Shown piece after piece: positions 1-64,000 of a DNA stretch of 64,000 nt. The notes beneath the pieces were generated by a model. That model saw only the letters and a list, made by a program, of their open reading frames with translations, did not search any database and was not told where the DNA came from. The stretch's first letter is position 1; every line of letters begins with the position of its first letter. The stretch covers positions 41,888-105,887 of the IMG/VR virus record IMGVR_UViG_3300032046_000006. One strand, written 5' to 3'. A program made the translations under genes and the position numbers. The stretch is from a virus.

Positions 1-1
1 C

Positions 2-391
2 GAAGCAAGAGGCGACCTCAATGTTAAAGAAATAGATGAGAAAATTAAAGTTTTAGAAGCCCAAGAATTAGATTTGCAATTAAAATTGGGCGAAAGTCTT
101 TCTAAAAAAGAACCAGAAACCATCCTAAAAACCTATAAAGAACAAATAGATGAATTGAGACTCCAAAAATATATTTTATCAACTCAGAAAAGTTTACTTT
201 TGGAATTTTCTCTTGAGAATCAGTTACTTGGTTATGTCGCAAAAATAATGACTTGGCTTTCATTGGAAAGATTAGAAGGAGAAATATGGCAGAGAGCATT
301 TAAGATATTAGAAGATTTTGACAAATGCAAAGATGATACTTTAATAGAGAAAGCAGCAAAAATTGCTATTAAATTACAGTATGGGATATAA
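2..391 (+). CDS. Partial small helical protein, tail-chaperone position
   Basis: The frame is open to the left edge, so the gene is cut off at its 5' end; an internal TTG at 74 is not a convincing start. The visible 129 residues are charged and helical, with a Lys/Glu-rich first half and a Trp-Leu-Ser-Leu-Glu segment later. No family was recognised. It is followed 2 bp later by another small gene and then the tape measure, the slot where many tailed phages encode the two tail assembly chaperones. That role is inferred from position only. Confidence 0.6.
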   Translation, partial: EARGDLNVKEIDEKIKVLEAQELDLQLKLGESLSKKEPETILKTYKEQIDELRLQKYILSTQKSLLLEFSLENQLLGYVAKIMTWLSLERLEGEIWQRAFKILEDFDKCKDDTLIEKAAKIAIKLQYGI

Positions 392-393
392 AA

Positions 394-774
394 ATGCCCG
401 ATATTTATGATTCATTAATTAAATTGGCGAAGAGTAATAAATATCAGAATCTCTTCACAGTTTCAAAAGAATTATCTGGAATAAAATTGTTTCATAATTC
501 TACTGAACTATCTAATATTCAAGATATATTTTTAAATTATCTCTATATTTTTGATAGTATTAATCGGGATATAATAGTTGATAAAATAAGTGAACATGTT
601 TTGGATGATGATACGAATATATATTGGGAAAGCTATTTGTATTGGAAGAAAAAAAATAGGAACAAAGAACCTGAGCAAAAAGATAATAATAGAGTGAGTG
701 AACTTAATTTGGTAGCGGGTAAAAAGGTAAATTTTCCAAATAAAAAAAATAAAAATAAGAAGGTTAAAAAATAA
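394..774 (+). CDS. Small protein before tape measure (possible tail assembly chaperone)
   Basis: A 126-residue protein of unknown family. The first 90 residues look globular and mildly acidic; the last 20 are almost only Lys and Asn, encoded by an A-rich tract. The stop overlaps the tape measure start in a TAATG, implying translational coupling. Many phages make a chaperone pair by frameshifting between two genes here. No clear slippery heptamer is visible at the 391/394 junction, so these are called as separate genes. Confidence 0.65.
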   Translation: MPDIYDSLIKLAKSNKYQNLFTVSKELSGIKLFHNSTELSNIQDIFLNYLYIFDSINRDIIVDKISEHVLDDDTNIYWESYLYWKKKNRNKEPEQKDNNRVSELNLVAGKKVNFPNKKNKNKKVKK

Positions 775-3700
775 TGGATACTAAAACTTTTATAGGAATA
801 ATAAATCTTGAACTTAATAAACAGGGAGTAGACGAAGGAATAAAAAAGACTGGTGCCACTATGGAAGAAGTGGCAGGAAAACCAATTACTTTTCCTTGGG
901 TTGCCAAGGCATATGAATCTCTAAAAAAGACCAGCGATGCAACTAAAGATTTTTCCTCTCAATTAGAAGGATTTAATGTAGTTAGTGCAAAATCTAATGA
1001 AATTTTTAAAGAGGGAGAATCGGTAGGTAGAAAAACGGCAGTAACTTTTAGAAACTTTGCTGGAGATATGGAAGTTGTTACAAGAGAATTTGATAAAGAT
1101 GGAAAACTTGTTTCTCAAAGTATGCAATCTATGGGACAAGGTGCGGCACTTGGTGCAGTAGGTGTTAAAGATTTTTCTGGGGAATTGGAGGGATTTAGTA
1201 AAATTTCTACTAAAATAAATACTATTTTCGAACAAGGCAATGAAGTGGGAATGAAATCGGTAGAAACTTATAAAAATCAAGAAGGTGCCCTTAAAGCAGT
1301 TACTATGGGTTTTGATAAGCAGGGCAACATAGTTTCTCAATCATTGCAAGAAACCCAAAAACAGGCAGAAGCAGCAACTTATGCGGTCAAAGATTTTTCT
1401 ACTCAACTTCAAGGATTTACTCTTATTGGAAGTAAAACTACGAGTATATTTAAAGCAAATAATGAAGAAACTAAACAAAGTATAGATATTTATAGAAATC
1501 AGTCAGGTGCAATAAGACAAGTTACGACAGATGCAGATAAAAATGGAAAAGTAACTGGACAATCTCTAAGAGATATAACCAAGGGTGCAACACAAAGTGC
1601 AACTATGATGGAACAACTCGGAATGGCTATGAAAAGAGCTTTAATTGTTGCTCCTGTATGGATGATTATGCGTGGTGCCATACAAGCACTTATGGTTCCT
1701 GTTAAAGAATTAATTAAGGCATTTTTTGAATTAGAAACAGGTTTAGCAAAGGTAATGACAGTATCTCGAATTTCTGCTTCAGAACAAAATAAATTTTATG
1801 GAGAATTAACAGAGGTAGCATGGAAGTATTATAAAACCTCATCTGCTAGTATGAAAGAAATTACAGAAGCAATGTATCAAATAGGAACAGCAGGAAGAAG
1901 TACTGCGGAAATTTTACAGGGGTTTACTCATGTTTTAAATTTAAGTATCGCTACATTTGGTAATGTAACAGATGCGGGTAGAGTTCTTACAGGAATTTTA
2001 AATGTTTATGGGGGTTCGTTGGGCAACTTAATTACTGCCGAAGAAAAGATGAGATATATTTCTGATTTATTAGTTGATACATGGTCAAGACATCAAGTAG
2101 AATTAAATGAAATATCAACTGCAATAGGATATGTTGGCTCTGTATCGGAAGCTCTAGATATAGATTTAAAAACTTTAGTGGGAACTATAGGTTTTTTAAA
2201 TGATGGTCTGCTCAGAGGTTCAAAAGCTGGAACTTCGTTATTAAATACGTTCGTTCAATTAGCAAAAAGTCCAGAAAAATTAAGAGATTTAGGAGTTGTT
2301 TTTGACCCAAGAAAACCCTTAGATTTAGTAGATGTAATGCAACAATTACATAATAGATTTATAGAAACTGGGAAATCGGTGGAATCAACGGGTGATATGT
2401 ATGCCATATTTGGAAACAGGGGGGCTAAAGCAGTTGAAAGAATTATTCAAAATTGGGATAAATGGATAGAGTCTATTCAAAGAGGGGACGAAGAATTTCA
2501 AAAATTTGCAGAAAGAACAAAAAAGACCGCAGAAGAAACCCTGCCAAAAGCATTTGCCAAATTTTTAAAATTGGGGATGATGCCGAGTTTTCCTTCAAAA
2601 GGGAAAAATCCTCTTACTGAATGGCTCAATGAGCAATCCGATGCAATGATTAAAGCTAGTGAAAATTTAGAATTATATTATAAATTAGTTGCTAAAGGAA
2701 TAAAATTACCAGAATTACCTACGAAATGGGTAGGGGGAGATATTTTCGGAAGATTAGTTGGATTTGTTCCCGAAGATTTGGCAAAAAAATTAGAACCGAT
2801 TAAAGAATTTTTAGATTTAATAGGAGTCGCAGAAATAGAAAAAGAATTAGGCAGACCAATAGGGGAAGTCGCAAGCAATTTAATGTCAGCAGGGCAAAGT
2901 GCAAAAGTATTATTAGACCAAGCTGTAGCTAATAATGAAACGTGGGAACAAATGGCAGATAATGAAGGTAAAATAGTTGCTGATTTATTAAATATGACAG
3001 ACGAAGAATTAAAACAAAACAGTTATTTGAAAGAAATTTATGAATATAGATTAAAAAATAAAGTTGAGGTAGAAAAAGAAGGAGTAGGTCAGAGAGGACT
3101 GAGTTCTGAATTAAAGAGAAAATTAGAGTTGCAGGAACAGGAAGTTACTTATTCTCTAGCAAAAATGGCTGGAATGAAAGATGAAGAAATTACTTATGCA
3201 AAAATAGCAAATAAAGTTAATTATTTAAATAAATTAGCGTCGGAAGCAAATAAATCAAGAAAAGCAGAAGGAAAAGAGATTTATCAAATGGTAAATCTTT
3301 CAGATGTATTAAGTGGAAATTGGAAAAAAATTCAAGAATCTGGGTCGACTCTTTTGGATGAAGACAAAGACATAGTTGAATTGGATAAAATGCGGAATGA
3401 TTTGCAAATTCAAATTTCTCAACATGTACAGCAACAAGTATCTCTGGTTTCATCAGTATATCGATTTATGGGTTTGCAAGAATCTAGTATTATAAAACAA
3501 GAAATGATTTTTAAAGCAATAATGAATGGAGAAAAATATATAGTCAATAGTGAAGAAGATAGATTAAGATTAGCACAAGCATTAAGTGCAGAAATGACCG
3601 AACAGGAAAGGAAATCCTCAAGTTTGGTTGAATTATATAAAATAGCAAAACAATATGGCATGGGAGTGGCTCAGGAAGTTTCTAATTTCTTGGGAGGAAT

Positions 3701-4025
3701 ATTAAAATTTAGTGAATTAAGTGCTGGAGCTATAAGTGCTTTGAGAAGAAATATTCCTGGGGAATATGAACAAGGTATTGCTGGTCAATATTTAGGAACC
3801 AAAATAAAATTCCCCGAAGAAATAGAAAAAGCAAGAATAGCAACCAGAAATATATCACTTCTAAATCAAATAATGGTAGAACCAATGACAGTAAACGTAA
3901 ATCTGGATAGTCAGGGCATTACGGCAGAAATTTTAAAGAAAATAGCCCCTTTATTAGAATTAGAATTTGAAAAGAAAGGTTCTTCTTTGAATAATGTGTT
4001 ACATAAAGAAATTAATATACATTAA
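774..4025 (+). CDS. Tail tape measure protein (TP901-type)
   Basis: This 1083-residue protein sets tail length and is threaded through the tail tube. The TP901 tape-measure core starts near residue 290 with a hydrophobic segment, then FFELETGLAKVMTVS (317-331), an alanine/glycine-rich helical stretch and a TIGFLNDGLLRGSKAGTSL-like motif, all typical of the family. Residues 59-268 hold three copies of a 74-residue unit. A long helical region fills the C-terminal half; no lytic domain was seen. It is the longest + strand gene and is coupled to the upstream gene by TAATG. Confidence 0.93.
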   Translation: MDTKTFIGIINLELNKQGVDEGIKKTGATMEEVAGKPITFPWVAKAYESLKKTSDATKDFSSQLEGFNVVSAKSNEIFKEGESVGRKTAVTFRNFAGDMEVVTREFDKDGKLVSQSMQSMGQGAALGAVGVKDFSGELEGFSKISTKINTIFEQGNEVGMKSVETYKNQEGALKAVTMGFDKQGNIVSQSLQETQKQAEAATYAVKDFSTQLQGFTLIGSKTTSIFKANNEETKQSIDIYRNQSGAIRQVTTDADKNGKVTGQSLRDITKGATQSATMMEQLGMAMKRALIVAPVWMIMRGAIQALMVPVKELIKAFFELETGLAKVMTVSRISASEQNKFYGELTEVAWKYYKTSSASMKEITEAMYQIGTAGRSTAEILQGFTHVLNLSIATFGNVTDAGRVLTGILNVYGGSLGNLITAEEKMRYISDLLVDTWSRHQVELNEISTAIGYVGSVSEALDIDLKTLVGTIGFLNDGLLRGSKAGTSLLNTFVQLAKSPEKLRDLGVVFDPRKPLDLVDVMQQLHNRFIETGKSVESTGDMYAIFGNRGAKAVERIIQNWDKWIESIQRGDEEFQKFAERTKKTAEETLPKAFAKFLKLGMMPSFPSKGKNPLTEWLNEQSDAMIKASENLELYYKLVAKGIKLPELPTKWVGGDIFGRLVGFVPEDLAKKLEPIKEFLDLIGVAEIEKELGRPIGEVASNLMSAGQSAKVLLDQAVANNETWEQMADNEGKIVADLLNMTDEELKQNSYLKEIYEYRLKNKVEVEKEGVGQRGLSSELKRKLELQEQEVTYSLAKMAGMKDEEITYAKIANKVNYLNKLASEANKSRKAEGKEIYQMVNLSDVLSGNWKKIQESGSTLLDEDKDIVELDKMRNDLQIQISQHVQQQVSLVSSVYRFMGLQESSIIKQEMIFKAIMNGEKYIVNSEEDRLRLAQALSAEMTEQERKSSSLVELYKIAKQYGMGVAQEVSNFLGGILKFSELSAGAISALRRNIPGEYEQGIAGQYLGTKIKFPEEIEKARIATRNISLLNQIMVEPMTVNVNLDSQGITAEILKKIAPLLELEFEKKGSSLNNVLHKEINIH
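948..1580 (+). repeat. Three 222-bp in-frame repeats in tape measure N-terminus
   Basis: Units start at residues 59, 133 and 207, an exact 74-residue spacing. Each begins DFSxxLxGF, continues with a conserved Ile-Phe pair, and ends with an xDKxGxxxxQS motif. The third copy is the most diverged. The repeat is clear in protein and weaker in DNA, consistent with old duplications. Confidence 0.85.
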
Positions 4026-4057
4026 AATGATAAATTAAATACAGGAGGTCGAGCAAT

Positions 4058-4447
4058 ATGAGTGTTTATTTTAAATTATTTGAAAGCGATGGGACTACTC
4101 CAGTTTATATATTCCCTGTAGTATTTTCGGCAAATTATCCGCATACTGGAAAAAAGATAATTGAGTATACTAATCCAAGGGGAAAAGGAAGCATAACCTT
4201 GGATGGTGGCTCAGAATCCTGGGATTTATCCATTAAAGGAGTTCTTAAAGCAAATGATTATAATGCACTGATGACTCTGGTAGATGCTATGGAAGAAGAT
4301 GTTGAATTAAATGTTCCCTATGTATTAACAATTACTGGGGGGTATTCTTATAATGTTAAAAGACTGATTCCAATTACTTATGAAGAAAATTCATTAAGAA
4401 CAAACTATATAGAATATACCTGTGTTCTTAGGTGTTTATCGTGGTAA
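4058..4447 (+). CDS. Tail protein, distal-tail-like
   Basis: A 129-residue beta-rich protein directly after the tape measure, with a strong AGGAGG SD 8 bases before its ATG. Alternating hydrophobic strands and a GSITLDGG segment resemble small phage baseplate or distal-tail ring proteins, which normally occupy this position. No exact family was recognised, so the role is inferred from position and apparent fold. Confidence 0.6.
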   Translation: MSVYFKLFESDGTTPVYIFPVVFSANYPHTGKKIIEYTNPRGKGSITLDGGSESWDLSIKGVLKANDYNALMTLVDAMEEDVELNVPYVLTITGGYSYNVKRLIPITYEENSLRTNYIEYTCVLRCLSW

Positions 4448-4489
4448 TAATTTCTAAAAGAAAAGGAAATAAATGAGGAGGAATAAAAG

Positions 4490-5128
4490 ATGGGATTATC
4501 GATTTATGTAAATCATACATCAGACGATGTACCGAGATTACCTAGCAATGAGAGCAAATATACTTTGATGGGAACTAATGATTTTTTACTTTTTTCTAAT
4601 GGGTATACTGATTTTGTTTATGATGGTGCAGATATACCATCAGACCCAAATCAATTAACTTCTGCTGGGTCTTTAATTACAGCAGGTTTAGTTGATGTAA
4701 CTCATTTTTACTTGGCAGATTATGATGCGGGAAAATTAAAAGAAATCTATAATGCTGGAAAACATAATAAAATGCACGCATTTTGTTTCTCTTTTAGTGC
4801 TGCAACTGCTTCGGAACCAAAATTAGAATTATGGGATGATAGTGACATGGATTCTTTTGACAGTTATGCGTTGGGTGCGGGAGTTGCAACTAATTCTATG
4901 ATTAGGGGATTTGTAACTACCGATGCTACTCCCCCAGGTTCGGATGATTGGAATGGTATTATCTTGGCAGGAAGCGATTCAAGTCATGTGTTATGGTTGA
5001 ATAAAGGTGCAGGAGAAAGTCCTTTAACTGCGGCAAAAGACCTCTATGCCAATTTGAGGGTAACGATACTTGGCTCGTACCCATATTCGTTTTCTCTAAC
5101 ACCGTGCATAGCAATTAAATATACTTAA
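4490..5128 (+). CDS. Predicted tail/virion structural protein
   Basis: A 212-residue beta-rich protein with a strong GAGGAGGA site before the ATG. It is rich in Asp, Ser, Gly and aromatic residues and has no signal peptide or membrane segment. The sequence suggests a folded structural or decoration domain, but I recognise no family. It sits in the tail module with the same orientation and short spacing as its neighbours. Confidence 0.6.
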   Translation: MGLSIYVNHTSDDVPRLPSNESKYTLMGTNDFLLFSNGYTDFVYDGADIPSDPNQLTSAGSLITAGLVDVTHFYLADYDAGKLKEIYNAGKHNKMHAFCFSFSAATASEPKLELWDDSDMDSFDSYALGAGVATNSMIRGFVTTDATPPGSDDWNGIILAGSDSSHVLWLNKGAGESPLTAAKDLYANLRVTILGSYPYSFSLTPCIAIKYT

Positions 5129-5143
5129 TAAGAGGATAAAATC

Positions 5144-5719
5144 GTGAAATTAAATTATGAATTTTTAGATAATGAGAAGATTACCGCCCAATTTGTATTA
5201 GGCGATGTTGTGTGGATTGCTTTTGCTAGTGTCGATGGAATTAGCAAAGTATATGGATGTAGTATTTATGATTTGGATATAATATATTGGGAATTAGATG
5301 TTGTGGGAGAAATCTCCTCAATTATCTCTATTGATACTTATCTATATTTGGCTTTGGATGATGATACCAATATTTGTGCCGAATTTAATAGTAGTAATCC
5401 TTCCGATATTTGGTATCTGGCAAAAGATGAAGAAGTAACAGAAGAAGCAATAGATTTGGTTTGGGATAGTCTATCTTATCAAGTTTATTTTTTATCTCCA
5501 GGATTAGCAACTGGAGAAAATGCAAAAATAACAGTATATGATTATAGTGATAATTATGTAGAAACTATAGATTTGCCTACAGTTTCTAATGCCTCTAAAA
5601 TTTCTGCGGATGAAGATGGGAATTTATGGGTTCTATCTGATTTAGATTCAACGCCAATAATTACCAAGATATGGCAGGAGACGGGTGGCTGGGATTACTT
5701 TAGTTATCTTTTAGTATAA
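5144..5719 (+). CDS. Beta-propeller-like tail-associated protein
   Basis: A 191-residue protein starting at a GTG preceded by GAGGATAAAATC. It has repeated four-strand-like units with recurrent Asp-rich turns (for example LALDDDTN and ADEDGNLWVLS), reminiscent of beta-propeller blades. The N-terminal part of the 5900 gene has a similar texture. It probably belongs to the tail tip; no family was recognised. Confidence 0.6.
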   Translation: MKLNYEFLDNEKITAQFVLGDVVWIAFASVDGISKVYGCSIYDLDIIYWELDVVGEISSIISIDTYLYLALDDDTNICAEFNSSNPSDIWYLAKDEEVTEEAIDLVWDSLSYQVYFLSPGLATGENAKITVYDYSDNYVETIDLPTVSNASKISADEDGNLWVLSDLDSTPIITKIWQETGGWDYFSYLLV

Positions 5720-5748
5720 AGAGGAATAAAAATGAGAAGAGGATAATC

Positions 5749-5886
5749 ATGATAGAAAAAAGAGATTTCGTAGAGAGGACTATTTATCTTATTAGGAAAT
5801 TATTAGAAGACCATTTGCCCCAAGAAGATACATTAGCAGAGATGATTGATAAGAGGAATAAATTGTTGCAAAAATTTATTCAATAA
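5749..5886 (+). CDS. Small 45-residue protein
   Basis: A 45-codon gene fills most of the 180-bp gap between two tail genes. A GAGAAGAGGA site precedes the ATG. The product is amphipathic and charged (MIEKRDFVER... ending QKFIQ), probably two short helices. Function unknown. The good SD and tight fit between neighbours support it as a real gene. Confidence 0.55.
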   Translation: MIEKRDFVERTIYLIRKLLEDHLPQEDTLAEMIDKRNKLLQKFIQ

Positions 5887-5899
5887 AGGAATAAAATAA

Positions 5900-7924
5900 A
5901 TGTCATACACGAATAGATTTATACATACCTCCGAAGAAACGGGAGCAAATTCCTATGCTTACATTATAACCGATACTTCTCCCGCAAAATTAATTAAAGT
6001 AGATTTATCTAATCCTACGAGTTATGAAACTTATACTTTAGATGATACTGGAGAAGATTTAAATTATGGAAAAGCACTAATAATAAATGCTGATACAGAA
6101 TATCTTTATGCTTCTTTTGATAATGGTTATGTTGCTAAAATTAGTTTAGATGACCCAAACAATAGGGAAATCTTTTATGTTGGAGAAGCCAATCAACTTA
6201 ATGCTATTGCACACGACCCTACTCGTTTACTTACTTTTGTAGGGGATAATATTTCTGGTTTGAGCGAATTTGTTATTGATGAATCCACTGTAAGTATAAT
6301 AGATACAGATTTGAGAGTTTTATTGGAAGAAACAACTCTAATTAATACATACTTAGCGGTTTTGAATGGGGCAATAATAAATACTGATTTGCGTGTTAAT
6401 AAAGAAACCATATCCCTAATAAATACAGATTTACGAGTTAATAAATATACTTATGTGGATACTAATTTTTATCCTTTAGGAAGAGAAGATTTTCGCATAT
6501 ACATAGATGGCGATGAATCGGCAAATGAATTGGGAGATGATGATTTAAAATTAGATTCTATTCAGATTACTCATACTATAGATAATAAAAGTATTGCAAA
6601 ATTTACTCTACTTAGAAAACACGACGATATTGACAATCCCACGACTATTAGCGAGAATAATGCAGTAGAAATTTATCTTGGTAATAAGTTAGAGTTTACT
6701 GGAAAAATATCTAACTTAGATTGCTCAAGCCAAGACGAAACTGTGGTGGTTTCTTGTGAATCAGATAGTATTACTGACGATTATGATTCGACACAAAAAG
6801 ATTTACCATTAACAACATTAAATACACAAATTCATTTATATGATGTATTATTAGACGACATAACAATTGATAATCCTATTTTGGATACTAGATTGATTAT
6901 TGTTTCTGATGGTGGAAGGTATTGGACTGGTTCAAGTTGGAATAGAAAATTAAGTTTGGCTTTAACTTTTGTTAATTTTGCAACTGCATCGGCTTATTTG
7001 GAAACTAATATAGACGATATTTTTATTAAAGGTAATCCCTCGATAGATAATTATGAAAGAAGTCCAAAATATTATAATGGAATTAGAGTTAATTTAGGAA
7101 CTAAAATAGAAGAAAAAGTTAGTGGATGGGTTGCTTTGGCAAATTCTACAAAGACAGCAGAAGCAATAGAGGAAGGAACATTTAAATTTAATTCAGGATT
7201 TACTTATTTTTGGCATGTAGATGTTATACTATATGATTTGCCTTCTATTTCGACAGGTGTTAGTTCTACTCATACTCTTTTGCCTCATATAAGAACTGCT
7301 TTATATAAATATATAGGCACCAGTTTATCTTCATTAAGTTCTGATTTATATGAAATAACTGGAGGATATTATCGCTATCAAAATATTTTAGATGATATAG
7401 AGACTGAATTGGGAGAGTATACTTTAGGAACTGCTCCTTATAAAGAAGTTTCGGCAAAAAATGGAATTAAAATAGCCAAAGGAAGATGGGTAGATAAAGA
7501 TGATGGTCTTTATTGGGATAAAGGAATATCTTATGATTATGAACAATATGCGAAAGATGTTGCTTCTGCGGAATATGCCAAAATTAAAAATATAAATGGA
7601 GATGTTTCCCCCAGAACTTCTGCGAGTATAGATTTAACACTTGATGGTTATTTATATTATGACTTAAATTTGCTCAATAGAATAAATCTAGTCAATACTA
7701 CAATATTAAATGCTTATAAAAATTCTAATGGATTTCCGATAAGTATTAAACAAATAAATATAGACTCCAATTCTATGAAAGTTTCTATTTCATGTGATAA
7801 TGAATATGCACAAAATGAATTAGATGTATTGGATACTATTTATGATAATGAACCATTAGAAACTCCAGAAACTTCGGTTAGATTATATAGAAAATTTGAT
7901 TTACCACAATGGGAAAATGTCTAA
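5900..7924 (+). CDS. Tail hub / baseplate-like protein with propeller-like N-terminus
   Basis: This 674-residue protein has three parts. Residues 1-130 are propeller-like strands. Residues 133-186 hold repeated INTDLRV-type linkers. From about 190 onward there is a domain resembling phage late-control/tail-hub proteins: an ITHTIDN strand, a FTLLRK strand, then IYLGNKLEFTGKI, a pattern found in the beta-barrels of baseplate hubs. It overlaps the next gene through TAATG. It is a likely central tail-tip component; exact family not certain. Confidence 0.65.
   Translation: MSYTNRFIHTSEETGANSYAYIITDTSPAKLIKVDLSNPTSYETYTLDDTGEDLNYGKALIINADTEYLYASFDNGYVAKISLDDPNNREIFYVGEANQLNAIAHDPTRLLTFVGDNISGLSEFVIDESTVSIIDTDLRVLLEETTLINTYLAVLNGAIINTDLRVNKETISLINTDLRVNKYTYVDTNFYPLGREDFRIYIDGDESANELGDDDLKLDSIQITHTIDNKSIAKFTLLRKHDDIDNPTTISENNAVEIYLGNKLEFTGKISNLDCSSQDETVVVSCESDSITDDYDSTQKDLPLTTLNTQIHLYDVLLDDITIDNPILDTRLIIVSDGGRYWTGSSWNRKLSLALTFVNFATASAYLETNIDDIFIKGNPSIDNYERSPKYYNGIRVNLGTKIEEKVSGWVALANSTKTAEAIEEGTFKFNSGFTYFWHVDVILYDLPSISTGVSSTHTLLPHIRTALYKYIGTSLSSLSSDLYEITGGYYRYQNILDDIETELGEYTLGTAPYKEVSAKNGIKIAKGRWVDKDDGLYWDKGISYDYEQYAKDVASAEYAKIKNINGDVSPRTSASIDLTLDGYLYYDLNLLNRINLVNTTILNAYKNSNGFPISIKQINIDSNSMKVSISCDNEYAQNELDVLDTIYDNEPLETPETSVRLYRKFDLPQWENV
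6296..6457 (+). repeat. INTDLRV linker repeats
   Basis: Residues 133-186 of the hub-like protein contain four related 12-14 residue units: IIDTDLRV, LINTYLAV, IINTDLRV and LINTDLRV. They lie between the propeller-like and hub-like domains and probably form an extended or beta-solenoid-like linker. Confidence 0.7.
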
Positions 7925-8352
7925 TGCCTATTTACGAAAAAACTACAAGAAAATTACAACACTTAACTAATAAAACTTTAGAAAATGAGGAACAACTAGC
8001 AAAAATAGATAAAGATTCTCCTCAAATAACCTCTTTTTATTATAATAAGAATATATCTAAATATTATATTTTTAATCGAAAAAAAATGGATAACATCAAG
8101 TCATTGACTACTCTGACCATTAATTTAAATAATTTTCCAGAAGAATATCTTCCTTATATTAATTTTGTCGCAATAAGTTATGGTATTACTGGAGTCCCTA
8201 ACTTTGTTTTTAATGGTTTAAACTATTCTTTTTTTCAAGTAGCACAACATAATTATAGATTAGAGTTCACTAATTGTAACTTCAACTTTGTTTACACTGC
8301 TTTTTTTTCGTTATACTTTACAATAAATTTACCAAGAGATTATAATAATTAA
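7924..8352 (+). CDS. Tail-tip accessory protein, N-terminal module copy 1
   Basis: I place the start at the ATG of the TAATG overlap with the hub gene, giving 142 residues; an ATG 15 bases upstream has no better support. The first 45 residues (LQHLTNKTLENEEQLAKIDK, then a Pro and an Asn-Lys segment) match the N-terminal parts of the products at 8364 and 9672. The rest is aromatic, Asn-rich and beta-like. It is possibly a receptor-contacting or trimerising tail-tip protein; function inferred from context. Confidence 0.6.
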   Translation: MPIYEKTTRKLQHLTNKTLENEEQLAKIDKDSPQITSFYYNKNISKYYIFNRKKMDNIKSLTTLTINLNNFPEEYLPYINFVAISYGITGVPNFVFNGLNYSFFQVAQHNYRLEFTNCNFNFVYTAFFSLYFTINLPRDYNN

Positions 8353-8363
8353 AGGAAAGAAAT

Positions 8364-8510
8364 ATGAATACAATAAAAAAATTACTCGATAAAACAGAAT
8401 CTACAAAACAACAAATAGAAAGAATAGATATAAAAAAAAGAAAATTAACTCCCCACAATAAAGTTAAGAGAATAATTACCTTATTGACCGATTGGGTTAA
8501 GTATAATTGA
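8364..8510 (+). CDS. Short protein, N-terminal module copy 2, possibly truncated
   Basis: A 48-codon gene with an AAAGGAAAGAAAT leader. The product aligns along its whole length with the N-terminus of the 9672 product: KTESTKQQIERI against KTEENSTNLNRV, then LLTDWVK against LETDWEK. It ends where the paralogue continues into its main domain, so it may be a truncated duplicate, or the module may work alone. The stop at 8508-8510 sits 8 bases before the next gene's ATG. Confidence 0.6.
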   Translation: MNTIKKLLDKTESTKQQIERIDIKKRKLTPHNKVKRIITLLTDWVKYN

Positions 8511-8518
8511 GGAATAAT

Positions 8519-9682
8519 ATGCCTTTTGAATATCCTGAAAAAATAAATTCAAATATCCCCATAGCACTAAATATAGACTTGCCTATTACTGAAGATATGC
8601 TATCGTGGGTAAAAGTTACTCCTTTGATAATCGGTAAAGGTGCAGAAGAATTAAGTTTTTTTGATAGTTATAAAATACCTACATGGAAAGAGAATTGGGA
8701 AATTATTGCAGATGGGCAAACCTTATGGAAAGGCAATTTTGCTCCAGGGGAAGCCACAGTAAACGCATTTTATGATTATGAAAACACAAGAGATGGAGTA
8801 TATGTTTATAATCCTGAAGGATATTATCCCGATTGGTGGTATAATGGTTCTGAACAATCTGTTGATTTTTCCAATCTTTATAATTGGTATATTTTTGGAT
8901 GGGATAAAAACTTAGATAATCAATATTTGTCGAGAGCAAAATATACTTATTTGGGAGGGGCTTGGTGGGAAAATCCCCCAATAACAAGATTAGTTAGATG
9001 GATTAATTCTGATATTATTTTTGAAGATTTTCGGTGGTGGAAGGGAAGTGATTGGACAATAATTCCTGGGCATTATTTTTGGTATAACATGTTTTTTCGG
9101 ATGAATATAGAGTTTCCATATTGTTCAAATTTGATGTGGGCTAAAGTTTTAAAATCAGATTATAGTATAAAAGAAGTATGTCTTCCAGAAAGTGTTTTTA
9201 TGGTTGTAAGCGATTATGGTGGATTAAATCCAGAAAATCCTCCCGATATTCCCAGTCCTATTCCTTTTGATACAATACAAATAAAGAGAAACATACCAGA
9301 TATAGAAGAATATCAAATCTCTTCTTCTTATTTTTCATATTTTCAATTGTCCAAAAATTTTACTAGAATAAATGATAATAAGTTCAATCTTTCTATCAGT
9401 GGAAATATATATGTAAGTAATAAACCAATTTTATTTGATGAAACTTCATATCCAACTTTAGATAATACTTATGTTTTAAATAGGCAAATTACTCCAGGGC
9501 AAATACCAGGTGGTGGTCATGCGATATGGAGATATAGATGGTCATTTAATTTAGTTTCATCTACTATATCTTCTCTAATAAAAAGAACTCCCTTACCATT
9601 AAATCCTACTGTTCATACTAAATTTTTAGTAACTATAGTAAATCCTAATAGCAATGAGGAAGTGCAAAGATATGAAATATGA
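8519..9682 (+). CDS. Aromatic-rich tail-tip / receptor-binding candidate
   Basis: I choose the ATG at 8519, preceded by GAGGAATAAT, over an upstream TTG. The 387-residue product is very rich in Trp, Tyr, Pro and Asn (for example YYPDWWYNG and DFRWWKGSDW), with strand-like alternation and no membrane segment. Such composition is common in carbohydrate-contacting or receptor-binding phage proteins. It sits near the end of the + strand tail block, beside the glycan cassette. No family was recognised. Confidence 0.6.
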   Translation: MPFEYPEKINSNIPIALNIDLPITEDMLSWVKVTPLIIGKGAEELSFFDSYKIPTWKENWEIIADGQTLWKGNFAPGEATVNAFYDYENTRDGVYVYNPEGYYPDWWYNGSEQSVDFSNLYNWYIFGWDKNLDNQYLSRAKYTYLGGAWWENPPITRLVRWINSDIIFEDFRWWKGSDWTIIPGHYFWYNMFFRMNIEFPYCSNLMWAKVLKSDYSIKEVCLPESVFMVVSDYGGLNPENPPDIPSPIPFDTIQIKRNIPDIEEYQISSSYFSYFQLSKNFTRINDNKFNLSISGNIYVSNKPILFDETSYPTLDNTYVLNRQITPGQIPGGGHAIWRYRWSFNLVSSTISSLIKRTPLPLNPTVHTKFLVTIVNPNSNEEVQRYEI

Positions 9683-10181
9683 TAATCTTACTCATAAAAT
9701 AGAAACTATATGGAATAAAACAGAAGAGAATAGCACCAATTTAAATAGAGTTAAATCTATAAATAGGAAGAATCCTACCAATTATAATGCTAAAAAAATA
9801 TTTTCGTTAGAAACCGATTGGGAAAAAATGGAAGTATTTGCTCACTATGATATAAATGATGAGATAGATTATTATGGGGCTTTTTATAAGACTTATGAGA
9901 TAACTATAGTAAATTTTCCTTTAAGATTTTTAAATTGTATAGATTGTTGTGTATTATATCAATATACAATGCCAGCAATTGATAGTTTAAATTTATCCGG
10001 TAGTAGTAGTAAATTTGTTTATATTTATGATTTAGATACTACGGAAGAGATTAATGATGCAGTAAAAACAGTAAAAATTTATGTTAGCCATCTACTTGCC
10101 CCTACTTCAAACCCTACCACAAAATATCAAGTCTATTCTAAATTAAAAATGACCATCGCAAACAATCAATCTTATAAATAA
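9672..10181 (+). CDS. Tail-tip accessory protein, N-terminal module copy 3
   Basis: The start at 9672 has AGGA 11 bases upstream and lies inside the preceding gene's end; an in-frame ATG at 9654 lacks an SD. The 169-residue product begins with the shared module (KIETIWNKTEEN, LETDWEK) followed by a beta-rich domain with a Cys-Ile-Asp-Cys-Cys segment. It ends exactly where the - strand block begins. Probably virion-associated, from position. Confidence 0.6.
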   Translation: MKYDNLTHKIETIWNKTEENSTNLNRVKSINRKNPTNYNAKKIFSLETDWEKMEVFAHYDINDEIDYYGAFYKTYEITIVNFPLRFLNCIDCCVLYQYTMPAIDSLNLSGSSSKFVYIYDLDTTEEINDAVKTVKIYVSHLLAPTSNPTTKYQVYSKLKMTIANNQSYK

Positions 10182-10898
10182 TTAATTAGTTAGTTTATCT
10201 TTTATTTGCTGTCTTAATTCCATTTGATTATACCTAACATCTGACATTAAATTAAACATTGTTGGGTAATCGACTTTCTCGAAATTTTGAATCGCCGATT
10301 GTGGCGATACATTAAAAATTTTTGATTTAGAATTATTAAAATGTTTAAAAAATCTATCTGGGTCGTTGTGATTATAATATGAAACAAGTCCACTCCCACG
10401 ATGTAAAATTTTTTTTCCGTAATAATGAATGTCTTCTTTAGTTTGGGTTATCTTTTTATCTTTTGGATTTAGTTGCCCATAATCGAATCCGCATAAAAAT
10501 AGATTTTCAGGTTCAAACAATAAAGCCAGTTGCAAAGAAAAAATCCCAGTTAAAAAAGTTAAAAAACCATCTCGTAATGGATTATCTGAATAATTAGCAT
10601 TTCTTTTTAATAAGATAGTATTGGGATGTATTATTAGATTGGCTTTTGGTTTCATTGTACTGATAATTAGAGGTTCCTCTTTTAATCGTTCATAAATATC
10701 GGGATGTCTAGCAAGATTGGTAGAACGATAAAATTCCCTATCACAACAAGTTAAAAGAGTATGGTCAAAATGAAAAAAGGAAAAATTGCATACTATCACA
10801 AACTTATCTTTTATTTTATCTTTTAGACCTAAAGAGATTCCGTCAGATACAGATTTTCCTCCACCAATAATTATGATTTCTTTTATTTCTGGCACCAT
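10182..10898 (-). CDS. MAF/DUF115-like or sialyltransferase-like glycan enzyme
   Basis: A 238-residue Rossmann-like protein. The N-terminus has EIIIIGGGKSVSDG, the nucleotide-sugar-binding-like loop of DUF115/MAF and GT29/GT42-like enzymes. A later LFLCGFDYG matches the conserved IYGFDF-type strand of those families, also seen in the 11224 product. An AAGGATGTAA site precedes the ATG. It is the most 3' gene of the glycan cassette and its stop abuts the + strand tail block. Transferase activity is inferred. Confidence 0.65.
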   Translation of the reverse strand: MVPEIKEIIIIGGGKSVSDGISLGLKDKIKDKFVIVCNFSFFHFDHTLLTCCDREFYRSTNLARHPDIYERLKEEPLIISTMKPKANLIIHPNTILLKRNANYSDNPLRDGFLTFLTGIFSLQLALLFEPENLFLCGFDYGQLNPKDKKITQTKEDIHYYGKKILHRGSGLVSYYNHNDPDRFFKHFNNSKSKIFNVSPQSAIQNFEKVDYPTMFNLMSDVRYNQMELRQQIKDKLTN

Positions 10899-11074
10899 TT
10901 ACATCCTTTTCCTCTTCTAAATTTGAAATTAGGTAGATTGCGTAAACAGTTAGGGCATTGCTCTATTTTAGAGCATTTTGGCTCATAAAATGCCACTTTT
11001 CTGCTTGTTTTATGCTTAAACCCACATAATATATGTATTTCTTCTAATAATCCTCTAATCAGGTCATTCTTCAT
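10883..11074 (-). CDS. Small zinc-ribbon protein
   Basis: A 63-residue basic protein with CPNC and CKWC pairs near the C-terminus plus a preceding CSK, suggesting a zinc ribbon. It overlaps the next gene by 16 bp and the upstream 52-codon gene by 11 bp. Function unknown. Confidence 0.6.
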   Translation of the reverse strand: MKNDLIRGLLEEIHILCGFKHKTSRKVAFYEPKCSKIEQCPNCLRNLPNFKFRRGKGCKWCQK

Positions 11075-11222
11075 TTTTTACCTTTCTTATTTCCCAGAAT
11101 TTTTTACGAACAATAGTTCCATCTAATAAACGAATATCTAAATCTTCGGAATAAATTTCGATAACATTTCCCTCACATACTTGATTATTGTTTTTCACTA
11201 ATACTGGGCACCCGAGGTACAT
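11064..11222 (-). CDS. Small SH3-like barrel protein
   Basis: A 52-codon gene with an AAAGGATAAA leader, starting just after the 11224 stop. The product (LGCPVLVKNN, then VIEIYSEDLDIRLLDGTIVR) has the alternating short strands of a KOW/SH3-like barrel. Function unknown. It fills an otherwise empty 150-bp gap. Confidence 0.6.
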   Translation of the reverse strand: MYLGCPVLVKNNNQVCEGNVIEIYSEDLDIRLLDGTIVRKKFWEIRKVKNEE

Positions 11223-11223
11223 T

Positions 11224-11781
11224 TTATCCTTTTATTAGTTTAATATTTTTCTTTTCTTTTATCCAATTTAAAATTAAATCTTTTTCAAAATCACCAAGGT
11301 GCCAAGGTTGTGTTTTTAAATTATGGTAAAAAGTCCCCGATTCAAAAAAATCAAATCCATAAATAGTTAATGATTTAAATTCTATATATTTTATTAAAAA
11401 ATGTATTGCTAAAAGTCCGGTCGAAGGAAGTTTATCTTCGGGAAAGAAAAATTTAAGTTCTCTCCAATCTTCGGCTGGGTTTTGGAAAGCATTTTCTTTT
11501 ATCCAATCTGTTGCTAATCTATTATCTGCGGTCATCCATACGACATACTTTGCATTAAAATTGCGTTTTAATTCTTCTTTGAAGCGGGTAGATATAAATA
11601 ATACATCAGTTCTTTTTCCTATAAATTCTTCTTTTCCTTGAGAAATCCCCCGGTTCATTCTACAAATTATATCAAATTTTTCTATGTCTTTTTTGGTATT
11701 TAATATACTACGGGCATTTCCTAATAAACAAATATCTTTATCCTTTAAATATAATTGTAACTTAGTTAGGTTAGTTTTCAT
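11224..11781 (-). CDS. GT29 (sialyltransferase)-like glycosyltransferase
   Basis: A 185-residue enzyme with the layout of GT29-like proteins. The N-terminal L-motif-like part is DICLLGNARSIL followed by FDIICRMNRG. The S-motif-like part is LPSTGLLAIHFLI, then LTIYGFDFFESG and a His in FYHN. This family transfers sialic acid or related sugars from CMP donors. The ATG overlaps the upstream stop as ATGA. It is shorter than eukaryotic sialyltransferases, as bacterial and phage members usually are. The sugar donor cannot be deduced. Confidence 0.75.
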   Translation of the reverse strand: MKTNLTKLQLYLKDKDICLLGNARSILNTKKDIEKFDIICRMNRGISQGKEEFIGKRTDVLFISTRFKEELKRNFNAKYVVWMTADNRLATDWIKENAFQNPAEDWRELKFFFPEDKLPSTGLLAIHFLIKYIEFKSLTIYGFDFFESGTFYHNLKTQPWHLGDFEKDLILNWIKEKKNIKLIKG

Positions 11782-12374
11782 TTTAAATGCCTTGTTTTCC
11801 TCGATAACTGATACTGTTCGATTATCGCATTATCTATCGGATTATGAGTTAACCCCTTTGGTGTTGTAGGAATATAACAATATTCCCAAGGCAAATTAAA
11901 ACAGGTTATTTCTGGATGGCATTTTAATAACTCAGTCAATTCGTGTCTGTGAGAATGAGTTATATTGGCAATGATTTTTGCAAGTTCTTCTAATAACAAT
12001 TTGGTTTTATTATTATTTTTTATAAATAAAGTTCCATCCAATAATTCTAATCTTTCTTGAGTTTTTCCGAAATGTTTTTTCCAAGATAAAATATGAAATC
12101 CTAAATCTTCAGTAATTTCAAATAAAAGAGAGGGGTATCGCAAAATATTGGCATCGGCGTCGACCCAAACAAGGTCTTCAGTAGAACTATTCAATTTTTC
12201 TAAAATAATATCTACTTTATGAGAACTATTTTTTTGCCATTTACCGAGAGATTCAAAAGGTTTAACCCAATAATTGAGATTAAATTTTTTAAATGAAGGA
12301 ACGAGTACATTATTGATTTGTTCTTCATAAGGAGTGTTGACAGTGTATCCTGATATGAAAATTAAATTATTCAT
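11778..12374 (-). CDS. GT-A-like glycosyltransferase with DxD motif
   Basis: A 198-residue protein with a nucleotide-diphospho-sugar transferase feel: LVWVDADAN supplies a DxD metal/nucleotide motif. It is clearly paralogous to the C-terminal 180 residues of the neighbouring 1054-residue protein (RYPSLLFEI against SYPSLFDEI, LPWEYCYI against LPSEYCYV). Unlike that copy, its DxD is intact. It starts 3 bp downstream of the larger gene's stop. Confidence 0.7.
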   Translation of the reverse strand: MNNLIFISGYTVNTPYEEQINNVLVPSFKKFNLNYWVKPFESLGKWQKNSSHKVDIILEKLNSSTEDLVWVDADANILRYPSLLFEITEDLGFHILSWKKHFGKTQERLELLDGTLFIKNNNKTKLLLEELAKIIANITHSHRHELTELLKCHPEITCFNLPWEYCYIPTTPKGLTHNPIDNAIIEQYQLSRKTRHLK

Positions 12375-15300
12375 TTAATAATGACTAATAATTGGGACTA
12401 TTGTGGGAGATTTTTTATTGGTAGAAACAACATAGCAATATTCAGAAGGTAATTCAAATAATTTTATGTCTGGATTTTGTTTTAAGGCTATCTCAAAAGC
12501 GATTCGCTGTCTTTGTTCGCAATTAGGTAACTCTTTTTCCCATGAATCGAGAAATTTTAATACTTTTTCGTTATTTCTTAAAAATATAGTTCCGCATAAA
12601 GGATGTTTTGGAATAATCTTGTTATGTATTTTTGTTTCTTCTGTATAATGAATGGCAATGTCATAATATTCTGGAATTTCATCAAATAAAGAAGGATAAG
12701 AATTAATAGTTGCGTCAATATTTATGAATATGACATCTTCTTCATGAGTTAATAAAAACTGCTTGATAAAATCAATACGATAATTGCTATTTAGTCGCCA
12801 ATTTCCTAAAGAAGGAACTTCATTAATATAATAATTTAATTTGAGATTTTTTACAGAAGAAAGTAGATATTTTTCGGCGATAGATTTTTGCTCATTAATA
12901 TAATAACTGATTATTGTGTTATCTAATTTAGTAGAAACTATAATATTGGGGGCTGTTTTGATTTCAGTTAAATAATTATTTGTAAGATTTTTTATAGTTT
13001 CATAATCCTTTTCATAAATTGATTTGTAAATTTTATCCCATTTGGGTTGCAATAAAGACCAACTAAAATATTTTTCAACCCATAAACGATTTCTTTCTCC
13101 TATTTGTTTTCTTAATTTAGGATTTTGTTTTAAAATATCCAAACATTTATTCATACTATCAACAGTTTTATCTTCTTCAACAGGGACTATCCATTGAGGT
13201 TCAAGAAGTAATCTAATAGACCCAACATCGGTAGAAATCACAGGTATTCCGCATGCCATTGCCTCCAGAACTACTCTTGGCATAGCTTCACTTGAACTCG
13301 TCAATACAAGAACATCGATAGTTTTATAGAACTCTTTCATTGGGTCTAAGTTTGTTTCTTTAAGAAAGAGTTTTTCATTATGTCCAGAACATTGTTTGAT
13401 TACTGGGTATTTTAATTTATCAAGCAAATGTGTTCTTTTTACTGGGGCTTCTCTTCCCACCCAGCCAACATTAAATCTATTTCTATTAAATTTATTGGGA
13501 AGAAAATAATTGGTATCTATTCCTTTAGGTAACCATACGGTTTGTTTAGGTAAATATCTTTTTTTAATGGTAGGTAAAAAATTAAGAGATAGAGTAGCAA
13601 ATAAATCAATATATTCTGCGGGATATTCACGATTTGCTTCTCCTCCATCAGACCCGATTATTATTAATCCACTTTCTTTCGCTTTTTTTAAAATGGGAAT
13701 ATTATAAGAATGAAACATAACTGGAGAATGGAAATACATTATATCATATTTCGTGAAGTCAAAATCATTAAGTTTTTCATATAATTCTTCTATTTTAATA
13801 CAATCTAAATTATATTTGGAATATTTTTTCCGTTCTAAATAATTAAAATAAAACGCCCATCCATACTGGTCTACTATTTCAAGAATTCTTAAAGAGGGAT
13901 TAATTATTGTTTTTGCTTTTTTAAGAAAGTCGTCAGTTATCAATTCTATAGTATCAAAATCGTCATAATATAAAGATTTAAATACTTTATCCCAAAGTGG
14001 TTGATTAACTTTCCAACTAAATTGTTCTTCCATTCGTTCTCTGTTTTTTTTACCTATTTCTTTTCTCAGATTTGGATTTTTTTCTAATAATTTCAATTTT
14101 TGATTCATTTCTTTAATACATTGAGTTTGTTCAATGGGAACCATCCATTCTTCATTTAAAAGAATAGGAACACTACCAACAGGGGTAGAAATTACAGGGA
14201 TTCCGCATGCCATTGCTTCTAAAACACTTCTTGGCATACATTCTTGCTCGCTCATAAGAACTAAACAATCCAAAGATTGATAAAACTTTTTCATTGGTTC
14301 TAATGTTCGTGTTTCTATAAAGAATTCTTTTCCATGTTGCGTTTGAGTTTCAATTGGGTAATTTAATTGTTGTAAAAGATTATTTCGCTTTTCTCCACAA
14401 TTTATTCTTCCTACCCAACCCACTTTAAATTTTGTGTTATCAAATTCTTTTTTAGGTAAAAAGAAGTTAGTATCAATAGATTCTGGCAAAAAGACCACAT
14501 GGATTCCTGGATAAGTTTTTTTTAATTTTTCTATATCATTATAATCAATCGCCACAATTAAGTCAGCATAAGGATATTTGCCTAATATCATACCTGAATG
14601 TGCTCCAATAATTTTGGTATTTTTAAATTTTGGAGATTTTTTGATTTCTGGAATAATATTAAAAACGCTATTACTGATATTAGTTTGAGGAAAATAAATA
14701 ATATCAGGAGTTTTAGTTTCTAAATATTTATTTAAATCTTGCAATCGGCAATATTCTATATTATGCTCGCTATATTTTTGTTGTTCTTTTGCTATAAAGA
14801 AATAAGCCCATCCGAATTGGTCAATTACTTTGAGTATATTTAATTTTTTGGGGTTGAGTTGAGTATTTTTTATATTAAAATCAAGATTTAATTTGGCAGA
14901 ATATACTCCTAATAACGCCCAAAAATCGATTTCGTTAAATCCGCACAATAATCTTTCTAAAAATATTTTTTCAAAATCCCCCCATCCCGTCCATTTATAT
15001 TTTTTAATTTTTTGAGTTAAAGTATAATATCTTTGATAAATCAATTTATTAGTCCACAAAGGCGAATGAATTCCCATTACCATTTTATTCTTTAGGGTTT
15101 TATATCCATTTTTTTCTATTTGTTCATGAAAATCGGATGTTCCGTCTGTATTGGTGGAATCATTCAATATATTAAATTTATAATTTTTTACTATTTCGTA
15201 TTTATAGCATTTAAGAGCATCAATTTTCTTGTTTAAATGTTCATCCAAAAGTTTAAAAATATAACTAAATGTTTTGCTGTCGCTCTGTTTTAGAGTATTA

Positions 15301-15539
15301 TAAACAATCTCAATAGCATTAGGATAAAGAATAAAATCTCCATCACATTGTATAAAATAAGGAGTTTTGCATCGATTAATCATTTCTTGCATTGCTTTAT
15401 TTTGAGGACATATATCTTTTATTATATCTAATTTAAATTGAACTGTTTGTTTTTTTAATGCTTCTATACAACCAAGATAATTAGGATTGCCCTCAATTGA
15501 TAGAACAAATACAGTTAAACTTGCTGATAAATCTACCAT
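12375..15539 (-). CDS. Four-domain glycosyltransferase with tandem GT4 domains
   Basis: A 1054-residue multi-domain enzyme. Residues 7-215 are GT-A/GT2-like with a DGD motif (66-68). Residues 234-525 and 551-842 are two homologous GT4-type GT-B domains; each starts xxIVDQxGWA, has VGWVGR, and carries the Ex7E motif (E433/E441 and E751/E759) followed by EAMACGIPVIST. Residues 870-1054 resemble the 11778 product, but the DxD there reads NID. It could add several sugars in sequence. It overlaps the WbqC-like gene by 7 bp. Confidence 0.88.
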   Translation of the reverse strand: MVDLSASLTVFVLSIEGNPNYLGCIEALKKQTVQFKLDIIKDICPQNKAMQEMINRCKTPYFIQCDGDFILYPNAIEIVYNTLKQSDSKTFSYIFKLLDEHLNKKIDALKCYKYEIVKNYKFNILNDSTNTDGTSDFHEQIEKNGYKTLKNKMVMGIHSPLWTNKLIYQRYYTLTQKIKKYKWTGWGDFEKIFLERLLCGFNEIDFWALLGVYSAKLNLDFNIKNTQLNPKKLNILKVIDQFGWAYFFIAKEQQKYSEHNIEYCRLQDLNKYLETKTPDIIYFPQTNISNSVFNIIPEIKKSPKFKNTKIIGAHSGMILGKYPYADLIVAIDYNDIEKLKKTYPGIHVVFLPESIDTNFFLPKKEFDNTKFKVGWVGRINCGEKRNNLLQQLNYPIETQTQHGKEFFIETRTLEPMKKFYQSLDCLVLMSEQECMPRSVLEAMACGIPVISTPVGSVPILLNEEWMVPIEQTQCIKEMNQKLKLLEKNPNLRKEIGKKNRERMEEQFSWKVNQPLWDKVFKSLYYDDFDTIELITDDFLKKAKTIINPSLRILEIVDQYGWAFYFNYLERKKYSKYNLDCIKIEELYEKLNDFDFTKYDIMYFHSPVMFHSYNIPILKKAKESGLIIIGSDGGEANREYPAEYIDLFATLSLNFLPTIKKRYLPKQTVWLPKGIDTNYFLPNKFNRNRFNVGWVGREAPVKRTHLLDKLKYPVIKQCSGHNEKLFLKETNLDPMKEFYKTIDVLVLTSSSEAMPRVVLEAMACGIPVISTDVGSIRLLLEPQWIVPVEEDKTVDSMNKCLDILKQNPKLRKQIGERNRLWVEKYFSWSLLQPKWDKIYKSIYEKDYETIKNLTNNYLTEIKTAPNIIVSTKLDNTIISYYINEQKSIAEKYLLSSVKNLKLNYYINEVPSLGNWRLNSNYRIDFIKQFLLTHEEDVIFINIDATINSYPSLFDEIPEYYDIAIHYTEETKIHNKIIPKHPLCGTIFLRNNEKVLKFLDSWEKELPNCEQRQRIAFEIALKQNPDIKLFELPSEYCYVVSTNKKSPTIVPIISHY

Positions 15540-16192
15540 TTTTTTTCTCCGCAGTTAAAAAGATAATCAATTGCTGAAAGTCCAGGTAAGAATGGTTCAT
15601 ACATCTGATTATAGATAGGATGTTCAAATTCGTGAAAGACCACATTTATTCTTGCACACTTAAATAGAGGTAAATCTAAGTAATCCATTCCACTCTGTCC
15701 AGATAAATAAGTATCTGCTCTCAACATTTGGCAAATTTCCAAACATTTTCCAGAACCATGTTTAGAGTATAAATTGAGATTAGAAGTAAATTCAATACGA
15801 GGTTTAATATTAAACCAGTTTAACATTTGACATAATAATTCATAATTATAATCAAATAAGAAATCATATTTTTTATTAATAATCTCTTGAATTTTCGGAA
15901 AATATTTATCGAAATAAGAAGATTTAGAGTAATTTTGTTGAATCGAATTTAACATTTTTCTTTGCCAATCGGATTCATGTACTACTTTTACTTCTTTAAA
16001 ATTTAAACCAAGGTGAAAGTTAGTAGGAATAGTAACCCATTGGCAACCTTGCGGGGTTCTGATTTTGTTGCGATTGTCATAATAATTCTTTTTCACTTGA
16101 AAAGTATCTGCAATTACAAAAGTATCTGCTTTTGAGACTTTATCGAAAAATCCTAAATATGACAAAAACTCTGGTTGGTGAATCACTAACAT
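15533..16192 (-). CDS. WbqC-like family protein
   Basis: A 219-residue protein with the hallmark WbqC start: HQPEFLSYLGFFDKV, then FVIADTFQ and NRNKIRT, and later GMDYLD and FLPGLSAIDYLFNCG. WbqC-like proteins occur in O-antigen and nucleotide-sugar modification clusters; some are thought to modify amino sugars with amino acid or acyl groups. It lies between the deacetylase and the large glycosyltransferase, which fits amino-sugar modification. Confidence 0.88.
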   Translation of the reverse strand: MLVIHQPEFLSYLGFFDKVSKADTFVIADTFQVKKNYYDNRNKIRTPQGCQWVTIPTNFHLGLNFKEVKVVHESDWQRKMLNSIQQNYSKSSYFDKYFPKIQEIINKKYDFLFDYNYELLCQMLNWFNIKPRIEFTSNLNLYSKHGSGKCLEICQMLRADTYLSGQSGMDYLDLPLFKCARINVVFHEFEHPIYNQMYEPFLPGLSAIDYLFNCGEKKW

Positions 16193-16827
16193 TTATACTC
16201 CATTTTTATAATATCAAATACTTCACTATATTTACATCCCAATTCTATGCCTCTTAATGTCGCTAAAGAAGTAACCAAATCTTTCCAATAAAGATATTTA
16301 GAATATTGACTTTTATGTTCTTGTAGAGATTTTAATTTAATGTTAAGAAAGTTGTCAATATTCACATAAAGTAATGGTCTGAATAATTGAGTAGATGTTT
16401 TAGAAGGAAATAAAGTTTCGAACATCCAAATAGTTGGGCAATATCTTGCTGCCGACATTACTGCTCTTGCAGTATTAAAATGGTCAGAATGACTCTCATT
16501 GAGGGCGTGAGTTATGATAATGTTTGGTTTAAAAATATCCATCCATCTATTTAACGATTCTATTAGATTAGAATTGAAAGGAACATCTTTCGTGGGATAA
16601 TTTAAACAAATCATTTTTTGTACTCCCAAAACTTCAAAACTCTTGACTCCTTCTTCTTTTGCTTGTTGTTCTGTTCGCAAGATAGCCCCATTATAGGAGG
16701 TATAATCTGATTTAGTAACTGTAATAGTCCATACAATATCTCCTTGAGAAGTAAATTTTGCAATAGTTCCTCCACAGGAGAGAACTGCATCATCAAAATG
16801 TGATTCTACAATTAGTATATTTTTCAT
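16186..16827 (-). CDS. PIG-L (LmbE-like) N-acetyl-sugar deacetylase
   Basis: A 213-residue zinc hydrolase of the PIG-L family. The metal motif HFDDAVLSCGG (residues 10-20, family consensus HPDDE) and the downstream HSDHFNTARAV are intact. These enzymes remove acetyl groups from GlcNAc-like sugars, leaving a free amine. The next gene encodes a WbqC-like protein, so the pair may deacetylate and then re-modify an amino sugar. It follows the radical SAM gene directly. Confidence 0.85.
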   Translation of the reverse strand: MKNILIVESHFDDAVLSCGGTIAKFTSQGDIVWTITVTKSDYTSYNGAILRTEQQAKEEGVKSFEVLGVQKMICLNYPTKDVPFNSNLIESLNRWMDIFKPNIIITHALNESHSDHFNTARAVMSAARYCPTIWMFETLFPSKTSTQLFRPLLYVNIDNFLNIKLKSLQEHKSQYSKYLYWKDLVTSLATLRGIELGCKYSEVFDIIKMEYKC

Positions 16828-17730
16828 CTACTTCTCCATAAAATTTCTAAAACAATATTTGCAAGCCAACGGTAATTCTCCATAGAAACCTTTTCTAAAT
16901 TGGGTACAGTATTCGTTTTCCCATACATTTTTATCGTAAATAGTTCCATTTTCTTTCTTGGGGGAAAAAATTGAGTTACAAATCGATATACTTCCATTTC
17001 CATTTATTGATATTCTACTCCACGCCAATCTACACCATTTTTTAAGATTGTTTGGGTCAATTAAAGTCGGATAGCAGGTAATTAAATTTGATTCAGGTAA
17101 AGTTTTTATTTTATCTATTGATTCGTTTTCCCAATAAGTTAAAACTCTATTTAAAAATTCATTCTTGGTTTGTTCATCTTTTATATGATGAGGCAAAATA
17201 TTTATTAGATGGACTTCTCTTACTTTGAGTGTTTTTGCTAATCTTAAAAATTCAGGAATATGAATAAGATTAAATTTATCGCAAACATAAGATAAATAAA
17301 TATTAAATCCTTCTTTTATATATAATTTTATTCCTTCTAAAATATGAATAAATTGATTTTTATTATGACAGATTTTTTCATGTAATTCTTGTGTCGGGGC
17401 ATTAAGACTAACCGAAATATAATTGGGGGAATATTTTTTAAGAATATTAAATCTGTCTATTAATAAACTTCCATTAGTAATAAGTCCGCAATATACATTT
17501 TTTTCTTTGATAAATTTTAAAATTTCTTCTAAATTCTCGCACATAAGAGGTTCGCCAAAACCTGCTAAACATAGTCCTTTAATTGTAGGGAAAGATTCTA
17601 ATAGTTTCTCTATTGCCTCTATAGACATATCTGGAGATGTTTCTATTTTTTTGCTTTGTCTAAGGCAAAAGGAGCATTTAAAATTGCATTTGTTGGTCAT
17701 AAATAAAGTGGCAATAGTAGGAAGATTCAT
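16828..17730 (-). CDS. Radical SAM enzyme with SPASM-like C-terminus
   Basis: A 300-residue protein. The CNFKCSFC motif (CxxxCxxC) near residue 16 binds the [4Fe-4S] cluster, and GLCLAGFGEP is the conserved SAM-contacting strand. The C-terminal part has Cys at CRLAWSRISI, ICNS, EYCTQ, ACKYCFRN, fitting an auxiliary-cluster SPASM/Twitch domain. Such enzymes modify peptides, proteins or sugars. Its place between a methyltransferase and a deacetylase suggests a glycan or glycoprotein target, but the substrate is unknown. Confidence 0.85.
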   Translation of the reverse strand: MNLPTIATLFMTNKCNFKCSFCLRQSKKIETSPDMSIEAIEKLLESFPTIKGLCLAGFGEPLMCENLEEILKFIKEKNVYCGLITNGSLLIDRFNILKKYSPNYISVSLNAPTQELHEKICHNKNQFIHILEGIKLYIKEGFNIYLSYVCDKFNLIHIPEFLRLAKTLKVREVHLINILPHHIKDEQTKNEFLNRVLTYWENESIDKIKTLPESNLITCYPTLIDPNNLKKWCRLAWSRISINGNGSISICNSIFSPKKENGTIYDKNVWENEYCTQFRKGFYGELPLACKYCFRNFMEK

Positions 17731-17731
17731 T

Positions 17732-18346
17732 TTATTCCTTTTTTAATATCATTAAAAATTCTTCTTCGGTATATGTGGTAATTCCATCTGCATACTCTCT
17801 CAATCCAATCCAAGGTATTTTCCGTATAGATAATCGAGTATATCGTTCAGTAAGTTTCATTATATCTTCTTCTAACAGACAATATGGATGGGCAGAATCT
17901 CTAACTTTCTTTTCTTTAAAAAACTCTACAGCTAAAATAAAATGTCCTTGTGGTTTTAATACTCTATAAATTTCATTATTTGTTTTTTCAATATCATCAA
18001 CATGGTCAAGAGCATTAGAGCAAAAAACTACATCAAAAAAATTATCCTTAAATGGGATGTTTTCTCCTTTTGCTTTTAAAATGTTTAATTCAGGAGGATA
18101 ATCGTATAATGTTTTATAAGTTTCTGCTAATGGGTCTATCCCAAATCTTTCTCCTGGAAGAAAGTGCAAAATAGTAGAAATTCCACATCCCATATCCAAA
18201 ATAATGGATCGATTATTAAATTTACAATGGTCAAGAATAGTATCAAAATATCTATATTTTTGCCAATATTCTAATACTTTTTCTTTATTATTTTTAAATA
18301 TTTTTGCCCAGCGTTTTTGAAATAATAATTCGTCTTCGGCTTTCAT
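17732..18346 (-). CDS. Class I SAM-dependent methyltransferase
   Basis: The start is set at 18346, where an AGGAG site and an ATGA overlap with the upstream stop both agree; an upstream in-frame ATG would overlap much more. The 204-residue product has motif I LDMGCGISTIL, acidic residue in FGIDPL, FDVVFCSNALDHV and RVLKPQGHFIL. It is a small-molecule-type methyltransferase of the UbiE/Methyltransf_11 kind, probably acting on the sugar made by the cassette. Confidence 0.85.
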   Translation of the reverse strand: MKAEDELLFQKRWAKIFKNNKEKVLEYWQKYRYFDTILDHCKFNNRSIILDMGCGISTILHFLPGERFGIDPLAETYKTLYDYPPELNILKAKGENIPFKDNFFDVVFCSNALDHVDDIEKTNNEIYRVLKPQGHFILAVEFFKEKKVRDSAHPYCLLEEDIMKLTERYTRLSIRKIPWIGLREYADGITTYTEEEFLMILKKE

Positions 18347-19248
18347 CGAATCATCTCCTGAAAGTGGGAATCTATTATTCGAACTGCAATCTTCATTTCT
18401 GTCATCAAATTGATTTTGGAATTCCATAGTTCTACATCTACAGGTTCTTTAATTAACCTTATAAGTTCTTCGCCATTTGAAAAGGTAGAAAGTTCTAAAT
18501 CCTCCACCATTTCTGGTTGAATGTAAGTTTCTCGGCTTAATTTTTTACTTCTAGGAATTAATGTTCTTATTCCTCTCCCAACCATATCAAGAACAGAAAA
18601 TTCATAACTTCCCGCATGAGTTTGAATGAATGTTTCTATTTGAGAAGTATTATTCATATACTCTTCATAAGTTGGAGTATTTAACATTGGCTTTATATAA
18701 GAAGCAACAGTTTCTTTTTTAGTAAACTGATAAATTTGATATTCTTCTTTAAGAGGTTTTAGCCACTCTGCAATTTCTTTAGATATATCACGACAATCGG
18801 GGCATACTCCTACATCATCTAATAAAATAGTTTTCGGAATTTTGGGTTTATTAATCATAAAATCTTTACTATATGGAAAAGGAATATAACAATCCATCGG
18901 TTTTTGTTTTCTATGTAATCCAAAGAAATAATCAACGGGTTGATTAGATGATTCTATGAAAGAGCAAATTTGATATTTAATTCTTGGTTTAACTTTTTGT
19001 ATTTGGTCAATAGGAGGGTAATGATTCCAAGTATGAATTAATAAAAAATCCAGATTAGGTATTTTATCAAGAAAAAGATTGGGATTGTTCCATTCTCCTC
19101 CTCCAGATAAGGGCAATAAATGCAATGTTACATAAGGCAAAAGTTTAAATTCTTTTTCTAATCCAGCATAATTCATTTCGACTGCTTGAGTGCACTCTTT
19201 CAAAGAATTTGCTCTCCAACCTATTAATCCTAACGAATAATTATTCAT
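18343..19248 (-). CDS. Uncharacterised cassette protein, possibly GT-B-like
   Basis: I choose the ATG at 19248 (AAAGGATTAAGA upstream) giving 301 residues. The first half has LGLIGWRAN and FLLIHTWNHY strands; a Cys pair VCPDC lies mid-protein; the C-terminal part (FSVLDMVGRGIRTLIPRS) resembles the donor-loop region of GT-B transferases. No confident family. Its place at the head of the glycan cassette supports a role in the same pathway. Confidence 0.55.
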   Translation of the reverse strand: MNNYSLGLIGWRANSLKECTQAVEMNYAGLEKEFKLLPYVTLHLLPLSGGGEWNNPNLFLDKIPNLDFLLIHTWNHYPPIDQIQKVKPRIKYQICSFIESSNQPVDYFFGLHRKQKPMDCYIPFPYSKDFMINKPKIPKTILLDDVGVCPDCRDISKEIAEWLKPLKEEYQIYQFTKKETVASYIKPMLNTPTYEEYMNNTSQIETFIQTHAGSYEFSVLDMVGRGIRTLIPRSKKLSRETYIQPEMVEDLELSTFSNGEELIRLIKEPVDVELWNSKINLMTEMKIAVRIIDSHFQEMIR

Positions 19249-19250
19249 TC

Positions 19251-19382
19251 TTAATCCTTTAAAATATAATAAAGTTTCTTTATATTTTCCCAAGTTAATT
19301 TAAATAGTTCACTAGTGAATATAAATAAAAATATAATTATGCCACAAATAAACCCGATAAAAAAATAGAACAATTTACTCAT
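19251..19382 (-). CDS. Small single-pass membrane protein
   Basis: A 43-codon gene overlapping the metallophosphoesterase stop by 8 bp, with AAGGAAAATATA upstream. Residues 4-23 form one hydrophobic helix (FYFFIGFICGIIIFLFIF), followed by a basic, aromatic tail. It fills the gap before the glycan cassette. Function unknown. Confidence 0.55.
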   Translation of the reverse strand: MSKLFYFFIGFICGIIIFLFIFTSELFKLTWENIKKLYYILKD

Positions 19383-19914
19383 TATATTTTCCTTCTTTTA
19401 ACCATTGAGAATATGCCTGTAAAATTTCTGATATTGTAACAGGGCAATAATTCCATTGTTCCACCGAAACATTACAGCAATCTGTAAATGTCATACCCTT
19501 ACGAAATCTCTTAAATTTCCACTTTTCATGTACGTGTCCGCAAATATTGAAATTATAGTTTACATTGCAATATTCTGGGTCATGAACTAAAAATATTCGT
19601 TTCCCTCCAAGTTTGATAACCAGATTTTGGATGGGAGTTTTACATCCATTATTTTTATCATGGCTCCCATCAAGGAATATGATATTCCCCTTTAATAATG
19701 GTCTAATAGTATCGAATTTTTGCCCATCGGGAGCTTCAGTTGATTTAGTAAACCCCCAATCACCCAAGAAGAATATAGTATCGTTAGATTTAACTCTTGA
19801 ATTCCAATTATCTATGATTTTTTTATTCATTTCCTCTACATTAGAGAAAGGTCTATTGCAATAAGATATAATTTTTGTATGTGAAAAATGGGTATCACTA
19901 ATAAAGAAAAACAT
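19375..19914 (-). CDS. Calcineurin-like metallophosphoesterase
   Basis: A 179-residue phosphoesterase with all family motifs: ISDTHFSH, FLGDWGF, DGSHDKN (family GNHD, here Ser for Asn), VHDPEY, and CGHVHEKW. Small phage members act on nucleotides or phosphorylated ends; the substrate is not evident. It follows the ClpP-like gene and is one of three metallophosphoesterases in the window. Confidence 0.88.
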   Translation of the reverse strand: MFFFISDTHFSHTKIISYCNRPFSNVEEMNKKIIDNWNSRVKSNDTIFFLGDWGFTKSTEAPDGQKFDTIRPLLKGNIIFLDGSHDKNNGCKTPIQNLVIKLGGKRIFLVHDPEYCNVNYNFNICGHVHEKWKFKRFRKGMTFTDCCNVSVEQWNYCPVTISEILQAYSQWLKEGKYNE

Positions 19915-19928
19915 TTATTTTATCCTTT

Positions 19929-20522
19929 TTATCTAATTATTTCATCACATACTTTTTTTCGCAATGCTTCTTCTGCTGTTAACCATAATTCGCCTGCATT
20001 CATTTTGTGCATATCGAGATTGGTTAATTTAGTATATTTTTTACAAAGATTATCCATATTTTTTTCAAGTTGAGTTAAAAATTTTACTCTATCTTTTATA
20101 TATTGTAAATAATCGCATTGACCCTCGCTAAGAGGATGAAACATAATATAACTATTAGCATACATTTTTCTTCTTTTACCTGTAATAAAAATCAAAGCGG
20201 ACATACTGCATGTTTCCCCACTAATGATAGTATGAATTGGGGCTTTGCTATGTTCTATAGCATTAATAATAGAAAATCCGCAACTTACTTCCCCTCCAGG
20301 ACTATTAATTTCAATTGTGATTGGTTTTTTATCATCAAGAATATTCATAGCTTTAATTTTTGTTACTATTATATCTGAAGATTCATTAGTAATAATGTCA
20401 TAAAGTAAAATATATCTTTCTTTGTTTAAAATTTTGAAATAGTAATCTTCCCCCCATTTTTCTTCTTTTTTAATTGCAGTAATTTCTTCTTCATTTTCTT
20501 TATCACGATAAAAACTATTCAT
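19929..20522 (-). CDS. ClpP-like serine protease
   Basis: A 197-residue ClpP/crotonase-fold protease. The oxyanion/strand motif is INSPGGEVSCG, the nucleophile lies in GETCSMSA (S106), and the histidine in IMFHP (H129). At the position of the catalytic acid (49 residues after the His, as in E. coli ClpP) there is E178 instead of Asp. Its length matches ClpP. Phage ClpP-like proteins often mature the prohead, but the structural genes visible here are far away, so a role in host proteolysis is possible. Confidence 0.85.
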   Translation of the reverse strand: MNSFYRDKENEEEITAIKKEEKWGEDYYFKILNKERYILLYDIITNESSDIIVTKIKAMNILDDKKPITIEINSPGGEVSCGFSIINAIEHSKAPIHTIISGETCSMSALIFITGKRRKMYANSYIMFHPLSEGQCDYLQYIKDRVKFLTQLEKNMDNLCKKYTKLTNLDMHKMNAGELWLTAEEALRKKVCDEIIR

Positions 20523-21695
20523 TTATTCCTCCTTTATTTTTAAATACTTAATTATGGGTAGGCATAAAAATGAAGTTCCCGCCGAAAGAATAATAAGCCA
20601 TTTTAATCCCACCAAAGGAAATAAAAACGCTCCACTAAAACTACTCGCAGTTCCTGCTGATAAATTATTTATACCACATAACAAGGCAAATGTAGTTGCT
20701 TCTAATCCTTTTATTGAGGACTTAGCAAGGAAATCCATCATAATAAGATGAATAATCATTCCTATAAGAGAATAGATGCAAAGATAAATAATAGCGCTTA
20801 TAGAAGTATAATAAAGATATGATAGCGTTATTAATGCTCCTAAAAAGACACTATAAGTAAGCCATTTTTTAATATTAATTTTTTGACTAAATTTCCAATA
20901 AATCATAGCTCCGACAATTGAAATTACGGAAGCAATAGTTCCTAAAAATCCCATAAATTGAAAACTCCATTTGAAATTATCACGTTCCAGATAGGATAGT
21001 GGTGTGCCAAAAGAGGGGGAATATTTATATAAAAATAAAAATAAACAAGCCCATAAAAAGGATTTATGTTTAAAAATTTCTTTATAGGATTTTATCATAT
21101 CTATTATTTTTATTTTAGTATGCTTAATTTTTTCTTCTCTATAAAAATAAATAGGAATAAACATCATTATATAAAATGGTATGAGTAATAAAAATCCTGC
21201 TTTATAAGAATGATGGTCAGCTAAATAGCCCCCCAGTAATCCTGTTATAATTGTAGCAATTGTAATAAATATCCATTGTAAACTCTGAATTTTGCCTGTA
21301 GCATTGTATTTTTTCCCTTCTATACACATTGTGCCATCTACAGCGACATCCCTTATAGCAGAATTTGTAGAATTAATAAACATCATAGTAATCAACAAAA
21401 CTAAAGGCAAAGACCAAATTCCCAAAAACAAAACCGTTATAATGTCTAAAATAATAGAAATAGAAATCCAAGTTTTTCTTGACATAAATTGGTCTATAAA
21501 AAATCCCCATAAAATTTTAGGTATCCAAGCAAGTCCTATAATAGCATTTAAAGTCATTAATTTTTCAGGAGGATACATAAGAACTTCCTTAAAATATTTA
21601 AAAAGAGAAAGACTCGGCAAGCCTTCAATGCCCTGTATAAAATAACACATCGCCGATAATGAATAAATCCAAAATAATTTTTTATCTATTTTCAT
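20523..21695 (-). CDS. MFS transporter, BT1 (folate-biopterin)-like
   Basis: The start at 21695 has AAAGGAAATGAAAG and an ATGA overlap with the small upstream gene. The 390-residue product has about 12 hydrophobic segments. Features of the BT1-type MFS branch are GLAWIPKILWGFFID after TM2 and NSAIRDVAVDG near TM4. BT1 proteins carry folates, pterins or related compounds; the bacterial substrates are mostly unknown. Full-length transporters are rare in phages. Confidence 0.8.
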   Translation of the reverse strand: MKIDKKLFWIYSLSAMCYFIQGIEGLPSLSLFKYFKEVLMYPPEKLMTLNAIIGLAWIPKILWGFFIDQFMSRKTWISISIILDIITVLFLGIWSLPLVLLITMMFINSTNSAIRDVAVDGTMCIEGKKYNATGKIQSLQWIFITIATIITGLLGGYLADHHSYKAGFLLLIPFYIMMFIPIYFYREEKIKHTKIKIIDMIKSYKEIFKHKSFLWACLFLFLYKYSPSFGTPLSYLERDNFKWSFQFMGFLGTIASVISIVGAMIYWKFSQKINIKKWLTYSVFLGALITLSYLYYTSISAIIYLCIYSLIGMIIHLIMMDFLAKSSIKGLEATTFALLCGINNLSAGTASSFSGAFLFPLVGLKWLIILSAGTSFLCLPIIKYLKIKEE

Positions 21696-21793
21696 TCTTT
21701 CATTTCCTTTATTAAACAAAAAAATGCAGCAACCCAATACCCAATATACCATAATAACCAAATAATAAATAATCCTATGTAGAAGTTTAGCAT
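21692..21793 (-). CDS. Small single-pass membrane peptide
   Basis: A 33-codon gene between the Ntn hydrolase and the transporter, overlapping both (ATGA at its end). The product is one Trp-rich hydrophobic helix (GLFIIWLLWYIGYWVAAFF) with a charged tail. No clear SD, so translation may depend on coupling to the upstream gene. Confidence 0.42.
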   Translation of the reverse strand: MLNFYIGLFIIWLLWYIGYWVAAFFCLIKEMKE

Positions 21794-22353
21794 TTTATTT
21801 TTTTTAATTCTAAAATAATAAAGGGTCTTCTTACTCCTGCACTAAAATTTTCGGCACATTCTAACGCATTTCTTACTATTTCTTTGCCCGACAGTTTTTT
21901 AGAATTAGTATAAATAGACCCCAAAGCATAAGATTCCCCGCATCCGCATGAATCATAATTATCGTAGGTCATTGCCACTTGCAAATCGTCTACTATTTTA
22001 TAAATTTTACTATTATAACCAACTAAAAAGGTTCCTATTTCTTCTTGATTATCTTCAATTTTACTATATCCATTATCTTTTAAACATTTTCTTACTGCAT
22101 CAATAAATTCTGTACACATATATTCATAATCGCTGACTTTATCTTTATGAACAGGTATTTCTAATTTAAATCTCAATAACTGTCCCATTCTGAATGATGA
22201 AGTATATCCCATTAACATATTTTCTTTTTGAAATACTTTTACATCACTTCTAATTCTAATATCATGCCTTCCTACTCCTGCTGAGTCGCCTCCCATAAAC
22301 ATGTTTCCTTTATTGTCTACATAACCAACAATACAAGTAGTTGTTGTAATCAT
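21787..22353 (-). CDS. Proteasome/HslV-type Ntn hydrolase
   Basis: The start at 22353 has a perfect AGGAGG 8 bases upstream. The 188-residue product begins Met-Ile then four Thr, Cys-Ile-Val-Gly, aligning with the TTIVG start of mature proteasome beta subunits; T6 best matches the catalytic Thr1. A GGD follows at the Asp17-like position, then SDVKVF around the Lys33-like site, and GYTSSFRMGQLL. A threonine peptidase role is inferred. It lies beside a ClpP-like and an M50 gene. Confidence 0.7.
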   Translation of the reverse strand: MITTTTCIVGYVDNKGNMFMGGDSAGVGRHDIRIRSDVKVFQKENMLMGYTSSFRMGQLLRFKLEIPVHKDKVSDYEYMCTEFIDAVRKCLKDNGYSKIEDNQEEIGTFLVGYNSKIYKIVDDLQVAMTYDNYDSCGCGESYALGSIYTNSKKLSGKEIVRNALECAENFSAGVRRPFIILELKKIKC

Positions 22354-22366
22354 TTTTTCCTCCTTA

Positions 22367-22588
22367 TTAATCTTCATCTATGAGCAATCCGCAGTTTAAA
22401 CAATCTGTAACCCATCCATCTGGATAAATCCCTATAGTAGAAATTCTACCTCCACATAAACATCTTGGCGGTTTTTTGTATTGCCCTATCTTGTAATAAT
22501 AAAAATACTGTAATTCAGTAGCAAGAGATAATCCAAATTTGGTGCGATAATGAATTTTTTCTAATAAGTAAAGAATTAATTCAATCAT
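22367..22588 (-). CDS. Small zinc-ribbon protein
   Basis: The start is the ATG of a TAATG overlap with the M50 gene (22588). The 73-residue product has a hydrophobic N-terminal helix and a CLCGG...CLNCG zinc ribbon in its second half. Function unknown. Confidence 0.6.
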   Translation of the reverse strand: MIELILYLLEKIHYRTKFGLSLATELQYFYYYKIGQYKKPPRCLCGGRISTIGIYPDGWVTDCLNCGLLIDED

Positions 22589-23184
22589 TATAATATTCCT
22601 TTCCATAATAAATAAAATACATAAGGAAGATATAAAATATTTATCGTCATTAAAATTATAAATCCTATTCTACATATTTTTTCCATTAATTTATATCCCT
22701 TTTCTTTTCCATAAAATTTTTCTAACCAAACCAAATAAGGATAGCTTCCGTCAAGGCAAGGCACCGGAAGCAGGTTAGTTACCCCTAAAGACAGACCAAT
22801 TGCCCCAAAATAAAATATATTAAAATTCATTATTTTTAATCCAATAATATAAAATACTATTCCAAATAAAATATTTGTCAAACATCCTGCTATTGCAATT
22901 AATAATTTTTTATGATAAGGGAGATTGGTAAACGAATCTTTATCATTACCATTTGTAAGTTCGTCGTGTAACTTGGTATATCCCCCCAAAGGAATATAAG
23001 TAATTTGATAAATAGTTCCTTTAATTTCTTTTCTATAGAATGGTCGCCCAAAACCTAAAGATACTATGTCTACGCCACAATGACACCCTTTGGCAGCGAT
23101 AAAATGCCCTAATTCATGAATAATAATACATCCCATGATAGAAATTAAAAATCTTAAAAAATGAAATAAAAAATTAAGTATCAT
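22588..23184 (-). CDS. M50 site-2-type intramembrane metalloprotease
   Basis: A 198-residue membrane protein with the M50 zinc motif HELGH (residues 23-27) in TM1-2 and the second motif LLPVPCLDGSY supplying the Asp ligand. There are about four to five hydrophobic segments and no PDZ domain, so it resembles short SpoIVFB-like proteases. Family members cut membrane-bound regulators within the bilayer. The target is unknown; the window also encodes a small sigma-like factor and several single-pass proteins. Confidence 0.85.
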   Translation of the reverse strand: MILNFLFHFLRFLISIMGCIIIHELGHFIAAKGCHCGVDIVSLGFGRPFYRKEIKGTIYQITYIPLGGYTKLHDELTNGNDKDSFTNLPYHKKLLIAIAGCLTNILFGIVFYIIGLKIMNFNIFYFGAIGLSLGVTNLLPVPCLDGSYPYLVWLEKFYGKEKGYKLMEKICRIGFIILMTINILYLPYVFYLLWKGIL

Positions 23185-23829
23185 TTATCTCCCATGATTT
23201 ATGTCTCTATGGCGCTTATCTATTATTAATTTGCCTTGTAAATGGTCGACCTCATGTTGAGTACAAAAAGATTCGGTATCCTGCATCATCATTAATTGTT
23301 GTTTTAAAGTCTCATCTTCAAACTGTACAGTTATAAAGACCCACCTATCAGTATCAATTCTTAAATTCGGTAAACTAAGGCAACCTTCTTTTTGAACAAC
23401 AATTTTTCGGGTGTGTTCGACTATTTTTGGATTAATCAAAACCAATTCAGTAAATTCAATCTTCTTGTCTACGATTTTGGGGATTTTTATATAACTTATC
23501 TTTTTATTGTATCCGATTTGATTGCTCGACAGTCCCAGACCGCCGACTTTATTTAGAGTTTCTTTTAATTCAATTATGATTTGTTTAATATCTTCATCTT
23601 TCTCAACCGCAGTGCAAGGAATTCGCAATAAGTTAATATTGGTAGTGATAGGTCTAATGTTAGGAGTAGGAGTTTCTTCCTTTATAAATTCAGGTTTATA
23701 TCCTTTTTCTAACATTTTATTTAAGACAATTCTTTCAGAACGGGTTAAATAACCCATCTTCATTCTTGCTTCTTGTTCACCAAGGTAGGTATCGAAATCT
23801 GATTTATTCTTAAATTGATTTTTCAACAT
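23185..23829 (-). CDS. def: Peptide deformylase with N-terminal extension
   Basis: Removes the formyl group from N-terminal Met of new proteins. All three motifs are intact: GLGLSSNQIG, EGCLSLP and QHEVDHLQG. I use the ATG at 23829, preceded by GGGAGGAAGA, giving 214 residues. About 60 residues before the enzyme domain are charged and helical, longer than in most phage deformylases. It sits directly upstream of the M50 protease gene, and the window also encodes a bS21 homologue. Confidence 0.9.
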   Translation of the reverse strand: MLKNQFKNKSDFDTYLGEQEARMKMGYLTRSERIVLNKMLEKGYKPEFIKEETPTPNIRPITTNINLLRIPCTAVEKDEDIKQIIIELKETLNKVGGLGLSSNQIGYNKKISYIKIPKIVDKKIEFTELVLINPKIVEHTRKIVVQKEGCLSLPNLRIDTDRWVFITVQFEDETLKQQLMMMQDTESFCTQHEVDHLQGKLIIDKRHRDINHGR

Positions 23830-24005
23830 TCTTCCTCCCGAGTCCAATCTTCTTCTCTCATTACAAAGGTTTCTATTCCTGAAAGCATCTTAATTTTGTG
23901 TGCTACTTTTCCAAGAGTTCCTATTTGTTTATCCCCAATGTAAATACCTCTTTCTCCTGCCCAAGGATGTTTTCCACAAAGAATTATTCTATTATTTAAT
24001 TTCAT
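23823..24005 (-). CDS. Small hypothetical protein
   Basis: A 60-residue protein (start MKLNNRIILCGKHPWAG) overlapping the deformylase start by 7 bp. It looks like a small beta-rich domain with a GIYIGDKQIGTLG turn. No family recognised. Confidence 0.55.
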   Translation of the reverse strand: MKLNNRIILCGKHPWAGERGIYIGDKQIGTLGKVAHKIKMLSGIETFVMREEDWTREEEC

Positions 24006-24043
24006 TATTCTCCTTTATTTTAATATGATAAAAAGTCCAATTC

Positions 24044-24364
24044 CTATCTCAAATATAGCCACATTTTGGCGAGGGCATCGGGTAAATTTCCCCAACAAGT
24101 TTCATTTTCTAATGCCAATTTAACCATAACTTTATTACCATTTATTGATTTATAGTTTTCAACCTTAATTCCTACGGGTAACTCCTCTAAAATCTCTGTG
24201 GCAAGAGGGGCAGGCATACCTTGTCCATTATTTAATCCTTCTTCTATGTATTCTAATCCCCATACACCAAAAGAATTTTTTGTCCAACAAAACTCCGTTT
24301 CCTTCTTCCACCCTGCAATTTTTAACTGCTCAGCTAATTCAAGTGATACGCAATGTTTCTTCAT
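24044..24364 (-). CDS. Conserved phage hypothetical protein
   Basis: A 106-residue protein with AGGAGG upstream. The N-terminal LAEQLKIAGWKKETEFCW and C-terminal LPDALAKMWLYL segments recur in small uncharacterised proteins of phages and prophages; I know no function. The fold is probably alpha/beta. Confidence 0.65.
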   Translation of the reverse strand: MKKHCVSLELAEQLKIAGWKKETEFCWTKNSFGVWGLEYIEEGLNNGQGMPAPLATEILEELPVGIKVENYKSINGNKVMVKLALENETCWGNLPDALAKMWLYLR

Positions 24365-24438
24365 AGTCTATTTAACCTCCTATTATAAATACCTTTTTGC
24401 GGTATTAATCAAAATTTTCTTGGTCTTTAAAAGTTTGT

Positions 24439-24570
24439 TTAAGCATTATTCTTATCCTCCTCATCGCACCCATCTTCTTTTGTGCATATATTGCGATAAC
24501 TTCTTTTATCGCCATCATCATCTTCTACATAATCAAGATAAGAACAGTATTTGCATTTTTTTGGTATCAT
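24439..24570 (-). CDS. Small Cys-rich acidic protein
   Basis: A 43-codon gene with AAAGGAGAAAACT upstream. The product has CKYC and two later Cys (NIC and DGC), a possible zinc site, and a very acidic middle and tail. Function unknown. Confidence 0.55.
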   Translation of the reverse strand: MIPKKCKYCSYLDYVEDDDGDKRSYRNICTKEDGCDEEDKNNA

Positions 24571-24582
24571 TAGTTTTCTCCT

Positions 24583-24720
24583 TTATTCTAAATTATTTAA
24601 TCTTTCTATTTCTTTATTAAGATTTTCTATTTCTTCTAATGATTCACATAATGGGCAAAACCTACATTCATAACAAATTTCATCATGTGAATTATTTTTA
24701 TCTCCAGAGCAAATGGTCAT
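24583..24720 (-). CDS. Small Cys-rich protein
   Basis: A 45-codon gene with a strong AGGAGG site that overlaps the end of the 24722 gene region. The Cys cluster CYECRFCPLC is followed by a heptad-like acidic helix. Probably a zinc knuckle with a short coiled coil; function unknown. Confidence 0.58.
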   Translation of the reverse strand: MTICSGDKNNSHDEICYECRFCPLCESLEEIENLNKEIERLNNLE

Positions 24721-24721
24721 T

Positions 24722-25156
24722 TTATTTACCTCCTAAAATTAATAATCCCGTTCCAATGAGCATCCCCCACCAATAAGTAATGGGTAATCCCAAAAACCAG
24801 CGAGAGTGCCATTCAATATTCTTTTTTAAAAATCTTTTAAAATTATAATGAGGATTAAAAACAAACCACATTGTATCTTCAATTACAAAAAACCAAGATA
24901 CCAATCCAAAAATAGTAGATTCCGTTTCCCAATTTCCCAATTCATTAATAAATAATCCATGAAAAACAGTAATAAAGAGTAACAACAAAAAAACATGGTA
25001 ACCGGTCAATGCCTTGCCTCCTAATAATTTTCTAAAGAATACATTAATACGAAATGTAGGAAGTAATTTAGCCCATCCCCATTTTCCTTCAACCTGAATC
25101 TCCCATAAGGCAGTTATAATCGCTAAAATAATAGTAAAAATATAATATTTAATCAT
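24722..25156 (-). CDS. Multi-pass membrane protein
   Basis: A 144-residue integral membrane protein with about four hydrophobic segments (residues 3-17, 52-70, 82-98, 124-140) and conserved-looking Trp, His and Arg between them. No family recognised. Neighbouring small genes are also membrane or Cys-rich. Confidence 0.6.
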   Translation of the reverse strand: MIKYYIFTIILAIITALWEIQVEGKWGWAKLLPTFRINVFFRKLLGGKALTGYHVFLLLLFITVFHGLFINELGNWETESTIFGLVSWFFVIEDTMWFVFNPHYNFKRFLKKNIEWHSRWFLGLPITYWWGMLIGTGLLILGGK

Positions 25157-25157
25157 T

Positions 25158-25376
25158 CTAAAATAGCCAACTTTTATGGAGCATTACTCTTATGTTTTCT
25201 ATGATTTGATGGATTTCTTTTATTTCTATTCCATATTGTTGAATTAGTTCAAAAGATTTAATAGATAAATCATATATTTTGTAAGCTGCCCCAATCATAG
25301 CAAAAGTAAGAACAATCATTAAACTTCGCTGGATAATTCCTATTATATAATAGATTTTTTGTAGTTTATCGTTCAT
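25158..25376 (-). CDS. Small membrane-anchored protein
   Basis: A 72-residue protein with one hydrophobic helix (residues 15-32) and an amphipathic C-terminal helix. Its start overlaps the DNA methyltransferase stop as ATGA. Function unknown. Confidence 0.55.
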   Translation of the reverse strand: MNDKLQKIYYIIGIIQRSLMIVLTFAMIGAAYKIYDLSIKSFELIQQYGIEIKEIHQIIENIRVMLHKSWLF

Positions 25377-26119
25377 TTTTGTAATCTTTGTTTTATTATT
25401 TCACAATACTTTTCTTCTTTTTCTATTAAAATAAATTTACGATTAAGGTTTTTACAAGCCACACCAGTAGTTCCGCTTCCTGCACAATTATCCAAAACTA
25501 AATCGCCTTCATTGGTATAAGTTTTTATTAGATATTCAAATAGTGCTACTGGTTTTTGGGTGGGGTGATTTTTCCCTTCAAATTCTGCTGTGGTAAATTT
25601 TTGTACACTTCTTGGTAATCTTAAACCATCTTTTGATTCTCTAATATGTTCGTGGTAATTTGGGATCTTATTTGTAGTTTCAGGATTATTATGTTTATCT
25701 TTTATGCCTCCTCTAAAATATGGTTTCCCTTGTGTTTTTTGCGGATTATACTTTGGTGTTCCTGTAGAAAATATAAGTATGTTCTCGTGTGCTTTTAATG
25801 GTTGTTTTTTCGCTAATAAAAAATTACTTGCTTTACTTTTTTCCCAAATCCATTCATACTTGAACATCTTAATATTACTCATCACCAAAGCACTTGTGAA
25901 AGGTTGAGAAGCAGTTAAAACTATCGCCCCATTAGCTTTAATAATTCTCTTGTATTGCTCCCATAATGGCTCAAAAGGAATAATCGTATCCCATTTACAA
26001 GCAGTAGTTCCATAAGGTAAATCACATAAAATCATATCAATAGATTGGTCTGGTATTTGTGGCATTATTTCTAAGCAATCCCCATAAAATAATTTATTCG
26101 AAAAATCTTCTATTATCAT
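25373..26119 (-). CDS. DNA adenine/N4-cytosine methyltransferase
   Basis: A 248-residue beta-class enzyme: motif IV DLPYGTT near residue 33, NHPTQKPVALFEYLI, and motif I DNCAGSGTTG near the C-terminus followed by FILIEKEEKYCE. Methylates an exocyclic amine in a specific DNA site, probably to protect phage DNA. No cognate restriction gene is adjacent. It is intact, unlike the related gene at 32058. Confidence 0.88.
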   Translation of the reverse strand: MIIEDFSNKLFYGDCLEIMPQIPDQSIDMILCDLPYGTTACKWDTIIPFEPLWEQYKRIIKANGAIVLTASQPFTSALVMSNIKMFKYEWIWEKSKASNFLLAKKQPLKAHENILIFSTGTPKYNPQKTQGKPYFRGGIKDKHNNPETTNKIPNYHEHIRESKDGLRLPRSVQKFTTAEFEGKNHPTQKPVALFEYLIKTYTNEGDLVLDNCAGSGTTGVACKNLNRKFILIEKEEKYCEIIKQRLQK

Positions 26120-26120
26120 T

Positions 26121-27596
26121 TTATTTTATTGCACTCACTCCATTTTTGCGTTCTACATTAATATAATTTACTTCTTTTATTTCTTTATTTACATTTTGAT
26201 AAATTATTATACTTTGAAATTGAAGGTTACTTATTATTTCTAATAATTTTTGGAAACTGATTTGGTCGCATGTATTTATTCCTTCATCGATGAGCAATAA
26301 ACCTTCGGAAATTCCTTCATTCAATAAAATACCAATTTTAAATACCGTATTAATAAAGGTCTTTTGCCCCGAACTTAATTGTTCGTATTTTAATTCTTGC
26401 TTGCCATCATTTACTTTTATGAAATCTTTTTCTATTGAAAATTTCACATTAATATTTATAGGTCTTAAAAGGTCATTTAATATAAATGAAAGATTATTCA
26501 ACCATTCCATAACATAATAAGCGCTGAAAGAATCTAAAGTTTTAATAGAATCGTTGTAAAGAGTAACATCGCTTGCTGTAAATTTATACTCTTTAAAACG
26601 AAATGCCTCTTTTAGTTTCATTAAACATTCTTTTGTCTTTTGAATTTTGGATTGTATACCGGCATACACATTATTGTAATGGTTCATCAAATCTTCTTCT
26701 GATTGTAATAGATTGTTGATTTCTTTTATTTCTGCATTTATAATTCCTATTTCTTTATTTTTTATAAGGTTCACTGTAGATAGTTGTTCACCAATTTGTG
26801 AACATTTAACATTTAGAATGGGACAAACTCCTCCATTGAGTTTCTTCTTGTCTTGTTCTTTAAAATAAATTATTTTATTTCTTGAAGAAATTTCTGATTT
26901 ATAGTTACCTAACAATTTGGATTGATTATCACAATCTTGTTTGGTAAGATTTAATTCTTCTTGTAATCTTAATAGTCCATTTTCAAGAATAGTCTGCCTT
27001 TTAGTAGATAAATAAAAATGATATAATTTCTTATTTACATTAAAATTCTCTCGTTCCATTTTTTTGGCGAGTAAATTATTTCTTATTCCTATGAATTGGG
27101 TATTAACTAAACCCATTAAACTTTTTCTAAGAGAAACAATTCCTAATCCTAAAAGGTCAATCCCTTTATTTTGGTCTATCATGCGATAGGTACGGAATTT
27201 ATTTAGGTCTTCGCCAATCAATTCATTTAACCACTTTTGGGCGATTGATGCGGTATTGAATTTATGTTCTCCTTCATCACTCCAGATTTGTAAATCAGAA
27301 GGAATCTTACGAATAATTTTGTATTGTTTACCATTTTGTGAACAATGGAGTTCTATTGAACATTCTTTTTCCCCGATTTTTATTAAATCTTTCAAATTTA
27401 TGCCAGTAACTTCTCCAAATAAACAAAATAAAATACTACTAACAATTGTGGATTTTCCCGACCCATTGCCCGAATAATCATTATTTAATTCTTGACTATC
27501 AAAATTAACCCCATTGATGAGATTAGTCTTGGAGAAATTAATCTCGGCATCGGAGAACAATTGGAAATTTTTTAAAATTATTTTATTTATTATCAT
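26121..27596 (-). CDS. SbcC/Rad50-like (gp46-type) recombination ATPase
   Basis: A 491-residue SMC-like ATPase. Walker A is SGNGSGKST (about 43-51), the signature is LSSGQKTF near residue 405, and Walker B is LLLIDEG. Between them are coiled-coil arms with a CPILNVKC segment at the zinc-hook position. It is short for SbcC, as in phage T4 gp46. With the SbcD-like nuclease at 28488 it would process DNA ends in recombination-dependent replication. TAATG coupling to the upstream gene. Confidence 0.88.
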   Translation of the reverse strand: MIINKIILKNFQLFSDAEINFSKTNLINGVNFDSQELNNDYSGNGSGKSTIVSSILFCLFGEVTGINLKDLIKIGEKECSIELHCSQNGKQYKIIRKIPSDLQIWSDEGEHKFNTASIAQKWLNELIGEDLNKFRTYRMIDQNKGIDLLGLGIVSLRKSLMGLVNTQFIGIRNNLLAKKMERENFNVNKKLYHFYLSTKRQTILENGLLRLQEELNLTKQDCDNQSKLLGNYKSEISSRNKIIYFKEQDKKKLNGGVCPILNVKCSQIGEQLSTVNLIKNKEIGIINAEIKEINNLLQSEEDLMNHYNNVYAGIQSKIQKTKECLMKLKEAFRFKEYKFTASDVTLYNDSIKTLDSFSAYYVMEWLNNLSFILNDLLRPININVKFSIEKDFIKVNDGKQELKYEQLSSGQKTFINTVFKIGILLNEGISEGLLLIDEGINTCDQISFQKLLEIISNLQFQSIIIYQNVNKEIKEVNYINVERKNGVSAIK

Positions 27597-27871
27597 TAAA
27601 AGTCCTGCGTTGTATGTATCTCTTTTAATTCTTTCGGAGTTAATTTTGCAGATTTTTTCTTTTTCTTATTGGGCATAATTTGAGTCTTGGGGTTTCTCGC
27701 CCAAGTTCTTCTAATAGGAATATAAAAATTGCATGGTTCGTTACATTTCGTGCAAATGGCATAACAAGTTCCTATTAAAGGATAATTATCACCCAGGAAA
27801 TCGGGGGCTGGGTCAGAAAATCTTATTTTGGCTCTGCAACAACCGGATTTATTATTATTTTTCTTTTTCAT
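27596..27871 (-). CDS. Zinc-binding protein, paralogue of 40788 N-terminus
   Basis: I choose the ATG at 27871, 8 bases from GGAGG. The 91-residue product has GCCRA, DFLGDN, then IGTCYAICTKCNEPC, matching the N-terminal zinc domain of the 40788 product (GTCYYTCQKCGQPC). The tail is Lys-rich. Probably nucleic-acid related; function unknown. Confidence 0.65.
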   Translation of the reverse strand: MKKKNNNKSGCCRAKIRFSDPAPDFLGDNYPLIGTCYAICTKCNEPCNFYIPIRRTWARNPKTQIMPNKKKKKSAKLTPKELKEIHTTQDF

Positions 27872-28016
27872 TATCATATCCTCCAAAAATCTCTTTTAAA
27901 ACATCAGGAATATCTTTATCCTGACATTTAGCACATAAACCATTTTTAAGTGCATCAAATTGTTGGCAATATTTACAATAACCCAAGTAAAAGACATCTT
28001 CATTATATTCCGTCAT
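27855..28016 (-). CDS. Small zinc-ribbon protein
   Basis: Start at 28016, 6 bases from GGAGG, overlapping the preceding stop region. A 53-residue protein with CKYC and CAKC pairs forming a zinc ribbon and a short acidic tail. Confidence 0.58.
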   Translation of the reverse strand: MTEYNEDVFYLGYCKYCQQFDALKNGLCAKCQDKDIPDVLKEIFGGYDNEKEK

Positions 28017-28017
28017 T

Positions 28018-28227
28018 TCATTCCTCCAACTCATTTTCAATTATTAATCTTAATTTTAGATAATTAGCAAAATCTTTTATATCTATTTCATTCTGAGTTC
28101 TTAAATATCGGGCAAGGAATTTATCTATATGCTTTATATTATTTTTTATTACTTCTAATTCTTTTAAATCATCAATAATACAATCACATCTTTTATCTAA
28201 TTTATCTATACATTGTTTATGCGCCAT
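28018..28227 (-). CDS. Small helical protein
   Basis: A 69-residue charged helical protein with a possible coiled coil (DDLKELEVIKNNIKHIDKF). It abuts the next gene. Function unknown. Confidence 0.55.
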   Translation of the reverse strand: MAHKQCIDKLDKRCDCIIDDLKELEVIKNNIKHIDKFLARYLRTQNEIDIKDFANYLKLRLIIENELEE

Positions 28228-28491
28228 CTATTCTATCTCCTCCATATACCAAACAATTTCACCAAATCCAACATTATCTTCAAAAGTATGCTTTCTTATT
28301 TTAGATGCTTTAAAAATTTTATGCCCACTATTTGTATAGCAAGCAAAATAATCGGAAATTCCTAATTTTTTATTTCCTTTTCTTCTTTCAATTTTAAAAT
28401 TAGGGCAAACCAATAATTCTCTAACTTTTCTTAAAGACCATCCATCCGAAACATAAAAACGAAGAGTTAAGGCAGCTACTATAATTTTCAT
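28228..28491 (-). CDS. Small hypothetical protein
   Basis: An 87-residue alpha/beta protein with basic strands (FKIERRKGNKKLG). Its start overlaps the SbcD-like gene's stop. No family recognised. Confidence 0.55.
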   Translation of the reverse strand: MKIIVAALTLRFYVSDGWSLRKVRELLVCPNFKIERRKGNKKLGISDYFACYTNSGHKIFKASKIRKHTFEDNVGFGEIVWYMEEIE

Positions 28492-29471
28492 TTTAATTCC
28501 TCCAATAATATTTTTCTAATCTTTTCATTTACTTGATTTTTTTCCATCCAATTAATTAAACTTTCTTTTAATGTCAAGTTGTCTGGCTTAGTTTCAGCTA
28601 AATTACAGTTCATAATGAAATCTTTTTTTTGTTTAAATAAAATGAACTTATCCACATACTTTTGATAATATGGGAGAAACTCAACCCAAAGAGAGTAATC
28701 TTTAAATATGATTCTAACTTTGTTCTTTTCTGGAAGTTTATCTAATTTTTGGCATAATGCTAAAACTGTGGCTTCTAAAGCGTGAATTTTCTCACCAGAT
28801 GACCCAGGAACCACTTTTTTGGCTTCAGTGGGGTCTTTTACGGACTGTTTTTGACTATTTTGTTCTAACTCTATGTCCATCATAGGAATAGGAGAATTTA
28901 AGGGTATAAAAATAACTTTTTCTTTCTCTCCCCGATAATCTTCTATTATGGCAATAACTTTTTGACTATCCTTTGCCTCATCAAAATTAATAAATCTACA
29001 TGACCCAAGAAAACAATAATTTGGTTTTATAATATGATAATGGTGGTCATGACCACTAAATACATATTTAAATTGTTTAAAATCTTTTAATGACCTTTTA
29101 GCCCCAAAATTTAAATTATTTTCTTTAATAAATTCATGAAGACATAATAAATAATCGTCTTGGTATTCTTTTACCACAATTATGGTATCATTGAGAATTC
29201 CATAGTGGTTTAAGATACTTTGTTTTTCTGTTTCAGACTCATGGGAATCGGCTGCAATGATAATTAATTTTTTATTTAATCTTCTTATAAAAGTGGCAAA
29301 GCAATCTAACTCCAAAGAACTTGGTTTGAGATTATCAAATGTGTCGCCCAAATCAATAACTAAATCAACTTTATGTTGATTAGCTAACATTCCTATTTCT
29401 TCAAGGATTTGGATACACTCAGGAAGGTCTTGTTGGGTAAGATGTAAATCGCCGAATAATAATAAATTCAA
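28488..29471 (-). CDS. SbcD/Mre11-like (gp47-type) nuclease
   Basis: A 327-residue calcineurin-fold nuclease: FGDLHL (metal site 1), DLGDTFD, ADSHES (where GNHD is usual), LCLHEF and SGHDHHYH. It is expected to pair with the SbcC-like ATPase encoded four genes downstream, trimming DNA ends. The C-terminal 120 residues carry a Lys-rich helical tail. The changed GNHD motif still keeps the His. Confidence 0.85.
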   Translation of the reverse strand: MNLLLFGDLHLTQQDLPECIQILEEIGMLANQHKVDLVIDLGDTFDNLKPSSLELDCFATFIRRLNKKLIIIAADSHESETEKQSILNHYGILNDTIIVVKEYQDDYLLCLHEFIKENNLNFGAKRSLKDFKQFKYVFSGHDHHYHIIKPNYCFLGSCRFINFDEAKDSQKVIAIIEDYRGEKEKVIFIPLNSPIPMMDIELEQNSQKQSVKDPTEAKKVVPGSSGEKIHALEATVLALCQKLDKLPEKNKVRIIFKDYSLWVEFLPYYQKYVDKFILFKQKKDFIMNCNLAETKPDNLTLKESLINWMEKNQVNEKIRKILLEELK

Positions 29472-29481
29472 CTTTAACTCC

Positions 29482-29844
29482 TTATAATCTTTTTCTGTAT
29501 TTATCTGATTGAATAGAATTTAAAAAATATACCCACAAATTAGGTCTTTTAAAATTCGCACAACCTCTCATACGATAGGGATAAAAATAATATAAAGTTA
29601 ACCAATATTCCCCCACAAAGAAAAGCATTATTATTGTAGAGATAACCATATATAAATCCCAATTTTTAAAAATAAAATATAATAACATAAAAGAGTCTAC
29701 CCCAGCAGCAATATTTCCAAAATCTCTGGAATGACCTCTCGCTAATTTAAATTTCCTAATTTTTTGAGTTTGCTTATGATATTTGTATCCATCAAAAAAT
29801 CTGGCAATAATTAAACCAATTCCCCATAAATTAATTAGATTCAT
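29482..29844 (-). CDS. Membrane protein
   Basis: A 120-residue protein with two to three hydrophobic segments (about 48-62 and 66-90) between basic stretches. No family recognised. It overlaps the 48-codon Cys-rich gene upstream by 14 bp. Confidence 0.55.
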   Translation of the reverse strand: MNLINLWGIGLIIARFFDGYKYHKQTQKIRKFKLARGHSRDFGNIAAGVDSFMLLYFIFKNWDLYMVISTIIMLFFVGEYWLTLYYFYPYRMRGCANFKRPNLWVYFLNSIQSDKYRKRL

Positions 29845-29977
29845 CTTTTCCTTTTTTTAATAACCCAGGAATCCACTCCTCATACCAACAAGAATCTGTA
29901 TTTCTATTATAAAATGTACAACACATACATTCTTCATCTTGATGTACATATTCTTGTCTCTTATCGCAATATATCAT
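29831..29977 (-). CDS. Small Cys-rich protein
   Basis: A 48-codon gene with GGGGAGG upstream. Cys residues at YCDK, ECMCC and SCW suggest metal binding. It overlaps neighbours on both sides (ATGA at its start), supporting translation. Confidence 0.55.
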   Translation of the reverse strand: MIYCDKRQEYVHQDEECMCCTFYNRNTDSCWYEEWIPGLLKKGKDESN

Positions 29978-30063
29978 TTCTTTTTTCCTCCCCAAAAAAG
30001 CCAAATCAAAAATATCACATATCCCAATATCATCAATTTTAAACTTATTAAATAATTATTCAT
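29974..30063 (-). CDS. Small single-pass membrane peptide
   Basis: A 29-codon frame overlapping the methylase-like gene's stop and, by ATGA, the next gene. The product is one hydrophobic helix (LMILGYVIFLIWLFW) ending GGKKK, a normal topology signal. No SD of its own; probably coupled. Confidence 0.45.
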   Translation of the reverse strand: MNNYLISLKLMILGYVIFLIWLFWGGKKK

Positions 30064-30565
30064 TTTTTCTTTCTACCGTACATATCGTATCATTATGTAA
30101 TCTTCCATGGGAAACTAACAATATTTCTATAATTTCAAATCCTCTATTTTTCCCCAATCCTATACTATTCCAACCAAAACTTATTGCTAGCCCCCCTACT
30201 TTAATCTTATCTGCTAAATAAGATTTTGTTTCACTATAAAATTTTGTAGTTGCCCATTTTTTATCAACTTTACAGCCAATTCCTTCATAACATTCCATTA
30301 TTTGCCGTAGTGAATACGGGGGGTCATATAATCCCCCAGTATAATTATTTCCTTCTAATTGTTTTAAAAATTCTATTGCTTCCAAATGAAATTTTGCCGG
30401 TGAATTGGGATTGAGGTCATTAGTGAATTCTGCCTTAGAATTATTTCCAGAAAAGGGGTCAATCCATCTTTTTCCATCGCCAACATACCTATTCACCAAT
30501 TCTTTAATTGGTTTAATAGTAAAAGTCCATTTATTTGGCATTGCCCATACTCTATTTATTATCAT
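30056..30565 (-). CDS. Phage DNA methyltransferase-like protein (DPPY)
   Basis: A 169-residue protein with WIDPFSGNNS (motif I-like) and LYDPPYSLRQ (motif IV DPPY), then GGLAISFGWNS. This is the order of a small phage adenine methylase. A 12-residue basic stretch opens the protein. It is the second of three DNA methylase genes in the window. Confidence 0.72.
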   Translation of the reverse strand: MIINRVWAMPNKWTFTIKPIKELVNRYVGDGKRWIDPFSGNNSKAEFTNDLNPNSPAKFHLEAIEFLKQLEGNNYTGGLYDPPYSLRQIMECYEGIGCKVDKKWATTKFYSETKSYLADKIKVGGLAISFGWNSIGLGKNRGFEIIEILLVSHGRLHNDTICTVERKNE

Positions 30566-30616
30566 TTTATTTTTCCTTTATAATCTTCTGATAGATAATA
30601 TTCATTCATCTTTTGG

Positions 30617-30645
30617 GAAGGAGTAGAAAAAATTCTAACTCCTTC
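30617..30645. other. Inverted repeat in an 87-bp gap
   Basis: The gap 30566-30652 has no gene of useful length. It holds a near-perfect hairpin: arms GAAGGAGTAGAA and TTCTAACTCCTTC with one bulged base and a short A-loop. On the transcribed - strand it is not followed by a U-tract, so it is not a clear terminator. It could be a processing or translation-control hairpin. Confidence 0.4.
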
Positions 30646-30652
30646 ATTTTTA

Positions 30653-31042
30653 TTATTCTTTTTTCTCTTTTTGTTTTTCAATTGTATCTAATGGTATTTC
30701 TAATTTGGTCATTATTTTCGTAGTATTGGTTCTGCAATTTAAGATAACTTTAACTATTTTTTCGAGTTTTAAACTCAATTTTTGATAATCGTTAAGTTTA
30801 TCATCAGCATCAATTTTTTTGAAATCATCCCAAATGCCTTGAGCTGGAATCATTATCTTACCTCCTTTTGTTAAATTTTTATTTATTATTTTTTTCCGTA
30901 TGTCTGGTAAATTAACATTCCCCCTCCGCCCACTATTACTCCTATCACGAAAGCTACTATCTCCTTGAGTAGAACTATCATTTTTTTCTCCTTTCTTTAA
31001 TTTTTCCGATATTTGATTTAACTGTTCTTTCCAATTAGACAT
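30653..31042 (-). CDS. Small protein with strong internal start
   Basis: The full frame is 129 residues. A perfect AGGAGG stands 8 bases before an internal ATG at 30853, which would give a 66-residue product (start MIPAQGIWDDF, helical). The region between codes for a nested membrane peptide in another frame (30886-30981), and the amino acids there look like its shadow. Either the long form or the 66-residue form, or both, may be made. TAATG overlap with the upstream gene. Confidence 0.55.
   Translation of the reverse strand: MSNWKEQLNQISEKLKKGEKNDSSTQGDSSFRDRSNSGRRGNVNLPDIRKKIINKNLTKGGKIMIPAQGIWDDFKKIDADDKLNDYQKLSLKLEKIVKVILNCRTNTTKIMTKLEIPLDTIEKQKEKKE
30886..30981 (-). CDS. Nested single-pass membrane peptide
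   Basis: A 31-codon frame inside the 30653 gene, in a different frame, preceded by AAAGGAGAAAAAA. The product is a clean membrane helix (IVAFVIGVIVGGGGMLI) ending in basic residues. If real, the upstream A-run may have shifted the frame of the surrounding gene. Confidence 0.48.
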   Translation of the reverse strand: MIVLLKEIVAFVIGVIVGGGGMLIYQTYGKK

Positions 31043-31254
31043 TATTTATATCCTTCCATTTTTCTATTACAAAATGGACATATGTAACCTGCACAACCAT
31101 TAATGGAAGGAAAATTAAATCTCCCATGACAATCGGGACATTCATAATTAAATTGCGGAGAAGGATTATAATAAATTGGATAATTTTGATTTGCATGACA
31201 ACAACCGATACAAGTAGGTTGATAACATTCTAAATTAGAAAGATAACACCACAT
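31042..31254 (-). CDS. Small zinc-finger protein
   Basis: A 70-residue protein with CIGCCHAN, CPDCHGRF and CPFCNRK, enough for two zinc sites. TAATG overlap at its end. Function unknown. Confidence 0.6.
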   Translation of the reverse strand: MWCYLSNLECYQPTCIGCCHANQNYPIYYNPSPQFNYECPDCHGRFNFPSINGCAGYICPFCNRKMEGYK

Positions 31255-31264
31255 TTTATTCCTC

Positions 31265-31474
31265 CTATTTAATTATTATATACCATTTCTTTTTAAATCC
31301 CATGCAGTTGTTGTTTTTATTTCGTGCTTCTGGAGAATTTTGCAAAATTTTATATTCATGAATAGCGTCTCTTTCTGTAATAATATTAACTGGGTGATAA
31401 CATAAATAACAAAATTCTCCCATTGCACCTTCGTAACTACTAAGATATTTACAATTTTTACAATAAATTGTCAT
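31265..31474 (-). CDS. Small Cys-rich protein
   Basis: A 69-residue protein with CKNC, CYLC and a later Cys-Met-Gly, a zinc-binding pattern. Good SD (AAAGGAGGATAAAA). Function unknown. Confidence 0.58.
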   Translation of the reverse strand: MTIYCKNCKYLSSYEGAMGEFCYLCYHPVNIITERDAIHEYKILQNSPEARNKNNNCMGFKKKWYIIIK

Positions 31475-31486
31475 TTTTATCCTCCT

Positions 31487-32065
31487 TTATAATTTTAATC
31501 CCGCAAGGGCAAGCAAAATCGCATCCGCAATATCCGAACTTTTGATTTCTTCTTCAACAATATTAGATATGAATTTCATAATTTCTTTTTTCTTTTGGTC
31601 AGTTGGGGTTCCTCTTGGCAATACAGAATGAAATCCAACTAATTTACGAGCAACTGTAGGAAGATAAAATTTTATCTCATCAAAAGAATCATAAAGTTCT
31701 GAATAAAAAATGCCTCCAAGACTTCTGAGATACCCAAAAGTTTCTGGACTCATTAAAAGAAAAGATTGTTCTAATACCAAAATAGATGGTGCTTTTATAG
31801 TTATTTGATTTTTATAATCTCTAATTAAATTAAGGGCACTATCCATTGCTTGTTCGTATTTTTCTGATTTTTCCATTTGGTCGGCTATTTTTCTTGGAAT
31901 TGTAGGCAATTTAAAAATAGAATAATCTATGATTGCCTTTTCCCCAAAAGTAGAAATAAGAGCCAAACCGGTAGTTGAAGCAGTATCAACGCCAAGTCCC
32001 ATTACATTCTTACGAAGTTTAAGCCCTAAATTCTTTTCTAATTTTTTAAGAGATAATTTAATCAT
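31487..32065 (-). CDS. RuvC-like Holliday junction resolvase
   Basis: A 192-residue RNase H-fold protein. Acidic motifs are GLGVDTASTTG (Asp 1), ILVLEQSF (Glu) and SSDIADAILLAL (Asp pair), the RuvC pattern of D...E...DxxD. It would cut four-way junctions before packaging. It overlaps the methyltransferase gene by 8 bp and lies in the recombination region. Confidence 0.8.
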   Translation of the reverse strand: MIKLSLKKLEKNLGLKLRKNVMGLGVDTASTTGLALISTFGEKAIIDYSIFKLPTIPRKIADQMEKSEKYEQAMDSALNLIRDYKNQITIKAPSILVLEQSFLLMSPETFGYLRSLGGIFYSELYDSFDEIKFYLPTVARKLVGFHSVLPRGTPTDQKKKEIMKFISNIVEEEIKSSDIADAILLALAGLKL

Positions 32066-33414
32066 TTTTAGTATTTTTTATTCTTTCTTGTGCAATTTTT
32101 AAATAATCTAATGATAATTCTATGCCAATAAATTTCCTACCTAATAATTTTGCAGCAACTCCAGTTGTGCCACTTCCTAAAAAACAATCTAAAACAGTAT
32201 CTTCTTTTCTACTTCCTAAAGTAATAAGATAAGACATTAATTTTATTGGCTTAACTGTTGGATGGCAATTCTTAGAAGGAGCTTTTTCACTCCCGAATTT
32301 ACCAGAAGCCGAATTAACATCTTCTAAATAATCTCCTATACCACCCCCACCCCCAGTAGTTTGTTTTATTGATAAATTATCCAATCCTTTATTTTTTTCA
32401 CTCTTACTTGCCTTTGGACAAATTAAAAAAGGAAAAGTATTACAATCTTCGGAAATATCATTTTCTTTAGCCCAAGCATCTAAATCAAAATAACGAGAAA
32501 AAGAACCAGAATCATTATAAGTTTGCCCTGCTGGTTTGCCTGTAGATTTTTGCCAAATTCCACCAGAGGCAGATTTATCATCTTTAGATTTATTTGATGT
32601 TCTTTCTTTTCCATCATTTAAAATATCATCAGATACTAATAAATTAGCAGGGAATCTTCCTTTTTCTGAACCAATTTCTACATTATCTTTATATCCATAA
32701 TTTCTTTCTTCTGATGTGGAATTTAAATTTCCTCTTGTTTGCGGTTTATATTTTTTCTCATAAGGAATTCTACAATCATCTAAATTAGTAATTCCTTTGC
32801 CATTTTTTAATGCTTGGTCTATGTAACTTTTTTCTGATAAAGGTTTCATTACTACAATTATTATTTCTACTGCTGGTTTTGGTTGAAAACCACCATAAAA
32901 TCCATCAAGAGTTTTTGCTTCATCAGAAATGGGCAATCCATCTTCAAAAACTCTTGACATACTATTTTCTCCTTCTATATTACAATTATAACAACCAGAA
33001 CCACTATTAGTTGCTTTGCCATCGGTTCTCGTAATACCTGTTCTTTTTAATCCTTTTCTTTTATCTATTGCTTTAGAAATGTTTATTGCTTTAGGAAAAC
33101 CAGTCGCATAACAATAATAAATTGATGTAAATCCTGTTTCAAATCCTGCTTCTTGTAAATTATAAATCATTCTTCCTAATACCTCTTGTCTTGGTGCGGA
33201 CATTATAAAAGCAAATGCTCCTGGTTTCAATACTCTTAAACATTCTTTCCAAGTAGAAGAAGGAATAACTACTTTATCCCAATCCTTACCCATAAAAGAA
33301 TAACCGTCAATATGGTGGGTCAGTACAAATTAAATCAATAGAATTATCTTCTATTTTTTTTAATACTTCTGCACTGTCCCCTAAAAATAATTTGATTTTA
33401 GGTTCTTCCACCAT
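32058..33414 (-). pseudogene. DNA methyltransferase split by a frameshift after DPPY
   Basis: The upstream piece (33414-33307) codes MVEEPKIKLFLGDSAEVL... and ends CTDPPY followed by a TGA. One base later the other frame continues GYSFMGKDWDKV into the 411-residue piece (32058-33293), which has IELSLDYL and motif I LDCFLGSGTTGVAA. Together they form a normal beta-class methyltransferase. One extra base (or loss of two) at TAT-TGA-C breaks it. Either a recent mutation, an assembly error, or recoding at a UGAC stop. The HNH gene 33415 ends just upstream. Confidence 0.85.
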
Positions 33415-33882
33415 TTATTCCTCACCTCCTCTATAGAAAGAAGAAATAACCGCTCCGATTTGTTTCATTTGGTCAACAGTAAATCTTCTTCCTCTCGTCA
33501 TATTACATATATGACATGCAATGATTACATTATTTATGTGATGTCCATCTTGATGATTTATTCTATCAAATCCTAAATTTATATTATTGCCACAATAATA
33601 ACATTTACCGGTTTTTAATAATTGACAAAATTCTCTTACATTTAATATTATTGACTTATAATTATGTTTTCTATCAAATGCTTTATATTTATAATATTTT
33701 CTTCTTCTTAAAATATCGTCTACACCATAACCAGTTCCTAATCGCATTGGTGCTACCAAACCTAACATCATACCTTTTTCTTTATGCTTTCTTGAACAAA
33801 ATACATTTTTACTTTTTATATGAGATTTATCTCTATAAAAAATTTTATCACAAATAGCACAGTTACATTTAATTTTAGGCAT
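33415..33882 (-). CDS. HNH homing endonuclease
   Basis: A 155-residue endonuclease. The N-terminal CNCAICDK and FCSRKHK pairs bind zinc; the HNH core is KCYYCG, FDRINHQDGHHINNVII, ACHICNMTRG. AGGAG precedes the ATG. It lies immediately upstream of the broken methyltransferase and downstream of a 16-codon frame that looks like a methyltransferase start, suggesting it invaded this locus. Confidence 0.88.
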   Translation of the reverse strand: MPKIKCNCAICDKIFYRDKSHIKSKNVFCSRKHKEKGMMLGLVAPMRLGTGYGVDDILRRRKYYKYKAFDRKHNYKSIILNVREFCQLLKTGKCYYCGNNINLGFDRINHQDGHHINNVIIACHICNMTRGRRFTVDQMKQIGAVISSFYRGGEE

Positions 33883-33925
33883 TACAATCTCCTAAATATA
33901 ATTGTATTTGTTTATTAGTATTCAT
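33875..33925 (-). other. Short frame resembling a methyltransferase N-terminus
   Basis: A 16-codon frame (MNTNKQIQLYLGDCNA) with GAGGAATAA upstream. It resembles the opening of beta-class methyltransferases (IKLFLGDS in the 33414 piece). It may be a leftover from HNH insertion, or simply a leader that carries the HNH gene's SD. Confidence 0.35.
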
Positions 33926-36900
33926 TTATTCCTCATAATAGGCTTTAAGTTCTTTTTTTAATAAATCATCATTCTCATAAACACTTTGTTCATTATTTTT
34001 CGGACATTCTTCTGGATTTTTAGATAAGCATTTACCTTCCTTTTCTTGCCCACATTTATTAAAATCACAAAGATTATCTTCTTCTATAAAATCTTTTTCA
34101 GTAAAAGTAGGTTGAGATTGAATTATTGATTCTTGCTCTTTAACTATTTTTAAAGCGATTTGAGCTTTAGTTTTTCGTTCTTTTTTAGGTTTAGTTATTA
34201 TGCCAATTTTTTCTTTATTCCATTTAAGAGCATCAAAGATTTTTTCGGCAATGTCTAAAATATTCCTTTTAGTCATCATGTCATAATCTATTTCTATTAT
34301 TTGGTTTTGGGTTTCTTCATCATAAGCGAGGACATTTTTTTCTATCATTGTATGGGATTCTTTTAATTCCTTTTTCCCAGTTTCTTTATTTTTACGCATT
34401 TGCTTGGCATGTCTTTCTGATGTGCCAAGTGATTTAACATAACAATAATAAAAAGTCTCTCCAGAATTTTTAGCAAATCCAAACAATTCTTTAGAATAAT
34501 CCAAAGCTCTCAAAAAAATAGGAGGACTTTTATAATCTTGTGCATTATTTATTTTAGAAGGAAATCCGATTTCAATTACAGGAACTTTTATAATCGCTTC
34601 TTTTTGTGAAGCGATAAATTCTATAATCGCTTCTTGAGATTCATTGTTAAGAACCTTTTCTATTAATTCTTCTTGAAACTTTTTCATAAAAATAGAACTA
34701 TTTCGTCTTTTTACTTCCACTCCTTTAATTTCTTTTTTGATTCCTGCTTTTGATTTTAGGTAACCAACATAATGACATAAAGCTACTACTAATAATCTAT
34801 CAAAGATACCCTCACAATCAAAAGAAATATCTAGGTTTGGCTTATTGTATTGTTTTGCCCAATCTTTTACTAAATCATTTAATAAATTAGTAGGGTCTTC
34901 TTTGGCTAATACAAATAAACTATCAGTATCTACATAAGTTACTTTCATTTGTTGTTCCTGTAATTTATTTTCTACAAAATGAAGTAAATCTCTTACTATA
35001 CTGGTAATAGCAGAGGCTATCCGAACATCATATAAACGAAACGCTTTTAAAGCAGTTACCCCGAAGAGACTATTTGTGAGTGCCTTGGTCGCATCATATT
35101 TTATTTGTAAATCTTTTGCGTCTTCACTTTCTGGATTTAAAGATTTTAATTGTTTTTTTAATATGTCTTTTTTGGCGATTAATTTTCTTGCTATAATAGG
35201 TAATAAAGTATTTTGATTTTGTTTAACATAAATAGAATATTTTATTTCATTAGTTTCTCGGTCAGTTATGTCTATTTTTTGTTCATTTTTATTTTCAGTA
35301 AGATTGGAAATATCTAAACAAAAATTAATAATAGTTTGGGGATAAGCACTACTCAAATCAAGTTTATAGACCTGCTCAAATCGGCCAAGTTCGGCTCTTC
35401 TATATGCTCCCTCAAATTCCTTACCTTCTTCTATTATAATATCTTCCGCATATTTTTTTGAAGGAAGAATTATACCGAGTTTTTTTGCTTCAGTTAAAAG
35501 CATTACATCAAGAACTTTTGAATTTCCACTTAATACTATTCGTTCATTATGTCTTATCAAAAAATTATGATATTCGTTTTCTATACACCAAATTTTGCCT
35601 TCATATCGAATTTCTTTTTTAGCGTGATAACGAAATAATTTAAATGGATTTTTTACAATGTTTCCTTCATAATATATTCCTTCATTTTTAATTCTTTTAT
35701 GTGTTCTAACATTCCATCCAGCTAAAATACATAATAATTGAAATTGATTGATTAATTCTTTGCTTTTAGAATAATAACAACCACTATTTCTGGATTGCCA
35801 ATGCCCATCTCCTTTCATCATAGTTTCGATTAATAGTCTTTTTTGTTGAATAGATAATTCAAAAACAAAATTGGGTAATTCTTTCTTATTTCTCAACAAT
35901 TGTTTATATAAAGAAGTATAGACTGCTTTAATACGAAAATTAATACAGTTATTATTTTTATGTATATATTTAGAATATCCTAAATTTTCTTGATTTAATA
36001 ATTCTTCTATTTCATTTGCTTCTTTGCCTTTATTTTGATAAATAGAAATAGCTTTACTACATTTCTCAAAATGCCCTTCAGAAATAATCCATCCAATAAG
36101 TTTAATTTGATTATCTGTTAATTGATTGAATTTTCCTTCATAGCCCTCCGAACCGACAAAAAAATATCTATCATCCCTGTCGGGTATAGAATCTATTGTA
36201 TTTTCTTCTAATTTTAGTGTATTTCGTTCAGGTCTGTTATAAGTCATTAAAAATTTATGATTAGGGGTAACGCAAAAATTAATTCGTTCATTTTGATAAT
36301 TAATCATTTTACCTTTATAATTATAAATAAATAGATTTTTAATATTTGATACTTCTAATTGAAATGTTTTTGGATTCATCGAATAAACTTTATCTGATTT
36401 TTTTATTTCATTATATTTTTTCCAACCATTTTTAGTAAGAATTTCTGTTTGTTCATCAAGACAATTCCATGTAATGTCTTCCCAAACACATTTTCCCATT
36501 CTACGAATTTCATCATAATAAGTTATAATATTTTTTTCTTTTTCAATTCCTACCATATCTTCGATGTCTTCTTTATTTTTTTCCTTAATATCATCAGTAA
36601 TTTGACTAAAATCTACTTTCTTTTTCGGAGGTTTCTTTAAATATTTTTGGGCAATATAATCTAAGGAATAAGATACTTCTTTATTATAAATTTTTTTAAA
36701 CAAATCTAGATAATCTAATATACTAATTCCTGATGGATAGGGAATATCCATTTCTTTTATTCCATAACGATATTTATTTATTGGGGAAATCAATTCGGCT
36801 AAATCTAAATTCCATAATTTTTTTATACGAGCATATAAATAAGGATAATCGAATAAAATAAAATTCCAACCTAATAAAATATCTGGTTGTTCTTCTTTTA

Positions 36901-37414
36901 TATACTTTACAAATTCTTTTAATAATTCATCTTCGGCACATTCTGTTTTATCGATTCCTTCTCTTTTACCAAATTCATAATAATCTTTAATCCAAAAAGT
37001 TTTAATTTCTTTAGATAAAGAATTATAAATACTAATACTTGTTATTGGCTGATTAGGATAAAGATAATCGGGTACTCCTGTTTTTGTTTGAATTTCAATA
37101 TCAATAAAAATATATTTGATAGGGGATTTAATAATTTCTCCTACCTTATCAATTAAATAACGTTTCGGGTATAAAATGTCTGCCTCATAAGAATTTTCAT
37201 CTCTTTTGCGAGCAACTTCTGAAGGTAATTTACAGAATACTTTATTTACTTTTTTCCCATTAATAGTTCTAAAGATTCCTGTAGAAGATTCTTTGAAAAA
37301 ATAAGGCATGAAATTCTTATCCCTAAACTGAGATAATTGACCATCGGGTTGACGATTGAATAGGATTATCTCTCTGCCCGAATTACTGATATTTTGGATT
37401 GGCAAACTTAACAC
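33926..37414 (-). CDS. Family B DNA polymerase containing an intein
   Basis: A 1162-residue precursor; after splicing 848 residues. The start is a GTG 7 bases from GGAG. Exonuclease motifs: FIDIEI (D105, E107) and GWNFILFDY (D189); Exo III is unclear. Polymerase motif A is DLSSAYP (686-692), motif B KALTNSLFG (777-785) and motif C YVDTDS (827-832). It is the main replicative polymerase. The intein sits between ITWN and SKVLD, just before motif A. The C-terminal Cys cluster (CDFNKCGQ, KCLSK, ECPK) may bind metal. Confidence 0.95.
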   Translation of the reverse strand: MLSLPIQNISNSGREIILFNRQPDGQLSQFRDKNFMPYFFKESSTGIFRTINGKKVNKVFCKLPSEVARKRDENSYEADILYPKRYLIDKVGEIIKSPIKYIFIDIEIQTKTGVPDYLYPNQPITSISIYNSLSKEIKTFWIKDYYEFGKREGIDKTECAEDELLKEFVKYIKEEQPDILLGWNFILFDYPYLYARIKKLWNLDLAELISPINKYRYGIKEMDIPYPSGISILDYLDLFKKIYNKEVSYSLDYIAQKYLKKPPKKKVDFSQITDDIKEKNKEDIEDMVGIEKEKNIITYYDEIRRMGKCVWEDITWNCLDEQTEILTKNGWKKYNEIKKSDKVYSMNPKTFQLEVSNIKNLFIYNYKGKMINYQNERINFCVTPNHKFLMTYNRPERNTLKLEENTIDSIPDRDDRYFFVGSEGYEGKFNQLTDNQIKLIGWIISEGHFEKCSKAISIYQNKGKEANEIEELLNQENLGYSKYIHKNNNCINFRIKAVYTSLYKQLLRNKKELPNFVFELSIQQKRLLIETMMKGDGHWQSRNSGCYYSKSKELINQFQLLCILAGWNVRTHKRIKNEGIYYEGNIVKNPFKLFRYHAKKEIRYEGKIWCIENEYHNFLIRHNERIVLSGNSKVLDVMLLTEAKKLGIILPSKKYAEDIIIEEGKEFEGAYRRAELGRFEQVYKLDLSSAYPQTIINFCLDISNLTENKNEQKIDITDRETNEIKYSIYVKQNQNTLLPIIARKLIAKKDILKKQLKSLNPESEDAKDLQIKYDATKALTNSLFGVTALKAFRLYDVRIASAITSIVRDLLHFVENKLQEQQMKVTYVDTDSLFVLAKEDPTNLLNDLVKDWAKQYNKPNLDISFDCEGIFDRLLVVALCHYVGYLKSKAGIKKEIKGVEVKRRNSSIFMKKFQEELIEKVLNNESQEAIIEFIASQKEAIIKVPVIEIGFPSKINNAQDYKSPPIFLRALDYSKELFGFAKNSGETFYYCYVKSLGTSERHAKQMRKNKETGKKELKESHTMIEKNVLAYDEETQNQIIEIDYDMMTKRNILDIAEKIFDALKWNKEKIGIITKPKKERKTKAQIALKIVKEQESIIQSQPTFTEKDFIEEDNLCDFNKCGQEKEGKCLSKNPEECPKNNEQSVYENDDLLKKELKAYYEE
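35522..36463 (-). mobile_element. Intein in DNA polymerase with LAGLIDADG-type endonuclease
   Basis: Residues 318-631 (314 aa). Block A starts with Cys: CLDEQTEILTKNGWKKYNEI. The DOD endonuclease motifs are IGWIISEGHF (440-449) and MMKGDGHW (532-539). It ends NERIVLSGN followed by Ser632 of the extein; the penultimate residue is Gly rather than the usual His. The insertion point is in a conserved polymerase segment, typical for polymerase inteins. Confidence 0.93.
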
Positions 37415-38122
37415 AAATAAACTCCTTTGCTAATTTAATCATTTCTTTATATGTAAATAAATTAGATTTAATATAATTACATCTACAACAAGCCAATGCA
37501 ATATTTTTGATAGTATATGGTTTATTATTATTTTTTCTATCTAAAGTTAGTTTATTAGAAATCATGGCTAACTGAGAATATTTTTTAAATTTTAATTGAT
37601 ATTCTTTTATTCCACAATAAACACAAATTTTTTCTTGTTTATTAAACCAATATATGAATTGCTGTTTTGTAATTAAAACTTTTATATTTCTTCTTTTTGC
37701 TCTATAAGTAAAAGACCACCATTTTAATAACGCCTGATGTGAATTTTTATATTTATTTAATATTCTTTTACTTTTTAATGGATGTTTTTTTGCCCATTCT
37801 AAATTTCTTTTATTGCATTCTTTTTTATGAGTTTGATAATAATGAGGAGCTTTCCTTGCCCATCTTTTATCAGATTCTTTTTCCCGCCTTGTCCCTTAGG
37901 CGGTGACGGTGGCGGACTTGATGGTTTTGCATTAACTCCACCCTTCTTCACCGTTCCCTCTTTTATCCTCGTTCTACTGGATCCTTTTGACATTCTCAAC
38001 CTCCTTCCGCATTTACAAATTCGCCGAATTTGTTTAAAATATTCTTTTATTTCTTTTCGATGTTTTTTGTGATATATTCTATCGTATTTTTGTTTATCCT
38101 TTTTTCCTTTTATTGAACTCAT
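37383..38122 (-). pseudogene. HNH endonuclease broken by a GC-rich insertion
   Basis: The first part (38122 onward) encodes a basic start with KYDRIYHKKHRKEIKEYF and CKCGRRLRMSKG, then reads into a GC-rich stretch (PSSPPPSPPKGQGG) and stops at 37799. The HNH core lies in another frame open from 37895 to 37383: ICVYCG, LTLDRKNNNKPYTIKNIAL, ACCRCNYIKS. That frame has no start codon. The most economical reading is one HNH gene split by the insert. Its end overlaps the polymerase start. Confidence 0.75.
37883..37985. repeat. GC-rich insert with inverted repeat
   Basis: About 100 bp of far higher GC than the rest of the window. It contains CCGCC (37884-37888), ten bases, then GGCGG (37899-37903), plus a following GGTGACGGTGGCGG. 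It lies where the HNH reading frame changes. It may be a small mobile palindromic element. Confidence 0.5.
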
Positions 38123-38436
38123 ACTTTAAAAGTTAAAATAAGAACTCTATCATTTTCACTAATACCAAACTTTGCAAATAAATCTTCAATTTCATAATTA
38201 TTAACCATTCCGGTATCAACATGCAACAATCCATTAGGAATAGTTTTAAAATCACAAATATCAATATCTATTAAATTTGCTTCTTTTATTTTTTCATTAT
38301 TCAACAAAACATCAAAATTACTTCCCATTAAATCATTATAATAATGGTATTTTTCTTCTGTATATTTTCTAATAGTTGTAAAAATATTATGATTTAATTT
38401 ATTATTCCAATTATGGGAAAATTTTATTTTATTCAT
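38119..38436 (-). CDS. ASCH/PUA-like domain protein
   Basis: Start at 38436 (upstream in-frame TTG not chosen because the preceding stop is TAAAATG). The 105-residue product has FTTIRKYTEEKYHYY and then a DVLLNNEKI...ANLIDID strand pair, resembling ASCH/PUA-type RNA-binding domains. Probable RNA or nucleotide contact; function not certain. Confidence 0.55.
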   Translation of the reverse strand: MNKIKFSHNWNNKLNHNIFTTIRKYTEEKYHYYNDLMGSNFDVLLNNEKIKEANLIDIDICDFKTIPNGLLHVDTGMVNNYEIEDLFAKFGISENDRVLILTFKV

Positions 38437-38437
38437 T

Positions 38438-38623
38438 TTATTCTTTGCCAATTGTATATATTTTTCCTCTTTTAAGCGAAATTGTTCCCATTTTATACTC
38501 CTTCTTTAATTGTATTCTTCCTATCCAAAAATTAATTTCTTCCCATATACAAACAAATATTCCAACAAATATTATTACTGGCAAAAAAATCAATACTAAT
38601 AAATTAAAAGTATTATTTTTCAT
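38438..38623 (-). CDS. Small single-pass membrane protein
   Basis: I use the ATG at 38623 with GGTGG upstream. The 61-residue product has one long hydrophobic helix (LLVLIFLPVIIFVGIFV) then a charged, Lys-rich tail. Function unknown. Confidence 0.55.
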   Translation of the reverse strand: MKNNTFNLLVLIFLPVIIFVGIFVCIWEEINFWIGRIQLKKEYKMGTISLKRGKIYTIGKE

Positions 38624-38656
38624 TTTCAAATATCCACCAGTTTAAATTTTCTATTT

Positions 38657-38815
38657 TCATTTTTTAGTTAGACCATTGATAAAATTCATTATATTATCTT
38701 TAATCCACATATCTAACGCATCCAATTCTCTAATTCTATTACATTTATAGCACATTTCAAATAAATGATTTTCATCAAAAATTATTGTTGGTTCTTCACA
38801 ATTACAATAAATCAT
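38657..38815 (-). CDS. Small Cys-rich protein
   Basis: A 52-codon gene, its ATG in a TAATG overlap with the upstream gene. Cys at YCNC and CYKC suggest a zinc site. Function unknown. Confidence 0.55.
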   Translation of the reverse strand: MIYCNCEEPTIIFDENHLFEMCYKCNRIRELDALDMWIKDNIMNFINGLTKK

Positions 38816-38973
38816 TATTTATCCTTTCCTTCAAAATGAAAAGTATCGTCATCATTTGCTCTAATGGTTTTGCCTATCCAATTAGATAATGCTTGCCAAA
38901 ATCTTTCATCGGGATGAGCAATACAATAATGAATAAAATCATTTAAAACTGCTATATTTTTAGATGTTTTCAT
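38815..38973 (-). CDS. Small hypothetical protein
   Basis: The start at 38973 has GAGGAGG 9 bases upstream and ATGA overlap with the upstream stop. The 52-residue product (NDFIHYCIAHPDERFWQAL) is a compact helical domain with an acidic end, seen in small phage proteins of unknown role. Confidence 0.58.
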   Translation of the reverse strand: MKTSKNIAVLNDFIHYCIAHPDERFWQALSNWIGKTIRANDDDTFHFEGKDK

Positions 38974-39122
38974 TCTGTTGATTCCTCCTCTATTAATTTC
39001 ATTACATCTGGATAAGGACATTCTGGAACTGGAGGTTCGGTTATCTTTAATATATCAATTCTTAAAAAATGGCATAAGATTTTAGAAAACAAGAATTTTA
39101 TATTTAAAATAAATAAGTTCAT
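38970..39122 (-). CDS. Small hypothetical protein
   Basis: A 50-codon gene, GGAGGAATA upstream, ATGA overlap with the next start. The product has a hydrophobic N-terminus (LFILNIKFLFSKIL) and a Pro-rich acidic tail. Function unknown. Confidence 0.52.
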   Translation of the reverse strand: MNLFILNIKFLFSKILCHFLRIDILKITEPPVPECPYPDVMKLIEEESTE

Positions 39123-39679
39123 TATTCCTCCATAGATTTTCCAAAATCTTTAATATATCTAAAATAAACATACCAATAATCTCTATTAGCATTTGTTTTA
39201 GCATGACATTTTTTACAAAGACAGATTAAATTTTCTTCTTTACAATTCATTTTATCATAATCTATATGATGAGTAGAGTTGCCTGAGTTATTACATAATT
39301 GGCAAATATAATTATATTTTTCTCTAATATGAATTTTTATATATCTCCAATTAGGAGCATAGGGGAAATAAGCAATTCCTCCTTGCCAATTATTATTTTT
39401 ATTTCCTTTTCGAGAAGGAAATTTAAAATATTTACTATTTTGTTTTAACCATTTAATATAACACATTCTACATTTTTTTGCATATATATTTTTTAATCTT
39501 CTACCGCATTTACAATAATATTTAATTCCTTTATAATTAGGATTATTTTTTCCATTATAATTTCTTCTATTTTTCATTCTTTTTATAATACTTATCTCAT
39601 TAGCGTGTTTTTGGCATCGTTTGCTAATAAAACTTATTTCTTCCCCACAATCAATGCAAAAAGATTTATTTTTATACAT
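39122..39679 (-). CDS. HNH homing endonuclease with NUMOD3-like element
   Basis: Start at 39679, GAGGAATAAT upstream. A 185-residue protein with an N-terminal zinc ribbon (CIDCGEE), a NUMOD3-like NGKNNPNYKG, a second zinc knuckle (YCKCGRRL), then YICQLC...THHIDYDKMNCKEENLI, CKKCHAKTNAN, the HNH core. It lies between the RecA-like gene and small genes; probably mobile. Confidence 0.88.
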   Translation of the reverse strand: MYKNKSFCIDCGEEISFISKRCQKHANEISIIKRMKNRRNYNGKNNPNYKGIKYYCKCGRRLKNIYAKKCRMCYIKWLKQNSKYFKFPSRKGNKNNNWQGGIAYFPYAPNWRYIKIHIREKYNYICQLCNNSGNSTHHIDYDKMNCKEENLICLCKKCHAKTNANRDYWYVYFRYIKDFGKSMEE

Positions 39680-39680
39680 A

Positions 39681-40760
39681 TTATTCCTCAGATTCAAACT
39701 CTATCCAATCTTTAAATGTTTTTTTAATTTGCTCTTCGGTAGGTTTTTCAAAAGCATACTCATAATAAAAAGGCAAAGTAACTACAGAACTTTCGGGAGC
39801 AGTTCCACTAAGTTTTGTTTTTTCAATTTTTATATTTAAAGGAAATCCAATTATTATTTCTTTTGACTTATCGTTTATTTTAAAACGATATCTAGGGGAA
39901 TCTGCTTTTGCCCCTCTATAGGTTTTAAGTGTTATTGCCGACCAATGTTGAAGAGCATGACCAGAACTAAGAGCATCGAGTTTAATAAAACTACCCAAAT
40001 CTGTTCTTGCTTGCCCTATAAGTAATACTGCCACTTTGCCGGAAGCTACACCAGAAGCAGTCATTCTAAAGAATTGAGATAACTTACGAGCAAGTAAAGC
40101 CATCGTATCATCTGCTACAGACCTTTCCTTGCCTGTTTTAGTTTCTTTTTCGCCTTGCGGACTTAAAGATTGAATAGAATCAAGTACAATTAGCCCCACA
40201 CTTTTTTCATTACATAATTTAATAATCATATCAAATGTTTCTTCGGCATTTTTAGATTTATTAGCTATTAATAAAGTATCTAAATTTACTCCCATTTTAG
40301 TCGACCAAACTTTATTAAATGATTGCTCTAAATCAATATAGAGGGACTGTATTCCTTTTTTCTGTGCTTGAGCAATAACCAAATAAGCAAGAGTAGATTT
40401 TACGGAAGATTTATTCCCCCACAATACCGTAAACATTCCCTCTGTAATCCCCCCACCTATTAAGTCATCTATTTGCTTTATTCCAAAAGGAATTTTGCCT
40501 TTTTCTGGTTCTTCGGAGGCAAAATGAATAACCTCATGTCCAAACTGTTTAGTCAAATTATTTACCGTTCTCTTTAGATTTGGATTTATATTTTCTTCTT
40601 TTTTATTATCTTCTTTACGTTCTTCTAATAATTTCTTATCTAAAGGTTCTAATTTTCCTTCTTTGGCTTCTTGTAATCCTTTTTCTACTAATTTTTTAGA
40701 TTCTTTTGATAAGGGAATTTGTTTCTTATTTTTTGACCCTTTAGGTCTTCCTCTTGGCAT
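39681..40760 (-). CDS. RecA/UvsX-like recombinase with AT-hook-like N-terminus
   Basis: A 359-residue recombinase. Residues 1-60 are a Lys-rich tail starting with an AT-hook-like RGRPKGSK. The ATPase core has Walker A GNKSSVKST (115-123; Val where Gly is usual), YIDLEQSF, and a Walker B-like VGLIVLDSIQSLSP. GQARTDLGSF and GHALQHWSAITL match L2 and later RecA segments. It would drive strand exchange and repair. The substituted Walker A Gly is unusual. Confidence 0.85.
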   Translation of the reverse strand: MPRGRPKGSKNKKQIPLSKESKKLVEKGLQEAKEGKLEPLDKKLLEERKEDNKKEENINPNLKRTVNNLTKQFGHEVIHFASEEPEKGKIPFGIKQIDDLIGGGITEGMFTVLWGNKSSVKSTLAYLVIAQAQKKGIQSLYIDLEQSFNKVWSTKMGVNLDTLLIANKSKNAEETFDMIIKLCNEKSVGLIVLDSIQSLSPQGEKETKTGKERSVADDTMALLARKLSQFFRMTASGVASGKVAVLLIGQARTDLGSFIKLDALSSGHALQHWSAITLKTYRGAKADSPRYRFKINDKSKEIIIGFPLNIKIEKTKLSGTAPESSVVTLPFYYEYAFEKPTEEQIKKTFKDWIEFESEE

Positions 40761-40787
40761 TTTTAATCTCCTTTAATTTAATCCATT

Positions 40788-41381
40788 TTAGTCCCAAAAA
40801 GCAAAAAACCATTTCGCAAAAAGTTTCATACCTTCATTGTATTGCTTCTCATATTTTTCTTTCCATTCGACAGGAGTTATATCCAAATCAATATATTTTT
40901 TAGCCAATTCAAATGATTTTATTATTTTATTTTGTATTTCATTCCATTCTTTTTTGGCTTGGTGTTCAGATTTTCCTTTTTTCCAAGTAGGTAATCCAAT
41001 CGAATATTTTTTTAATTGTCTTAATGCTTGAGGAATCATTGTTGACAAATAATTGTCAAAATCCCAAGTATTATTATCGCCAAAACCTCTAAATCCTCTT
41101 TGAAAAAACCAATAAATCCTTCTTGGTAACATATCCAAATAATTCCAAAAATATCTATACCACCAAGATTCTAAATACCATAATAGAGTTCTTTTACTTT
41201 TTAATCCCTTTCTCATTTCTTTCACAGAAATAAATCCTTCCTTAACATCACAAGGTTGCCCGCATTTTTGACAAGTATAATAACAAGTTCCTATTTTCAT
41301 TGTTTTGGGATTATCACCAATGAAATCGGAGCACACTTCTGATTTTACTTCTGCCAAACAACATTTTGAATATTTTTTCAT
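40788..41381 (-). CDS. Phage protein with N-terminal zinc domain
   Basis: A 197-residue protein with SKCCLAEV, DFIGDN, then GTCYYTCQKCGQPC, a zinc domain shared with the 27596 product. The rest (WYRYFWNYLDMLPRRIYWFF, RGFGDNNTWDFDNYLS) recurs in phage proteins of unknown function. Helical; no enzyme motif. Confidence 0.65.
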   Translation of the reverse strand: MKKYSKCCLAEVKSEVCSDFIGDNPKTMKIGTCYYTCQKCGQPCDVKEGFISVKEMRKGLKSKRTLLWYLESWWYRYFWNYLDMLPRRIYWFFQRGFRGFGDNNTWDFDNYLSTMIPQALRQLKKYSIGLPTWKKGKSEHQAKKEWNEIQNKIIKSFELAKKYIDLDITPVEWKEKYEKQYNEGMKLFAKWFFAFWD

Positions 41382-41389
41382 TATTCCTC

Positions 41390-41605
41390 CTATTTATAGA
41401 CCATCGCAAAATGTTTAATTTCTTTCCATAAATCTCTTTCACTATTAGCTCTAAACATTGTCTTTCTTCCTTGCCCATGTTCTATTGTAACTAAAAAAGC
41501 AACGCATTTATTATCAATGCCACTATCATCTTGGTATTGCTCAACTAATCGGTCTATTTTTATGGTTACATCTCGGAAGATTTTATCTTTTAATCTTTTT
41601 TTCAT
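41390..41605 (-). CDS. Small hypothetical protein
   Basis: A 71-residue alpha/beta protein with IDRLVEQYQDDSG and a C-terminal LWKEIKHFAMVYK. No family recognised. Confidence 0.52.
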   Translation of the reverse strand: MKKRLKDKIFRDVTIKIDRLVEQYQDDSGIDNKCVAFLVTIEHGQGRKTMFRANSERDLWKEIKHFAMVYK

Positions 41606-41606
41606 T

Positions 41607-41852
41607 TTATAATCCTATTCGTAGGCGTTCTAAAACTTTTATTTCTTCTTCGTGCTCGGATAATATTCTAATGTATTCGTCCAATACTTTTAATCCTTCA
41701 TCTACATAATCTTTTAAGTTTCCGCTTGCACCAGGTATTATTCGATTTATATAGTCCCATAAATATCCATGTAATTCTTTAATGTAATCAAAAATTTCGC
41801 TATTTGAATCTATTTTATCTTCTCCCAAAAATGCGAAAGGTCTATCTTTCAT
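41607..41852 (-). CDS. Small helical protein
   Basis: Start at 41852, AAAGGAGAAAAG upstream, ATGA overlap. The 81-residue product is helical with an acidic coiled-coil end (ILSEHEEEIKVLERLR). Function unknown. Confidence 0.55.
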   Translation of the reverse strand: MKDRPFAFLGEDKIDSNSEIFDYIKELHGYLWDYINRIIPGASGNLKDYVDEGLKVLDEYIRILSEHEEEIKVLERLRIGL

Positions 41853-42181
41853 CTTTTCTCCTTTAATAATCGGCATAAATCTGAAAAAGTTAAACAAACC
41901 ATAATACCTTCTATAGGATGTTTAATAACATAAAGAACTTTTTTTGAACTACCAAAAGGAATTGAATTTAATAATTTTTGCCAAACTTTTATTTTAAACC
42001 AATTATCGTCGTTTTTATCTTCTACAAATAAATTATAAGAAGTAATATCTCCTATTTCAGTATTATGTAATCCGCCTGAAGAGGCTTTTGATGGGCGAAT
42101 AGGAGGGGTTTCTTTAAAAATCTCTTGAAGTTGGTTAGCGACAAAAATATCTAATTCTTTGCCTTTATCGTAAGTATTCAT
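41849..42181 (-). CDS. PD-(D/E)xK-like nuclease candidate
   Basis: A 110-residue protein. IRPSKASSGGLHNTEIGDIT and LFVEDKND give the D...ExK-like pattern of small restriction-like nucleases, followed by a hydrophobic strand. It lies between the primase and polymerase blocks, as junction resolvases or recombination nucleases often do. Activity is inferred. Confidence 0.55.
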   Translation of the reverse strand: MNTYDKGKELDIFVANQLQEIFKETPPIRPSKASSGGLHNTEIGDITSYNLFVEDKNDDNWFKIKVWQKLLNSIPFGSSKKVLYVIKHPIEGIMVCLTFSDLCRLLKEKR

Positions 42182-42190
42182 CTTTATAAA

Positions 42191-42424
42191 TTATTTTTTT
42201 CCATGTTTTAAAACTTTAACAATAGAATTGAATTTTCTTTTATCTTCGGTTTCTTGCATTTTTTGTGTAGTTAATTTAAAAGCATCCATTAAAAATTGTT
42301 CTGAAAGATTAATTTTGTGTATTATTGAAGAATGATTGCGAAACATTTTTCTAAAAAGAGAATAATTTTTTCTCATTGAATCATAAATTTGATTTAATTT
42401 AATTATATGTTTTATTAAACTCAT
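42191..42424 (-). CDS. Small helical protein
   Basis: A 77-residue basic helical protein overlapping the primase stop as ATGA. No family recognised. Confidence 0.55.
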   Translation of the reverse strand: MSLIKHIIKLNQIYDSMRKNYSLFRKMFRNHSSIIHKINLSEQFLMDAFKLTTQKMQETEDKRKFNSIVKVLKHGKK

Positions 42425-44352
42425 AAATTATTTTTTAATTTTATCTCTTTGGTCTCAAAATTAAAATATGTTTCTTTTATTGCTGTTGAATAATGCCCTA
42501 TCGGATTCCTAATTTTATCACAACTAAAATGAGATACTAATCCAATATCATTATCATCCCAAATAAAACGTGCAGCAAAAGCAGGATAGGTATTGATTAA
42601 ATCAGGAGCAAACCATTCATGGGTCGTTTTCCTGATTTGAACAAATATAACCAAAATCCCGCCACTTCTTCGCATCTCTTCATTAAAATGTTTTAAAATA
42701 CTTTGAGTCTTAGCAAAATCTTCGGCTTGGTCAAGCCAATCAATAATTGTAAATGAATGAGATTGGATTTCTATTTGCATAGGATTTACGGGAGGATGGT
42801 CATCATCTACTTTTGGTGTATAATAATCGTTGCAAGTTAATCCCATTGCCTTAATATCTTCTTCAAAAGAACTTCCACTTTCTAATGGAATATAATATGG
42901 TTTTACTCCTTGTTCTTTAAGTTGTTTTATGAAGTTGACTGCGAGTGTCGTTTTGCCTTCCCCATAAGCGCCACCGATTAAAATAATATTTCCTTCATAA
43001 AATTTGGCAACTTCATTAAAATAAGGCATTTTTATAAGAGAAAGAGGATTAATTATTTGAGGTTCATCAGTCCAGTCCACTTGTTGTTTACAATTATATT
43101 TTCCTCTTCCTACTCTACTCAATTTTCCTTCTTTATGCAACTTAGCCAAATATTTATCAACTGTTGCTCTTTTTTTATTATCCCCAGGAAAAACATGGTC
43201 TATTATATCTTTTGCTCCAATATCGTTTTGAATTATTTGGCATGCATCATAAATCGATTGTTCTTGGGTTTGTTCTTCGGTTCCTTTGTATCCTTCAAGA
43301 CTTCCTAACATTGCCTCAATGACATTTGTTGGCATTGGATTTCTTAACCAATTTTTATTTAAATAAAATAAAATTCCTTTAACTATATCTACTGGCAATC
43401 CCATTTTTACTAATACTCCTCCGAAACGAACAAAAGTATCGTTGCAGCATCCTTCAAGATTATTGTTCACTAATTCTATGGGATGTTCTATTGCATCTTT
43501 AGTTTTTTGCGATAATTCGGATGTTGATTCTGTTTTTCTGCCTTTATCTACCTCTATTAATTCCAATAATTTAGATTTTAATTCTGAAGAAATTATTTTT
43601 ATTTCCACCCCAAGATTAATCCAATTATAAGAATTTCCTTCGTATTTAGAAGGAGAAACTAAAAAATATCCTTTCTCAGTTCGGGTATCTATGGCTAAAC
43701 CAGCCACATTTACCTTTTGTTTAACCCAAAGTTTCGAATCAAAAATAAATACGAAATGTTTCCCGCCTCTTGGGGTATTTTGGGTTAAAGTTTTATTATC
43801 TTCTAATAATTTTTTTAATTCATCTCTTAGAGGAATAGATTCTTCTTTTATTTCTTTATCATCAAAATCAATTATCATTACATTACTAAATTCGCAATTG
43901 ACTGCTAAATTACATCCGCTTTCTAACCAATTTAACCATTTAGATTTTTCTTTAGTGCTTACTCCTTCTTCTCTCCAATGTTCATCTTTTAATGGCTTTT
44001 TACTATTTTTAGCAATAGCAAATAAACTCCATCCGTACTTTTGATAGGCGTCGAGTTCAGGACATACATCCATTTTCATAGTATCGGTCATAAAGGAGAC
44101 AATTTCGTCATTTGTAAGGTTGGGTTTTTTTTCTACTAAACGAATAAGGTCATAGGTATCTCCTTTAAATCCGCATACAAGACAATACCATTTACTTGAC
44201 CCAGGAATAGTAGTCATCGTAGGAGAAATAGATTGAAATTTATGTTCTGATTGTTGAGGACAAGTAATTAAAATCTGTCCCCGCTTACTGGTTTTAGTAA
44301 AATTAGGAATCTTTTCTTTTAGATATTTTAATAGGTCTTCTACATTAATCAT
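42421..44352 (-). CDS. Primase-polymerase (AEP) with RecA-type ATPase/helicase
   Basis: A 643-residue replication protein. Residues 31-60 hold a zinc finger (C31, H37, C57, C60). The bifunctional primase-polymerase core covers about 103-245: GWSLFAIAKNSKKPL, IIDFDD (162-165), TPRGGKH (193-199), IDTRT (221-225), YFLVSP. The C-terminus is a RecA-type ATPase with Walker A GGAYGEGKTT (460-469) and a LVIFVQIRKT strand. It makes primers and probably unwinds DNA. Confidence 0.88.
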   Translation of the reverse strand: MINVEDLLKYLKEKIPNFTKTSKRGQILITCPQQSEHKFQSISPTMTTIPGSSKWYCLVCGFKGDTYDLIRLVEKKPNLTNDEIVSFMTDTMKMDVCPELDAYQKYGWSLFAIAKNSKKPLKDEHWREEGVSTKEKSKWLNWLESGCNLAVNCEFSNVMIIDFDDKEIKEESIPLRDELKKLLEDNKTLTQNTPRGGKHFVFIFDSKLWVKQKVNVAGLAIDTRTEKGYFLVSPSKYEGNSYNWINLGVEIKIISSELKSKLLELIEVDKGRKTESTSELSQKTKDAIEHPIELVNNNLEGCCNDTFVRFGGVLVKMGLPVDIVKGILFYLNKNWLRNPMPTNVIEAMLGSLEGYKGTEEQTQEQSIYDACQIIQNDIGAKDIIDHVFPGDNKKRATVDKYLAKLHKEGKLSRVGRGKYNCKQQVDWTDEPQIINPLSLIKMPYFNEVAKFYEGNIILIGGAYGEGKTTLAVNFIKQLKEQGVKPYYIPLESGSSFEEDIKAMGLTCNDYYTPKVDDDHPPVNPMQIEIQSHSFTIIDWLDQAEDFAKTQSILKHFNEEMRRSGGILVIFVQIRKTTHEWFAPDLINTYPAFAARFIWDDNDIGLVSHFSCDKIRNPIGHYSTAIKETYFNFETKEIKLKNNL

Positions 44353-44353
44353 T

Positions 44354-44533
44354 TTATAATTGCTCCCATTCTATTTCTTTAGTTTTTTCAATTAAGTTAT
44401 TTCCACATTCTAAACATCTAGTCCAATAATGAACAAAAATTACATAACCAGTTACATCCAACCAAGATTCTACGACAGCAGTTTGTTTAGTTTCTTTTTG
44501 GCAAAATGGGCAATTACTATGAATAGTTCTCAT
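44354..44533 (-). CDS. Small zinc-ribbon protein
   Basis: A 59-codon gene between the primase and a second small gene. CPFC and CLEC pairs form a zinc ribbon, with a Trp-rich middle (SWLDVTGYVIFVHYW). Function unknown. Confidence 0.55.
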   Translation of the reverse strand: MRTIHSNCPFCQKETKQTAVVESWLDVTGYVIFVHYWTRCLECGNNLIEKTKEIEWEQL

Positions 44534-44535
44534 TT

Positions 44536-44679
44536 TTAATATCTGTAATCATATTGATATATTTCTTCTTTTCCGCAACGCTGACATTTATAATGACCAT
44601 AAATAGACATTCCACTATCTATTCTGGTTACTATAAAATTATTATGTCCAAATAAATAACAAATTAATTTTTTTAACAT
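44536..44679 (-). CDS. Small phage zinc protein (DUF1660-like)
   Basis: A 47-codon gene. The product starts MLKKLICYLFGHNN and ends YKCQRCGKEEIY, the layout of the small DUF1660 family found in phages and prophages. No function is known. Confidence 0.6.
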   Translation of the reverse strand: MLKKLICYLFGHNNFIVTRIDSGMSIYGHYKCQRCGKEEIYQYDYRY

Positions 44680-44701
44680 TTTATTCAAAAAAAATGAATA
44701 T

Positions 44702-45250
44702 CTATTCAGCCCGAAGATAATCTAATAATTGTTCAGCTATTATTTTTACCGCTTCTGCTATAGTTTGCGGGTCGCTTCCTGCAAAATTACCGCTTACCGC
44801 CGCTCCTGCCGCATTGATAGAATTTCCTTTCATTATTTGAGCAGTTTTCTCAGGATTATCATAATTGGTATATGTTCTTTCTTTTTTTGTTTCGTTAGGT
44901 TTTGTTTCTTCTTTAGGTGATATATCTTTACAACCCCAACATTTAGGATAATTAACTCCTTTTCCTTTTAATTCTTTTCCGCAAACTGAACAATTAGTAT
45001 AAGTTCCACCTGTATCTTCTTTGGGAGATTCTGTTTTTGCTCCGCCAGAAACTTCTTTGATTAATGTTACTTCTCTTTTTACTCCTTTTTGAAAATAGGT
45101 AACTTCTACTACTTTTCCTTCGTCAATCTTTGCAAGAAAAGGAACTACATTATCATTAGCATTAAACCAACCTTCCTGCCCTTCCAAAATAAAACCCTTG
45201 CCATTTCCCGCTTTCTTTGTTATCTTTGATGTTAGTGTTAATACAGCCAT
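44702..45250 (-). CDS. Predicted ssDNA-binding / OB-fold protein with zinc ribbon
   Basis: A 182-residue protein. The first 65 residues (GKGFILEGQEGWFNAND, then a strand-rich VVEVTYFQKG) look like an OB-fold. A zinc ribbon (CSVCGKE, KCWGC) follows, then a flexible Lys/Thr linker and a short helical end (INAAGAAVSG). Its place beside the primase supports a single-stranded-DNA role. Confidence 0.55.
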   Translation of the reverse strand: MAVLTLTSKITKKAGNGKGFILEGQEGWFNANDNVVPFLAKIDEGKVVEVTYFQKGVKREVTLIKEVSGGAKTESPKEDTGGTYTNCSVCGKELKGKGVNYPKCWGCKDISPKEETKPNETKKERTYTNYDNPEKTAQIMKGNSINAAGAAVSGNFAGSDPQTIAEAVKIIAEQLLDYLRAE

Positions 45251-45253
45251 TTT

Positions 45254-45400
45254 TTATTCCTCCTTTTCGTTTATTAATTCTATTCTAATTTTATGAACGC
45301 AATCAAATCCGGATAAAGATTTATTTTTCAATAAATAATTAATATCATCCTTATTTACTTCAATTGTAATAAATCCATCTTTAAAAATTTCAAAATACAT
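45254..45400 (-). CDS. Small hypothetical protein
   Basis: A 48-codon gene, GGAGGAATA upstream, TAATG overlap. The end of the coding sequence carries the SD of the OB-fold gene. The product is a small alpha/beta domain; function unknown. Confidence 0.52.
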   Translation of the reverse strand: MYFEIFKDGFITIEVNKDDINYLLKNKSLSGFDCVHKIRIELINEKEE

Positions 45401-45618
45401 TATTCCTCCTTTTTAATTAATTTAATGTTTCCTTTAAAATGAAACTCTATTAGTTTTCCATCTTTATCTATTATTACATTGCCATTATCACCTCTTAAAT
45501 AACAAGTAAATTCTCCGGTTTCGTCGTCTGCTTCTTGAACTCCAGGAATTATAGTATCGGTATTCATATCAATAACATTATATTCAAAATGTTTTGGATT
45601 TTCAATATTAAGATACAT
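45400..45618 (-). CDS. Small acidic protein
   Basis: A 72-residue acidic protein, TAATG coupling downstream, AAAGGAGAAAAAG upstream. The product (LRGDNGNVIIDKDGKLIEF) looks like short beta-hairpins. No family recognised. Confidence 0.52.
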   Translation of the reverse strand: MYLNIENPKHFEYNVIDMNTDTIIPGVQEADDETGEFTCYLRGDNGNVIIDKDGKLIEFHFKGNIKLIKKEE

Positions 45619-45694
45619 TCTTTTTCTCCTTTTTAAATAATTTTTAAAATTCTATTATTTTTATCAACATAACTGTAAAATTTTTTTAAAATTT
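45619..45694 (-). promoter_or_regulatory. Longest gene-free gap in the replication block, weak promoter candidate
   Basis: This 76-bp gap is AT-only in feel. On the - strand a TTTACA is followed 16 bases later by TAATAG, a weak -35/-10 pair, about 30 bases before the SD of the 45618 gene. It is one of very few gaps long enough for a promoter here. The match is poor. Confidence 0.22.
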
Positions 45695-45916
45695 TTACTC
45701 TATTCTTCCCAAAGGTTTCAATTTACTAATTTCTTCATCAATTGTTAATAACTTTCTATTAATGTTTTCAATTAAAGTAAAAATTTGGTTAACTACTGTT
45801 GATGATATAGTATCTTCCAAATCTGGAAAACAACCTAATTTTTCTCTAATTTCACTTACTCTTCGATAAGTTATCAATAATTCATTTACAACTGTTATAA
45901 CTTGTTTTTCTTCCAT
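45695..45916 (-). CDS. Small helical protein
   Basis: The start at 45916 has AGGAGG upstream, giving 73 residues; the longer frame overlaps the upstream gene without support. The product (VNELLITYRRVSEIREKLG) is an all-helical domain. Function unknown. Confidence 0.55.
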   Translation of the reverse strand: MEEKQVITVVNELLITYRRVSEIREKLGCFPDLEDTISSTVVNQIFTLIENINRKLLTIDEEISKLKPLGRIE

Positions 45917-45932
45917 TTTAAATTCCTCCTTT

Positions 45933-46187
45933 TTAATATTCTTGAGATATTCTTTTTGATAAATTCTTAAATTCTTTTTTGGATAGTTTTCTCTTTTTTG
46001 AATTATCCTTGCTCTCATTATTTCCACTCAAATCAATATCAAAACTATCCGATAATTGTGCTATTTCTTTTATTTTATCTTTAGTTGCATAAGATTGAAT
46101 TTCAAAATAAGCAGGTTTATCTAATGGTTCGCCAGTAACTTTAAGATAAAGACTAAACCCTTTCCTAATTATTTTTCCTTTATTCAT
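45933..46187 (-). CDS. Small basic protein
   Basis: An 84-residue protein with a beta-like first half (SLYLKVTGEPLDKPAYF) and a Lys/Ser-rich tail. It overlaps the upstream gene by 8 bp. Function unknown. Confidence 0.52.
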   Translation of the reverse strand: MNKGKIIRKGFSLYLKVTGEPLDKPAYFEIQSYATKDKIKEIAQLSDSFDIDLSGNNESKDNSKKRKLSKKEFKNLSKRISQEY

Positions 46188-46386
46188 ATATTTCTCCTTT
46201 TAAACATTTTTTACATCTTTTTATTCCTGCGAAATTTTTCAATAAATTCGATTTAAACAAAAAACATCTAAATCTTGGATTGTCTTCTCTATAATCTTGG
46301 CAATCGCAATAATAACAATATCCGCAATATTTTTTATCAGGAGCAACATTTATAGTATAAATTCCTCTAACTTTTATAATTGGCAT
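46180..46386 (-). CDS. Small Cys-rich protein
   Basis: A 68-residue protein with YCGYCYYCDC, FRCF and CKKC, enough for one or two zinc sites. Function unknown. Confidence 0.55.
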   Translation of the reverse strand: MPIIKVRGIYTINVAPDKKYCGYCYYCDCQDYREDNPRFRCFLFKSNLLKNFAGIKRCKKCLKGEIYE

Positions 46387-46395
46387 TATTATTCC

Positions 46396-46578
46396 TTATT
46401 TCAAAGTATCAGCATCTATTGCATACTTTCCATATATAAAAATATAATGACTTTCCGAATACTTTCCAGTTCCATTACATACTTTACATTCTTTTTGGGG
46501 AATTGGTTTGCCTCCAATATTAGAACAACAATAACAAGATGATTTTGTTATTTTTTTAATTACTTTAAGTTTTTTCAT
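46396..46578 (-). CDS. Small DnaJ-like zinc protein
   Basis: A 60-residue protein with CYCCSNIGG and CKVCNGTGK, the latter like a DnaJ zinc-repeat CxxCxGxG. It follows the exonuclease gene directly. Function unknown. Confidence 0.55.
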   Translation of the reverse strand: MKKLKVIKKITKSSCYCCSNIGGKPIPQKECKVCNGTGKYSESHYIFIYGKYAIDADTLK

Positions 46579-47319
46579 TTATTTTTCCAATTTGTAAATT
46601 TTAGCAAATTTAATTTGCATACTTTTAAATGGAATTTTATGTGGATATAAATTTTTTGGAATTATTTTGTTCAATGCTTCTTTAATCGGATTCTCGATAT
46701 ATTCGGGAAGAGGATTTATCAAATCAACAATCATTTTTCTCTTTATGAATTCTGCTTCTGAAGAAGGCTTGGTTAATAAATTATCCGACTTATCCCCCTG
46801 AATCTTTTCAAGCAAAACTTTGGTTGGGTTAAGAACTACTTTAAATTTTTTACTGCGTGGTGAAAAAATAGAAACATTTGAAAAAGTTAATAACATCTCC
46901 CAATCGACATCACTTGAAATTAAAATTATCTCCTTATTTCTATAATAACGACAACAAACGCTTGCAATATCATCAGCCTCCGCCTTATAAATTTTAATTT
47001 GATGAATGGGTAAACTTATATTCATTTTTTCATATAAATTATTGAATTTCTTATAACATACTGCTCGCCATTCTTTTTCTTGTTCTGCTATTATGGCTCT
47101 CTGTGCCTTATAAGATTTGTCGATTTCTTTTCTCCAAGAACCATAATCTAATGCAAGGATAATTTCATCATCTAAAGTAACATTCAATTTATTAAAATAA
47201 CCGCTTATCATATTTAAATAGGTATATTCTACGGGAACATTCGGATTTGCCTTTGAGGCATACATGGCGATAAACTGTATATTTCCGCCATCTATTACTA
47301 TGACTCTTTCATTTACCAT
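46579..47319 (-). CDS. FEN/PIN-type 5'-3' exonuclease
   Basis: A 246-residue nuclease. Metal and DNA motifs are in order: VIVIDGGN, ALDYGSWRKEI followed by YKAQR, KAEADDIAS, ISSDVDWEML and IQGDKSDNL. This is the pattern of T4 RNase H / 5' flap nucleases, used to remove RNA primers and process ends. It fits the replication block. The C-terminal half is helical and lacks other domains. Confidence 0.85.
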   Translation of the reverse strand: MVNERVIVIDGGNIQFIAMYASKANPNVPVEYTYLNMISGYFNKLNVTLDDEIILALDYGSWRKEIDKSYKAQRAIIAEQEKEWRAVCYKKFNNLYEKMNISLPIHQIKIYKAEADDIASVCCRYYRNKEIILISSDVDWEMLLTFSNVSIFSPRSKKFKVVLNPTKVLLEKIQGDKSDNLLTKPSSEAEFIKRKMIVDLINPLPEYIENPIKEALNKIIPKNLYPHKIPFKSMQIKFAKIYKLEK

Positions 47320-47323
47320 TTTA

Positions 47324-47770
47324 TTAATTTTCTTCCTTTTCTCTCGAATATTCTCTTCTATTTCCTTCTATTCTATCTTTTGCATCAAAAATTAATGCCT
47401 CTGCTGACCTAATATATCCACATAATAAATCTCGCAAATCTCTAAATACTCTAACATAATCTTTCGATAATTTTTCTGTAGCTCCATCCTTAAAACCCGT
47501 GCCCAAGGTTTCCTTTTGTTCTGCATAATAACGATATTCTTTTTGTTTTTTTATAGATAATGCTTTGCTATAAATAGGTTGAAGAGTTGCTACAATACCT
47601 GTTAATCTGGTCTTTGCTTCTCTTAATTCATCACTTGCAGATAAAATATCTCCTATAAATTGAGCAGCATAATCGTCTATAGTATCAAACATTTCTTGGC
47701 AATCTTTCAATAATTGGGTTACTCCTATTTCACCTTCATCAAAATATTTTTGAATTTTATCATAACGCAT
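47324..47770 (-). CDS. Helical protein, unknown
   Basis: A 148-residue mostly helical protein (QLLKDCQEMFDTIDDYAAQ) with a charged end. It overlaps the bS21 gene by TAATG. No family recognised; location in the replication block suggests accessory work. Confidence 0.52.
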   Translation of the reverse strand: MRYDKIQKYFDEGEIGVTQLLKDCQEMFDTIDDYAAQFIGDILSASDELREAKTRLTGIVATLQPIYSKALSIKKQKEYRYYAEQKETLGTGFKDGATEKLSKDYVRVFRDLRDLLCGYIRSAEALIFDAKDRIEGNRREYSREKEEN

Positions 47771-48003
47771 TATTTTCTCCTTTTTTGCCGGCGTTCTAAT
47801 TTTCTTTTTCTTTCGATTCCCCCTAATAATTTATGTCTAATCTCTGATTTTTTGATGTGGTATTTTCTTTCTTTAATTTCCTGCAATATTCCTTCTTTTA
47901 TCACCTTTTTCAAGAAATCTTTTAACATCTTCTCAAAGGCAAAATCTACTGGAATATTTTCTGATAATTTAATTTCTTTTTTGATTTCTTTTGGGTCTGT
48001 CAT
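47770..48003 (-). CDS. rpsU: Phage-encoded ribosomal protein bS21 homologue
   Basis: A 77-residue basic protein. The core PVDFAFEKMLKDFLKKVIKE, then GILQEIKERKYHIKKSE and a Lys/Arg tail match bS21 (FxxALRRFKRxxEKxGI, RRREFYEKP, then basic helix). bS21 sits near the anti-SD on the 30S subunit and affects initiation. Phage copies are known in some large or uncultivated phages. AAGGAATAAA precedes the ATG; the start overlaps the upstream stop as ATGA. Confidence 0.75.
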   Translation of the reverse strand: MTDPKEIKKEIKLSENIPVDFAFEKMLKDFLKKVIKEGILQEIKERKYHIKKSEIRHKLLGGIERKRKLERRQKRRK

Positions 48004-48392
48004 TTTATTCCTTTTTCGATGAATGGACGGGTTTCTTTTTCTTTTAAAATTTCAAATAAATAACCTTGAGTATTAAATAAAATAGCGCATAAAGCCTCTA
48101 TCATACTTATTTCTTCGCCTGTTCGTTTATCTATTCTTTTATATCCTCTATGAATCGCCCAAACATCCAATACATGTCTTAATAAAGATTTCATATATGC
48201 AGTCTTGGGGATTCCTTTTTTCCAATTATCTGAATCTCTTAATTTCCCATCTGCCTGTTTGCGATGTTTAGTCATATAATTACCAAATGCCTCTATTACC
48301 AAGGGGTCATAGAATCCTTCGTAATCTGCTTTTCCTTCCTCGGAATTTCTAGTTGCCCCCGAAGAAAAAGTTCTCATGGTTTTGTTTTCCAT
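48000..48392 (-). CDS. dATP/dGTP diphosphohydrolase-like (DUF5664)
   Basis: Start at 48392, AAAGGAGAATAAT upstream. The 130-residue product has MRTFSSGATRNSEEGKADYE, FYDPLVIEAFGNYM and a DSDNWKKGIP to MKSLLRHVLD stretch, hallmarks of the phage DUF5664 / dGTP-diphosphohydrolase N-terminal family. It would act on deoxynucleotides. The HNH gene ends just upstream. Confidence 0.72.
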   Translation of the reverse strand: MENKTMRTFSSGATRNSEEGKADYEGFYDPLVIEAFGNYMTKHRKQADGKLRDSDNWKKGIPKTAYMKSLLRHVLDVWAIHRGYKRIDKRTGEEISMIEALCAILFNTQGYLFEILKEKETRPFIEKGIK

Positions 48393-48393
48393 A

Positions 48394-48828
48394 TTATTCT
48401 CCTTTATTCCAAGGAATATGTCCTTTTTTAAATCTGGTTTTAAATCCATTTTTAGGAGCTGTTCTGTTCAATCCATATAAATAAGCATGTTTATTGTTTT
48501 CTCTTTTTGTTACCCATTCTAAATTTGTAAATAAATTATTTAATTTATTACCATCTCTGTGATTAACTTCTGGTTTGTTTCTTAAATTTAACACAAAATA
48601 TTGGGCTACTAATCTATGAATAGAAAAATCTTTATGTTGTTTATTATGATATAATCTAATTCTTCTATATTCCCAACTCAAAAAAGGTTTTAATATTCTT
48701 TCTCTTAATTTTTGTGGTTTACTTCCTTTATGTCCGCAATACAATAATCTTGAAATTCTCTTAACTCTTCCATGAGAACTAATTTTATAATTATCATATT
48801 CTTTAATAGTTTTCCAAAATTCACGCAT
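48394..48828 (-). CDS. NUMOD4/HNH homing endonuclease
   Basis: Start at 48828, AAGGAGAATAAA upstream; 144 residues. NUMOD4 is REFWKTIKEYDNYKISSHGR; the HNH_3 core is IHRLVAQYF, PEVNHRDGNKLNN, LEWVTKRENN. The tail FKKGHIPWNKG is also typical. It sits between the RNA ligase and the DUF5664 gene, probably as a mobile element. Confidence 0.9.
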   Translation of the reverse strand: MREFWKTIKEYDNYKISSHGRVKRISRLLYCGHKGSKPQKLRERILKPFLSWEYRRIRLYHNKQHKDFSIHRLVAQYFVLNLRNKPEVNHRDGNKLNNLFTNLEWVTKRENNKHAYLYGLNRTAPKNGFKTRFKKGHIPWNKGE

Positions 48829-48838
48829 TTTATTCTCC

Positions 48839-49918
48839 TTAACGAAATTCTGTTGCATTTTTTCTTAATAAATATTCTTCACTAAGATTTTTTAATATCT
48901 TTCTTCCAAAAATTCTACCTTTATATTCATACTTTTCATTTTCTATTTTAGGTTTTATTACACAACCTTCTCTTATTTGTTCTGAACATCGTAAGGACTT
49001 TCCATCGGTGCATAATTTTAAGGTATCATAAGTATATTGCCCCTCAAATAAAACAGGAACATAAGGCAAATTATATTGAATACAAAAAGAAACAACATCA
49101 CACCAATCCAAATATTTATTTTTATATTTTATATCGAAAATAATTAAATCTCTTCCTTTTATTCCATAAGTCAAATCTTGAATTCCTTCGCCATAAATTT
49201 CCCCATAAATAATGTAATCTGTAGGAATGATTTTATCTAAATTATATTTTTTTACCATTTCATACCAAATGTCTTCTTTGTAAAATCCCTTATGAAGAGA
49301 ATATTTTTTCTTTTGGACAGTATGCGATCCGTATACGAATTCATACTTTTTCCCAAACAAAAACATAATTATATTCCATAAATTATTTTTGGGTCTTGGA
49401 AGATTGCCTACCCGAAAATTGCTTCCATGAATTTTCTCGCTAATTATTACTTCTTCGCCTTCCAGAAACATATCCGAAAAGTGTTTGAAGTTTTCTATAT
49501 CAGTATACTTGTCAAATAGAGGATTTAATTTCTTTTTTGTTACCTGTCCTTGCGACTGATTGATTGCTGGCTCCGGAACTTCGTATTTGGTTATACCTAA
49601 CATTTCTGCTACATTCATTCCTTCGTTAAGTTTATAATCTTCTGGAACATCTAAAATTAACCCTTGTGAAATTTCTCCTCGCAACTTTATGGTTCCTACT
49701 CTCCCATTTTTCTTTAAAAATTCTAATTTATATTTTTCAATAAGATTGGTAGGAATAATACTATCAGGAGGGCAAAAAATAACTAAATCCCCTTCCTTAT
49801 ATTGGTCTAATCCTACAATACATCTCCATCCCTTGATAGTAATAATTGAAAGTTTGTCTGCATTGGGATGTTTTTCTATCTTATTTACTTTACAAATTTC
49901 AACAATAAGTTGGCTCAC
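48839..49918 (-). CDS. RNA ligase with N-terminal OB-like domain
   Basis: A 359-residue nucleotidyltransferase. Residues 1-110 look like an OB-fold lead (KIEKHPNADKLSIITI). The ligase core has motif I EKIHGSNFRVG, motif III IYGEIYGEG, and motif IV/V-like REGCVIKPK. The layout matches the DRB0094-type RNA ligases that carry an N-terminal OB domain. It would seal nicked RNA, for example repair of cut tRNA. Confidence 0.82.
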   Translation of the reverse strand: MSQLIVEICKVNKIEKHPNADKLSIITIKGWRCIVGLDQYKEGDLVIFCPPDSIIPTNLIEKYKLEFLKKNGRVGTIKLRGEISQGLILDVPEDYKLNEGMNVAEMLGITKYEVPEPAINQSQGQVTKKKLNPLFDKYTDIENFKHFSDMFLEGEEVIISEKIHGSNFRVGNLPRPKNNLWNIIMFLFGKKYEFVYGSHTVQKKKYSLHKGFYKEDIWYEMVKKYNLDKIIPTDYIIYGEIYGEGIQDLTYGIKGRDLIIFDIKYKNKYLDWCDVVSFCIQYNLPYVPVLFEGQYTYDTLKLCTDGKSLRCSEQIREGCVIKPKIENEKYEYKGRIFGRKILKNLSEEYLLRKNATEFR

Positions 49919-50529
49919 TTCTTCTCCTCTTTAGGTTCTTTTCTTTTTAATTTATATTTTTCGTCAATAAATCTTAGGTATTCAGGTAGTGTATTAAAAA
50001 CTTCTCCTTCACTTACAAGAATTATTTGTAATAAACTTTTCGGCAAATCTTTTTTTGGCATATCGGTAATGAGATAAATGGGAATTCCATGTTCAACTGA
50101 GATACCACATTCGGCAAACGATCCGCATGGGCGATCGCCTTTATTATAAATAAAGGTCAACCAATCTGACATTAATACATAAGCAATATCACCAGGAATA
50201 TGCACTAATTCGTTTTTTCCATCGATGTATCTCTTCCCTTTCCAAATCTCTTTTGCACGTTCTTTGAATAAATCCCAATTTCCTGAAGAAACCCATCCTA
50301 TCATTTTTTCTTTTATTTCCTCAGTTTTCATTCCTGTTTTTGATGCTTCTAATGAAACTGGGTCAATTGGATAAACATTCCTTAATAATAACTCTTTTTT
50401 TGGTTCTGTTCTTTTTCCAGTACCATCATCTTTTTCAGCACAAATTTCCATTGAGCCGATAAGATAGCTTACATACTTAAATTGTTCTTCTAATTGGTCT
50501 GGAGTAGGATATGATTTATTTTCTTCCAT
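49915..50529 (-). CDS. Nucleoside 2-deoxyribosyltransferase-like protein
   Basis: A 204-residue protein. VSYLIGSMEICAEKDDGTG resembles the phosphate-loop start of this family, and PCGSFAECGISVEHGIPIYL the conserved GSxxEhGxAxxxgIPI catalytic stretch. It may exchange bases on deoxynucleosides. It overlaps the RNA ligase stop and the next gene's start. Confidence 0.62.
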   Translation of the reverse strand: MEENKSYPTPDQLEEQFKYVSYLIGSMEICAEKDDGTGKRTEPKKELLLRNVYPIDPVSLEASKTGMKTEEIKEKMIGWVSSGNWDLFKERAKEIWKGKRYIDGKNELVHIPGDIAYVLMSDWLTFIYNKGDRPCGSFAECGISVEHGIPIYLITDMPKKDLPKSLLQIILVSEGEVFNTLPEYLRFIDEKYKLKRKEPKEEKK

Positions 50530-51533
50530 TAATTTATATCTCCCATAAACTGTATTATTTGATTAAGTCTAATTGCACCATTTGTAACAAATGGAGGAAA
50601 AATCCCTACTGAATTTGCAATAATAATAGAAATTATTCCTATTAATTTGCCTTCTAAAGTATAAATTCCCCCCCCAGAAGCACCAAAATAAGAATGGTCT
50701 TGAAAATAACAATAAAATCCACCATACTTAATTATTCGCCCTTTACTAATTACATCATCTATTCCCAAAGGATTTCCCACAACATATATTTCCGAACCTT
50801 GCGTCGATTCGATTTCGGCAAGTTCTGTATATGCTATAGGTATATAATTCGGATTTTCGGGTTTAAAAAGTGCAATATCTCTTTCCTTATCTAACTTAAC
50901 TAACTTTAATTTACAAATAATTTCTCCCTTTTCCTTCAAATATAATAAATCCTTTTCATCTTCCACCAAATGTCCTGCACTTAAAATATAATAATGGTTT
51001 TTATATAAAACAAAACTTCCACTACCTTGCCAGGCTCCTGTATTATTAAATATCATTACATTAATATCTCGAAATTTATTTTCTAATTTTTGAGTATTTT
51101 CTTTATCTTTATTTATTTTTTGTTCAATATTTGAATCTTCTTTTATTTCATCTGTCAATCGTTGTTCTTCTATTTCATTTTTTAAGGAATCTATTTCTAT
51201 TGATATTTTGTCTTTTGTTTGTTGCCCTAATTCTTTTTTTAAAGAATCTGTCTTTTCTAATAATTCATTTTTTGATACCTTATCTTCCATAAGTTTTATT
51301 ATTGTATCTTTTAATTCATCATTTTTAATAAGAATAGTTTTAATCTCTTTTTCTATATTCTCAGTATTTGTATTTATATTATTAATAGAATATCCAATAA
51401 TCGATAACCCTTCGGATATATAAGAAATTTCTCGTTTAATATTTATTATAGTTACAATATCTAATATCAATATAAAAGTCAAACTACCTATTACAAAAAA
51501 TTCGACAATCCGATTTAAAATCTTTTTTATCAT
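50529..51533 (-). CDS. Membrane-anchored, coiled-coil trypsin-like serine protease
   Basis: Start at 51533, AAAGGAAAAATAAG upstream and ATGA overlap. The 334-residue product has a transmembrane helix near the N-terminus (FFVIGSLTFILILDIVTII), about 110 residues of coiled coil, then a trypsin-like domain: ILSAGHLV (His), ERDIALF (Asp) and FGASGGGIYT (Ser). It lacks a PDZ domain. The coiled coil suggests an oligomer at the membrane. Unusual in a phage. Confidence 0.8.
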   Translation of the reverse strand: MIKKILNRIVEFFVIGSLTFILILDIVTIINIKREISYISEGLSIIGYSINNINTNTENIEKEIKTILIKNDELKDTIIKLMEDKVSKNELLEKTDSLKKELGQQTKDKISIEIDSLKNEIEEQRLTDEIKEDSNIEQKINKDKENTQKLENKFRDINVMIFNNTGAWQGSGSFVLYKNHYYILSAGHLVEDEKDLLYLKEKGEIICKLKLVKLDKERDIALFKPENPNYIPIAYTELAEIESTQGSEIYVVGNPLGIDDVISKGRIIKYGGFYCYFQDHSYFGASGGGIYTLEGKLIGIISIIIANSVGIFPPFVTNGAIRLNQIIQFMGDIN

Positions 51534-51778
51534 CTTATTTTTCCTTTCCCAAATTCGATATTGGTTCGGGGATTTTCTTTTTTGAGTTCTCCCAAAGTAA
51601 ATTGCAATAAACATTTATAATTACAAAAATGATATTCTTCCGAACCATCCAAATTACTTCCATATCCAAAAGAAAGAGTAATTGGAACACCTAAAAATAA
51701 ATTGGCTCCACATGTATCGCATAAATATTTCTCAAAAGAACCGCCACATTCTTTACATTTATTTTCTTTTTTCATCAT
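51530..51778 (-). CDS. Small zinc-finger protein
   Basis: An 82-residue protein with CKECGGS, LCDTCGAN and HFCNYKC, three Cys pairs. It is directly upstream of the membrane protease gene and coupled to it by ATGA. Confidence 0.6.
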   Translation of the reverse strand: MMKKENKCKECGGSFEKYLCDTCGANLFLGVPITLSFGYGSNLDGSEEYHFCNYKCLLQFTLGELKKENPRTNIEFGKGKIR

Positions 51779-51945
51779 ATGGTTCCTTCCTTTAATGTTG
51801 TTTTTATAATCTTTTTATCATTATAGCCATAATGAATTAATTCATTTCTATAAAAAAGTGCTTCTTCAATATCTGAAAAAGATTTGGCATAATATACTCT
51901 TGTGTTTCTTTGTGATTCAGTTTTAAAGAATAAGACATAGTGCAT
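51775..51945 (-). CDS. Small hypothetical protein
   Basis: A 56-codon gene bridging the M14 gene (TAATG) and the zinc-finger gene. The product (VLFFKTESQRNTRVYYAKSF) is alpha/beta. Function unknown. Confidence 0.55.
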   Translation of the reverse strand: MHYVLFFKTESQRNTRVYYAKSFSDIEEALFYRNELIHYGYNDKKIIKTTLKEGTI

Positions 51946-52685
51946 TATTTTATCTCCTTAAAATTTTTGAGAATTGAGTTGATAATAGCAATTCCTCCTT
52001 GAACCATTTTTTGACCTTCCATTTTTTTAGGTAATTCGAGAGTAAGAGAATATTTTACTCCCAATTTTTCAAGAAATCCTTCCAAACCAATGTCGTATTT
52101 TGGCGGAATAATTACTCCATTTTCTAAAGGCGTTTTATAAATTGTTTTTGCTTTAAGATAAGAAATAATGGCATCATTCTCCAATAATGCTTTTTGTGCT
52201 ATTGAGGGTAAATTTTCTGCTTTATGTTCGTAACAATAACATTCTGATTTATCAACATCACCGTGAATATCCAAAATTAAATCGGCTGTGCGGGGAAATT
52301 CTTCAAATAAAATAGCCAATTCTGGAACTTTAGAATCTTTCATAAAATGAGTATCGTTATTTGTTTCTTGTCTATTACCGTTGTTTCTATAATTTTTTTC
52401 ATAACCATAAGGATTACAAATTGGAAATATAAAATAATTAAAGTCGGGAAATAAAATCGGTTGTTTCAACCAATGAAGTAAGACATTAATAGAATAAAAT
52501 TCTTCTCCATGATGCCCTGAAGTTAAAATTACTGTCTTTTGAGCCATTTTAGAAATCAATTTTAATGCTAACATTGGGTAAATTTTGTTGGCATAAGTAA
52601 CATAACCAATAATTTCTATACGATAAGGAAGATTAAGATTAATCAACTCAGTAACTAATTTATTATACGACCTTACTGTTTTCAT
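51945..52685 (-). CDS. M14 zinc carboxypeptidase
   Basis: A 246-residue M14-type peptidase. Zinc and substrate motifs: TSGHHGEEFY (HxxE), ICNPYGYEKNYRNNGNR (NPxG...RxN), LILDIHGD (distal zinc His) and LTLELPK (catalytic Glu). The enzyme removes C-terminal amino acids or similar amide-linked groups. It is coupled to the amidoligase gene: its ATG overlaps the amidoligase stop by one base, and they are likely partners. Confidence 0.82.
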   Translation of the reverse strand: MKTVRSYNKLVTELINLNLPYRIEIIGYVTYANKIYPMLALKLISKMAQKTVILTSGHHGEEFYSINVLLHWLKQPILFPDFNYFIFPICNPYGYEKNYRNNGNRQETNNDTHFMKDSKVPELAILFEEFPRTADLILDIHGDVDKSECYCYEHKAENLPSIAQKALLENDAIISYLKAKTIYKTPLENGVIIPPKYDIGLEGFLEKLGVKYSLTLELPKKMEGQKMVQGGIAIINSILKNFKEIK

Positions 52686-53377
52686 TAATTCCTCTCAAGT
52701 GAGTCTCTTACAAAAGTCAAGACAAAATAAATAGCTTCTTTAATTTCTCTATAAGTAACACTGCCAGAAAATAACCTAAATTCAATTGTCTGGTAATCGT
52801 TCTTGGGTAGATGATTTACATTTAAACTATAATATTTTTCGTCTATGTAACCATATGTTCTGAAAGAATAATTACTTGAATTTCTAAACTTATGTATGGC
52901 TTCTTCCGTTAATTCTTTTACTTCATCTTTAGGTAAAAGTTTGCATGTATCTTCAAGTCTAAATTTATCTATTTCAAATCTCTTAACTATATAATCTTGT
53001 CGATGTACCCATTCGTTTATTATTTTGAGTATTTCAGAGTCTTTAAATTTTTTTGCGTCTAAATGAATATGTAATCCACATGTCTTTTTTCTAATAAATC
53101 CCCTATGAACTCTCACTATCGCCAATACTTCCGCTATCTGCATAAGAGATTCCTCATTCCAATAAAGATGATTTGAATTCTCTGGAGAAAGTTCAATTCC
53201 GTTGTCTAATGTCATATCCGACTTGATCTCCCAGCCTTTTAAGGTTTTACCCCTATCAATAAGTTTTTGAGCATCTTCTTTTTTAGGCAATTCAATTTCG
53301 AGTTCTGGTGCGAATCTAATGGATTCTATTTTTATTAATTTGATGTTATCTTTTTTAATTTTCTTTTTTCTTTTCAT
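52685..53377 (-). CDS. Amidoligase family enzyme (COOH-NH2 ligase)
   Basis: A 230-residue enzyme. APELEIELPK matches the fG(x)ElE start of the family; LKGWEIKSDMTLDNGIELSP, CGLHIHLD and IEFRLFSGSV are the remaining hallmarks. Amidoligases join amino acids or peptides by amide bonds using ATP and are found in phage and bacterial peptide-modification clusters. It is immediately upstream of the M14 carboxypeptidase gene. Confidence 0.85.
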   Translation of the reverse strand: MKRKKKIKKDNIKLIKIESIRFAPELEIELPKKEDAQKLIDRGKTLKGWEIKSDMTLDNGIELSPENSNHLYWNEESLMQIAEVLAIVRVHRGFIRKKTCGLHIHLDAKKFKDSEILKIINEWVHRQDYIVKRFEIDKFRLEDTCKLLPKDEVKELTEEAIHKFRNSSNYSFRTYGYIDEKYYSLNVNHLPKNDYQTIEFRLFSGSVTYREIKEAIYFVLTFVRDSLERN

Positions 53378-53378
53378 T

Positions 53379-53630
53379 TTATTTAATAAGATGTAACATC
53401 ATAGCCAGCCAATTCCCAATCCCGCACGACCCAGCGTATACCAATAACATTTTTACGGAATCTGATTTATCCTTGGCTATTTTATTTATTATTCCCAAAT
53501 AAATTATCATGTAACTGAACATCAAAATACTTGATAGTCCAATAAGATAACGAGTAAGAGATAAAAGATAAAAAGTATAAAGAGTTTGCTCTCCCAATCC
53601 AATAAAGAATATTAGTATAAGTTTTTTCAT
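53379..53630 (-). CDS. Small membrane protein
   Basis: An 83-residue protein with a hydrophobic start (LILIFFIGLG) and two further membrane segments. It overlaps the upstream gene. Directly downstream of the amidoligase region start. Function unknown. Confidence 0.55.
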   Translation of the reverse strand: MKKLILIFFIGLGEQTLYTFYLLSLTRYLIGLSSILMFSYMIIYLGIINKIAKDKSDSVKMLLVYAGSCGIGNWLAMMLHLIK

Positions 53631-53908
53631 TTTATTTCTGATTTTATCTTCTGTGATAAGTTAATCAGGTCGTGGTCAATTTCGTGCAATTCTCGTAAGT
53701 CTTTTTCTATTTTTTCTACGGTATAATCCCCTACTTTATGTCTGCAAAGAATACAAGATAATTCATCAATTGATGATTCTATTTCCATGACTATTTCACC
53801 CAATCTTTTTGCGTCGTTGTATAATATATCTTTTTGATAAGGGGAAGTATAATTTATATTCAATTTTTGGCAAATATCAATTATTGCACGAGATATGCTC
53901 TTGTCCAT
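53627..53908 (-). CDS. Small helical protein
   Basis: A 93-residue helical, charged protein with Cys-His near the middle (CILCRHKVG). ATGA overlap with its neighbour. No family recognised. Confidence 0.55.
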   Translation of the reverse strand: MDKSISRAIIDICQKLNINYTSPYQKDILYNDAKRLGEIVMEIESSIDELSCILCRHKVGDYTVEKIEKDLRELHEIDHDLINLSQKIKSEIK

Positions 53909-54171
53909 TAATTTATATCTCCATTAGTTTCTCTGGCTTCATCTTCTCTTTTATCTAAATATCTACGTCTAAATTCATCTGCACAATGTTGAATGGCATA
54001 AACACATTCATGTAAAGTAGAGTAACGAAACTCTCTGGTAGACATAAATTTCTTCATAAGAACAAACACCAAATACTCCAAATCTCCTTTAGTTTCTATT
54101 TTTTCTAAATCATAGATTTGATTAGTAATCTTTGCGTATTTTCCTCTATCCTCTTGAGTAATGTAGGGCAT
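53908..54171 (-). CDS. Small hypothetical protein
   Basis: An 87-residue helical protein (STREFRYSTLHECVYAIQHC) with a charged tail; coupled to the next gene. Function unknown. Confidence 0.55.
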   Translation of the reverse strand: MPYITQEDRGKYAKITNQIYDLEKIETKGDLEYLVFVLMKKFMSTREFRYSTLHECVYAIQHCADEFRRRYLDKREDEARETNGDIN

Positions 54172-54172
54172 A

Positions 54173-54550
54173 TTATCCTTTTACTCCATAAATGTCTTTC
54201 ATCAATTCTCGCTCAAGTTCTTTAGATATTTTTCCGTAACATAAAAAGTCTCTACGAATTTGTTTGCGTTCTATTCTCTTTTCTCCTTGCTTGAGCATCC
54301 ACTGAATTATTTTCCATGCGTTAGCAATATCTTTTTTGTATTGTTTATGTTTTTCAAATTGTTTTTTTTGTTCTTGATACTTTGGATTAAATTGGAGGAA
54401 TATCTCAGCATACATTCTCAATAAATATTTAAAATAACTCTTTAATACATCTCTCAAGAAATAAATTAATTGTTTAAGAGATTTCTTTTTCTTTGATTCT
54501 ATACGAAGAACCTTAATCAAATCTGCGTGCAATTTTATTATTTTTAGCAT
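54173..54550 (-). CDS. Basic helical protein
   Basis: A 125-residue very basic helical protein (KKKSLKQLIYFLRDVLKSYF, then KQIRRDF). It may bind nucleic acid. No family recognised. Confidence 0.52.
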   Translation of the reverse strand: MLKIIKLHADLIKVLRIESKKKKSLKQLIYFLRDVLKSYFKYLLRMYAEIFLQFNPKYQEQKKQFEKHKQYKKDIANAWKIIQWMLKQGEKRIERKQIRRDFLCYGKISKELERELMKDIYGVKG

Positions 54551-54552
54551 TT

Positions 54553-54846
54553 TTATTCAACTATAAATTTTTCTAAATCTTTTCTAATTAATTCATCCGA
54601 TTCTTCTGCATTGTTTCTAATATCTTCGTATTGGCAGAATAATTCATCATTATAAACTTCTTCTCCTTCTTCTGCATCTGGGTAAAAATCCATATGGGAA
54701 TCTTCAAACAACATTTCGGCTTTTTGTATTGCATCTTCTAAATCGGCAAATATACTTTCTTTTTTAAGAGGAAGTTTAGTTTTCCCAACCCAATAATCAT
54801 CAAAAATACTTCTAACTACTGCATAATGCCACTCTGATTTTTTCAT
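54553..54846 (-). CDS. Acidic hypothetical protein
   Basis: A 97-residue acidic protein (FYPDAEEGEEVYNDELF). Its start has GGAGGTATAA upstream. Function unknown; its charge could suit DNA mimicry, but that is speculation. Confidence 0.52.
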   Translation of the reverse strand: MKKSEWHYAVVRSIFDDYWVGKTKLPLKKESIFADLEDAIQKAEMLFEDSHMDFYPDAEEGEEVYNDELFCQYEDIRNNAEESDELIRKDLEKFIVE

Positions 54847-55104
54847 TTATACCTCCTTATTCAAAATCTTATCGCAAATAATACATTTTGAAGTATTATG
54901 CGGATTGGGTTCTGATTTTTTACAAGTACAATAATCTATTACATAATTCCAAGTAGGTTCGGGTAATGTTATTTCTTTTACCTCAACTTTATCATAATAT
55001 CTATCCAAAATTAATTCTAAATTTGCTTTATCCATTGGAGGATAGGATTCGGTGGGATTTCTTCCCAATTCATTATAAATAATTTTAAATATTTTTTCGG
55101 TCAT
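54847..55104 (-). CDS. Small zinc-ribbon protein
   Basis: An 85-residue protein with CTCKK and CIICDK at its end, a zinc ribbon. Start with AAAGGATAAAATCT upstream. Function unknown. Confidence 0.58.
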   Translation of the reverse strand: MTEKIFKIIYNELGRNPTESYPPMDKANLELILDRYYDKVEVKEITLPEPTWNYVIDYCTCKKSEPNPHNTSKCIICDKILNKEV

Positions 55105-55133
55105 AGATTTTATCCTTTGCTTTGTCTATTAAA

Positions 55134-55541
55134 TTACTCAAATACAATCTCTTTTCCATTCCACTCTTTGCACCCACACCACTTATCGTGCCATGCTTCT
55201 CGGTCTGCCTCATCCCAAGCCTTGTCTGCCTCATCCCGAGCCTTGTATGCCTCATCCCGAGCATTGTCTGCCTCATCCCAAGCCTTGTATGCCTCATCCC
55301 GAGCCTTGTTTGCCTCATCCCGAGCCTTGTATGCCTCATCCCAAACCTTGCATGCCTCAACCAATTTCACAGGCAACTCTGCTATCGCTTCTTCTGGCAA
55401 TAGCTCAAGTAGGCGCAATCTTATCCCTTGTTCGTTTTTGGGTTTGGTATCTTTTATAGCTTTCACTCGCCCCTCATAATCATAGCACCATTCAAACATC
55501 TCCTTGTGATGAACATGTATTGCCCAACCTGTATTTTTCAT
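55134..55541 (-). CDS. Heptapeptide-repeat protein, copy 1
   Basis: A 135-residue protein. Residues 1-62 are a folded region (HVHHKEMFEWCYDYEGRV, then LLELLPEEAIAELPVKLVEA). Residues 63-110 are tandem A(Y/D/N)KA(R/W)DE repeats, one per 21 bp. The end EADREAWHDKWCGCKEWNG is shared with the second copy at the right edge of the window. It is probably an alpha-helical rod or coiled coil. Function unknown. Confidence 0.7.
   Translation of the reverse strand: MKNTGWAIHVHHKEMFEWCYDYEGRVKAIKDTKPKNEQGIRLRLLELLPEEAIAELPVKLVEACKVWDEAYKARDEANKARDEAYKAWDEADNARDEAYKARDEADKAWDEADREAWHDKWCGCKEWNGKEIVFE
55206..55352 (-). repeat. Seven 21-bp coding repeats
   Basis: Seven direct 21-bp units, TGCCTCATCCCGAGCCTTGT-like on the + strand, coding A-x-K-A-x-D-E on the - strand. 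Units are nearly identical and GC-rich against an AT-rich background. No spacers, so not a CRISPR array. The same repeat recurs at 63776-64000. Confidence 0.92.
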
Positions 55542-55570
55542 AGTCTATTTATTCTCCCTTGATGTTTTCA

Positions 55571-55723
55571 TTATAAATCCTCCTTTATCTCTTTGGCGAT
55601 TTTTTGGGCTAAATCTATAAAACTCCATTCAGTAGCAATATGTAATTCATTACCGCCTTGATAAAGTTTTAAAATTTTAATTATCTTCTCCAATATCTCT
55701 CTTATTGTTTTAGGTTTGCCCAT
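55571..55723 (-). CDS. Small helical protein
   Basis: Start at 55723, AAAGGAGAAATCTA upstream. The 50-residue product (MGKPKTIREILEKIIKILKL) is a basic helix-rich domain. It overlaps the upstream Cys-rich gene by 14 bp. Confidence 0.55.
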   Translation of the reverse strand: MGKPKTIREILEKIIKILKLYQGGNELHIATEWSFIDLAQKIAKEIKEDL

Positions 55724-55877
55724 TAGATTTCTCCTTTGCTTCCTGCTCTTTAATCTTTCGGCAAGTATCACATAAAGGAACTATCATTATTCTCCCTTGA
55801 TTTTTAATTTGAATTGGTTCCAACACGCTAATTGGTAATTCTAATCTGCATACGAAACATTGTCCAAATTTAGGCAT
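55710..55877 (-). CDS. Small Cys-rich protein
   Basis: A 55-codon gene with CFVC and CDTC pairs and a Lys/Glu tail. AAAGGATAAA upstream. Function unknown; likely zinc binding. Confidence 0.55.
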   Translation of the reverse strand: MPKFGQCFVCRLELPISVLEPIQIKNQGRIMIVPLCDTCRKIKEQEAKEKSNGQT

Positions 55878-55878
55878 T

Positions 55879-56115
55879 TTATCCTTTTATCCTATTAGCA
55901 TCACAAACATTATTTTTTAACAATTCTTTAATCAATTCAAAACCTTCTTCGTGCCAAAGTAAATGTTCGTTTTTACAAGTTCCATTAAGATGAGCAATTC
56001 GATAAATCGAATAAATTATTTTTTCGGCTTGTTCATGAGTTCGATTTCCATCTTGATAAACAATAGTCAATCCTTCAATAATTCTTAATTGTTGTTGTAA
56101 GGTTAATTTTTTCAT
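55879..56115 (-). CDS. Small hypothetical protein
   Basis: A 78-residue helical protein (LTLQQQLRIIEGLTIVYQDG). ATGA overlap with the membrane protein gene. Function unknown. Confidence 0.55.
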   Translation of the reverse strand: MKKLTLQQQLRIIEGLTIVYQDGNRTHEQAEKIIYSIYRIAHLNGTCKNEHLLWHEEGFELIKELLKNNVCDANRIKG

Positions 56116-56636
56116 TTTTTAAATACTTTTTTGATCCATCTAAAAGGTGCCATTAATGGGTTTAGTTTATTTACTTCATTTACTATCACTTCTGGAACTT
56201 TTGGTATCTCTACTTTTGTTTGCTGAGTAATGCTTGCCGAGCAAGATTTAACGCAAGCTACTTTTAAAATAGTAAATCCCATTGGTTGAATTGCCAATGC
56301 ACATTTTTCGGTACAAGTTTCTCCTACTCTTTGGTCAAGATAAACATCTCTATTATTTCTTATATTATTTTTATAATCGGTATCATAATCGTATGTTGCC
56401 CTAGTTATTTGGTGATATAATCCCAGTGCAAGAACTATCATTAAACCATAATAAATCAACTTCCCTTGGACTCCACCTGCAAAAATATTAAAACCTCCCG
56501 CAAATTTAGCAACACTAAAACTACCAGTAAAAATATTTTTAATTATACTTCCGCCCATTATAATTCCACCAACTATTAGTAGCAACCAGCCAAATTTAAG
56601 ACCTAAAATAAATTTTATAATCGTTAAATAATTCAT
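56112..56636 (-). CDS. Multi-pass membrane protein with Cys-rich region
   Basis: Start at 56636 in a TAATG overlap, AAGGAGAAATTATA upstream; 174 residues. Hydrophobic segments lie at about residues 3-36 and 58-75, followed by a soluble stretch with four Cys (ETCTEKCA, ACVKSCSA) and a basic end. Function unknown. Confidence 0.6.
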   Translation of the reverse strand: MNYLTIIKFILGLKFGWLLLIVGGIIMGGSIIKNIFTGSFSVAKFAGGFNIFAGGVQGKLIYYGLMIVLALGLYHQITRATYDYDTDYKNNIRNNRDVYLDQRVGETCTEKCALAIQPMGFTILKVACVKSCSASITQQTKVEIPKVPEVIVNEVNKLNPLMAPFRWIKKVFKK

Positions 56637-56857
56637 TATAATTTCTCCTTCTCTAATCGACACTCGCAATTAATACACTTTACTCCAGTAATAATATCAT
56701 TAAGATGAACTCCCTTTTTAATTAATACTATAGTATTTCTATTGCAGTTTGCACATCTTACACCCATAGTATAATAATCTTCGGCAAGTGCTTTTTTTGC
56801 ATAAGGACTTCCTTCTACAAAATAATTTTTTCCAAATAATTTAACTAATATTTTCAT
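56636..56857 (-). CDS. Small zinc-ribbon protein
   Basis: A 73-residue protein with CANC and CINCEC pairs, coupled to the membrane protein gene by TAATG. Function unknown. Confidence 0.58.
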   Translation of the reverse strand: MKILVKLFGKNYFVEGSPYAKKALAEDYYTMGVRCANCNRNTIVLIKKGVHLNDIITGVKCINCECRLEKEKL

Positions 56858-56869
56858 CTTATCTCCTTG

Positions 56870-57148
56870 TTAATCAAAATAAGTTTCTTTCCCGCAATAA
56901 AGTTGATATGTAAATCTATCCACATCATGCCTATACATTAGAGTAATTTTTTTATTTCCTTCTCTTATAATTGGTACAGTATTAACTCCCGCTATTTGCC
57001 AAAACTTATCCCAAGTTGCTTTATTAATCTTTTTAATGGGTTTCCCTCTACAAGAAAGTATTTCATTATACCTTAATTTTAACCATTCTCTAATTTCATT
57101 GTTAGTTAATCCCAATCTATATTTTCCAAAATCATAAATATCTAACAT
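56870..57148 (-). CDS. Small hypothetical protein
   Basis: A 92-residue protein (LTNNEIREWLKLRYNEILS, later IIREGNKKITLMYRHDVD). Perhaps a winged-helix-like fold; AGGAGGAATAA upstream. No family recognised. Confidence 0.55.
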   Translation of the reverse strand: MLDIYDFGKYRLGLTNNEIREWLKLRYNEILSCRGKPIKKINKATWDKFWQIAGVNTVPIIREGNKKITLMYRHDVDRFTYQLYCGKETYFD

Positions 57149-57219
57149 TTATTCCTCCTTATTAAGTAAACCAAATACATTATACAAATCAAACAAATTA
57201 TTAGTTCGTATATTTTCAT
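57142..57219 (-). CDS. Small membrane peptide
   Basis: A 25-codon frame whose end carries the SD of the next gene. The product is one hydrophobic helix (LIICLICIMYLVYLI) then basic RRNK. No clear SD of its own. Confidence 0.38.
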   Translation of the reverse strand: MKIYELIICLICIMYLVYLIRRNKC

Positions 57220-57220
57220 T

Positions 57221-57418
57221 TTAGTTTGTTGGCTTTTTTATTTTTTCTAAATACCAATTTAATTCTTTTAATGGTTTTCTTTTTGTTTCTTGTTTAGTAT
57301 TAGGATTAATAATTTCTTGTTTTCTTTCATCAATAAGATGATTATACCAATCCGTTATCTTATTTACTTTATTATTATATGCTAATTGGCTTCTTTTTTT
57401 AATCGGAGTATGTCTCAT
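57221..57418 (-). CDS. Small basic protein
   Basis: A 65-residue basic protein (KKRSQLAYNNKVNKITDWYN). ATGA overlap with the next gene upstream. May contact nucleic acid; unknown. Confidence 0.52.
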   Translation of the reverse strand: MRHTPIKKRSQLAYNNKVNKITDWYNHLIDERKQEIINPNTKQETKRKPLKELNWYLEKIKKPTN

Positions 57419-57657
57419 TTTTCTAATTCCTCTCGAAGTATTAACTCCATCGTTCTTTCAGAATTACCAAATCCTGAAAATTCATTATCACAAAAAAATA
57501 GTTCAATATTAGGAATTCCTGTTAATTCTTGTATTGATTTTTCTAATTTGGTAACTTCTTTCCAATATTGTTCTTCTATTAATTTATAAGTTAATAAAAA
57601 GGGTTTAAGTCGTTTAATTAATTTTTTTGATTTTGGATACTTATATTTGTTTGTCAT
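57415..57657 (-). CDS. Small helical protein
   Basis: An 80-residue helical protein (LIKRLKPFLLTYKLIEEQYW) with an acidic end. No family recognised. Confidence 0.52.
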   Translation of the reverse strand: MTNKYKYPKSKKLIKRLKPFLLTYKLIEEQYWKEVTKLEKSIQELTGIPNIELFFCDNEFSGFGNSERTMELILREELEK

Positions 57658-57783
57658 TTATTTTTCTTCTGCTTCTAATGAATCAGCTAAATCATTACAA
57701 AACTCTGCAAGGTCTCTTAAATCATCAATATCTAAATCATTTGCTTGTGCTATTAGTTCTTCAACTAAACTTTTATTTTTCAT
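57658..57783 (-). CDS. Small acidic helical protein
   Basis: A 41-codon gene, AAAGGAGATTAA upstream. The product (LVEELIAQANDLDIDDLRDL) is acidic and helical. Its stop adjoins the 57657 start. Function unknown. Confidence 0.5.
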   Translation of the reverse strand: MKNKSLVEELIAQANDLDIDDLRDLAEFCNDLADSLEAEEK

Positions 57784-57888
57784 TTAATCTCCTTTTTTAA
57801 AAACGAGGTGCAGAGAATTATCTCTTGACTTACTAACATTATCATTAACTTTATTCATTTCTCTTTCATTTGGTAAGATAATTGACAT
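57784..57888 (-). CDS. Possible 34-residue protein within an inverted repeat
   Basis: A 34-codon frame (MSIILPNEREMNKVND...) begins 3 bases after a GAGGTG that is also the left arm of a large hairpin on the transcript. It ends at the SD of the next gene. Either a real leader-type peptide or a by-product of the hairpin. Confidence 0.38.
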   Translation of the reverse strand: MSIILPNEREMNKVNDNVSKSRDNSLHLVFKKGD

Positions 57889-57898
57889 CTACACCTCG
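57804..57898 (-). other. Large inverted repeat followed by a U-tract
   Basis: Outer arms CGAGGTG (57804-57810) and CACCTCG (57892-57898), inner arms AATTATCT (57816-57823) and AGATAATT (57876-57883), about 52 bases of loop. On the - strand the second outer arm is followed by TTTTT, as in a terminator. The structure also encloses a 34-codon frame. It may be a terminator, a structured RNA or a processed leader. Confidence 0.5.
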
Positions 57899-57925
57899 AT
57901 GGTTATTTTAATCTTTTATCTTTTT

Positions 57926-59089
57926 TTATAATTTAAATCCTTCTACTATCTGAACCCCTTTAAAATCTAATTCAAATGCTAATGTTATCGGTCTAATTTT
58001 GTTCGTTGAAAAAAACCATTGTTTTGGTTCTGTATAGATGCCATATAACTTACGGGCATAATCATCGAATGGTATCCATGCGCCATTTGTCAATAGAGTT
58101 CCTTTGTCTCCTATAGGGTCTTTCTCAAGAGAATGAAAATGTGCTAACATATAAATGTCATATTTTTCATCGGGCAAATTAATATAAGTATCTTTGGCTT
58201 TTCTAATACGAGTAGTTTTTGCTCCTCCTCCCGTTTCGTCCCCATGTGTCATATAAAATAGATGATTATATACTTTGGTGGAATAATAACGAGAAGTAGG
58301 AACAGTAATTGTTACTTTATCATTTTTAGCTGTTTTAAACATTAATTCTAAAGTTTTGTAAATATGATACTCTAAATAATTTTGAACTGGCATATCTGCT
58401 TTACGATTATTGGTTGCCATTGAATGATTACCTACCAAACAAAAAACTTCAACTTTGGGAAATAATTTACATAATTCATTTATTAAAAACGTAAAATCTC
58501 TTACTGCATCCCAAAGTTGGTCTCCTGCTATTTTCGTAATCTTAAATTCTTGTCCTTCAAAAACATATCCATCCCCATCAATTAAATCTCCTAATAAAAA
58601 AATATTTAATTTTTCAAAATAATAAGAACTTTTTTGCATTGAAATAATTTCTACAACCGAATCTAAATATCTCTGCAACATCCTCATTCTGATTTCATCG
58701 TCATAAGTAGTTATTTCTTTTTGCAGAGGAGGATAATAAATTTTATTTAATTTTCCTATGTGCATGTCAGAAATAATTAAATTTGCAATTTCAGTCTTCT
58801 TATTTCTTGCATAATTTGTTAAACATTTTACTGGTCTTAATCCGCATACATATTTGTCTATTTGACTATCGAAAATTTCAAATATTTGATTATATAATTC
58901 ACTTCTATTGTTTTTGTCTATATTTGCCTTTGGTCGATTTGCCTCTATCGGTTTTGATAAACCTAAATTTCTTCTTTTATGTTCAATAGAATAATTAGAT
59001 TTCCCCATTCTAATACCTATTTGAGTATCAGTTAATCCTTGGTTGACTAATTCTTTTAATTGATTAATTTCTGGGTTAGTCCAATTCAT
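57926..59089 (-). CDS. Metallophosphoesterase with N-terminal helix-turn-helix
   Basis: The start at 59089 has AGGA 8 bases upstream, giving 387 residues. The first 50 residues form a SANT/Myb-like or helix-turn-helix domain (WTNPEINQLKELVNQGLTD). The phosphoesterase has ISDMHIG, LLGDLIDGDG, LVGNHSM, MTHGDE and LAHFHS. Phage members of this kind are often called DNA-binding phosphoesterases; substrate unknown. ATGA overlap with the small membrane gene. Confidence 0.82.
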   Translation of the reverse strand: MNWTNPEINQLKELVNQGLTDTQIGIRMGKSNYSIEHKRRNLGLSKPIEANRPKANIDKNNRSELYNQIFEIFDSQIDKYVCGLRPVKCLTNYARNKKTEIANLIISDMHIGKLNKIYYPPLQKEITTYDDEIRMRMLQRYLDSVVEIISMQKSSYYFEKLNIFLLGDLIDGDGYVFEGQEFKITKIAGDQLWDAVRDFTFLINELCKLFPKVEVFCLVGNHSMATNNRKADMPVQNYLEYHIYKTLELMFKTAKNDKVTITVPTSRYYSTKVYNHLFYMTHGDETGGGAKTTRIRKAKDTYINLPDEKYDIYMLAHFHSLEKDPIGDKGTLLTNGAWIPFDDYARKLYGIYTEPKQWFFSTNKIRPITLAFELDFKGVQIVEGFKL

Positions 59090-59262
59090 TTTATCCATCC
59101 TATTCTTTGAAATACAAACAATATAATTAAAATAGATATAAATTTCATAACATAAAGCCAAAAAGTCAAATAACCAATGTATTTCGTATCGGAATTTTTT
59201 AAAGTAACTTTAATATCCCATAAAATATAAGCGAATAATATTGATACTGCATTTAAAATCAT
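59086..59262 (-). CDS. Small two-helix membrane protein
   Basis: A 58-codon gene, GGGAGGTAAAA upstream, ATGA overlap with the phosphoesterase. Two hydrophobic segments (residues 3-16 and 38-52). Function unknown. Confidence 0.55.
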   Translation of the reverse strand: MILNAVSILFAYILWDIKVTLKNSDTKYIGYLTFWLYVMKFISILIILFVFQRIGWIK

Positions 59263-59264
59263 TT

Positions 59265-59435
59265 TTACCTCCCTGTAAAAGGATGGAAATACAAAAACAG
59301 ATAAAGTACAAAAAGTGAAAAATTAATTCCCGCAAAGTTATAATCTCTTGTAGTAGGAAGTAAATTTATTATACTCATTAGAAGAAAACTCCCTGTTGCC
59401 ACGATTTGTAAAATTGTTTGAATTAGCTGTAACAT
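59265..59435 (-). CDS. Small two-helix membrane protein
   Basis: A 56-codon gene with TAGGAGATTAAG upstream. Two hydrophobic segments (LQIVATGSFLLMSIINLL and LFVLYLFLYF). It pairs with the next small membrane gene, 2 bp away. Holin-like in size, but no lysin is nearby, so that label is not used. Confidence 0.55.
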   Translation of the reverse strand: MLQLIQTILQIVATGSFLLMSIINLLPTTRDYNFAGINFSLFVLYLFLYFHPFTGR

Positions 59436-59452
59436 CTTAATCTCCTATAAAC

Positions 59453-59498
59453 AAAAAATCCCCTATATACTTATTCCCAAAAAATAAGTTAATAGAGG
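59453..59498 (-). terminator. Probable intrinsic terminator
   Basis: On the - strand, after the HNH stop at 59514, a hairpin pairs CCTCTATTAACTTATT with AATAAGTATATAGGGG around a short loop, followed by ATTTTTTG. The stem is AT-rich with a few mismatches but has a clear U-tract. It would end transcripts from the sigma-like and HNH genes. Confidence 0.6.
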
Positions 59499-59513
59499 AC
59501 AATAATAATTTAC

Positions 59514-60374
59514 CTAAATAAGAATCATTAAACTTAAACATAATTTGATAAGCGTTTGAGCTTTTAACCTTTCAATTAAAGTATCTGCTAAAAATCGATT
59601 TTTAGCAACCACTATTTTATTTCCTTTTGCTCGATTCTCCTCCGCCCAAAGTGGTTGTAGGTTAGTATAATGAAAGCATTTGCGTTGTTCACTCGGTTTG
59701 GTTAAGTCAAACGAGGCACAGGGTCTTATATGGTCTACATGCCATTTACCATAGTTATCCCAAGACATACCTTCAACGAATTTAGATTCTAAACGTTTCT
59801 TCAAATATTCAACGGAACACCCTAACAATTCAAGAGTTCTCGCCGACTTATCTTTGCCCTTTAATGCTTGATATAATCTTGTTCTTAAATATTTTAATAT
59901 TCTGAAATTTAAATCCTCTCTAAATCTCTTTTTTTGATACTTTATTATGTTTATATACCATTTTTGTTTGTTTTTTATACGCCAGTTCTTGCAGTGTTCA
60001 GAATGTGTTAAATTATAACATTTTTTACATAAAGATTGTGTTTTATAAAATTCGTTTATAGATTTAATTTCTTTACAATGACCGCACTTTTTGAATCCTT
60101 GATTTAATAAATCTTCTTTAATTTGATTATTTCTTAATCTTTTTGTGGCAGGATGTTTCAATCTATATTGCTTAGATTTTTCTTTTAATTCTTCTTTATG
60201 ATATTGATAATATTTTCTTGCTAATTTTTTGTGTTTCTTATTATAGTTATTACGGACTTTTCTTTGACATTCCCTACATTCAGGTCGTAAATGAAAACTA
60301 CCATCTCTACAATTTAATCCAAAATATTTAATTTCATATGGTTTTACTATACCACATTTTGAGCATCGTTTCAT
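59514..60374 (-). CDS. HNH endonuclease with several zinc knuckles
   Basis: A 286-residue protein, GAGGATTAAA upstream. Three Cys pairs are spaced through the N-terminal half (CSKCGIVK, CRECQRK, CGHCKEIK, CKKC). The HNH core WHVDHIRPCASFDLTKPSEQ, then NLQPLWAEENRAKGNKI, is typical of phage HNH enzymes. A short hydrophobic tail ends the protein. The sigma-like gene overlaps its start by ATGA. Confidence 0.85.
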   Translation of the reverse strand: MKRCSKCGIVKPYEIKYFGLNCRDGSFHLRPECRECQRKVRNNYNKKHKKLARKYYQYHKEELKEKSKQYRLKHPATKRLRNNQIKEDLLNQGFKKCGHCKEIKSINEFYKTQSLCKKCYNLTHSEHCKNWRIKNKQKWYINIIKYQKKRFREDLNFRILKYLRTRLYQALKGKDKSARTLELLGCSVEYLKKRLESKFVEGMSWDNYGKWHVDHIRPCASFDLTKPSEQRKCFHYTNLQPLWAEENRAKGNKIVVAKNRFLADTLIERLKAQTLIKLCLSLMILI

Positions 60375-60934
60375 TTTAATCCTCTTTTTACCAGTCTTTT
60401 TCTAAATTCTAAAAGAATTTTAGATATTGCTTGATGAGTTATTTCTAACTTTTTTCCTATTTCTTCTTGAGAAATATCTGGATTTTCTAAATATAATTGA
60501 CAAATCCTTCTCTCGTTTTCAGTTTTACATTCGCTTAAAATATCTTCTATTGCAAGATTTGCATCTGGTTTCTCTGAACGAATATCCTCAATATTTATTT
60601 CCATTGGTTCTCCCTCTTCATTAGACTTAGAAAGAGATTCATAATTTATAGTATCCTCTATCTGAATTTCTGGTTGCCAAGTCCAAATACTAGCAAAAAA
60701 ATATTTTTCAAAAGATTCTTCCACATTATAATTTTTAATTATTTCCATAATTTTGATATATAATTCTTGTTTTATATCCGATATTTCAATATTGAACTTT
60801 TTTAATTCGTTACATATAAAATTTGCTTTCTTATTAATCGTTGGTTGCAACTTTTCAAAAATTTGAATCAATAATTTTTTATCTTTTTTCTTTTTATATT
60901 CTCTTACTAATTCTCCCAGTAGTTTATTGCCCAT
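60371..60934 (-). CDS. Sigma-70-like transcription factor
   Basis: Start at 60934, AAAGGAGAATAAA upstream; 187 residues. Region 2-like: DIKQELYIKIMEIIKNYN then YFFASIWTW. Region 4-like helix-turn-helix: ISQEEIGKKLEITHQAIS followed by RKRLVKRG. A short acidic linker (EGEPMEINIEDI) joins them. It would direct host RNA polymerase to phage promoters, probably late ones. Confidence 0.8.
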   Translation of the reverse strand: MGNKLLGELVREYKKKKDKKLLIQIFEKLQPTINKKANFICNELKKFNIEISDIKQELYIKIMEIIKNYNVEESFEKYFFASIWTWQPEIQIEDTINYESLSKSNEEGEPMEINIEDIRSEKPDANLAIEDILSECKTENERRICQLYLENPDISQEEIGKKLEITHQAISKILLEFRKRLVKRGLK

Positions 60935-60935
60935 T

Positions 60936-61079
60936 TTATTCTCCTTTGTCTTTGGCTTCCCATTCATTATAACACTCTATCGAACACATGTATACTTTTT
61001 TTGCTTTACATAAAGCAATTAATTGTTTGTCTCGTTTCCCAATTTCTTTTTCACAATATTGACATATTATATTATCCAT
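60936..61079 (-). CDS. Small zinc-binding protein
   Basis: A 47-codon gene, AAAGGAGAAAGAAAA upstream, overlapping the upstream stop. CQYCEKE and MCSIECYNEW give a treble-clef-like zinc site. Function unknown. Confidence 0.58.
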   Translation of the reverse strand: MDNIICQYCEKEIGKRDKQLIALCKAKKVYMCSIECYNEWEAKDKGE

Positions 61080-61338
61080 TTTTCTTTCTCCTTTCTTCTT
61101 CATCTGGATTTAAAATTTTAAATCCTTTTTCTCTTAAATTTCCAGTTAATAAATCTTTGTCCATTTCAGTTTCTCCAAGATATTTTATTTTATCTAATAT
61201 TCCTTTTTTCTTGGCTATCTCAAAAAATTCTTGAGACATTTCTTCACCTTCTTTTTTGCCTCGTTCTTTACCTAATATAATAGCTTCTTCCATAACTTGT
61301 AAATAAGTATCTACATTCATTGTCCAAATATCATTCAT
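61072..61338 (-). CDS. Small helical protein
   Basis: An 88-residue charged helical protein (LQVMEEAIILGKERGKKEGE), overlapping both neighbours. No family recognised. Confidence 0.55.
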   Translation of the reverse strand: MNDIWTMNVDTYLQVMEEAIILGKERGKKEGEEMSQEFFEIAKKKGILDKIKYLGETEMDKDLLTGNLREKGFKILNPDEEERRKKNG

Positions 61339-61621
61339 TTATCTCCTCCAAATCTTGTTCATAAGATTTTTTCCCTATAGGATTATCACATTCTTCTTCA
61401 TTTCCGAAACAATTACATTCTTCTTGAATACATCGGCATTGCCCTTGATGATGATAAATATAATAATATTCACAAGGAAAAATATCCCAAATCCAACCGC
61501 AATGATGGAAATTAAAACATTGAATACTATCATTAACCAATAAATACTCACAAGGATAAATACCTATCCATTCTTTACATCCTATACAATAAAATTTAGA
61601 TTTATCTTTATTAAAGGTCAT
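61331..61621 (-). CDS. Cys/His-rich protein
   Basis: A 96-residue protein with CIGCKEW, YPCEYLL, QCFNFHHCGW, FPCEYYY, QCRCIQEECNC and EECDN. The number of Cys and His residues suggests several metal sites. Start just upstream of the recombinase stop. Function unknown. Confidence 0.58.
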   Translation of the reverse strand: MTFNKDKSKFYCIGCKEWIGIYPCEYLLVNDSIQCFNFHHCGWIWDIFPCEYYYIYHHQGQCRCIQEECNCFGNEEECDNPIGKKSYEQDLEEINE

Positions 61622-61634
61622 TGGATTCTCTTTT

Positions 61635-63485
61635 TTATTTCTCCATAAATTTTTTAATTTGCATTTCCGTCGGATTTAAATAAATCATCGTCGTGATAAT
61701 TGAAGAATGACCCAACATCGATTGAATATATGTCAATGGCACTCCTTTATCCATTAGATACTTTCCAAAAGAATTACCAGTAAGAAATATTGAATTATTT
61801 CTTTTTGCCAGAAATGTTGAATTTTCTGTTTCTGGACACCAAACAATACCTTTATATTGTATCAATTTTAAATTCTTTTCCAAACTACTTTTACTTATTT
61901 GACGATAATTGCGTTTGCATATATATAATCTAAAATAATTCTTATTGTCTTTAGATAAAGTACTGCGATAACCCAACAAAGTACAAATGGTTTGTAATAA
62001 TTCTATTATTTCTGGCTCTTGACCTCTAAATTCAATGCAATTGCATTTTTGTTTACATCCATCTCCTAAAATTAACCCCCGAAAAATATAGTCCAATTCT
62101 AATCTACTTAACTTATATATTGTATTTTTTGGCATTTTATTTCTTTTAAGCCAATTAAAAATCCAATCCTGCGAGTTTACACATATTCTAAAAGTTTTCA
62201 TTTGATATGGTTTCCCATAATTACCGATAATTTTTTTTGACAAACTTTCAGTAAAATCAATGTTTGCTTTTATCAAATGTTCTTTTATTATTTCGCATTT
62301 ATCTTTATTTGCACTCCAGCTTTGACTTATTGTTATTTGTCTACTATCATAATAATAAACTTCACTAATTCCTTTATATTTAGTTTGATGATAGTTAATA
62401 TTTCCATCTGCCATTAATATTCCCAAAACAAATGATTTGTGTATTCCTATTATGTTCTTGCTCTTTTTAATTTTAGCAGAAACTATATATCTAAATGGAT
62501 TAGTAACTTTATTTATTGATTCTAATAAAGGAGCAGTCCATTCATTTTTTTTATTTTTCCAATTCCATTTTTGTATAATTATTTTATGGTCTTTTGTAAA
62601 TAAAGTATCTACACAACCAACTTTTAAATGATTTATTTTTTCGTTTATATTATATTTATAAATATTTATTAATGCTTTGTATTCCAAAATATTCTTTCTA
62701 AAATTATATGTAAGTATTTTATCTTTTATTTTTATTTCATTATATTTCTTCCATCCTTTTTTTGTAAATACTTGGGTATCGGCACTTACACAATGCCTAA
62801 ATAAGTGCGGGCTAATCTTTCTATCCACTAAATATTTATTCATTCTCCTAAAAAAATAATTTACTTTTCCTATTGTCAAATTAAAAACATTAATCGTTTC
62901 TGGTTCGCTTGCAAAATAATCTATTAATTCTTGTTTTAATTTGGGGGAATATTTTTCACAAAAATATACAAATCTCTCCTTATCCCCCTTTCCAATTACC
63001 TTAATTTCACAAGGATTAGATTCCAAATTTATATCTGCTCGTTTTAGTTTTAATAATTCTTCCTTCCTTAATCCTGTCATATAAACAAAATTAATAAATA
63101 CTCTGGCTTTATTGGGAAGCATTAATCTATTTTCATAAGTGCAAAATTGAGAAATTATCTGTCCTAATTCTTCTATTGTTAAAAATTTAGGGGTATTCTT
63201 ATGCCCCTTAAAATATTTTATTTTATACCATTCGGTGTTTTCTTTTGGAATTTGTAAAAATTGAGAGTAAAAATGACGACCCGCTTTAATATATTGGGTA
63301 AGAGTTCTTTTTTCATAGTCGGGATGAGAATTAAAAAAATTAGTTATAATCTCCTGCGTGATATTTTGATAATCTAATTTTTGTTCTTCTAAATAGCCAA
63401 GAAAGATACGCATAATATTATGATAATTAAGACTTTGCTTTCTGGCAATAAGAAAGGATTTATATTTTTCGAGAATTTCATTCAT
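61635..63485 (-). CDS. Tyrosine recombinase (integrase) split by an intein
   Basis: A 616-residue precursor; 276 residues after splicing, XerC/D-like. The N-terminal core-binding domain covers residues 1-95. Catalytic residues: R140 (TGLRKEE), K166 region (IGKGDKE), H227/R230 (PHLFRH), H593 (MLGHSS) and Y602 (IYLN). The intein is inserted between H231 and S572, splitting the HxxRHS motif. Splicing is needed for activity. It could drive integration, dimer resolution or DNA inversion. Confidence 0.93.
   Translation of the reverse strand: MNEILEKYKSFLIARKQSLNYHNIMRIFLGYLEEQKLDYQNITQEIITNFFNSHPDYEKRTLTQYIKAGRHFYSQFLQIPKENTEWYKIKYFKGHKNTPKFLTIEELGQIISQFCTYENRLMLPNKARVFINFVYMTGLRKEELLKLKRADINLESNPCEIKVIGKGDKERFVYFCEKYSPKLKQELIDYFASEPETINVFNLTIGKVNYFFRRMNKYLVDRKISPHLFRHCVSADTQVFTKKGWKKYNEIKIKDKILTYNFRKNILEYKALINIYKYNINEKINHLKVGCVDTLFTKDHKIIIQKWNWKNKKNEWTAPLLESINKVTNPFRYIVSAKIKKSKNIIGIHKSFVLGILMADGNINYHQTKYKGISEVYYYDSRQITISQSWSANKDKCEIIKEHLIKANIDFTESLSKKIIGNYGKPYQMKTFRICVNSQDWIFNWLKRNKMPKNTIYKLSRLELDYIFRGLILGDGCKQKCNCIEFRGQEPEIIELLQTICTLLGYRSTLSKDNKNYFRLYICKRNYRQISKSSLEKNLKLIQYKGIVWCPETENSTFLAKRNNSIFLTGNSFGKYLMDKGVPLTYIQSMLGHSSIITTMIYLNPTEMQIKKFMEK
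61773..62792 (-). mobile_element. Intein in the tyrosine recombinase with LAGLIDADG-type endonuclease
   Basis: Residues 232-571 (340 aa). Block A is CVSADTQVFTKKGWKKYNEI, close to the polymerase intein. DOD motifs are FVLGILMADGNI (352-363) and FRGLILGDGCK. It ends NNSIFLTGN before Ser572, again with Gly in place of the penultimate His. Both inteins are probably from the same family. Confidence 0.93.
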
Positions 63486-63486
63486 T

Positions 63487-63669
63487 TCATTTAAACTCCT
63501 TTATTTTCTGGTCTTCTAAATATAAATTACATTGCTGAATCAATCCTGTCCTAAAATTACCAACAAAAGAGTTGCGATACTTATCTTGGATATATGTATT
63601 TTTCATCCATTCGATTAAATCGCCAATTTTTATATCAACTATATCTTCTGTTCCTTTCTCTATTATCAT
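63487..63669 (-). CDS. Small protein upstream of the recombinase
   Basis: A 60-residue protein (DIKIGDLIEWMKNTYIQDKY) ending 1 bp before the recombinase start, AAAGGAGAAGAT upstream. It is probably co-translated with the recombinase; a directionality-factor role is conceivable but unsupported. Confidence 0.55.
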   Translation of the reverse strand: MIIEKGTEDIVDIKIGDLIEWMKNTYIQDKYRNSFVGNFRTGLIQQCNLYLEDQKIKEFK

Positions 63670-63697
63670 ATCTTCTCCTTTATTGATTTAAGTTTCT

Positions 63698-64000
63698 TTA
63701 TAGTCTATCAAATACAATCTCTTTTCCATTCCACTCTTTACATCCGCACCACTTCTTATGCCATGCTTCACGGTCGGCCTCATCCCAAGTCTTGTATGCC
63801 TCATCCCGAGCCTTGTATGCCTCATCCCGAGCCTTGTCTGCCTCATCCCAAGCCTTGTATGCCTCATCCCAAACCTTGTATGCCTCATCCCGAGCCTTGT
63901 CTGCCTCATCCCAAACCTTGTATGCCTCATCCCGAGCCTTGTATGCCTCATCCCGAGCCTTGTCTGCCTCATCCCAAGCCTTGTATGCCTCATCCCAAAC
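63698..64000 (-). CDS. Heptapeptide-repeat protein, copy 2 (partial)
   Basis: The frame runs off the right edge, so the start is missing. The visible 100 residues are A(Y/D)KA(R/W)DE repeats followed by EADREAWHKKWCGCKEWNG, almost identical to the end of the 55134 product. The final residues (FDRL) differ. Function unknown. Confidence 0.75.
   Translation of the reverse strand, partial: VWDEAYKAWDEADKARDEAYKARDEAYKVWDEADKARDEAYKVWDEAYKAWDEADKARDEAYKARDEAYKTWDEADREAWHKKWCGCKEWNGKEIVFDRL
63776..64000 (-). repeat. About eleven 21-bp coding repeats to the window edge
   Basis: The same 21-bp unit as at 55206-55352, nearly identical between units, continuing past the window edge. Coding on the - strand with one heptapeptide per unit. 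Confidence 0.92.

Follow-up and report, generated by a model that had tools for sequence, protein, structure and literature searches.

The window analysed here is a stretch of 64,000 nucleotides covering bases 41888-105887 of a 105,887-bp virus record, and all coordinates below are window coordinates. The region of interest is gene-dense and transcribed from the minus strand. Eight genes follow one another in the order of transcription, most of them overlapping by one or four bases or separated by a few bases. We refer to the two central genes as AMID and M14, and to the interval between the upstream membrane protein gene and M14 as the slot:

53627..53908 (-), 93-aa conserved island gene (cluster 14 in six loci and in L183-L185)
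53379..53630 (-), TM83, small membrane protein, upstream neighbour of the AMID/M14 slot, constant across loci
52685..53377 (-), AMID, predicted GS-fold (Amidoligase_2) carboxylate-amine ligase, 230 aa (PF12224, conserved residues, AF2, Foldseek)
51945..52685 (-), M14, predicted M14/AstE-AspA-fold zinc amidohydrolase, 246 aa (3b2y, NF052223, alignment, Foldseek)
51775..51945 (-), 56-aa ORF between M14 and the zinc-finger gene (homologue at L008:4014-4184)
51530..51778 (-), 82-aa Cys-rich (zinc-finger-like) protein (homologues in relatives)
50529..51533 (-), membrane-anchored HtrA/trypsin-fold protease with a coiled coil (PF13365, 3.5e-13; NCBIfam degP_htrA_DO, 2.5e-10)
49915..50529 (-), conserved 204-aa gene of the island, next after the protease (deoxyribosyltransferase-like by eye)

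A preliminary description of this DNA had noted that AMID and M14 overlap by one base (TAATG), and this overlap is present at 52685. Among the 83 minus-strand junctions of the window phage, however, 12 show a one-base and 12 a four-base overlap. Such packing is thus typical of this phage and gives no evidence of a special tie between the two genes, and we rejected the overlap as an argument for their coupling. The same description let the membrane protease and the zinc-finger gene follow M14 at once; both do lie downstream, but the 56-aa gene comes in between. Homologues of the 82-aa Cys-rich protein are found downstream of M14 in L003, L005, L007, L017, L018, L079, L183 and L184. The HtrA-type protease carries an N-terminal membrane segment and most likely starts at 51533, and the 204-aa gene has no Pfam match.

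Other parts of the window contain further proteolysis-related genes. A run at 19929-23847 encodes a ClpP-like protease, an MFS/BT1-type transporter, an M50 membrane protease and a peptide deformylase, and a similar proteolysis/export-like run recurs near AMID in some relatives. Within it, there is a 196-aa protein (21787-22377) whose N-terminus (TTTCIVG...GGDSAG) looks by eye like that of proteasome-type Ntn hydrolases, a likeness to which Pfam and PDB searches lent no support. Two arrays of the same 21-bp (63-bp) repeat, at 55203-55359 and 63773-63998 and thus about 8 kb apart, encode Ala/Asp/Glu-rich seven-residue units (EAYKARD-like).

AMID, of which the 105,887-bp record holds one copy, matches Pfam PF12224 (Amidoligase_2) with an E-value of 3.1e-18 and 67 bits (cut-off 22 bits) over profile positions 81-244 of 245. 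Although this match begins at profile position 81, an alignment with 18 diverse relatives shows that the N-terminal metal motif is also present. Residues R21, E25, E27, E29, D54, G60 and E62 are invariant in this alignment, as are C100-G101-x-H103-x-H105, Q127, R140, T197, E199 and R201. The GS-like metal/ATP residues (E-x-E, D..E, H-x-H and E-x-R), whose roles are assigned by analogy, are therefore all kept. Foldseek searches with the AF2 model (pLDDT 88.5) recovered YbdK (9e-5), glutamine synthetase and, weakly, PafA, which supports a GS fold although TM-scores are about 0.5. AMID shares this fold and the E-x-E and E-x-R positions with YbdK and glutamine synthetase but, with 230 aa, is much smaller than these proteins of ca. 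350-450 aa, to which it is ca. 10-15% identical. Together, the profile match, the predicted structure and the invariance of all GS-type catalytic positions support AMID as a complete GS-fold amidoligase with a putatively intact catalytic set, bearing out the earlier amidoligase call.

The assignment of the neighbouring gene product had to be revised. M14 scores below the Pfam cut-offs both for AstE_AspA (1e-4, 22.4 bits, cut-off 25) and for peptidase family M14 (PF00246; 0.017, 15.2 bits, cut-off 21.6). Searches against PDB sequences matched 3b2y, 2qvp and 3ieh (2e-11 to 5e-6; best 3b2y, 1.8e-11). These structures were likewise the top Foldseek matches of the AF2 model (pLDDT 79; 4e-15 to 1e-13), followed by Rep34, CCP5, CphZ and DoeB. 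The best family is NF052223, the Shewanella N-acetyl-ornithine deacetylases that include 2qvp, 3b2y and 3ieh, with 3.5e-15 and 55.9 bits against an equivalog cut-off of 400 bits; by this score, M14 is a relative of the family, not a member. It has the fold, the zinc ligands and the catalytic Glu in common with the Shewanella proteins at an identity of ca. 20%. In an alignment of eight phage proteins, the zinc ligands H59, E62 and H141, the catalytic base E217 and R100 are invariant. Alignment to 3b2y places N109-N110 of the window protein at the carboxypeptidase pair Asn144-Arg145, and none of the eight phage proteins has Arg at the position equivalent to Arg145, which is occupied by N, S or T. 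Since the nearest families are N-acyl-amino-acid deacylases and Arg145 is replaced, M14 is probably an M14/AstE-AspA-fold amidohydrolase. The M14 assignment of the preliminary description hence stands as a fold, but the C-terminal cutting it had proposed is not supported: carboxypeptidase specificity was rejected because the carboxylate-binding Arg is replaced and the best family consists of N-acetyl-ornithine deacetylases.

Both genes appear to be maintained. Values of dN/dS lie between 0.07 and 0.20 in five pairs of M14 sequences and in five of six AMID pairs, which indicates constraint; in the sixth AMID pair, window versus L001, synonymous sites are saturated and the ratio is unusable.

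We analyzed how regularly the two genes occur together. Homologues of M14 were found in 12 virus records, 11 of them distinct. AMID adjoins M14, either directly or with one endonuclease gene in between, in five of the 11 distinct loci (G000, the window; G003; G005/G006; G009; G013), and G003 shows the same one-base overlap as the window. Both genes are present but apart in two loci (G007, G011). In the remaining four records AMID was not found (G008, G027, G030 and G031, of 28, 25, 51 and 70 kb); three of these are partial (25-51 kb), and in the 70-kb record, which may be partial too, M14 lies close to the record end. AMID without M14 occurs in G001, G016, G017, G018, G019 and G020, all of 86-110 kb, as well as in shorter records. 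Strict co-occurrence was consequently rejected, as six of 11 M14 loci have no AMID in the slot and many AMID records have no M14. Linkage, the yardstick that the preliminary description had set for itself, thus gives a mixed result: it is real but facultative. What stays constant around M14 is instead TM83 on the upstream side, as far as the records extend, and on the downstream side the protease, present at all M14 loci that were read.

The slot between TM83 and M14 varies in content. It holds AMID alone in the window, L003 and L017, AMID with an endonuclease gene in L015 and L018, a LAGLIDADG-like gene alone in L184 and one small ORF in L183, and it is empty in L007, L008, L079 and L185. As it takes up homing endonuclease genes, the slot may be an insertion hotspot. 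Moreover, endonuclease orthologues of 226-228 aa (71% identical, with a Phage_endo_I-like C-terminus) come after AMID both in the slot of L015 and at a second, glycan-related site in L004.

This second site is a surface-glycan gene cluster. In close relatives, AMID is mostly located in such a cluster when it is not the gene directly before M14 (and after TM83, where that side can be read); it lies among glycosyltransferase genes in L001, L002, L004, L012, L013, L019 and L078. Pfam matches in these clusters include GT2, GT9, LicD, IspD-like and short-chain dehydrogenase genes, and several of the clusters adjoin tail-fibre-like genes on the opposite strand. The window contains a corresponding cluster with the following features:

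10182..19293 (-), surface-glycan cluster, the alternative AMID home in relatives (from its gene content)
11064..11222 (-), SH3_50, 52-aa protein, directly before AMID in relatives' glycan clusters (tblastn 60% to L001)
10883..11074 (-), Cys-rich protein (CPNCLR.LPN..F), after AMID in L001 and directly after SH3_50 in the window

The window cluster also encodes a 1054-aa protein with two GT4 domains, together with GT29-like, WbqC, PIG-L deacetylase, radical SAM/SPASM and methyltransferase proteins. L001 has SH3_50, AMID, the Cys-rich gene and the next gene in this order; in the window, SH3_50, the Cys-rich gene and the next gene are directly joined and AMID is absent.

Phylogeny and location of AMID disagree. 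In the AMID tree the window sequence falls into a fully supported clade of glycan-site sequences, and at least three changes of site are needed on supported branches. A scan with a single RecA-like query yielded too few relatives, and an alignment took its place. For the window, nucleotide comparison accounts for the disagreement by a mosaic gene: similarity is to M14-site relatives in the upstream flank and roughly the first 80 bases of AMID, and to glycan-site relatives in the remainder. Informative sites of M14-site and glycan-site type are distributed 15:7 at the 5′ end and 18:130 in the rest, with an approximate breakpoint (Fisher 6.7e-8, a value that serves only as a guide as the sites are linked). 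The M14-type 5′ end suggests that the slot held an AMID before the body was exchanged. Once the mosaic was seen, movement of a whole AMID gene into the slot was dropped in favor of allele exchange; the simplest reading of the sequences would be that an AMID already in the M14 slot was mostly replaced by a glycan-site allele.

Collectively, the two sets of catalytic residues, the operon packing, the purifying selection and the partial, position-specific linkage are observed features that back the pair. They are consistent with a likely active GS-fold amidoligase and a likely active M14/AstE-AspA-fold zinc amidohydrolase in one operon of an uncultured phage lineage, for which functional coupling is plausible, a reading that we favor tentatively and consider quite possible. 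With ATP as energy source, AMID would form an amide between an amine and a carboxylate borne by a cytoplasmic glycan or peptide intermediate of the host surface or virion. Its M14-fold neighbor would hydrolyze the amide of an amino-acid-like substrate that need not carry a free C-terminal carboxylate, and this substrate might be the product of AMID itself, for trimming or turnover. As AMID and M14 are apart or single in about half of the relatives, they may be a make/break pair that comes together occasionally, not a fixed machine; such a partnership appears plausible from the example of the GATase and GGCT neighbors of AMID in other phages. The membrane protease is part of the M14 operon; its predicted membrane anchor, however, makes action in another compartment probable.

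The main rival reading, hardly less probable, is that AMID and M14 are neighbors that share no function, with the TM83-M14 junction serving as a hotspot for mobile cargo and AMID moving or being exchanged with the glycan cluster. The changing slot contents, the related endonucleases behind AMID at both sites and the conflict between AMID phylogeny and site argue for such a hotspot, against which stand the restriction of AMID in close relatives mainly to two sites instead of a scatter, and the observation that neither gene is decaying. Less probable is a solitary role of M14 as N-acyl-amino-acid deacylase or peptide amidase in host metabolism, for instance in the salvage of nutrients or wall peptides, with AMID devoted to glycan decoration. 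The identity of the best M14 family, the M14 loci that have no AMID and the frequent location of AMID in glycan clusters would agree with this role, which we nevertheless regard as improbable, given that the family match (56 versus 400 bits) falls far under the curated cut-off and that the Arg for an amino-acid carboxylate is not kept. The proposal of the preliminary description, a peptide tag written onto and erased from proteins (compare tubulin TTLL/CCP), is very improbable: the deglutamylase CCP5 is among the structural matches of the M14 model and the Pup ligase PafA among the weak ones of AMID, but no tag or carrier protein was identified, amidohydrolases of small molecules are the nearest relatives of M14, the Arg for a C-terminal carboxylate is missing and the linkage is facultative.

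The pairing of AMID with an amide-cleaving enzyme is known from other phages. Phage amidoligases are widespread, and to our knowledge none has an identified product. Of 40 virus records with distant AMIDs, 14 encode GATase_6 and six encode GGACT (gamma-glutamyl-cyclotransferase, GGCT) on the AMID strand at a distance of up to 3 kb; the two are never both close together, so that 20 of 40 have one or the other. M14 was found beside none of these 40 AMIDs with the family profile or PF00246, the former having recovered known M14s elsewhere and having no positive control in this set. Among 22 relatives of the window, a GATase match occurs in one (G020) and GGCT in none, and neither was found in the window's 105,887-bp record. 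The one GATase-bearing relative also encodes a second, larger AMID-domain protein (L025:9518-11200, 560 aa) with Cys-rich N-terminal modules near the small AMID. M14 beside AMID was found only in the window lineage, where GATase and GGCT partners are almost absent, so M14 looks like a lineage-specific alternative partner; this pattern fits a role in common with GATase and GGCT, without proving it. A pattern scan of bacterial and archaeal genome contigs, which reaches close relatives only, found no close relatives of M14 or AMID.

Annotated and published genomes offer similar arrangements. AMID adjoins GATase in Arthrobacter phage Salgado and GGCT in Blautia phage NatCom_24097. In LUZ24-like phages an amidoligase lies beside a GATase in a module that also contains an ATP-grasp enzyme (PMC3890496), and Arthrobacter cluster AL phages encode an amidoligase and a gamma-glutamyl-cyclotransferase (PMC5513430). 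In the OM43 phage paper, cell-wall modification and a block to superinfection are named as functions of AMID and GATase, a suggestion taken over from Iyer et al. 2009 (PMC10580990). The window shares with LUZ24-like phages and Salgado a PF12224 amidoligase beside an amide-acting partner on one strand, but its partner is a predicted metal amidohydrolase instead of a GATase, and the ATP-grasp enzyme belongs to the LUZ24-like module. With Blautia phage NatCom_24097 and the Arthrobacter AL phages it shares an amidoligase adjoining an amide-cleaving family, which acts on gamma-glutamyl amides there and has the GGCT instead of the M14 fold. The M14 gene of Bacillus phage Moonbeam was discarded as a parallel, its setting among tail genes being different. 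Among open papers, no description of an amidoligase-M14 pair was found.

Within the coupled reading of AMID and M14, the M14-fold enzyme might take the role possibly filled by a GATase or GGCT partner in other phages. A broader proposal, somewhat unlikely in our estimate, is that M14/AstE-AspA-fold hydrolases are a third class of phage amidoligase partners that trim or remove the amide made by AMID, with AMID alleles swapped between glycan and M14 operons. If this is true, the M14-fold enzyme would trim an amide on a phage-directed surface glycan or peptide. Phage amidoligases are in any case found beside three unrelated kinds of amide-acting enzyme (GATase, GGCT and M14-fold), and the specificity of the partner should reveal the bond that the ligase makes. 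The presence of AMID in clusters with glycosyltransferase, LicD, IspD-like and WbqC genes points to decoration of a host or virion surface, which would be relevant to the masking of receptors or the exclusion of superinfecting phages.

Intein-like elements were observed in AMID and in other genes. In two related phages (L023, 6732-8396, and L024), an intein-like insert splits AMID directly after the CGLHIH active-site motif and keeps the reading frame; it shows LAGLIDADG and Hint-type matches. The window itself contains a probable intein in a family-B DNA polymerase (33926-37414; LAGLIDADG and splicing-domain matches) and another in a tyrosine recombinase/integrase (61635-63485; weak LAGLIDADG match).
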